Source of the DNA: a bacterium
GTDB taxonomy: Bacteria; B130-G9
Length of the DNA: 30,757 nucleotides
Direction of reading: 5' to 3'
NCBI GenBank assembly: GCA_021160245.1
Contig: JAGHCW010000048.1
Span: 1-30,757 of the forward strand
In this document: one piece after another, positions 1 to 30,757 of the stretch
How the letters are laid out: each line of letters begins with the position of its first letter
Numbering within the stretch: the first letter of the stretch is position 1
The notes under the pieces: model-generated
The model's database searches: none
What the model saw: the letters and a program-made list of their open reading frames with translations, nothing else
Told to the model about the DNA's origin: nothing
Position numbers and translations under genes: made by a program

Positions 1-99
1 CTTCAACACAAAAGGAAACAACCCAGCAAAGCCTTCTCCGCCTACTCCCGACTTATTGGACAGCCTCTTCAACGCGGTGATATAGATGGTTCCCATTAT

Positions 100-231
100 C
101 CTAACACCCGAATTCATTCGGGTGGCCTGAGGAGACGTGGCCACCCTCCTCTCTCCCCGGAATCCGCATCTGATGGACATATAAAGGGGCGCCGGCCACC
201 GCACCTGCCCCGAATGAATTCGGGGGTTAGG
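100..231. repeat. Inner inverted repeat of palindromic CCCGAATTCATTCGGG-type arms
   Basis: Positions 100-122 and 209-231 are inverted copies of a 23-bp unit with one mismatch (CCTAAC...CGGG against CCCG...GTTAGG). Each arm is itself nearly palindromic around GAATTC, so each can form a small hairpin, and together they form a REP/BIME-like or MITE-like unit of 132 bp. Its centre (about 165) differs from the centre of the outer repeat (195), so the two structures are independent. No coding capacity is seen inside. Confidence 0.6.
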
Positions 232-248
232 ACCATGATAGCCCTTTG

Positions 249-275
249 CATCGCCTCGACTGAAGTCGGGCGATG
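249..275. repeat. Strong stem-loop (CATCGCC ... GGCGATG)
   Basis: CATCGCC at 249-255 pairs with GGCGATG at 269-275. Inside it, CGACT at 257-261 pairs with AGTCG at 264-268, with one bulged T. This gives roughly 11-12 bp of stem. It has no T-run on either strand, so it is more likely a dispersed palindromic repeat than a terminator. Confidence 0.5.
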
Positions 276-391
276 AGGCGGTCCGGGCCGGAGAGCTCGT
301 TACCACAAATCTCCGTATTTCAGAGGCTGTCCAATAAGTCGGTTTGCGTCAAAGATAGCACGGGATAGTGCAGCGGGGCAGACAACATGAA

Positions 392-448
392 GGGGCGCGG
401 CCTTGTGTCTGTCCCAATATATAGATGGGCGGAGACAAGCCCCGCCCC
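392..448. repeat. Imperfect GC-rich hairpin in the repeat-rich spacer
   Basis: GGGGCGCGGCCTTG at 392-405 and the following bases to 415 are matched imperfectly by the reverse complement of the GC-rich stretch 427-448, around an AT-rich loop (416-426). The rest of 1-511 contains no ORF with a credible start or protein-like composition. The short ORFs present there overlap these repeats and look like chance frames. Confidence 0.4.
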
Positions 449-511
449 TACACGAACCCAGATTGGACTTACGTCCCAGCCTCCAAGCGGCAATCCCTGC
501 GAGGCAGCGAG

Positions 512-1126
512 CTAATCGCGGCTCTTGCAGAATCGTCGGACCGCGCCGCAGAGAGCGCGAACGCATCTATACCTCAGATGTAGGAGCGCGCGATATAGAA
601 AGAACGTTGTCCATCCCCTTCGCGCTCCGGGGCCTTTCATCCTATCAGAAAGGGTCTGAATGGGACCAAGAAGCATAGACTCGATGAGAGCGGTGATGAA
701 TCCGGCGCCCGTGGCAAAAGGCCCCTTAAGCGCGATGGCTATGCCGCCTGAATGTATTGTGACCACCTTGCCGATTATGCTCTCTGGAGGCAATGGGTAG
801 GCCTTAACTCCATTATCCCCCTTCTGCAGGATGGACACCTTACTCCGCGTCCTTTTCAACCGGACAACGCGATGAGTAACTACGGTAGATCCGGCGTAGA
901 AAGTAATGAGGTCTCCCCGCCGAATTGCTGAGGGTGATACGTGCTCTATGACGAGCTCGTCTCCGTGCAAAATGGTCGGCAACATACTATATCCGGAGGC
1001 CTTGAGGACTATGGTCCTTCCCTTGGTCTTGAGTATCTCAAGCAGATCCTGCGCCAGCCTGTCCGGGTCCTCGTGCGTATCAAGCAGTATCCTCAGCTCT
1101 TCGCGCTGACCCTGTGAATCTACCAC
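512..1126 (-). CDS. S26-family signal peptidase-like protein (Ser/His, SipW/ER type)
   Basis: A 204-residue protein with the S26 layout. The catalytic Ser is in GYSMLP (Ser47), followed by a GDLITFY box and VTHRVV, whose His85 takes the place of the general-base Lys of LepB. This is the Ser/His arrangement of SipW- and ER-type signal peptidases. The N-terminus (about 1-40) is charged and helical with no membrane anchor. The only moderately hydrophobic stretch is about 120-152, and the tail is Arg/Cys-rich. The start is GTG; the ATG 8 bases upstream runs straight into a stop. It begins 18 bp after the C25 protease stop, so the two are probably co-transcribed. Similar S24/S26 proteins occur beside PqqD and HPr-kinase-like genes in peptide-modification loci, so a role in cleaving an exported or modified peptide is inferred. 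Its substrate is unknown. Confidence 0.8.
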   Translation of the reverse strand: MVDSQGQREELRILLDTHEDPDRLAQDLLEILKTKGRTIVLKASGYSMLPTILHGDELVIEHVSPSAIRRGDLITFYAGSTVVTHRVVRLKRTRSKVSILQKGDNGVKAYPLPPESIIGKVVTIHSGGIAIALKGPFATGAGFITALIESMLLGPIQTLSDRMKGPGARRGWTTFFLYRALLHLRYRCVRALCGAVRRFCKSRD

Positions 1127-1144
1127 GCCGTCATCTTTCCCAAA

Positions 1145-4100
1145 TTACCGAATTTCAAAATATGCCGTGCTAATGATGCCCAGCAACTGAGACATGTCAC
1201 CTGGAGCGGTCAATCCCGCATAGAATGTATAATATCCTGTCGCCGGCTCATCTGGCAATCTGATTGAGGTTGCACGGAGCTTCATCTTTACTATCTCCGG
1301 CAAATAAACTCCAATGGGGGTCGGCTCGGGCGTCCAGTACGGGAAGAAAAGGAGCGTGCCCTGGACGTCAACCGCAAGATACGCGTCCGCCTCCTGCGCC
1401 TCACCCATATTCTCGAGCATCACGTCCACGTTTATCGTCGATCCACCAAGATATACACTCTTGTCAGTCCAAGTCCAAAGCCTTGGACCGGCGGGCTTTG
1501 TCGGAACAGCAAGTGATATTGCTGGATTGCCGAAGAGCTCAAACGTCTCGACAATATCGTAAAAAGAGGAACTGTAACCAGCCCTGGCGTAAGCCCTGAC
1601 CTTGGCAACCGTGGTAGCTGCGCCCAAATAGCAGTTGTGGTCATAAAAAACGGACTCGAAAAACTCCTCCGCGAGTATCCTGTGGTTAGAAGGCGCGTCA
1701 ACGCTGGTGGGCGCCCAACAGGCCAGCGCGCCTTTTGAGGCGCTGTTGACCAAAACCTCCCCCATGCAGGACGTGTAGGTCCAGTCCGGGAAATACCCGT
1801 TGAGGCAATTGAGCATCATGGCGAACGGCAGTTTGTCGCCGTTTGACATTGAGGCAATATCACGGGTCTTCAACATGTTCTCGGCCCATTTATTGATCAT
1901 CCCGTGGCCGGCATAGCACAGAATGAGGCAGCCATCACTGACAGCCGAGATGATATCAGGCTTCGCATCCGCGCCTGATGAATAATCACCGGAATTGATA
2001 TGGAGGTCGTTGTATTCCGTCGGCAAGTATCCAGCAAGGCGATAGCTCAGCGTCGTGGCCTCGGGCGTGCTGTCCGCGACAAAGAGAACATCGTAAAGCC
2101 AATCTCCACTTGCCTCGCCGTTGTCATAAGCCAGCATCTTCGCCATGGCGGTCTCGACGTCCCTAGAGGATCCGGCGCAGATGCGGCCGATATTCATGTC
2201 CGGCAGAATGTCGGAACCGTCAATGCAGACGAACCAGTTGTCGCTCGGTGTCTGGCCGATGTGTTTACTGTGGGCTGACTCGAAAAGATGCGTAGGGATA
2301 AAATCCGTGCCCGTGCTTACGTTGTTCTTGTAGTCGATATTGGCGTCGCCAACAAGCAACACGTCGCATGGAGCGGGCGCCTCGAAGTTGAAATAGGCAT
2401 AAGAGAGAAAGTCACGTATCGCCGCGGGGTCCTTGACGCCAAAGTTGAACTCGTCGTAAATGTCCTGCACATCCACGAGCATCGTCGGCTCGGCCTTCGC
2501 TATATGGTGCTGGGCTATCTCTTCGGATGCCTCGATGTAGTTCTCGTGCGCGATGATTATCAAATCCGCATGATTGGCCGATGATTTGAGCGATGATGGC
2601 CTGTCTAGGGCGATAGGCGGTTCGGTCATCAGCTGGGAGCTCGTAACAACCATATATTCGCTCTCTAGGGAGACGTCGTCCTCGAAGATGACCGTAAACG
2701 TGCCGCCATCGGCCTGCACGGCGAAATCGCCCAGGGACTTGACGGCAAGTGGGTCTGTGATGTCGAGCACAAGAAGATCATCTGAAGAGAAGCCGCTTAT
2801 GTGGAACTCGTATCTGCCATCCAGACCAGCCTCAAATACGATGCTGTCTTGCTGAGCTACGAACGCGGCCTGGTACCTTATGCTGATGTAGTTGAGAAAA
2901 ACTGTGTCAACCAGAGAAAGGTCACCAACATATTCTACCTTCAGCACGTTGTCACCGTTGATCAAAAGCGACTGTGGCCCCGTGACGTTGTGTTCGAACT
3001 CGATTCTGCCGTTCCACGTCTGGTCGTCGATCAGGACGTCATTGAGGTATATCCTCGTGTGGTGGTCCGGGTCATCCGATGTGTCCGTGAATCCCCACAT
3101 CGCAATCTGTATCTCGGCGACATAATCTCCTGCCGCGACATTCTGGATGTTGAACGGGAAGGAAGATATGTCAGGCGCCGTGGTTTTAGTCCAGAACCAA
3201 TGGTCCACACCTACACATTCTGGATAGGGCATCTTCTGATAGTAGGACTCATCCGACTCGAGGTGGAGGTTATGAGGGTATGTCTCCGGCTGAGACGCGC
3301 CATGGGGAGTCACGTTAACCGATTGCATTCTTGGGGCAGTTTCCTCGTCGAATGACAGCCAATAGATGTTCTCTTTCGTATATTCGCTCTTAATGCTCTC
3401 GGCGAAAAAGACGAGATAATCGTCTGTATCGAAGGTGCCATCGCCGCCGTCCGCAACAATAATCGCCATATTCTGACCCAGATGGCTCATGCAAACGCCT
3501 TCTGGATCGATAGTTGAGATCGTTACGCCTGCCGCGGTCAGTTCGGCGCCGGTGATTTTGTATATACCGTCATCCTGGATCGCTATCTTGCATTGCTCGG
3601 CTCCGGGTTCGAGCGCGATGGTGCTTGGTCGGCTCCCATAGTCCGGAACTTGAGCCGTTCGGACGTCGGTGGGATTCACGACGCAGCTTCTGACCATATT
3701 CGACATCGCAAATGATGGCCCGCTGTTGCCCTCAGAAACGCCTGCCACTTCGGGCCAGTCCATACTCGGTCTATTGGTAAAATAGACCTTGAAAACCGCC
3801 TCTGAGATCACATTGACGGTTCCCATGACAGGATTGAATCTGGCGGGATACGCCTTGATTCTAATAAGCGGCTGGCCACGCAATATCCCAAAGAACTCCG
3901 CCTCAATTGCCTCTTCGGGATAGTAAGCATTCGTCCTATAGAGCGACTCGTCAAGCGCAGGCAAGCGCTCGATCATCACATCACCGTCCGTCTCCACAAA
4001 CACCACATCTTCTGACGGCGCAATATTGTAGCCAAAGAGTGTGTCCTCCACTGCGGATTTCAGTGAAACAGACGGCTCGCACGGATAAGGCGCAGCAATC

Positions 4101-4372
4101 AAGAAACCGTAAAACGGCAGATTCGGCTTGCCCGGGACACCTATGCTCTCGCAGCCGGCAACGTCCAGCGTGTCATATCGATTGCCGTTCAGAGAGGTCC
4201 GATCGTGCATGGGTGGTCCGCATCGAAACTCAAGCGTCATATAATCGTCAGTGCTCTCAAGAACGAGAACCTGGCAGGATTCTGCTCGAAGCCCGCGGGG
4301 CGATGCGCCTATAAGGAGCGAGATTGCCAAGACAAAACATAAAGCAAAATAATTCGCACATCTACCTTCCAT
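1145..4372 (-). CDS. Secreted gingipain-family (C25) cysteine protease
   Basis: A 1,075-residue exported protein. A signal peptide (about 1-30, hydrophobic core LCFVLAISLLIG) precedes a beta-rich propeptide-like region (about 30-240) and beta-sandwich segments to about 590. The C25 catalytic domain spans about 600-955, and an Ig-like C-terminal domain about 960-1075. The catalytic pair is visible: His823 in CYAGHG and Cys856 in LNCLNGYF. Their spacing of 33 residues equals that of His211/Cys244 in Porphyromonas RgpB (family knowledge). I see no type IX C-terminal sorting domain. The start is ATG with a GAGGAG ribosome site 8 bases upstream. A 306-bp gap separates it from the HPr-kinase-like gene upstream, so it may have its own promoter. 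In this context it could mature a modified or secreted partner protein; that is inference. Confidence 0.88.
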   Translation of the reverse strand: MEGRCANYFALCFVLAISLLIGASPRGLRAESCQVLVLESTDDYMTLEFRCGPPMHDRTSLNGNRYDTLDVAGCESIGVPGKPNLPFYGFLIAAPYPCEPSVSLKSAVEDTLFGYNIAPSEDVVFVETDGDVMIERLPALDESLYRTNAYYPEEAIEAEFFGILRGQPLIRIKAYPARFNPVMGTVNVISEAVFKVYFTNRPSMDWPEVAGVSEGNSGPSFAMSNMVRSCVVNPTDVRTAQVPDYGSRPSTIALEPGAEQCKIAIQDDGIYKITGAELTAAGVTISTIDPEGVCMSHLGQNMAIIVADGGDGTFDTDDYLVFFAESIKSEYTKENIYWLSFDEETAPRMQSVNVTPHGASQPETYPHNLHLESDESYYQKMPYPECVGVDHWFWTKTTAPDISSFPFNIQNVAAGDYVAEIQIAMWGFTDTSDDPDHHTRIYLNDVLIDDQTWNGRIEFEHNVTGPQSLLINGDNVLKVEYVGDLSLVDTVFLNYISIRYQAAFVAQQDSIVFEAGLDGRYEFHISGFSSDDLLVLDITDPLAVKSLGDFAVQADGGTFTVIFEDDVSLESEYMVVTSSQLMTEPPIALDRPSSLKSSANHADLIIIAHENYIEASEEIAQHHIAKAEPTMLVDVQDIYDEFNFGVKDPAAIRDFLSYAYFNFEAPAPCDVLLVGDANIDYKNNVSTGTDFIPTHLFESAHSKHIGQTPSDNWFVCIDGSDILPDMNIGRICAGSSRDVETAMAKMLAYDNGEASGDWLYDVLFVADSTPEATTLSYRLAGYLPTEYNDLHINSGDYSSGADAKPDIISAVSDGCLILCYAGHGMINKWAENMLKTRDIASMSNGDKLPFAMMLNCLNGYFPDWTYTSCMGEVLVNSASKGALACWAPTSVDAPSNHRILAEEFFESVFYDHNCYLGAATTVAKVRAYARAGYSSSFYDIVETFELFGNPAISLAVPTKPAGPRLWTWTDKSVYLGGSTINVDVMLENMGEAQEADAYLAVDVQGTLLFFPYWTPEPTPIGVYLPEIVKMKLRATSIRLPDEPATGYYTFYAGLTAPGDMSQLLGIISTAYFEIR

Positions 4373-4678
4373 CGTAATGTCTCCTCAATACGAGGCAAGT
4401 CGCCTCTTCATAATTCTCGGGCGAGCAAATTGAGCGGTGTCGGCCTCTCCCGGTTATCCCTATTGGACGAGTTATTCTGTTCTCTCTTATCGACGAAGGC
4501 TCCTGCGATAAATAGAGCTGCAATATAACATTACTGCTAAAGCGGATTTGTGCAAATACAACGGGAGCCGGTGAAATCGACCGATTAAGGCTCGCTGGGG
4601 ACGTAACCTGCCATAGCCCTTTGGCAAAGCGTTCCGGGGCATTTCTGTCCCCGCCGAGATTGATGGCCGCCCGCTTGG
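4373..4678 (-). other. 306-bp gap between HPr-kinase-like gene and C25 gene
   Basis: No ORF is credible here. A hairpin CGGGG/CCCCG (4635-4653, 9-base loop) lies 26 bases after the HPr-kinase-like stop but lacks a T-run, so it is at most a weak attenuator or a REP-type repeat. Further down on the minus strand, a TTGCAC hexamer followed by AT-rich TAATGTTATATT sequence could be a poor promoter for the protease gene. It does not match consensus well. Confidence 0.35.
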
Positions 4679-5887
4679 CTATTGTGACTTGGAGACAGTT
4701 TCCTCAATTATGTCAACCATCTCATCGAGTCGGCCGACGACTAGCTCATAGCATTTTGTCTTTCTAATGACCTCCGCAAGCGCAAGATACATCTTCGTTA
4801 CACTTCCTCCGAAACCTTTTCTCAAGATGGCCGACCTCGCGCCGCAGCGTGCCCTGGTCAGAAGCTCAAACATGGCTCTTGAATACGGCATCGGTATCAG
4901 CTGGGGCGGCCTGTTGAAATCGGGTTTGCCGTGCTCGCCTTTCACTGTATCGAATATCAGGACGTTGTGCGCGTAGCAGATATCCTCAAGCCTAGCGAGA
5001 ACCGGGTAACCGCTCTGAACCCGAAGGCGTATAATAGGGAACTTGGCCTCCGATGTGTCTCCCGTGACCTCGGCTGATTCCACGCCATCCACCTCTCGCA
5101 TCTCAGCCAACATACCATCAGAAATCTCACTCGGTATGAGATAGAGCACATTGGCCATAGAAAACTGAGAAGCATCCTCCTCGGCGGAAGGTGTCAGGAA
5201 GAAAATGAACTTCGCAGGACAAGGCGTCGATGCCATGGCGCCACTCAACTCGCCAATGTCCAACACCTTCTTAACGCCGCCTCCGATCATCGGAATCGTG
5301 TCAAGATTTGAAAAGTCCACTCCGTCTAACTTGATCTCGGCGCCCTCTCGCATTCCCAATCCTCTCGGGAATGGATACACCATGTGATCATGTTGGTGGA
5401 TTGCAGCTATCTCATCGGAAAACAGCGAGAATCCCCGACCAATGAGCGAGAGCGTCACAGTCGTCTTGCCGCAGCGGGCAGCGCCGGGAATGATTATCCC
5501 ATTGCCTTTGTACTCCACTGCCCCGGAATGTATCAAGAAGTGGTTTTTTAGGCTTGCGATGAAGGAATTGAAGACGGTCATATAAGAGAAGCCCGGGAAA
5601 ATATCCCTGTTGCGAACGATATTCACTTTGCCATCGGCGACAACAACCGGGCAGCCGTCCACAACGGGCGTCTCAATCACGTAGTATGTTTCAACCGGTT
5701 CTTCCGCCGCTTCTGGCGCCTCTATGATGAAGTGGGAGTACATCTTCCGGAAGTAGGAGAGAACGGTTGGAGAATCGGAACTCACACAAAATTGGAACTC
5801 GAATACGCGATAGTATTCCTTGTGCTTGCACAACTTGCCGAATTTCTTGATAACCTGCTCCGGACTCGGAACGTCAATTTGCGACAA
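4679..5887 (-). CDS. HPr kinase-like P-loop protein of a PqqD/radical SAM cassette
   Basis: A 402-residue cytoplasmic protein. A Walker A motif, GAARCGKTT, lies at residues 135-143 (Lys141), followed by GFSLFSDE, which matches the P-loop and acidic segment of HPr kinase/phosphorylase C-terminal domains. The N-terminal HPr-kinase regulatory domain is absent; instead there is a mixed alpha/beta region (1-120). Such HprK-like proteins recur next to PqqD and radical SAM genes (lasso-type and SynChlorMet-type loci), where some phosphorylate a precursor peptide. The kinase role here is inferred. No ATG is available: the frame is open only from the TGA that ends the radical SAM gene 54 bases upstream. 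The start is taken as TTG at 5887 because GGAGG sits 7 bases before it. The gene follows the radical SAM gene by 51 bp. Confidence 0.8.
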   Translation of the reverse strand: MSQIDVPSPEQVIKKFGKLCKHKEYYRVFEFQFCVSSDSPTVLSYFRKMYSHFIIEAPEAAEEPVETYYVIETPVVDGCPVVVADGKVNIVRNRDIFPGFSYMTVFNSFIASLKNHFLIHSGAVEYKGNGIIIPGAARCGKTTVTLSLIGRGFSLFSDEIAAIHQHDHMVYPFPRGLGMREGAEIKLDGVDFSNLDTIPMIGGGVKKVLDIGELSGAMASTPCPAKFIFFLTPSAEEDASQFSMANVLYLIPSEISDGMLAEMREVDGVESAEVTGDTSEAKFPIIRLRVQSGYPVLARLEDICYAHNVLIFDTVKGEHGKPDFNRPPQLIPMPYSRAMFELLTRARCGARSAILRKGFGGSVTKMYLALAEVIRKTKCYELVVGRLDEMVDIIEETVSKSQ

Positions 5888-5938
5888 TCTGAATCCTCCG
5901 TCTCTTCGGACCCAATGAACAACTACAATTGAACAACA

Positions 5939-7327
5939 TCATATCAGTATATTCTCGGACTTCAATTGTCCGGGACTTGGAAGCCCAGACAAAACGTCGA
6001 AGAAGAGGTCCTCAAAGAGCTCGCGCCGAAGCCGACAGAGGTTATCCTCCGAAAAGAACGTGCCCTTCTCGGCATACGTCATGCCCGGACAGCCGGCCTG
6101 GCAGAAGTTCTTGAACGGACACGCTTTGCAGATTTCGATCTTCTCTTGCCTGTTCGAAAATATCTTCATAAGGCTCATCATCTTATCGGATTCGGCGGCC
6201 TCCTGCAAACTCATGTCCCAGATTGTGCCTATCTCGAACTCCGGTCTAGCCAATACGGAGCAGGGATATATCCGCCCCTCGGGATCCACCTCCAGCATCT
6301 CCCCAACATGACACCACATCGTACCCTCCGGGACATCAAGAAAGAGACCCGGGACACCTCCCGCTAACGTAATGTCTATACTGCTATCGGCCAACATTCG
6401 GTAGTACTCTCTGTAAAACGCTCGATAGTTCTCATTTGACGGGTTCAGACTGTCATAATTCTCGTCTGCCCGGCCAATCTGAGCGAGGCACAAGAATCTG
6501 ATGCCACCCACTCCGAGGCTCTGCCCGAGCTCGACGAACGGCTCCAGGTCCTCGTTGGGTCGGCCCATAATCGTCCGGCAGAGCTCCACACTGTCTTGCG
6601 CGCCGTGTTTCTGCAATAGTTCAATGCCCCTCAAGGCCGCGGCAAACGAGCCTTTGCCCCTGACAGCGTCGTGAACATCAGCCGTTGCGCCGTCAAGACT
6701 TATTTGGTAAGTCAAGCGCGAGCCGGCGAATTTCGCGGCCAAATCGTCTGTGATCAGCGAGCCATTGCTTGAGAGAATTGTCTTTATCCGTTCCGCAGCA
6801 TAGTGGATTATGTCAACGATGTCTCCTCGGAGCAAAGGTTCCCCACCAGTAATTGCGATTGATGCGCCATCCCTACTATTCAGCTGATCGACAATTGATT
6901 TTATATCCTCGAATTTCAGCCGGTCTTCTGCGTGCAGAACACGAACGGCGCCACAATGCGCGCACCTCAGGTTGCAGCGTCCGGTTACCGTTAGATGCGT
7001 TCGTTCGACGGTTCTTGGATGAACCTCTTGAGGCGATTGGGCATCGTCGCCGAACAGCTTTGAATCAACAAGGCTCTGTAAAAATGCGTCAACGTCAGCC
7101 GAGACCATCTCCACGCTTGCGCCGTAATGATTCGCCACTGCCAATTTGATGTCGTGGACAGAGTGCTGGCCATCGCATAGTGTCGAGATAAAAAACCCGG
7201 TCTCGTTTACGAGAGCGAATCTTGGATGCCTCGGATGCAAGAGCAGATGCCGGCGCGCGTGGGATAGCTTAAACAGCCCTTCCGGTAGTTTCGGTCGCTC
7301 CCCATAGGTCGTCTTGCGCTCGGTCAA
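5939..7327 (-). CDS. Radical SAM/SPASM peptide maturase with N-terminal PqqD-like domain
   Basis: A 462-residue protein in three parts. Residues about 10-95 form a PqqD-like peptide-recognition domain (contains FALVNETGFFISTLCDG). The radical SAM core has CNLRCAHC at Cys118/Cys122/Cys125 and a following ITGGEPLLR motif. A C-terminal SPASM region is Cys-rich (CKACPFKNFCQAGCPG and nearby Cys residues) and would bind auxiliary 4Fe-4S clusters. The closest well-known relatives are PqqE-, AlbA- and SCM-type maturases that form carbon-carbon or thioether links in ribosomal peptides. The start is TTG, with a GGTGG-like site just upstream and no in-frame ATG before the preceding stop. It begins 31 bp after the small PqqD-like gene. 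The target peptide is not identified. Confidence 0.9.
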   Translation of the reverse strand: MTERKTTYGERPKLPEGLFKLSHARRHLLLHPRHPRFALVNETGFFISTLCDGQHSVHDIKLAVANHYGASVEMVSADVDAFLQSLVDSKLFGDDAQSPQEVHPRTVERTHLTVTGRCNLRCAHCGAVRVLHAEDRLKFEDIKSIVDQLNSRDGASIAITGGEPLLRGDIVDIIHYAAERIKTILSSNGSLITDDLAAKFAGSRLTYQISLDGATADVHDAVRGKGSFAAALRGIELLQKHGAQDSVELCRTIMGRPNEDLEPFVELGQSLGVGGIRFLCLAQIGRADENYDSLNPSNENYRAFYREYYRMLADSSIDITLAGGVPGLFLDVPEGTMWCHVGEMLEVDPEGRIYPCSVLARPEFEIGTIWDMSLQEAAESDKMMSLMKIFSNRQEKIEICKACPFKNFCQAGCPGMTYAEKGTFFSEDNLCRLRRELFEDLFFDVLSGLPSPGQLKSENILI

Positions 7328-7358
7328 TTCACCACCGCTCCAAATAAGTCATTCAGTG

Positions 7359-7631
7359 TTAATCCTCCAAAATGCCGTCTAGTTTGAACTTTTCAATGGC
7401 ATCATTGACGTCACTCTCGACATCACGTCCAGGTGGGGCGTCGAACATGCCCTCAATTTCCACTAGAATCTGAGCCAGCGAATGCGTGCCGTCGCACAAC
7501 TCCCAAATGGCCGCCGCCGTTTCGTTCAGCACCGTCACCTTATCGCTGTCTGGACTGTAGAGCAGTATCTCCGATCCCATCTGAGACCTCTCCAAACCGG
7601 ACTTGGCTCTGGGCTTATATTGATCATCCAT
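7359..7631 (-). CDS. Stand-alone PqqD-family protein (peptide-recognition element)
   Basis: A 90-residue protein with the PqqD pattern: a first beta-hairpin region, then VLNETAAAIWELCDGTHS and a helical ILVEIEGMFD segment ending near FKLDGILED. PqqD folds bind the leader of a ribosomal precursor peptide and present it to the maturase. The start is ATG at 7631, chosen over a TTG 18 bases upstream because GGGAGGT lies about 9 bases before the ATG. It is the first gene behind a strong promoter at 7719-7748, with an untranslated leader of about 80 bases. The leader contains a small ACAGG/CCTGT hairpin but no ORF. Together with the fused domain in the next gene, the cassette has two PqqD-like modules. 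Confidence 0.85.
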   Translation of the reverse strand: MDDQYKPRAKSGLERSQMGSEILLYSPDSDKVTVLNETAAAIWELCDGTHSLAQILVEIEGMFDAPPGRDVESDVNDAIEKFKLDGILED

Positions 7632-7718
7632 TACAAACAGACCTCCCAAGATATGAACTCACGTCCCGAATGTCTTTCTAGCACAGGTTGACAGGCTGCA
7701 ATCCTGTTCCACTTGACT

Positions 7719-7748
7719 CTTATACCCCAAATCACACAGAACTGTCAA
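7719..7748 (-). promoter_or_regulatory. Sigma70-type promoter for the PqqD/radical SAM operon
   Basis: On the minus strand, TTGACA (7743-7748) is followed after 18 bases by TATAAG (7719-7724), a full-consensus -35 and a five-of-six -10. Transcription would begin near 7711, about 80 bases before the PqqD start codon. Confidence 0.65.
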
Positions 7749-7889
7749 TAACGAGAATCTGACCAAATAGTCAGAATAATTATGAGGGGCGCGCTCTTGA
7801 GGTTGTCAGCGTATGGATAGTTCACGGCGTGTAACCGTATTCCCTAGAATAGGCGAGTGAACCGGATGCGGGCACTTATTGGCTTAGCG

Positions 7890-7923
7890 TAAAAAAAGAA
7901 CAGGGAACCAATCTGAGTTCCCC
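7890..7923 (-). terminator. Intrinsic terminator on the minus strand
   Basis: GGGAAC (7903-7908) pairs with GTTCCC (7917-7922) across an 8-base loop. Read on the minus strand, it is followed by TGTTC and seven T (7897-7891). On the plus strand the run would be A, before the hairpin, so it works only for minus-strand transcripts. No long ORF precedes it, so it must end a short gene or RNA lying at higher coordinates. Confidence 0.65.
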
Positions 7924-7942
7924 GCATCACATTTTGCCGACT

Positions 7943-8026
7943 TTAGATAGCCTGACAGAAATTTCCGCCGGCTAAAGAAGCCCAGCACCTCTGCTCATAA
8001 ATCCAACCTTCCGTTGGGTTCTGCAT
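7943..8026 (-). CDS. Possible 27-residue peptide just before the terminator
   Basis: ATG at 8026 opens a 27-codon frame ending in TAA, 20 bases before the terminator hairpin. The peptide contains WIYEQRCWASLAGGNFCQ: two Trp, two Cys and a Gly-Gly, an unusual composition for so short a frame. The ribosome site is poor (GGTG about 7 bases upstream). It lies upstream of, and on the same strand as, the peptide-maturation operon, so a modified-peptide precursor is conceivable. Equally the region could be a non-coding RNA: the DNA over 7937-8030 can form several stems, for example CTTTAG/CTAAAG and CCAAC/GTTGG. Low confidence. Confidence 0.2.
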   Translation of the reverse strand: MQNPTEGWIYEQRCWASLAGGNFCQAI

Positions 8027-8496
8027 CAGCAGGCACCGAGACCAACGCTCTTAAGTTAGAAGTCCAGTTCTTACTCGACAAGTCCAAGATGATAGCATTG
8101 GCATACTAGGAGCAACTCCCGACAAATGCTTCCCTCTTCCCTGTCGAATTCTGGCAATCACCAATTCCCGAGGTCCCAAAACCACAACTTACGTCTCGCT
8201 ATTGATTAAGCATGTTGCGTGCCATTCTGCGATATAAGTGTAATATAGGCTCATAGATCGCCTTATGGTGGGGGCATACGCGTCTGGGGACATCTTCCAC
8301 TAATTGCCTTGTGTTGACCCGACAACTTGAATGTGCGCCGGAACCGTCACATTATGTTACCAACAAGATCCTTGACGGCGACTCTTGCCCATAATAGCCG
8401 CTGTTTCCCACCAGTAACATATTATGACTCCCCTGCTGGGCAGTGTCACTCGCGGCTATATCCGTATCTTCTGACACAGGAGAACCAATCCGAAAA
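8027..8496. other. Spacer with no convincing gene
   Basis: Both strands lack ORFs with good starts and protein-like composition. On the minus strand there are only frames of about 30-37 codons, for example from a GTG near 8158 ending near 8047, without clear ribosome sites. A minus-strand transcript ending at the 7890-7923 terminator probably begins somewhere here, but I could not match it to 6S, tmRNA, SRP or a known riboswitch. Confidence 0.4.
8215..8244 (+). promoter_or_regulatory. Possible promoter for the glycosyltransferase operon
   Basis: TTGCGT (8215-8220), an 18-base spacer and TGTAAT (8239-8244) give a weak -35 and a five-of-six -10 on the plus strand. They lie about 340 bases before the glycosyltransferase start. 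No better plus-strand promoter was seen in the spacer. Confidence 0.25.
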
Positions 8497-8553
8497 ATGC
8501 TTGATCCTCTCAAAGAACTTGTCCACTATATCGCCAACAACCAAGACTTATGA
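8497..8553 (+). CDS. Possible 18-residue leader peptide upstream of the glycosyltransferase
   Basis: ATG at 8497 opens an 18-codon frame (MLDPLKELVHYIANNQDL) ending in TGA. AGGAG lies about 14 bases upstream, longer than ideal spacing. The composition is that of an amphipathic helix rather than random sequence. It ends about 30 bases before the glycosyltransferase start, so it could be a translationally coupled leader or the remnant of a lost gene. It is too short to assign. Confidence 0.25.
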   Translation: MLDPLKELVHYIANNQDL

Positions 8554-8583
8554 GCAAGATATCACTATATGGAGGTGGCAAAC

Positions 8584-9552
8584 GTGGCAATGCGGACGGC
8601 GGATGTGGTGGACGTTGTAATCGTCAGCTACAACTGCAAGGCGGTGCTTGCCAAATGCCTCAACAGCCTCCGAGAATGCAGCTCATTCCTGCAACTGAAT
8701 ACAATCGTCGTGGATAACGCGTCAAGCGATGGGACGGCACACGCGATAAGAGAAGGCTACAAGGACGTCAAGGTCATTGCCAACGAACTCAATCTCGGCT
8801 TCGCCATGGGCTGTAATCAGGGGATTGTAGCCGGAGCCTCGGATTTGGTTCTCCTTCTCAATCCAGACTGCCGGATAACCATGCAATCTCTTAAGGCGCT
8901 AATCGGTTGCATGAGGCAACGCCCCGACGCGGCGTGTGTGGCGCCTCGTCTCACGAAAGGCGGAGACGTCTTGGAACCTGTCTATAAGAGGATAGTTACG
9001 CTACGGGAGTTTCTTTTTAAGATGCTCTTTCTGGATAGGGCGGCCTCATCTGCGCAGCGCATTCTCACAAAGATGCAGGCGCCGAGCGCAATTGACGGGC
9101 CCAAGAAGGTCGAACTCGTTCACCAGGTCGATTATGTAGAGGGCGCATGCATTCTCTGCCGCCGTTTGGCCCTATTGTCAGTTGGTCTTTTGGACCCTCG
9201 CTATTTCCTGTACTTTGAGGACCAAGACCTTTGCCTGAGATTTCGCAACGCTGGGCTGGGCGTCCTGCTCCACAATGGTGTGGAGGTCCAGCACTTGCAG
9301 GGGCAATCGGCCAAACGTGAGGTGGAAAGAACCGTACTGGAATCATATCGCAGTGTGTGTTACTTTTTCAAAAAGTATAGGACTAGCAGCTCCTGCATTG
9401 CTCTCCGCATGACAATCGCGGTCGGAGCGGTCTTGAGACTTGCGGTATTTGCTGTTGCTGGCGCTTTGCGCTGCAGCCCCGAAGCGGCTAACAGGAATTC
9501 GGCCTATCGCCGTGTCCTGAGGGAACTGGTCATCCAAAAATGGGAGGATTAG
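8584..9552 (+). CDS. GT2-family glycosyltransferase (rhamnosyltransferase-like)
   Basis: A 322-residue protein with a GT-A fold signature: VVIVSYN near the N-terminus, IVVDNASSDGT, NLGFAMGCNQG, and LLLNPDC for the metal/nucleotide site. A downstream YFEDQDLCLRFRNAG carries the expected acidic pair. This is the pattern of nucleotide-sugar transferases such as dTDP-rhamnosyltransferases of polysaccharide loci; sugar and acceptor are not predictable. Hydrophobic residues around 275-300 may mediate membrane association. The start is set at GTG 8584, because GGAGG (8571-8575) lies 8 bases before it and overlaps the alternative ATG at 8569; ATG 8590 is also possible. Only two bases separate its stop from the next start codon, so the two are translationally coupled. 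No other glycan genes are nearby. Confidence 0.87.
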   Translation: MAMRTADVVDVVIVSYNCKAVLAKCLNSLRECSSFLQLNTIVVDNASSDGTAHAIREGYKDVKVIANELNLGFAMGCNQGIVAGASDLVLLLNPDCRITMQSLKALIGCMRQRPDAACVAPRLTKGGDVLEPVYKRIVTLREFLFKMLFLDRAASSAQRILTKMQAPSAIDGPKKVELVHQVDYVEGACILCRRLALLSVGLLDPRYFLYFEDQDLCLRFRNAGLGVLLHNGVEVQHLQGQSAKREVERTVLESYRSVCYFFKKYRTSSSCIALRMTIAVGAVLRLAVFAVAGALRCSPEAANRNSAYRRVLRELVIQKWED

Positions 9553-9554
9553 AC

Positions 9555-9773
9555 ATGGTCGAAATCGCAAAAAGAAAAGAAGACGTGCTTGCGTCCCTGG
9601 CGAACGCCGAGGATAAGGTGAGGGATTTGCGCGACTACCTCATGAGCACCGCGTTTAGGCTGGTCGAGGCTTCAGCCAAGGATAAACTACTCGACAGGAC
9701 TGAGGCGGCGATTTCCGAGCTGAAGCCCGGTATCGCCAAGATATCGGAACTACTCGACGAGATACTACTCTAA
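9555..9773 (+). CDS. Small helical (coiled-coil-like) protein of unknown function
   Basis: A 72-residue, highly charged protein, almost entirely helical by composition (starts MVEIAKRKEDVLASLANAED, ends ISELLDEILL), with heptad-like Leu/Ile/Ala spacing and no Pro except in ELKPGI. It has no signal peptide or membrane segment. The start is ATG at 9555, with GGGAGG (9542-9547) seven bases before it. That site lies inside the last codons of the glycosyltransferase, implying coupled translation. It may be a partner or scaffold of the glycosyltransferase, but I recognise no family. Confidence 0.65.
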   Translation: MVEIAKRKEDVLASLANAEDKVRDLRDYLMSTAFRLVEASAKDKLLDRTEAAISELKPGIAKISELLDEILL

Positions 9774-9894
9774 TAGGCCAAGGATTGGCGGATTATTTAA
9801 CAGCACCGATCTGCGGGGCTGCTTTGCCAAATCGGTCGCCGGCAAGTAAGTCCGACCCGAATGTCTGAAACGTATATGAAATGAGGAGATATGG

Positions 9895-10926
9895 ATGTCA
9901 AGAAAAGCCTTAGCTGTTGTAGTTCTTGCAATGAGTCTCACCATTTTTGCTTGCTCGCTAGCCGCAGCCAGTCACGGCTGCCTGCGGGCGGCTGGGATAA
10001 GCAGGCTATCTGAGCTTGGCGCCGGCGTCCAGCCGAGGCAAGCCAATCTGTCCCAAGATGGCCGCATTGTCATTCTCGTGCGTGATAAGATCTCTGGTGT
10101 GGACCCCGCCTCAATCCGCCTCATCATTGACGGGCGCGAGGTACTTCCATCGCTTACGGCTATTGCAAAGGGCTACAGCGTGTCTTATGCGCCTGATTGT
10201 TTTCGAGCGCAGAGTGGTGAATACAAAGTGGAGATACAAGCGGCCGATAGAGCCAAGAATTGGATGCGAAATATATATCAATTCCGCTCCACTCAGCCTC
10301 TGACCTCGGAACTAGAATCGCATCCTACAAAAGTAGCTGGCTCGGCAGATGCCCTGCCAGTAACTAGGCTTCGGTCTGCCATTATTGCCGATCTAGAGCG
10401 GGAAGACCACTTCAGCCGCTGGTCGCGACATAACTTAACAGACCTTGAGAGAGCGGCCATAGTTGGCCCAGATCATCAACCAGGCTTCAAAGCCGCTCTG
10501 CTTGATGGCCGGCTATTTGACGTCCAAATCTCATCGCAAGTAACGAAGCAGGACAATTCGTCCGCAGTGATGTGCCGGGCTATCTTCACTGTTACAGAAT
10601 GTGACAGATTGGAGCTGGATTCGCTTTGGCCTGAGTATGACCTAGTTGTCGGCATGATTGATGACGCGGGCGATGTAACCTTTTATGAGCAACAGAAGGG
10701 ACAGCGCGGCATCCCCCTTTCCAGACTAACCCAGCTGGAGGACGGCAGATTGTGGCTGGAGCTCATATTCGACGCATCCGGACTAGATGCTGAGACTTAT
10801 ACATGGTGTGCAGCCGTAAGTTTCAGAGGAAGCCCTGAGGTTCTCCGCAGCAACATCGCATCTGGGCCTCTCGATACTGCGTCTCCTGAATGCGGGCCTT
10901 CTATTGAGCCGGAAGTGGCCTGGTAG
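9895..10926 (+). CDS. Secreted protein with an Ig-like domain
   Basis: A 343-residue protein with an N-terminal signal sequence (about 1-26). IFAC could act as a weak lipobox, so it may be a lipoprotein. Residues about 45-130 are an Ig-like domain with GVDPASIRLIIDGREV followed by GYSVSYAPDCF and a KVEIQAADRA strand. The same architecture (a 'GId..tv.l.IDG' half then a 'GY.v.Y.P' half) occurs repeatedly in the giant surface protein on the other strand. The remaining 200 residues are a beta-rich region I do not recognise. ATG at 9895 has GAGGAG 6 bases upstream. It is followed after 18 bp by the DUF362 gene. It is probably a periplasmic or surface partner of the large exported proteins; that is inference. 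Confidence 0.7.
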   Translation: MSRKALAVVVLAMSLTIFACSLAAASHGCLRAAGISRLSELGAGVQPRQANLSQDGRIVILVRDKISGVDPASIRLIIDGREVLPSLTAIAKGYSVSYAPDCFRAQSGEYKVEIQAADRAKNWMRNIYQFRSTQPLTSELESHPTKVAGSADALPVTRLRSAIIADLEREDHFSRWSRHNLTDLERAAIVGPDHQPGFKAALLDGRLFDVQISSQVTKQDNSSAVMCRAIFTVTECDRLELDSLWPEYDLVVGMIDDAGDVTFYEQQKGQRGIPLSRLTQLEDGRLWLELIFDASGLDAETYTWCAAVSFRGSPEVLRSNIASGPLDTASPECGPSIEPEVAW

Positions 10927-10944
10927 CCAGACTGGACAACTGAT

Positions 10945-12030
10945 ATGCTAGTTATCATCCGCTCAAACTACGACGCGGTTCTTGACGCGCTCACCAGCGG
11001 ATTTGAGGAGTGTGGGTTCGATCCGGGCTCGCGGAAAGTGCTCATTAAACCGAATATCGTGAGCCCCCACAAGCCGACGGTTGGCGCCACAACGCATCCG
11101 GCTGTTATTGAGGCGCTGCTTGTCTATTTTGGAGGGCGCCGCTGCATATTGGCCGAGAGCTGCGTGGTCGGTGTTGATACCGACGAGACGTTTGAGAAGA
11201 CTGGATTGGCCAAGTTGGCTGCCAAGCACGGCGCGGAGCTCGTCAATCTGCAGCGGGCGAGTCGGGTAACCAAAGCTTGGAAGTTCGGTGAGCTATCGCT
11301 GCCCAATCTTCTGTTTGAATGTGCATACATCAACGTTGCGAAGCTGAAGACGCACATATTGACGGGCGTCACGTTGTGTCTAAAGAACCAGAAGGGCGTT
11401 CTTGCCGACGCAGATAAGATGCGCTTTCACAGAATAGGCGTTGATCGGGCAATCCCGGCTCTTTACGACGTACTGAAGCCTGATTTCGCGATTATAGATG
11501 GCATCTGGGCACTCGAGGGCGAGGGGCCCGGTAAGTTCGGCGAGAGGCGGGACCTCGGCCTGTTGCTCATGGGTAACGACGCGCTCGAGGTGGACAATCT
11601 CGGCCTTCAAGTTATGGGCTTTGAGCCGGGAGAGATAGCACACATACCCGACGCACATCTTGGCGAAATCCGCGGAGAGCCGCTCTCCAATGTGCGGGCT
11701 AAATTCAAACGGTCAAAGGGCTACTACAAAAAGGCTAACACGTTCTACTACCCCTGTGGGGCTTGTTCAGGATGCTCTAACGCCATTGCCGAGGCGATGA
11801 AGAGCCTCATGTCAAAGCCCTGGAAGCACCCGCTAAAGGTCGTCAAATTCGCGCTGCATGGCATAATAGGAAAGAGATTCTTCGTTGCAGGCGTCGATGC
11901 CAAGTTCCCAGAAGGTCGAGGCGCGGTTGTGTGCATTGGCAATTGCTCTGCCAAATTCGCCGGTGAGAACTCCTTGAAGCTCGTGCGCGGCTGTCCACCT
12001 GCTGCTGCGGACATCATCGATGTGCTTTAG
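10945..12030 (+). CDS. DUF362-family protein with a Cys-rich C-terminal motif
   Basis: A 361-residue protein matching the DUF362 pattern: VLIKPNIVSPHKP near the N-terminus, THPAVIEALL, a NVAKLKTHILTGVTLCLKNQKG core, and IDGIWALEGEGPG. A C-terminal PCGACSGC (Cys271, Cys274, Cys277) suggests a bound metal or Fe-S cluster, with further Cys in VVCIGNCSAKF near the end. The family is often annotated 'uncharacterised, iron-sulfur-containing', and its reaction is not established. No signal peptide is seen. It follows the secreted Ig-like gene by 18 bp, probably in the same transcript. No T-rich terminator follows its stop. Confidence 0.82.
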   Translation: MLVIIRSNYDAVLDALTSGFEECGFDPGSRKVLIKPNIVSPHKPTVGATTHPAVIEALLVYFGGRRCILAESCVVGVDTDETFEKTGLAKLAAKHGAELVNLQRASRVTKAWKFGELSLPNLLFECAYINVAKLKTHILTGVTLCLKNQKGVLADADKMRFHRIGVDRAIPALYDVLKPDFAIIDGIWALEGEGPGKFGERRDLGLLLMGNDALEVDNLGLQVMGFEPGEIAHIPDAHLGEIRGEPLSNVRAKFKRSKGYYKKANTFYYPCGACSGCSNAIAEAMKSLMSKPWKHPLKVVKFALHGIIGKRFFVAGVDAKFPEGRGAVVCIGNCSAKFAGENSLKLVRGCPPAAADIIDVL

Positions 12031-12184
12031 CCCCAATACAAGGCCAGCTTGGGAGTGGGATTGTCCTGGCAGCGCCCGTGCTGATGAATCGATCCCTCTA
12101 TGCGTTGATAGGCGCCGTCTCTTCTCGGAGATTGTGCGCAGGATGCCTGAGCCGGGATGCTGATTCCGCGCATTCTCCGAGAGG

Positions 12185-12942
12185 CTATTCCTCCCTTAGG
12201 ACGCGGAAGGCGATATCGTAATAGAAATAGGACTGTCGAAGATAAAAGCGATAGGCTGAACGACAATAGACGGGTTCTGTTCCCAGCTACCACTGCGCAA
12301 TATGCGGTAGGCGCCACTACATAACCGTCCGGGAACGGAAATGTGCCCCAAACAAACTGACCGCCCGCGGTCATGTCCGGCCCATTTAGCCAGCCCATGC
12401 CCTTTCTTGGACTGTCACCCCATTGATTGTTTTAGTTCCCGCGCGGCATGCGTACTCCCATTCCGCCTCAGTCGGCAGGCGATATGTCACTTCACTCGAC
12501 TTCGAATGCCACTCTGTGAACGCCGTAGCTTCATCCCAAGTTACGTTCACTACCGGCTGATCAGCGTCGCCTAGAACATGGCCTGCGGGGACACCGCTCT
12601 GATGGTCAGGCTTGAAGCGGCGATATTCTGCGTTCGTCACCTCATAAACGCCTATCCAAAAGCCCTTTGCGATTCGAACACGATGGCTTTTCTCCCCGTC
12701 GAGTAATTCCGGCTCAGCTCCAAGACCAATGGCCTACTCGCGCTCCGACTTGGGTGAGGCCATCATAAACTCCCCCGTAGGAATCCACACAAACTCCAGT
12801 CCGTCATACTTCCGACCCTCACCCGGCCTATGAGCAATGACGCCCGGCTTCACGGGACGAGACTTCGGTCTTCCTTCGCATAGACGTTTCCAATGGAAGC
12901 CAGAACAGCGACGATCATGCAGAAAGCGATTAGCGGTCGCAT
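12185..12942 (-). pseudogene. Decayed formylglycine-generating-enzyme-like (SUMF1 fold) gene
   Basis: Pieces of one gene lie in different frames of the minus strand. ATG at 12942, behind GGAGG, gives a signal peptide (starts MRPLIAFCMIVAVLA) but stops after about 30 codons. After a frameshift near 12858 the next frame reads FVWIPTGEFMMASPKSERE, then an in-frame TAG (12734-12736). It continues with GFWIGVYEVTNAEYRRF, NVTWDEATAFTEW and RLPTEAEWEYACRAGT to about 12386. Two further frames carry a GTFPFPDGYVV piece and LRSGSW, then CRSAYRFYL and DIAFRVLREE before the final TAG (12185-12187). These are classic FGE-sulfatase-domain motifs in the correct order. The block between the Glu-Trp-Glu-Tyr and GSW motifs is shortened, so there is at least one deletion as well as three frame changes. 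It is a genuine relic, unless assembly errors explain some shifts. Confidence 0.85.
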
Positions 12943-13273
12943 ATTGATCCTCCGGTTATCTCTATCCAAAGCCCTCTTACCGCAGACAATTTCGAGATTC
13001 CCGCTCATCTCCGGCCTAACACGGAGCTAGTCCTGCATGGGGTCATATTGAATTGCCGGCATATTGCCGCAGCGTCTTTTTGCCGGTCCAAAAGAGACAT
13101 TTCTGCTCTCTATCCATAGCATGGGCCGGCGTACGATGCACAGAATCTACTCTGAGCGTATGATCTGAGCGCGCATAACCGCGCCGCCAGACAATGCTCG
13201 CCTGCAGACCTACCTGGAAAACGTCCTTAGACGCTCCGATAAGAGCTGAGAATAGTTCGCTATTTTCGTGGCG
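12943..13273. other. 331-bp spacer between FGE relic and PQQ-protein gene
   Basis: I see no ORF with a credible start. Just past the PQQ-protein stop, a short GCGTC/GACGT hairpin (13221-13234) is followed on the minus strand by TTTTCC. This is a weak terminator candidate for the surface-protein transcript. The minus-strand ribosome site of the FGE relic (GGAGG) lies at the low-coordinate edge. Confidence 0.3.
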
Positions 13274-16200
13274 CTATTGCCAAACGGTGAGCGCCGGCCA
13301 TGTGCCCAAATTGCCACTTCGATCGACAACGTTAATACTCACAGCGTATGTTCCGGGGATAATTCCGGCGCTAATCTGCTGGTCAAAGACATAAACGCCA
13401 TCGCCATCCAGGTCAACCATGTCCGCTCCCAAAGCTAAGTCGAAGTAGAAGAGCGCAAAATTGACCTCCTGAATGTCAATCGCTCCTTGCCTGTCGCCCA
13501 CCCTCGCAAACACAGTAAGGCGTCCGCCGCCTTCCGACGTGAGTCTTGTGAAGCCATATCCACCCTCCAGAACAACTGGAGCGTCAGGATTGTACATTTC
13601 AGGCTTAAGAGGAATCGGGCGGCCGTGAGTCTGGCCAAAAGGCGCGTGCCTCGACGGTTCAATCACGTCAAATCCAGCCTTAACTAGGGGCGTAAATGGG
13701 TTGCCGAGGAGCCCGGTTGGCAATCCCTCGCTCCTTATCTCAAGATAGGGCCAGATCTCGCTACGGTTGCCCGCTCCGTCTCTTGCGATTAGCTCGTACG
13801 TGTGACGTGCAGCCTGCATCTCTCCTGGCGGGACGTTCATCTGGATAGTAAATATCCCATCCCCGGCCACCTCGTCTCCGCCTAGTCCGTTGTCAAGGAG
13901 ATACAAGTCGAGGGAGCCGATATTCTGCTCGAATACCTCAACGTACTCCACGTTGTCCTCCTCGTCCCATACCCGCGCAAGAAGCCGCATTACGCCACCT
14001 TCGCTGGCGGTTACGACGCTGTTGAAGAAGCCTCCGCTAAGTATCCAGGGGGCGACCTCATCCCGACCGCCTATTGCATAGAGGTTCCAGTCAAGACTGC
14101 CGAAATAAACCATGTTGCCCTTGCCAATCGCCGGCGATGAATTGACCGCGTCATAGGTCTTAAATGACCATAAAACCTCGCCGCCGCGGTCTAAACAGAA
14201 GAGCTCTCCTCCGTCGGAATCTCCCTGGCTCGTGCCCACGTATATGAGCCCTCTCGCATCCACAGCGCATGAGCCGACTATTTCTTCCCCTAGATCCGTG
14301 GCCCAATTAAGCTTACCGTCCTTGTCGAGACAATAGAGCTTATGGTCAAGTGATCCGACGTAAAGATTCCCATCCTTATCCAATGCAGGCGAAGAGCGCA
14401 CCCAGCTTCCCGTCTCGTATGACCAAAGAAGATTTCCCTCGGGATCAACGGCATAGACGTGCTGGTCATTAGAGCCAAAATAGATCGTGCCATCTGGACC
14501 GACACAGGGCGATGACGTAATCCAGTGCGAGGTATGGTACAGAACAAGGCGATACTGGCCCCCGCTGTCCAGATTGTGAATAGCATGTAGGTCTCCGTCC
14601 ATCGCGGTAACGTATATGATATCCCGATCGTGCAATCTTACGACTGCTGGGGACGTATTCATCCACGAGCCTATGTTGAAGCTCCAGAGCTTTTCGCCAG
14701 TATCGGTGGCCAAGGCATAGAGATAGCCATCGTTTGAGCCAACATAAAGCGATCCGCTTGAACCAAGAACGGGCGATGAGCGCACCACTCCACCTGTCGG
14801 AGTTCGCCAAACTAGCTCGCCGTCGCGGACAGCATAGACAGAACCGTCATCAGAGCCGAAGTAAACAACATCGTCAAAGCCTACGGCCGGCGAGGTTACG
14901 ATTTTATCGCCGCTAGCATAGCTCCATAGTGGGACGCCATTCATATCGAACGCATACAATGACCCGTCCAAGGAGCCGACATAAAGATTGCCTGTGCTGC
15001 CGATGGCAGGCGAGGATACGATACCACCGCCGGCATGGCCGACCCACCTCAGGGTGTGCATGTACGGCCCTTCGAGCATCGTGAGTCCTGTATGATTCCT
15101 ATTGTTGCGGAACATGGGCCACGGGCTGCCGCTTCCACTGGCGGTCACTGTTGGACCGTGGAACCACCCTTCGGCAGGCAATCGACCGAGGCCGCCCCTG
15201 AAATCGGTCGCTCCAAATACAAACTCATATTCGCCGATGTTAGTAAGCTCGATCTGGTAGGTGAATGTATAGAAACCGGGATTCTCCTGCGAGCCTTTGA
15301 AGTCCTCAATTGAGTAAATCTCCGGTATCGACATGCCGGGGCCATTCAACATCAGATAGATGCCGGCAAGCATTTCCATGTCGGGATCGGCCACATCGAC
15401 AGTGAATGTGAACGTTGAGCCGATTATTGCTGAAGCGGGCGTCACGTATCCCGACTTCAAATCTGGTGGCCTGTTGTCCGGGGACACAACGGGGCCCTCG
15501 AATGTGCCATCTGTCGGAAGCCTGACTGAGTCGTTGTCCATGTCTCGGAAGGCGAAGTAGTAGTTGTGCTCGCCAACGGACAGCTGCGTCTCAAAGCGGT
15601 ATTCGTCAATTCCGGGACCGTAGTAATCCTCTCGATAGAGCGTCATCGTGTATGGGCTGCCGTCGAGTACTACCCAAGTATTATCGGGCGAGCTCGCTGG
15701 ATCGCATCGATAGCCGACCGAGAAGGTAAACATGGTTGTTACATCGCCCTTCTCGGGAAAGACGACACCGTCCGAGAGGGCCGGAACCGCGTCGCTCTTT
15801 TCACCAATTACGCTGATCGTTCGGTCCCATGATCCGAAGCATACATAATTGCCGTCCCATCGGTGGTTGTAGTTGACATCAACGTAGATCTCGTCCCCAT
15901 CGCAGACGCCATCACCATTTATGTCGTCGAATGGCTCCGCGGGGCCAATTGCGGGCGAAGAAGTTACCTTGCCTCGAGTTTTGTACTTGAAAACCTCCAT
16001 CCCAGTGCTACTAACGCAATAGAGGCAGAAATCTGAACAGCCGAAATAGACTTTGCCCTTCGCGTCAATTGCCGGAGAGCTCTCTATCTCACCGCCAGCC
16101 TGAAAGCGCCATCTCTCTGCTCCGCCGGGATACAGAGAAAAAAGAAGCCCCTGCTGCGTTCCGAAGTAAATGTTCCCATCGATGTCAACCGCCGGAGAGG

Positions 16201-17026
16201 AGCCAATATTGAGGCAGCCGGTTCCAAAGGACCAGACTTCTTCCCCATTGCTCAGTGAGAGTGCGTGAACCACGCCGCCATAAGTTACGACATAGACGAG
16301 ATCGTCATGGACAGTTGGCGAGGCGCGGACTTGGCTTAGTGTTGGGAATGTCCAGCGGATTGTGCCCTCGCGGTCGAGGGCGATAACCTGACCGTCAGAG
16401 TTGGCAACGATAATTGAGCCGTCCTGAGCGACAGCCGGAGGGGCCTCAAAGCCGCTTTCAGATGCGAACGTCCATCGTATTTCGCCATCTCGCTCAAGAA
16501 CGACGAGGCTTCCATCTGCAAGCGTGACAACGATGGCCCCATCCGCCATCAAACACGGGGATGTCTTTATCGGCGAGGCGCCGGAATAGACCCACTTAGT
16601 ATCCACGCTATTCATGTACGAGTTGTTTGAGTCGATACAGAGAAGACGCCCGTCCATAGTCGGAAGATAAAGCATGCCGTCAGGGGATAGACAGGGAGTT
16701 CCCTCAATGTCTGTTCCCACGTCAAGCCACCATCGAAGCCATAGGTCCGATTCGAGGCAATAGAACATGCCCAGATAGCTTCCGATTAGGATGCTGCCGT
16801 CTGGGGCAACTATACAGGACGAGCGAACCCAGTATGCAGCCTCGAACTCAAAGAGCTGCTCCGGGACGCTTGGCCCAATACCTTCACTGTAGCCCATCCT
16901 CTGAGCATTTTGTTGCAGCATACGCCATTCAACATCGCTTGAGGCGCAAAAAGCGCTGCCTGCGCAAAAGGCAACACCCAATAGCACCAGACCAAGAGAA
17001 AGAACTCTCCACCTTGCGCTTCCCAT
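13274..17026 (-). CDS. Secreted double PQQ-type beta-propeller protein
   Basis: A 1,250-residue exported protein with a signal peptide about 1-28 (LSLGLVLLGVAFCAGSAFCA). Residues about 35-415 are a first propeller of PQQ-like/BamB-like repeats (pattern SSPAIG..G.IYFG...G.LY....G...W.F). Residues about 420-625 are two Ig-like domains, and about 630-1000 a second propeller. Residues 995-1250 are two related C-terminal beta modules. Inside the first propeller a calcium-type loop (DDINGDGVCDGDE then VDVNYNHRWDG, about 365-400) is inserted in a blade. Catalytic residues for a PQQ dehydrogenase are not apparent, so it is probably structural or binding. The start is ATG with GGAGGG 8 bases upstream. 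It begins 42 bp after the giant protein's second half and is probably co-transcribed with it. Confidence 0.82.
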   Translation of the reverse strand: MGSARWRVLSLGLVLLGVAFCAGSAFCASSDVEWRMLQQNAQRMGYSEGIGPSVPEQLFEFEAAYWVRSSCIVAPDGSILIGSYLGMFYCLESDLWLRWWLDVGTDIEGTPCLSPDGMLYLPTMDGRLLCIDSNNSYMNSVDTKWVYSGASPIKTSPCLMADGAIVVTLADGSLVVLERDGEIRWTFASESGFEAPPAVAQDGSIIVANSDGQVIALDREGTIRWTFPTLSQVRASPTVHDDLVYVVTYGGVVHALSLSNGEEVWSFGTGCLNIGSSPAVDIDGNIYFGTQQGLLFSLYPGGAERWRFQAGGEIESSPAIDAKGKVYFGCSDFCLYCVSSTGMEVFKYKTRGKVTSSPAIGPAEPFDDINGDGVCDGDEIYVDVNYNHRWDGNYVCFGSWDRTISVIGEKSDAVPALSDGVVFPEKGDVTTMFTFSVGYRCDPASSPDNTWVVLDGSPYTMTLYREDYYGPGIDEYRFETQLSVGEHNYYFAFRDMDNDSVRLPTDGTFEGPVVSPDNRPPDLKSGYVTPASAIIGSTFTFTVDVADPDMEMLAGIYLMLNGPGMSIPEIYSIEDFKGSQENPGFYTFTYQIELTNIGEYEFVFGATDFRGGLGRLPAEGWFHGPTVTASGSGSPWPMFRNNRNHTGLTMLEGPYMHTLRWVGHAGGGIVSSPAIGSTGNLYVGSLDGSLYAFDMNGVPLWSYASGDKIVTSPAVGFDDVVYFGSDDGSVYAVRDGELVWRTPTGGVVRSSPVLGSSGSLYVGSNDGYLYALATDTGEKLWSFNIGSWMNTSPAVVRLHDRDIIYVTAMDGDLHAIHNLDSGGQYRLVLYHTSHWITSSPCVGPDGTIYFGSNDQHVYAVDPEGNLLWSYETGSWVRSSPALDKDGNLYVGSLDHKLYCLDKDGKLNWATDLGEEIVGSCAVDARGLIYVGTSQGDSDGGELFCLDRGGEVLWSFKTYDAVNSSPAIGKGNMVYFGSLDWNLYAIGGRDEVAPWILSGGFFNSVVTASEGGVMRLLARVWDEEDNVEYVEVFEQNIGSLDLYLLDNGLGGDEVAGDGIFTIQMNVPPGEMQAARHTYELIARDGAGNRSEIWPYLEIRSEGLPTGLLGNPFTPLVKAGFDVIEPSRHAPFGQTHGRPIPLKPEMYNPDAPVVLEGGYGFTRLTSEGGGRLTVFARVGDRQGAIDIQEVNFALFYFDLALGADMVDLDGDGVYVFDQQISAGIIPGTYAVSINVVDRSGNLGTWPALTVWQ

Positions 17027-17068
17027 TGTCTTTATCCCTCCATCGGATATTTCAAGCTGCCTCCGTCG

Positions 17069-20000
17069 TTATTCAACGTGGAAGTATGGCCACGCGAGGC
17101 TTTCGTTTCCGTATATGTCAGTAGCAATAATCTCTAGGATGTAGTCATTTGGAATGAGTCCTGACGGAACATCATCCAGCACAAGCACAAAGGCGCCGTC
17201 ATCCTCGACATCGCCGGGAACGCCAGAGGCTATGCTATCGGACAGGAATAGCCCGCTGCCGATCCGCTCGCCTCCCTCCAGCATCAGTTCTACGGTGTCG
17301 ATTGCACCCCAGCCGGCGAACTTGGCGTCGTCATCTCTAACTCGGGAGAAGGCGCAGAACTTGCCGCCATTTGAGTGCATGAACGTGTAATCCCAGTTCA
17401 GGAAGCCGGTCATCATGACGACCGGTCTTGTGAATGCCGATGGACCACCCTTCGCGCCTCGCTTCAGAGCGACCTGCGGGGTTGAGTGAGTCTTCGTCTC
17501 CATTCCTGTACTTATACTTAGTGCCCTCATGTCGCGTTCGAACGGATCCTGCAACTCCCCGGCGGAGAAGAAGTCCTCATAGGGACTGACCCGGACCCTC
17601 GGCCACGGGACACTGTGATAGCCCAGACTGTCCACAGCCTCAATCGTTACAAGGTATGACCCTCTTGCGACCCCCGGGGCAAAATTGTATGAGAATGAAT
17701 AGACGCCATCGCCCGGCTGCCAGTCGCCATTGACACCAGCATCATTCAATTCGCCCCAAGGCTCACCCTCAAGGCTGATAATGACCTGCACAATGTCATC
17801 ATCGCCGTCGGGGTCAGCAACCTGGGCTATGGCCTGGAAGTCTCCCCCTCGGTCACTCGTCACTTTGCTATATTCATGAGATGCAAGCTCAACAACCGGA
17901 GGATAGCCCGCGTCGCCAGTAAGCGCAACACGTCCGGGAAGCAGCGGATAGCCTTCTTCAGCGCCGCCAGTGTCCAGTGGAATAATCGTTATCTCACCCT
18001 CGGCTTCGCCGAACTTCTGGGCTTGGAAGGACACAACTAGTGGATATGTGTCTTGAGCCTGAATCATCAGCGGGAGCGCGGGAGCGTTGAACGAGAAATG
18101 CCCACTGCCCTTAGTAACATGAATTTCCTCTATCGTAAGAGGCGACCAGCCCGTGTTCTGAATATTCAGTGTCTTCGTATTTGGCAGCGCGCCTATCGTT
18201 CCCGCCTTCGGCGTCCTATCAAACTGAATCGATTCGGGCACTGTCATCCTGGGGTAGCAACGTCCTGTCTTGAAGCTCCATGAGGCGGGCGGGAGCATCG
18301 CATTGCCCTCAAGATCACTAACGCTGACCTCAACAGCAACATCGGAGCAATGTTCCAGATTCCCCTGGTATTTCACAACAGCGCCAAAGGGAATGGTTGT
18401 CCAGGCAAGCTGATGCTGGACAATCTGACCATTAACTCTCATCTGGACGCTATTCTCGTCGATACCGGAGTTGAATTCTATACCATTCTCTATGTCAGGC
18501 ATGTCTGAGATAGAGACGGAAATCAACGCGTCAATACCCACATTCGTCTCACCATCCCTGGGAGAGAACGTCTCCCGGTAGTAGATGGGTGGGATAATGT
18601 CCACGAGCGTGAACCTATAGGACTCGACGCCCGTGTTCGGATTTGGAGTCGCAAGATCGGAGGCAGAGAGGTCAACGTCAACGATGGTGTTGGTGTTGAA
18701 GTCAACAAGCGGATCGTAAACGACATTGAATCCCTTCGCAAGCGGGAAGATGCTGACGTTCGGACTCTGTAGAGATATATCCTCCCCTTCCACCGACATC
18801 GTCAGCGTCGTTAAATCCACACCTTCCTCTTCGTCCTTAACAGAGAACTCGATCGAAGTGTCGGGTAATACGCCGGTCTCGCCCGCAAATGGATGTAGTC
18901 CATCAAAGAAGGGCTTTGCGGCATCCTCACCCGTCGTGAACGACCAGCAATACCACTCCATCCAATTGGCTCCGGTCGCGTCGTCACCACCGAGGTCCGC
19001 CGCGCGGATGCATATTCTCAGGTCTTGATCATAGGTCAAAACCAGCCCAATCGGCGCATAGATTCTGTAGCCCCCGTAGCCGTCAGGACTCGTCCAATTC
19101 TCGAATGTAAGCGATGTCCAATCAACGGGATTGCCATCCACCGTCACTTCGACGCTTGTGGTATCAACACCGCTATGGGTGTCGAAGATGACTATGCTTA
19201 CCTCTGATGTGTTTATTGGCACGTCGGTAGCGTCCGGCTGGGGGCTCTCTGAGCCGTCATAGACCATTGGCGCATACCAATCGATATCCGTTGTGAACGA
19301 ATACTGCAGTTTGCTCTGATTCGGCTCTGGGAAGGCCAAGTCAGAAGCGATTACCTCGATCACAACTTTCTTATTGTAAGCGAACGGCGCCGGTGGGTAG
19401 TAAACCACCGAATAACCGGATGCGTCCTCTTCCTCGCTCAAGGTCGGCACGGCGTAAACATGGGCGATCGCGCCCGTCGACTCGATCCCATCGAATACTA
19501 ACTGGCCATCAATGAGGAGCTGCACCGTATCTCCGTTTATGCCGGTACCTCTGTCGAGCACATCGAAAGCGATCGGTCCGTCAACTGGAATGTTGCGAGC
19601 GTTCCGAGGCGGGCTCTGATTGGCCAGGAATGGGGCTGACGTATCGCGCTCCACGGTCGTAAACGCAAACGTGTCGCTGCCTTTATTGCCGCCTCCATTT
19701 CCTCGACCGTTTGCGAGCAGGTCCTCCGCCTCGACCTGAACGTCCACGACCTGGCCATAGCCGAATGGTTGTTTGGGTTCATATTCTATTGTGTAGCCTG
19801 ACTGCACGCCACCGTTGTTGACCGACACGAGGGAGGGCATCACAACGGCGCCGGTCGGGGTTGACTGCATGTAACCCGTATCAGTCAGCAAATTATAGCC
19901 GTCGGGTATGTCAGGATCAACTTTGTAAACCTTGTCGTTCCCGGCGTCGGCCACCCAGCATAGACCAACTTGGTTATCGAGATTACGATAGGAGTTGACC

Positions 20001-20401
20001 GCGACTTTCGCGGGAGAGCCAAAACCACTTATCGTCGCAGCAAGGGCGCCATCTGGGTCCATGCGAACTATCTGCCCGGTTCCTGACAAGGCTGCCCAGG
20101 CTACGCCGGATGCCTGCTCAACGGCCACGCCCGACGGATTGCTGCCATCCGCAAAGTGGACCTTCTTGTCCATTTCGGGATAGTTATTAGCGTTTACATC
20201 ATAGCCATCAGGCGTCTCGGCGTCAAGTCGGACGACCCTGTCGTTGCCGCTATCTGCTACCCAAATCGCGCCGGGATAATAGCTGAGCGCGATGCAACTG
20301 GGGTCGCTGAAGCCACGGATTCTTCTTAGAATAGCGGTCCCGCCGGGAGAGAGTTTCAGAATCTCCCCATGCCCAGAGTCGGCAACCCAGCACATACCCA
20401 C
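17069..20401 (-). CDS. Downstream half of the giant surface protein (after in-frame TGA)
   Basis: A 1,110-codon frame with no signal peptide, beginning mid-propeller. Residues 1-165 are NHL repeats (CWVADSGHGEILKL, IWVADSGNDRVVRLD). Residues about 185-245 are the second half of an Ig-like domain, and about 263-710 four full Ig-like domains, each with a 'GIN..TVQLLIDGQ'-type strand and ending in a '.FTT' strand. Residues about 720-800 are a HYDIN-like sandwich (TKTLNIQNTGWSPLTIEEI). Two C-terminal beta modules lie at about 835-945 and 1000-1110 (ends AWPYFHVE). The nominal start is GTG, but the frame is open upstream to the TGA at 20498 and is the same frame as the upstream ORF. It is therefore very unlikely to be an independent gene: an exported architecture without an export signal would not be delivered. 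Confidence 0.7.
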   Translation of the reverse strand: MGMCWVADSGHGEILKLSPGGTAILRRIRGFSDPSCIALSYYPGAIWVADSGNDRVVRLDAETPDGYDVNANNYPEMDKKVHFADGSNPSGVAVEQASGVAWAALSGTGQIVRMDPDGALAATISGFGSPAKVAVNSYRNLDNQVGLCWVADAGNDKVYKVDPDIPDGYNLLTDTGYMQSTPTGAVVMPSLVSVNNGGVQSGYTIEYEPKQPFGYGQVVDVQVEAEDLLANGRGNGGGNKGSDTFAFTTVERDTSAPFLANQSPPRNARNIPVDGPIAFDVLDRGTGINGDTVQLLIDGQLVFDGIESTGAIAHVYAVPTLSEEEDASGYSVVYYPPAPFAYNKKVVIEVIASDLAFPEPNQSKLQYSFTTDIDWYAPMVYDGSESPQPDATDVPINTSEVSIVIFDTHSGVDTTSVEVTVDGNPVDWTSLTFENWTSPDGYGGYRIYAPIGLVLTYDQDLRICIRAADLGGDDATGANWMEWYCWSFTTGEDAAKPFFDGLHPFAGETGVLPDTSIEFSVKDEEEGVDLTTLTMSVEGEDISLQSPNVSIFPLAKGFNVVYDPLVDFNTNTIVDVDLSASDLATPNPNTGVESYRFTLVDIIPPIYYRETFSPRDGETNVGIDALISVSISDMPDIENGIEFNSGIDENSVQMRVNGQIVQHQLAWTTIPFGAVVKYQGNLEHCSDVAVEVSVSDLEGNAMLPPASWSFKTGRCYPRMTVPESIQFDRTPKAGTIGALPNTKTLNIQNTGWSPLTIEEIHVTKGSGHFSFNAPALPLMIQAQDTYPLVVSFQAQKFGEAEGEITIIPLDTGGAEEGYPLLPGRVALTGDAGYPPVVELASHEYSKVTSDRGGDFQAIAQVADPDGDDDIVQVIISLEGEPWGELNDAGVNGDWQPGDGVYSFSYNFAPGVARGSYLVTIEAVDSLGYHSVPWPRVRVSPYEDFFSAGELQDPFERDMRALSISTGMETKTHSTPQVALKRGAKGGPSAFTRPVVMMTGFLNWDYTFMHSNGGKFCAFSRVRDDDAKFAGWGAIDTVELMLEGGERIGSGLFLSDSIASGVPGDVEDDGAFVLVLDDVPSGLIPNDYILEIIATDIYGNESLAWPYFHVE

Positions 20402-20497
20402 CTCACCTGGCGGATACGGGTAGCTAGTGACTGCTACCCACTTCGGGGCGCTTAGCGGGCCTTCGCTACCGCCATTGCCGCCTACTGCTGTGTGGTA

Positions 20498-20500
20498 TCA
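20498..20500 (-). other. Single in-frame TGA splitting a 3,411-codon gene
   Basis: The ORFs 20498-27304 and 17069-20401 share one frame: 27304 to 20401 is exactly 2,301 codons. The only interruption is this TGA at codon 2269. The 32 codons between it and the nominal GTG restart contain no other stop and read as plausible propeller linker (GGNGGSEGPLSAPKWVAVTS). A change of one base would give Arg, Gly or Trp. Only a four-base-pair TACC/GGTA stem is seen downstream, so I find no support for a selenocysteine element. Confidence 0.85.
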
Positions 20501-23500
20501 GACGGCGATATCTAGATCGTAAATCGGCCCATATTCTTCAATGTTGGCCTCGAGTCGAATAACGCGGTCGTTGCCGGTATCGGCGACCCAGCATGTCCCA
20601 TTAACCCAGTCAACTGCTAGAGATCTGGGGTTATTGAGTCCGAGTATGCGACATTGCTCCTCAACTACGTAATAGTCGATAGCATACGTCGTGCCCGCGG
20701 CAACTGGGGGAACCGTTTCGGCGATCGTCAAGCTGTCGGCAGTGTTTTCGGTAATCGGATAGCCTGCTAGGAACGGCTGGCCGAGATCATAATAGACTGT
20801 ATAGCCGACAAGGGAGCCCGGCACCCAGTTGGCGTCATTGTCTATGAAAAGGGTCCCGCTCCCAGGCTGTGCAAGAACGCCTTCCCAGTCGCCGGAGATA
20901 GAGGAGAGCATTTTCAGCTTAACCACTTCGTTGTTGCCCGTATCGGCAATCCAAAGAGCCCCCGTTCTGGGGTCGAGCGCAAAGCCCTCAGGCCTATAGA
21001 AGCCATCGCCCGTTATGCTGCCAATCTCATTCATTGTGCTGCCGCCAAGCTCAAGGATCCGGTTGTTATAGGTATCAACCACCCAACATTCGGACAATTC
21101 GTCACCGAATAGGTCCCCGTAGGACTTGACGTAGCACGGGCTGATCGCAAGATCATCCTTCGGCACGTCGATTCCATCTAGGGAGAGGCCAATTGTTCTT
21201 GGGTCGATTCCATATACAGAGGATACTTGCGCGCTTATCGAGGTGTCCGGCCTCACGTTCTTGGCGCCATCCACCCAATAATAATCTGGAACAGCGATAT
21301 TTGAACCGTAGGGTTGGCCAAAGACGGTGATTGCAGTCTCCGTGTTGTCAACCACCTCGAACCTCGTGCTGTTGCCGGCGTAGAGGAACGCGCCTTGCAG
21401 CTCATGAAGAGCCCAATTGGCATGTTCGTCCTCGATTCTGAACATCTCGCTGGATATGACATCCATACGCGTCGAGATACCGGCATAGCCGCCCGGACGC
21501 AAGTTGAAGACCAGAGATTCATTGAAGGGGTTGATTGCCGCGGTTGCCTCGTCACTCCTGTCGTATTCGGAGCCATCACACTCACCGTTCTTGTCCGTAT
21601 CCGGATTCGTCGGATTCGTGTGCAACAAGAACTCCTCGAGATTCGTCAGGCCGTCGTTGTCATAGTCAAGGTCATCGTTGAGCGTGTCCATGGACATCAA
21701 AGGCTTTAGACCGTAGTGCTCCTCCCAACTATCTGGCATGGAGTCAACACCCATCCCAAGCGGATTATAGAGCGTTAAGCCGACGACGCTCGAATAGTCG
21801 CTGCTGTTTCCATACGCATCGAATGCCTTGATGAAGTAGTAGTAAGTGACCCCGGGTCTAACCGTTCCGTCAACATAATAGGAAGACCGGTCCCACTGAC
21901 CATTACCGTTCCAGTCCTTGAAGACCTCGTTCGGGTCCCACTGGCCGTTGCCGTTGTCGTCCGTAAGAGGCTCTTCTGGCCCTACATAGAACGCAACAGT
22001 GGTTGCGTCGCCAGTTGCCCATGTAATTACATCGATCGGATCCCGCGGTATAAGACTCGGGTCCTCCGACCTGAATATCGCATATCCAGCCTCGCGACAA
22101 TATGCAAAGTCGGCCTCAGTATTTATATCCCACTCCAACCTTATACCTTGCCCAAGCTGAATGGTCCCGATTGTGGCCGTGACATTCGCAGGAGGCGCCG
22201 GCGGGCCCAGGTCGATCATAAGAGGACGAGACGCGAAGACATACCCGACGTTGCCACTTGATAAGTCCTCTAAATAGCCAATCACATCAGCGATAATGTC
22301 ATCGTTCTCCTTCACTGTGTACGTTCCAACATAGACGCCATCACCGGCCACGCCGTCTTTATGCAGGCCATCGTCGTACATGCGCACGTTACTCTGGAAG
22401 AACCTTCGATACGAGGCGCTGCCTGAGGTCTGATAGCTGTCTCCAAGCTGAACTTGGGCGCCAACGTCGGCGTCAAGAACGATTTCGGTCTCGGAGTTAC
22501 CTACAATATGGAACGTGCCTCGGTCCTGAGGAGGAATGGTACCCGGATTGCTTATCTTGATTCTAAGACCCACTAGCGAGCCTATATCAAAATCGGCGGT
22601 GAGGTCCGTTATTCGATTTCCGCTGACTCCACCGATATTTCCTGTCACACGCTCGCGGGTTACTTGCTCGAAGTTGAAACTCGCTATTTTGCCGGGGGCT
22701 GCTGTCATTACGACCTCAACCGTCTCGCCGGGCGCGAGGACGATATTCGTTGCGTCCCTGACAACTTCGTAAGAATCGCCTACTTTCGAAACTGTCCGCA
22801 GATCTCCGTCAACAGTAATGCTTGTGACGGTGTTACTGATTATGGCAAAGGTTTTGGACTGGTTCGTGTTGGGATTGAGCATCAATCCGGTGAGACTACC
22901 CGGAGAGAACAGGCCATTCTCGTCAATCAGCGAGCTAGTGAGAAGCCCTGTCGAGTTACCGGAGAGCTTATTGTAGTGCTCAATTCCATATATCTTCGGG
23001 TTCTCACAGAAAGACGCCCGCCAAGTATAATAACAGGGGCCGACGTAATCCACGCCCGCGGGCGGCGGCGTGCCATAAGTAACTGCAGCGCTCAACTGCA
23101 GCTCGAATGGGATGGCTGAGCCGTCGTAGTCTGGAGATATATCGAACTCATACTCCGGATTCGCATCCAGAGGCAGGCCCTCTCCACCAGGGAGAATATA
23201 GCCATACTGCCTTATCGAAATCCCCTGGTCAATCGAGACGAATGGGCTGTCAATCGAGAGGTCCATATTGAGTCCCCCCATGCTCCCGTTGCCTATCGGG
23301 AGGCAGCTCTCGTTTCTCAACCTGATGGGCATCTCAATCCGCTCCCCGGCCTGGATAACGCCGTCTCCATTGCTGAAAGGGCTGGTTCCGCTATACCCGA
23401 ATCTGTCATCGTCAATAGCGGGTGGTACCACGGTCGGTGGATCGACCCGGAAGAGCTTGACGCGGAAAGAATCGTCATAAGAAACGCCTCCCCAACTGTC

Positions 23501-26500
23501 GAATACCTTAGTATAGAACGTGACGTCATATCCGTTCGTGTAGCAGGGCAACTGCTCAGAGACAGTAAACTTGAATGCAAACCGGTCATAGTGGTCCGAA
23601 GAGACTCCGGCCCCGGGGGGAACGGCGCTTAGTGTCCTTCCACTCATGACGTTGTCATACATCGTCAGGTTGTTGGAGACGAGAGTTACATAAGGGTCAT
23701 ACTCAGCGATAAGGGCCGACACACTGAGAACATTAGCAACGCTCTTATTCGTGAGCACCAAGAAACCTGTAACCGTCTCCCCCGGCTCTATAACGGTATA
23801 GAGGTCCTGCGACTCGAGGTCGTCCGGTATATAATTCGAGAGCCACCGCGACGCATCATCCTGATTCTCAGGGGCCTCTGTGTAAAGCGTGTCACCAGGA
23901 TTGAATAGCCCATTGCCGTCACTATCATAAAACGGCATTCCGTCGGTATTTACGAGAAGCGGATAGCTGCCCACGGCCATTCCCCCGCTCCACTCGTCGG
24001 GGTCGTTGCAGTTTGCGCGGCCGGTGCCAGCTACGGGGAATTTCGGTTCCAGCAACGTATGCTTGGATGGCGTTACCGACCACCGCCTCGGCTTACCCGT
24101 AGTTGCGTCATCCCCATCGCTGTCGTAGATGACAAAGGTGGAGAATGAGCCGCTGGCAGCGATATCATCGGCCAAGAAAGTCAGCGTCGGATATGGATCA
24201 TAGACGCAGTTGTGATTAGCATCTTTGAAAGGCGTCCCCGGAGTTAACGAACCGGTCGCGTCGCAGTCACAGGTTGTCGCGCCGCCACCAGGATTGGGAG
24301 CAGGTGGGTCCGGCCGATTGTCACTGAGCCCGCTCGCGAAATCGAGCCACTGCTGGACCCAAATTGAATCAAAGAATGTCTCGGGATTATAGGCCTGGGT
24401 AATGAAGTAGTGGCCAGCTCCCCCGATGGCTCCGAGCTGACCTACTGGGTCAAGTGCTATCGCTAAGCCCACAAATGGGGAATCCTCTACAACAGCGCAC
24501 TCCTCACGTAGGCCGCCGGCGTCTTCGTCATCAGCGCTGCCAGTAGTTATAACGTATCGACAGCCCTGCCAGTCGGTAGCAGAGCCGGCTGTCGGCCGAA
24601 TGTAATAGTCGCTGATCTTCCTCGCGTTATCATCAGCTGTGCCTTCGTAGAAATTGGAGGTCTCGTGAAGGAGCATCGGTCGCCACCAGTAATTGATAAC
24701 GTCGTTGTAGTCACCCTTGGCCGTCGCCACCACGTCCGGATCTATTCCGTACCGAAGGCTACCTAACGCTGCCTGGGTCAACCTGACCATGACCTCCGAA
24801 TCACCCGTCCACTGGCCTCTAGTCTTCTCCTGACCACGTCCATAGCCGGCCGCACTCCAGCAATCATTGCCCCCGGGCACCAGCATAGGAGCAGCATCAG
24901 AACCATCACCCCAAGGCCGATAACGTGTATAACCACCAACCTGGTCGTCTATACTTGCAGTCTCGCCAAAGACCATGAAATCGGATGGAGACGGATAATC
25001 CCTTCTGTCAACGCCGATATGTCCACTACCGGCTGAAGGCATCTCAAGATCAACCGTCGTGTATGCGGGCATCCCTCCGAGAGCTCCTTGAACTTGGTAA
25101 GAGCTGATCCGATAACACTGAGGCGGAAAGTCGGAGCCCGTCCATTGGGCTAGGTCCGAGACATCTGGATTGAGAAAGCAACCTATATAAAGATCGCCGG
25201 CGTCCTGCGCCTGGGTTCCTGCAGCAGCCCAGTACGCATACGATTTGTGAGTCGGATTATTGCCCGTGTTAAAATTCGTGACGCCATCCGTGATGTTATT
25301 CGCAAGGGCAATCGTGTCCACGTCTATGCCCAAGGTACTACTCGCGGCATCCGTTCCCCAACCTGGGTCCTCATATGGAACACCGATGGCGCGAGAAATC
25401 GACAGTGGGTTGCCGTTGCGTATCTCGATCGTGCGAACGATCGGATCATGGGGAATCAGATTTCCAGGATAGGGATCACGACCATTATGCTCTATGTAGA
25501 GATAGACATTGAACCAACCTTCCGGAAGCATGTCACGGTTGAGCGAGATCGTGAATTCATCAGGCTCCATCATCACCTCTCCCGTCACTTTAGAGATGCT
25601 AAGAGCTGACATTGGCGACCAATCCCTGATGAAGTAATAGGAACCGGCGCCAGAGCAATCTTCCGAGCCAATGCTGGTTGGATCGCCATCCACAGTAAGA
25701 CTCGTCCGGGTATTTGAAACGATCGTGTAGTCATTACTGGTGATTCCGCCGGAGCCAACGCCGCTGGCGCTCCTCTCGCCCTCACCATAATTCCACTCGC
25801 CGTTGCCATCGGCATCGACCCAATCCAAACGTCCGTTCGCGTTCAAATCCTGAAAGCGTTCCGCGATGGTTATCTTAAGGCCTACTAACTCGCCGGGCTC
25901 CCAACTTGCCGTGCTATCAAGCAGGAGAACTTGGGCCTTCGGTGGATTCAAATCACTTGTCACCTGATATGAAATCTTCGCGTCCGTGAAGCGGCCCGAC
26001 CAAAGATACTGGCCGTATTGCCGAACGATCTGGCCGGCCGTCTGGTAGTAATAATAGACGTCGGTAAAAACTGTCCATTTGATCGGCTTGGTCTTCGTCG
26101 TATTCTCAACTGTAAAGACTATCTCGTCCGTATCAAGGCCCATTACAACGTTGCCCGGTGACACCTGCAAAATATCATGGGAGTTAACCGTCAAATCTAT
26201 CGGCGAAGCCTTCACCTCGTTTGAGAGAGGGGTTTTGTAAGAGATGACCGTGCCAGATATGCTCGCCTCAACCTGATATTTATAGGTCACGCCGTTGAGA
26301 GGGGCGCCTGAACCGGGGATTGCGCTCCCGGGGTCCACGAAGACCGTCTGCGCGAAGTTCTCGGCTATCATCACGCCGTTTCGGTACACGTTGTATGTGA
26401 CGTTGGTTCCTAACCGGTCAAAGCCCTGAGCCACATCCGTCCATCCGAGTGTTATCTCATTTCCCGTACCCTCAATGAGTCTATCCGCGTTTCGAGTCGC

Positions 26501-27304
26501 GACGTTTGTCACGAACAATTTCGGCGGCTTCACAATGGGATATATGACCCAGAACCTTGAGCCCGCGTCCGCGATTGCATGAAGCTCGGCGCCTTCGGCC
26601 ACATAAATCCTGTTCAGGGTATTCCCTACAATCAAGAACGTCTGTGTCTGATTGATATTCGGATTCACATAGAGACCGGCAAGCGCGTTCTCCGACCAAG
26701 CCGCGCTCTTATCGACAATCGTCTCGGCCCCGACGCTAGTGGCTACGCCCAAATAGCCGGCGCCAACATAAAAGACGCGACTCGCGGGTTCGGGATCGAT
26801 ATTGCCCGCCGGGTCTTTAGCCCGAACCATGAAAGTATAGCTCGTGTCGTAATCAGGAACCGGCTGCAAAAGAAGGGCCTCTGGAACCTCGAGTACGCAA
26901 TAGGACTGATTCGTGAAGGGCGACCAAGTGCTGGTGAACGGATTGAAGTAGGAGAACTGAATCTTGCCTACGTTATCGTCCCTCGCGAGACCATTCGTAA
27001 TTGAATCGTCAACTGCGGTATAGCAGAAGGTTACCCATTTCGATGTGGCAAGCCCACGATCGGCAATAAATACATTGACGTCCCAAAGACCATTGCGGTT
27101 CAAATCCACAAAGGGTTCACCGGGATCATACCGACCATTAAATGTATCGTCGAAATAAGGTTCATAGACCTTGTTACCGCTTCCCATTATGTAGGTTTCC
27201 GGCGGCATTTGATCACCTGAGGCAAAACAGATGCACGACCCGAACAGGACAACAAGAGCGGTAAACGCAAGGGCGGATCGGCTGAATCTTCCCCGGCTCT
27301 TCAT
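20498..27304 (-). CDS. Giant modular secreted protein, N-terminal 2,268 residues
   Basis: Signal peptide about 1-30 (ALAFTALVVLFGSCICFASG). Calcium-type loops (FNGRYDPGEPF, VDLNRNGLWD) follow at about 45-72. Fibronectin-III-like domains lie at about 258-365 and 1700-1850. A large unrecognised region with many Trp/Tyr/Gly spans about 640-1020. A thrombospondin-3-like stretch (DYDNDGLTNLEEF) lies at about 1866-1915, the first half of an Ig-like domain at about 2014-2050, and NHL propeller repeats (LWIADTGNNEVVKL, CWVADTGNDRVIRL) at about 2055-2268. Six copies of a 60-residue module recur (about 195, 458, 1455, 1563, 1955 and 2153). The start is ATG with GGAGG 7 bases before it. It is probably a surface or stalk-like adhesive protein; no catalytic motif is seen. 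The frame stops at a TGA inside the propeller, and the rest of the protein follows in the same frame. Confidence 0.85.
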   Translation of the reverse strand: MKSRGRFSRSALAFTALVVLFGSCICFASGDQMPPETYIMGSGNKVYEPYFDDTFNGRYDPGEPFVDLNRNGLWDVNVFIADRGLATSKWVTFCYTAVDDSITNGLARDDNVGKIQFSYFNPFTSTWSPFTNQSYCVLEVPEALLLQPVPDYDTSYTFMVRAKDPAGNIDPEPASRVFYVGAGYLGVATSVGAETIVDKSAAWSENALAGLYVNPNINQTQTFLIVGNTLNRIYVAEGAELHAIADAGSRFWVIYPIVKPPKLFVTNVATRNADRLIEGTGNEITLGWTDVAQGFDRLGTNVTYNVYRNGVMIAENFAQTVFVDPGSAIPGSGAPLNGVTYKYQVEASISGTVISYKTPLSNEVKASPIDLTVNSHDILQVSPGNVVMGLDTDEIVFTVENTTKTKPIKWTVFTDVYYYYQTAGQIVRQYGQYLWSGRFTDAKISYQVTSDLNPPKAQVLLLDSTASWEPGELVGLKITIAERFQDLNANGRLDWVDADGNGEWNYGEGERSASGVGSGGITSNDYTIVSNTRTSLTVDGDPTSIGSEDCSGAGSYYFIRDWSPMSALSISKVTGEVMMEPDEFTISLNRDMLPEGWFNVYLYIEHNGRDPYPGNLIPHDPIVRTIEIRNGNPLSISRAIGVPYEDPGWGTDAASSTLGIDVDTIALANNITDGVTNFNTGNNPTHKSYAYWAAAGTQAQDAGDLYIGCFLNPDVSDLAQWTGSDFPPQCYRISSYQVQGALGGMPAYTTVDLEMPSAGSGHIGVDRRDYPSPSDFMVFGETASIDDQVGGYTRYRPWGDGSDAAPMLVPGGNDCWSAAGYGRGQEKTRGQWTGDSEVMVRLTQAALGSLRYGIDPDVVATAKGDYNDVINYWWRPMLLHETSNFYEGTADDNARKISDYYIRPTAGSATDWQGCRYVITTGSADDEDAGGLREECAVVEDSPFVGLAIALDPVGQLGAIGGAGHYFITQAYNPETFFDSIWVQQWLDFASGLSDNRPDPPAPNPGGGATTCDCDATGSLTPGTPFKDANHNCVYDPYPTLTFLADDIAASGSFSTFVIYDSDGDDATTGKPRRWSVTPSKHTLLEPKFPVAGTGRANCNDPDEWSGGMAVGSYPLLVNTDGMPFYDSDGNGLFNPGDTLYTEAPENQDDASRWLSNYIPDDLESQDLYTVIEPGETVTGFLVLTNKSVANVLSVSALIAEYDPYVTLVSNNLTMYDNVMSGRTLSAVPPGAGVSSDHYDRFAFKFTVSEQLPCYTNGYDVTFYTKVFDSWGGVSYDDSFRVKLFRVDPPTVVPPAIDDDRFGYSGTSPFSNGDGVIQAGERIEMPIRLRNESCLPIGNGSMGGLNMDLSIDSPFVSIDQGISIRQYGYILPGGEGLPLDANPEYEFDISPDYDGSAIPFELQLSAAVTYGTPPPAGVDYVGPCYYTWRASFCENPKIYGIEHYNKLSGNSTGLLTSSLIDENGLFSPGSLTGLMLNPNTNQSKTFAIISNTVTSITVDGDLRTVSKVGDSYEVVRDATNIVLAPGETVEVVMTAAPGKIASFNFEQVTRERVTGNIGGVSGNRITDLTADFDIGSLVGLRIKISNPGTIPPQDRGTFHIVGNSETEIVLDADVGAQVQLGDSYQTSGSASYRRFFQSNVRMYDDGLHKDGVAGDGVYVGTYTVKENDDIIADVIGYLEDLSSGNVGYVFASRPLMIDLGPPAPPANVTATIGTIQLGQGIRLEWDINTEADFAYCREAGYAIFRSEDPSLIPRDPIDVITWATGDATTVAFYVGPEEPLTDDNGNGQWDPNEVFKDWNGNGQWDRSSYYVDGTVRPGVTYYYFIKAFDAYGNSSDYSSVVGLTLYNPLGMGVDSMPDSWEEHYGLKPLMSMDTLNDDLDYDNDGLTNLEEFLLHTNPTNPDTDKNGECDGSEYDRSDEATAAINPFNESLVFNLRPGGYAGISTRMDVISSEMFRIEDEHANWALHELQGAFLYAGNSTRFEVVDNTETAITVFGQPYGSNIAVPDYYWVDGAKNVRPDTSISAQVSSVYGIDPRTIGLSLDGIDVPKDDLAISPCYVKSYGDLFGDELSECWVVDTYNNRILELGGSTMNEIGSITGDGFYRPEGFALDPRTGALWIADTGNNEVVKLKMLSSISGDWEGVLAQPGSGTLFIDNDANWVPGSLVGYTVYYDLGQPFLAGYPITENTADSLTIAETVPPVAAGTTYAIDYYVVEEQCRILGLNNPRSLAVDWVNGTCWVADTGNDRVIRLEANIEEYGPIYDLDIAV
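22430..22935 (-). repeat. Two adjacent copies (3 and 4) of the 60-residue module
   Basis: Codons about 1455-1513 and 1563-1625 of the giant gene encode the clearest pair of the module. The pattern is a Gly-Ser-Leu-x-Gly-Leu strand, a Gln/Asn-rich turn, F.I..NT.T.I.V.GD, then GDSY. Copy 3 reads FSPGSLTGLMLNPN then VGDSYEVV; copy 4 reads FDIGSLVGLRIKIS then LGDSYQTS. They are separated by an acidic strand region ending near FEQVTRERVTGN. The repetition is visible at protein level; the DNA is diverged. Confidence 0.6.
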
Positions 27305-27555
27305 TGCTTTCCTCCTTTATTGAATATCCAAAATCGACTCTGGCAAGAACGCATACATAGCCCACCTAGACCATATAATTATCAAACTACACTGGAGCAC
27401 AAAATGCTGCTCCCAACTCCACTCCAGCATTGCATGGGCGCTTTCTGCGACCCGCGCTAGAGCTCAAACTAACCATCAAGAATAGAAGAATATAGGAAAT
27501 CACCCGTCTCATGTCAATAGAATTGTTGTCAACTCATTCCAACGGGCAAATCCGA
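27305..27555 (-). promoter_or_regulatory. Leader region of the giant surface-protein operon
   Basis: A non-coding 251-bp stretch between the histidine kinase stop and the giant gene. The transcript from the promoter at 27489-27517 would have an untranslated leader of about 175 bases. A GGAGCA/TGCTCC hairpin with an 8-base loop lies near 27395-27415, inside a larger imperfect CTGGAG/CTCCAG pairing. This could affect translation or stability. No riboswitch class was recognised. Confidence 0.4.
27489..27517 (-). promoter_or_regulatory. Strong sigma70-type promoter for the surface-protein operon
   Basis: On the minus strand TTGACA (27512-27517), a 17-base spacer and TATATT (27489-27494) form a near-consensus promoter. 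A second TTGACA lies just upstream but has no matching -10. Transcription would start near 27481 and run through the giant gene and the PQQ-type propeller gene. Confidence 0.7.
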
Positions 27556-29175
27556 CTAATGCTTCTGAAACTCCGAGACGTCCTCCTGCAACTTGATAGG
27601 TAGTTCGATCGTGAATTTCGAAAACTGGTTCTTCTCAGAATCGAGCCGAACGCTTCCACCGTGCCTCTCGATAATTCCCGCTGAGACACTCAGCCCAAGA
27701 CCCACGCTCCCTCCGACCGGCTTTGTAGTGAAGAACGGGTCAAAAACTTTCGACTCATTTTCCTGATCAACGCCGACGCCATTGTCCTCAATCTCTATTC
27801 TGACCCTCTCGCCCACAGCTGCCGTCCTTATGATAATAGCAGCTGCAAAATCGGGCTCTCGTTTCTTTCTCGCAACGAGCGCCTCGATACTATTGATCAA
27901 GAGATTGGTGAGTACCTGATTGATCTCAGCCGCATAGCATTCAACAGAAGGCAATGCCAAGTTAAATTCTCTCTCGACCGCTATATCATGGGTTCGGAAA
28001 TCATACTCTAGAAACGAGAGGACAAGTCGAATCTGCGCGTTCAAATCCACCGGCTCAACTTCGGGCTTCTGGAACCTTGAGTAATTCACGAGGTCCTGCA
28101 CAATCCCCTCGATCTTGTGGACCTCTTTGACGCAAGGTACAACAAAGCGATTTAGCTTGCGCAAATAATAGTCAATCCCTCTTCCTTCACGGGCCTTTAC
28201 CGCTATCACATCCAGCGCCTTCTCGATTTCATCGGGGCTCTTCACGTTGTGCAGGTCTCGATAGAGGCGAAGAATTCTGTCAACGTGCCAGAAATAGTCA
28301 CCGAAAAGCTTGAGCTTTGGCCCCAAGACCGAGAGTGGATTTGCAATGTTGTGTGTTAGGCCAGCCGCGATCTTGCCGAGAGCTGCAAGCTTTTCAGATT
28401 GCAGAAGCTGCTCATGCGTTTGGCCCAGCTCTGTCAACGTCTCCTCAAGCCGACTTGTCCGTTCCCTGACGTTCTCCTCGAGGCGCAGATTTGCCTCGTG
28501 AATCGCCCGCTGCATCTCCTTCATCTCGGTTATATCTCGGGCGACTCGAACACATGCAAGACTCTGCCCGTCACCTGATGCGATGGGTGACGCGACAATA
28601 TCCACAATCCGACGGCTGCCATCACCGTTGGTTATAACTTCCTCGCCTCGAGCAGGGACCCCACTTCTGAAGGTCGCGGTAACAAGCTGTGTGCCTATGT
28701 TTGGCTCTCCGCCAGTACTTTGAGTATCTAGCTGAGCGACGCTCCCAAAGGTCTGTTCCATTACCGGATTGGAGTAAATAATCCTGAAATCCGACGCCAC
28801 AACATCGAAACCATCTCCCATGGCGCCGAGTGATGACTCCAAGACCATCTTGATCGTCTGCGAGGCGCTGAATGACCGCATCAGCTCATCTCTTTTGTAC
28901 GAAATGAATTGGTGCGCTGCCACGGCGAAAAAAAATGTGAACAAAACGCTCATAAAATCGAACTTCGCAAATACATCGGCGAATGGCCCGAATCCGACCC
29001 AGACGTCGATGATGTCTCTGAAGATGACAAGGAGCTCCGCCACAAGAGCTGCTGCCAGAAGCGCCCAAACACGGCCGCCTCGGCGCGTCATCACGAGGTT
29101 CACAAGGCAGACAATTATTGTTGCGAATATGCTGAGTGCCGCCGCAAATTGAGCAATCTTAATGAAGAAAGGCAT
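27556..29175 (-). CDS. Orphan membrane PAS-domain sensor histidine kinase
   Basis: A 539-residue protein. Three hydrophobic segments (about 4-28, 35-53, 65-90) form the membrane sensor. A PAS domain spans about 105-215 (RIIYSNPVMEQTFG; ends ACVRVARDITEMK), then a coiled coil to about 260. The dimerisation helix has ALGKIAAGLTHNIANPL with phospho-acceptor His275, and ATP-binding boxes follow: N (NQVLTNLLINSIEAL), G1 (IEDNGVGV), F (FDPFFTTK) and G2 (GLGLSV). Two oddities stand out. The residue after His275 is Asn instead of the usual Glu/Asp, and about 86 residues separate His275 from LVNYSRF instead of roughly 50, an insertion in the histidine domain. No response regulator is adjacent. It follows the small membrane protein by 32 bp and lies just upstream of the giant gene, but regulation of that gene is only a guess. 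Confidence 0.9.
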   Translation of the reverse strand: MPFFIKIAQFAAALSIFATIIVCLVNLVMTRRGGRVWALLAAALVAELLVIFRDIIDVWVGFGPFADVFAKFDFMSVLFTFFFAVAAHQFISYKRDELMRSFSASQTIKMVLESSLGAMGDGFDVVASDFRIIYSNPVMEQTFGSVAQLDTQSTGGEPNIGTQLVTATFRSGVPARGEEVITNGDGSRRIVDIVASPIASGDGQSLACVRVARDITEMKEMQRAIHEANLRLEENVRERTSRLEETLTELGQTHEQLLQSEKLAALGKIAAGLTHNIANPLSVLGPKLKLFGDYFWHVDRILRLYRDLHNVKSPDEIEKALDVIAVKAREGRGIDYYLRKLNRFVVPCVKEVHKIEGIVQDLVNYSRFQKPEVEPVDLNAQIRLVLSFLEYDFRTHDIAVEREFNLALPSVECYAAEINQVLTNLLINSIEALVARKKREPDFAAAIIIRTAAVGERVRIEIEDNGVGVDQENESKVFDPFFTTKPVGGSVGLGLSVSAGIIERHGGSVRLDSEKNQFSKFTIELPIKLQEDVSEFQKH

Positions 29176-29207
29176 CTATTGTCTCATATAAAAGGGTGAA
29201 TGCGCAT

Positions 29208-29561
29208 CTACTTGAATATATTAAGCCGCCTATGCGACCAGAACATGAGTACCAAGAGCATTATGCAGCCCAGCGACATCGCAAGGTAGCCAAGCAAATA
29301 GAACAGATCATGAATATCGCTACCAACACTGCAGAACGAGCGTCCCACACGAAGAATCTCACCTGTAAAAAATAGGAACGTCACGACGAAAAAATAGCGC
29401 CACCAGCGACGGACATCGCTGGCCAGCCCTTTGGAAAACAGTGCCCGTATCACAAACGCAAATGTAACTAGAATGAAGATGACGCAAATGACATCTCGAA
29501 GGGGAACAGTAGTGAATATGTAAGTGCAGATTTCGCTAAATCGCTCTATCAGACCCTTCAG
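29208..29561 (-). CDS. Small membrane protein, probable CTG start, upstream of the kinase
   Basis: The ATG/GTG-based frame starts at GTG 29453 (81 codons). The open frame runs further up without stops to 29606 and encodes another hydrophobic segment (RDVICVIFILVTFAFV). A near-perfect ribosome site, AGGGGAGG (about 29571-29578), lies 8 bases before a CTG at 29561, and no ATG, GTG or TTG is in frame between them. CTG is therefore the best start, giving 117 residues with three membrane segments, the others being YFFVVTFLFFTGEI and a C-terminal FYLLGYLAMSLGCIMLLVLMF. It may form a sensory unit with the kinase 32 bp downstream. No family is recognised. If CTG is wrong, GTG 29453 is the fallback. 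Confidence 0.6.
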   Translation of the reverse strand: MKGLIERFSEICTYIFTTVPLRDVICVIFILVTFAFVIRALFSKGLASDVRRWWRYFFVVTFLFFTGEILRVGRSFCSVGSDIHDLFYLLGYLAMSLGCIMLLVLMFWSHRRLNIFK

Positions 29562-29648
29562 AACTACGACCTCCCCTATATAAGAACCGGGTGACAGAGG
29601 GGCTTATATTGCACAAATATCAAGCAGCCCGCCCCCTTTGCGGCCCTC

Positions 29649-29930
29649 TCAATCATAGCGATTTAAAATCCAGAATATGTAAATGGTGACGCCGGCAATA
29701 ATTGACCCCAGCAGCAGGAAAACAAGAACTAGATTGACCTCTCTCTTGTGCTTACTCTGCGTGGAAGCCCATTGAATAGCAACGGACTGCTCGTCCTTCC
29801 GTCGCTTCATCTCCTTCAAGTCAACCAACATCCCGCAGCCCGGGCACTCCACAAACTCCTCATGCAGACCCTCGCCATTAGCCCCCAATGGTATCTTAAC
29901 GCTGCAATAAGGACAGACTATCTCATCCAT
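29649..29930 (-). CDS. Zinc-ribbon protein with one membrane segment
   Basis: A 93-residue protein. Two Cys pairs near the N-terminus (CPYC and CPGC, 26 residues apart) form a probable zinc ribbon. A charged linker (KEMKRRKDEQ) follows, and a C-terminal membrane helix (LVLVFLLLGSIIAGVTIYIF). The start is ATG at 29930, because GGAGG lies 6-7 bases upstream. The longer ATG at 29981 has no ribosome site. It ends in TGA, 87 bp before the next gene. This zinc-ribbon/tail-helix layout is common in small uncharacterised bacterial proteins; the function is unknown. Confidence 0.7.
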   Translation of the reverse strand: MDEIVCPYCSVKIPLGANGEGLHEEFVECPGCGMLVDLKEMKRRKDEQSVAIQWASTQSKHKREVNLVLVFLLLGSIIAGVTIYIFWILNRYD

Positions 29931-29981
29931 ACAAGGCCTCCAGGATATCCGCTTCAGAATCTCCGAATTAACGCCCAACAT

Positions 29982-30303
29982 TGTCCACTAGAATATGCCA
30001 AAACCGCTTGACCATGTCAACAATTCCCGTCCATCCCTCAGATCCTCCGCTCAACCAAAACAACATTGATTTCAAAATGCAATCCGGCGATAATAATCGA
30101 GGCTCATTTTCGAGCACAAAAACGCTGAACGGATAGGAAAGGAGCGATAAGATAATGGAGAGCCGTGCATTCGCCAAATGTTGCGATCATATTCGCTGTC
30201 ATAGCGCTCGTCGCGGCTTTCTGCACTTGCGGATGTGGGCGACCGCCCCTAGAGCGGCCCGTTGAGCCCGCGGATTGATCCACAGGGACCTAGCGGCGGC
30301 GTC
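29982..30303. other. Spacer between zinc-ribbon and IscU genes
   Basis: The only candidate I support is the small plus-strand lipoprotein-like frame at 30165-30278. A minus-strand frame (29968-30177) starts at TTG without a ribosome site and is not accepted as a gene. No clear terminator T-run was found. Confidence 0.35.
30165..30278 (+). CDS. Possible tiny lipoprotein (37 residues)
   Basis: GTG at 30165, with GGAG (30157-30160) about 4 bases upstream, opens a 37-residue frame: a hydrophobic helix (VAIIFAVIALVAAF) followed by CTCGCGRPPLERPVEPAD. This is a textbook lipoprotein signal with the Cys at the end and a short Pro/Glu tail. The Cys-Gly-x-x-Pro-Leu pattern resembles the LptM/YifL-type small lipoproteins that have a C-G-x-K-G-P-L motif, but it is only a resemblance. 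The frame is convergent with the IscU gene, 25 bp apart. Such tiny frames are often missed by gene callers; being real is plausible but unproven. Confidence 0.4.
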   Translation: MHSPNVAIIFAVIALVAAFCTCGCGRPPLERPVEPAD

Positions 30304-30720
30304 CTACGTGCGATTGAGTTTCTTGAATAGCCGCTTGATGGGCCCGGACTTGTCGTGCTTCTTTAGATAGTCCTCTATGGCCGCCCTTAACGCCTCCTCG
30401 GCCAGGTTCGAGCAATGCATCTTCGTCTTCGGCAGACCATCCAGCGCCTCCGCCACCGCCGCGTTGGATATTTTTAGCGACTCCTCAATCGTCTTGCCCT
30501 TTACGAGCTCCGTTACCATGGAGCTGGTGGCGATTGCCGCCCCGCAGCCAAAAGTCTTAAATTTCGCGTCAACTATTCGATCGTCTTTGACCTTTATATA
30601 GAGCGCCATGATGTCTCCGCAGGCTGGATTGCCCACCTGGCCCACACCATCGGCGTCCGATATCTCCCCCACGTTGCGCGGGTTCTGAAAATGGTCCATC
30701 ACCTTCTCGCTATATTCCAT
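30304..30720 (-). CDS. iscU: IscU/NifU-type Fe-S cluster assembly scaffold
   Basis: A 138-residue protein with the full scaffold signature: NPACGD (Cys34, Asp36), FKTFGCGAAIATSS (Cys59) and MHCSNLAEEAL (Cys103). These three Cys and the Asp hold the nascent 2Fe-2S/4Fe-4S cluster. It starts MEYSEKVMDHFQNPRNVG, typical of the NifU/IscU N-terminal domain, and has a basic extra tail (KKHDKSGPIKRLFKKLNRT). ATG at 30720 has AAGGAGA 5-6 bases upstream. The gene runs out of the window side where a cysteine desulfurase gene is often found; that neighbour is not visible. It may be the NifU-N-type scaffold of a Gram-negative-type NifS/NifU pair. It would supply clusters to the radical SAM protein, but this is general logic rather than a seen link. 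Confidence 0.93.
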   Translation of the reverse strand: MEYSEKVMDHFQNPRNVGEISDADGVGQVGNPACGDIMALYIKVKDDRIVDAKFKTFGCGAAIATSSMVTELVKGKTIEESLKISNAAVAEALDGLPKTKMHCSNLAEEALRAAIEDYLKKHDKSGPIKRLFKKLNRT

Positions 30721-30757
30721 AAAATCTCCTTCACAATCGGAACAACCGGGCTAGGGA

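Follow-up and report, generated by a model that had tools for sequence, protein, structure and literature searches.

A radical SAM and C25 protease cassette with candidate precursor peptides dispersed over the genome beside genes for secreted proteins

RiPP precursors are usually sought beside the enzymes that modify them, and cassettes without one are dismissed as orphans. Such a cassette of five minus-strand genes lies on JAGHCW010000048.1, a bacterial contig of 30,757 nucleotides. This contig is analyzed here in full (the window); it is the entire contig C17 of a 3.43-Mb assembly (GCA_021160245.1, here G000). What do these enzymes act on when no precursor is visible near them, and why do two proteases of different classes accompany them? 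Each cassette protein was scanned with Pfam and NCBIfam hidden Markov models. The models recovered all five gene types of the original prediction (PqqD, radical SAM-SPASM, HprK-like, C25, and S26), and the key residues of the proteins are kept (Table 1).

Table 1. Cassette genes in the window, listed in the direction of transcription
Positions	Strand	Protein	Length (aa)	Model matches
7359..7631	-	Stand-alone PqqD-like peptide-binding protein (RRE)	90 (from ATG)	PF05402, 4.5e-12, 46.6 bits (cut-off 23.4)
5939..7327	-	PqqD(RRE)-radical SAM-SPASM peptide-modifying enzyme	462	PF04055, PF05402, PF13186
4679..5887	-	HprK-like P-loop kinase	402	TIGR04352 (HprK_rel_A), 1.5e-15; PF07475, 4.6e-6
1145..4372	-	Exported C25 (gingipain/PorU-like) cysteine protease with C25 propeptide	1075	PF01364, 1.7e-72; PF08126, 2.4e-16
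512..1126	-	S24/S26-type serine peptidase without transmembrane segment	204	TIGR02228, Peptidase_S24

The genome contains only two matches to PqqD, and both are in this cassette: the stand-alone protein and the N-terminus of the radical SAM enzyme (42.4 bits). Both exceed the PF05402 cut-off, as expected of RREs. In the radical SAM enzyme, the Pfam radical SAM and SPASM domains scored 89.2 and 30.2 bits, respectively. Its CxxxCxxC motif and seven SPASM cysteines were invariant in an alignment of five orthologues, and its nearest solved structures were anSME, the CteB-type structure 5wgg, and SkfB. The C-terminal domain of the HprK-like kinase reached 26.7 bits, under the Pfam cut-off of 33.3; a Walker A motif (GxxxxGKT) and D158 were invariant in the alignment. 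The C25 protein carries a strong Peptidase_C25 domain (245 bits), a Propeptide_C25 domain (59.9 bits), and, by hydropathy, an N-terminal hydrophobic segment. It is a C25 peptidase by its PF01364 domain and its catalytic His/Cys pair, which aligned with those of its best PDB matches, PorU (6za2) and RgpB (gingipain R). The last protein matched Peptidase_S24 (27.1 bits, cut-off 23.3) and the archaeal-type signal peptidase model TIGR02228 (55.3 bits, cut-off 51.85). It is of the archaeal/SipW type with invariant Ser47, His85, and Asp104, and its best 19-aa hydropathy window was 1.45. These features suggest that it is likely a cytoplasmic leader peptidase.

The gene order of the cassette is common to three relatives from the same family and, in whole, to G044, a member of a distant phylum. 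Among the relatives, G001 has all five genes, G002 has them split over two contigs, and G003 has them as far as the C25 gene, where the contig ends; the radical SAM enzymes of these genomes are 53 to 56% identical to that of the window. In G044, the order is PqqD, a small ORF, a secreted protein, radical SAM, HprK, C25, and S26. Identity to the window proteins there is 28% for radical SAM, 23% for HprK, and 29% over about 1,000 aa for C25. G060, from the same phylum as G044, and G142, from a third phylum, also carry the front of the cassette, as far as a contig end. Overall, the radical SAM subfamily matched at high score (488 to 797 bits) in 7 of 386 sampled genomes, and the next matches reached 214 bits at most. 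Matches at three loci in Nitrospirae (L039 to L041) were rejected as a different kind of radical SAM protein with no cassette. The original prediction had proposed a refutation test, namely that the C25/S26 pair be unlinked from PqqD/radical SAM in related genomes. The two pairs remain linked both among the relatives and in one further phylum, so the finding survives that test.

No precursor was detected on contig C17 by the profile search described below, in agreement with the earlier reading of the locus. Six-frame ORFs of at least 15 aa upstream of PqqD in the four family genomes had nothing convincing in common; apart from the start of PqqD, what these regions share is a DNA element. The element (about 7890 to 8230) is noncoding, contains a T-run terminator, and gave no hit in Rfam at E ≤ 1. 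Among the four genomes, 70 bases of it are 80 to 86% alike. In G001 and G003, the element adjoins a glycosyltransferase gene, apart from the cassette. A 27-aa ORF at 7943 to 8026 falls inside this element and was rejected as a precursor. The gap between the HprK and C25 genes (306 bases in the window versus 16 in G001 and G003) was likewise rejected, its frames containing no precursor motif, as were the large exported proteins of the window, because C17 gave no match to the precursor or to the C-terminal domain (CTD) described below. Thus, of the substrates once suggested for the putative peptide-modifying pathway, an unlinked one stands, and the tiny ORF and the exported proteins of the window are abandoned.

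The precursors came to light in two other small phyla. In G044, G060, and G142, the cassette itself includes a small ORF of 41 to 58 aa with the common pattern Y..P.VITY...D.....LG..QAC and a second cysteine. The YxxPx[LV] motif of its leader resembles the YxxPxL motif reported for lasso leaders (PMC10368454). A first profile, built only from the small ORFs of G044 and G060 and searched over whole genomes, matched many unlinked short ORFs in the family of the window. The refined profile found 29 of them in the four family genomes: 5 in the genome of the window (two on contig C27 and one each on C154, C174, and C202) and 7, 15, and 2 in the relatives. About 25 are full length (37 to 44 aa), and 3 of the 29 matches are partial or weak. 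These ORFs encode a YxxPxV leader followed by a near-invariant core, GP-S-[LIV]-S-C-T-G-F-G-G (GPSxSCTGFGG), with a second cysteine that is usually the final residue; one copy is without the first cysteine (L222) and one without the last (L162). An AGGAG-like ribosome-binding site precedes the start in nearly all full-length copies. All 24 of 24 DNA cores compared differ, although the encoded peptide is almost invariant: pairwise differences over ten core codons numbered 296, 135, and 1,620 at positions 1, 2, and 3, respectively. The peptide sequence is therefore under selection. With their conserved leader and core, the 29 short ORFs have the makeup of RiPP precursors. They also track the cassette, occurring in all six cassette genomes searched; G061 and G062, from the phylum of G044, where the cassette was not found, gave no match, even at E ≤ 10.

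Of these 29 ORFs, 27 sit no more than 2.2 kb from a gene for a CTD protein, all on the same strand, as opposed to at most 2 to 4% expected by position alone. Both outliers are partial matches: after one comes a secreted protein truncated at a contig end, and the other is near a contig start. Mostly, the precursor lies 3' of the secreted-protein gene by less than 200 bases. The partner proteins have varied bodies (right-handed beta-helix-like repeats, C25-propeptide-like regions, and, in G060, FG-GAP) and end in one common domain of about 100 residues, the CTD. An AlphaFold2 model (pLDDT 86) predicts a sandwich followed by a disordered tail, and its comparison with FN3 domains (Z of 10 to 12, rmsd of about 2 to 2.7 over 86 to 105 residues) points to an FN3-like fold. 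The association recurs in the other phyla, where a CTD-protein gene lies between the precursor and radical SAM genes in G044 and G142 and after HprK in G060. Across the sample, the CTD is present in 49 of 386 genomes. About half of the CTD proteins in the family of the window have no precursor nearby, which counts against a strict one-to-one supply of peptide to protein; G044 has at least 11 CTD proteins and one precursor, so such a supply is disfavored there as well. The tail after the FN3 domain was considered as a common sorting tag and rejected, being too variable and partly running into apparent repeat DNA. C-terminal arginine is enriched in the CTD tails (20 of 32 versus 10 of 90; p = 5e-8, with relatedness ignored).

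Is the C25 protein then a type IX sortase? In type IX secretion, the transpeptidase PorU anchors cargo that bears a CTD (PMC8545088). The C25 protein of the window scored 257.5 bits with the PorU sortase model NF033707, for which the cut-off is 420, and SprA (TIGR04189) had no match in G000 to G003 or G044, whose assemblies are 83 to 98% complete; SprA was found in G142. By these two measures, the C25 protein does not qualify as a T9SS sortase. A tie between C25 and CTD proteins has independent support, since a CTD gene directly adjoins a C25 gene with no radical SAM gene in G060 and G061 (loci L250 and L252). Moreover, C25 was present in all four of the CTD-rich genomes checked that gave no match to the cassette radical SAM enzyme. 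Both CTD and C25 occur widely in genomes that have no cassette, so they may be tied to the peptide only in part. Their distribution is also broader than that of the radical SAM cassette, which suggests that the peptide branch was added to a C25-CTD pairing that is older.

Taken together, the gene content and neighborhoods suggest that the five genes probably form a single maturation center of a RiPP-type pathway, with precursors dispersed over the genome that partner secreted proteins. The two PqqD/RRE domains would bind the precursor leader. The radical SAM/SPASM enzyme, judging from its family, would crosslink the core, most likely through a cysteine thioether, and the HprK-like kinase may, again by family, phosphorylate serine or threonine. 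The soluble S26 peptidase would then cut off the leader, and CTD proteins would be processed beyond the cytoplasm by the exported C25 protease. No peptide exporter was seen. Every copy has a near-identical core and sits with a secreted protein of its own; the modified peptide therefore most likely acts as a stoichiometric partner to these proteins (a bound subunit, tag, or anchor) rather than as a diversified natural product. The cassette thus apparently works for a whole group of exported proteins and not for one lone natural product. A more specific version, which we rate as rather unlikely, is a protein-display system: the PorU-like C25 enzyme would join the radical-modified peptide, as a shared tag or anchor, to many secreted FN3-CTD proteins, with this ribosomal peptide in the role that A-LPS has in the T9SS. 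Our literature search found no paper joining C25 or PorU with radical SAM, HprK, or RiPP genes in such an arrangement.

Two other readings fare clearly worse. The peptide could be a plain RiPP natural product or signal, with many identical gene copies raising its dose, C25 trimming it outside, and CTD genes being mere frequent neighbors. The parts in hand (leader, RRE, radical SAM enzyme, kinase, and peptidase) are typical of RiPP pathways, and C25 and CTD do occur without the cassette, but this reading is made unlikely by the same-strand row that almost all copies form with a CTD gene, far above positional expectation, by the CTD gene within the cassette again in two other phyla, and by the fact that no exporter or immunity gene was seen. 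We give an equally low rating to a QHNDH-like role, in which the crosslinked peptide would belong to a larger secreted protein as a subunit with a structural role or a cofactor, with no ligation by C25. Here too a small peptide is encoded beside a larger secreted partner; however, the core lacks the tryptophan that a CTQ cofactor would need, the partners differ among themselves (beta-helix-like, FG-GAP, C25-propeptide) with only the FN3-like end in common, and no QhpF-like exporter was seen. It is improbable that C25 and S26 constitute a separate unit for maturing secreted proteins that merely adjoins a PqqD/radical SAM/HprK unit: the C25-CTD pairs at L250 and L252 would fit it, but the two sets of genes keep their common order across the family and in a phylum far removed from it, and the precursors go together with CTD genes. 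Finally, the SynChlorMet or lasso likeness drawn in the original prediction is very improbable, since, despite a lasso-like YxxPxL leader and weak matches to HprK_rel_A, ScmE, ScmF, and ScmD, all matches fall far under the NCBIfam cut-offs (120.6 versus 400 bits for ScmE, 89 versus 400 for ScmF, and 31 versus 100 for ScmD), and neither an asparagine-synthetase-like lasso cyclase nor a B2 transglutaminase-type protease was found among the five cassette proteins with Pfam and NCBIfam.

A profile from a distant phylum thus reveals precursors in trans, with near-identical cores coupled to secreted proteins, for a cassette of the kind otherwise set aside as orphan. It suggests a testable new role for radical SAM peptides, in the maturation or display of proteins at the surface, and a function that PorU-like C25 enzymes may have beyond type IX secretion.

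Several known systems share parts of this arrangement. Prochlorosin-type RiPPs have one enzyme and many unlinked precursors with diverse cores; here, too, one center would serve many precursors in trans, but the cores are almost identical and paired with secreted proteins. Paeninodin-type lasso systems have in common with the cassette the YxxPx[LV] leader, a stand-alone PqqD-like RRE (B1), and an HprK-like kinase. In the present cassette, however, radical SAM/SPASM and S26 stand where those systems have the B2 protease and the cyclase, the precursors are dispersed, and C25 and CTD cargo come in addition. The sactipeptide and ranthipeptide maturases StsB, CteB, SkfB, and PapB share the RRE-radical SAM-SPASM layout and a short cysteine-containing core, but the window enzyme scored 116.5 bits versus 625 for StsB and 84.9 versus 340 for PapB, the core sequence is new, and the product is tied to secreted proteins. 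PorU and the gingipains have the same C25 domain, His/Cys pair, and C25-type propeptide, and cargo with a common CTD; unlike in type IX secretion, the CTD here is FN3-like rather than a T9SS tail, and SprA was not found in the family of the window. In QHNDH biogenesis, the small gamma-subunit QhpC is crosslinked by QhpD and loses its leader to a cytoplasmic protease before it joins larger periplasmic subunits (PMC7876137). Common to that pathway (QhpD/QhpC/QhpE) and the present one are a SPASM enzyme for a small peptide beside a larger exported partner and, as predicted here, cytoplasmic leader removal, whereas the protease is of another class, a quinone-precursor tryptophan is missing, the partners are many and varied, and a kinase and C25 are added. 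By analogy, QHNDH would be the nearest precedent for the peptide partner, and PorU the nearest for a C25 transpeptidase that would attach something to CTD cargo.

A glycosyltransferase gene adjoins a conserved element in the four genomes compared, and the top block of this element retains 80-86% identity across 70 bases among them. Its folding z is -2.8, and an Rfam search returned no match at E<=1. The element is probably a structured noncoding RNA together with a terminator.

Location of the features in the window and at loci (L) of compared genomes
Feature	Position	Strand	Remarks
Conserved element	7890-8230	-	Counterparts at L140, L141, L142
CCCGAATTCATTCGGG-like palindromes, inverted copies	~60-300		Contig end, adjoining S26 gene
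Two NHL-repeat ORFs	17069-20401; 20498-27304	-	
Alternative C-terminal end, window	13274-17026; 17069-20401		
Alternative C-terminal end, further loci	L254 3622-7728; L256 3646-7599		

In the window's family, Arg was the last residue of 20 of the 32 proteins with the FN3-like C-terminal domain (CTD), as opposed to 10 of 90 other long ORFs. Some CTD tails are lengthened by a heptamer-like repeat reading NCQLPTANCQLPT, which also occurs ahead of the precursor ORF, in the spacer separating it from the CTD gene, at L158, L164, L221, and L222. A different end, approximately G..G..WP...V[WE], is common to large exported proteins and a second C25 paralogue (the two window loci, L254, and L256), and such ends perhaps constitute a second C-terminal domain family in these genomes.

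The NHL-repeat ORFs are separated by 96 bases, with the NHL-repeat reading running on through the gap; they may represent a single protein, broken by a frameshift or an assembly error. The palindromes may be a dispersed repeat or mark an assembly breakpoint.
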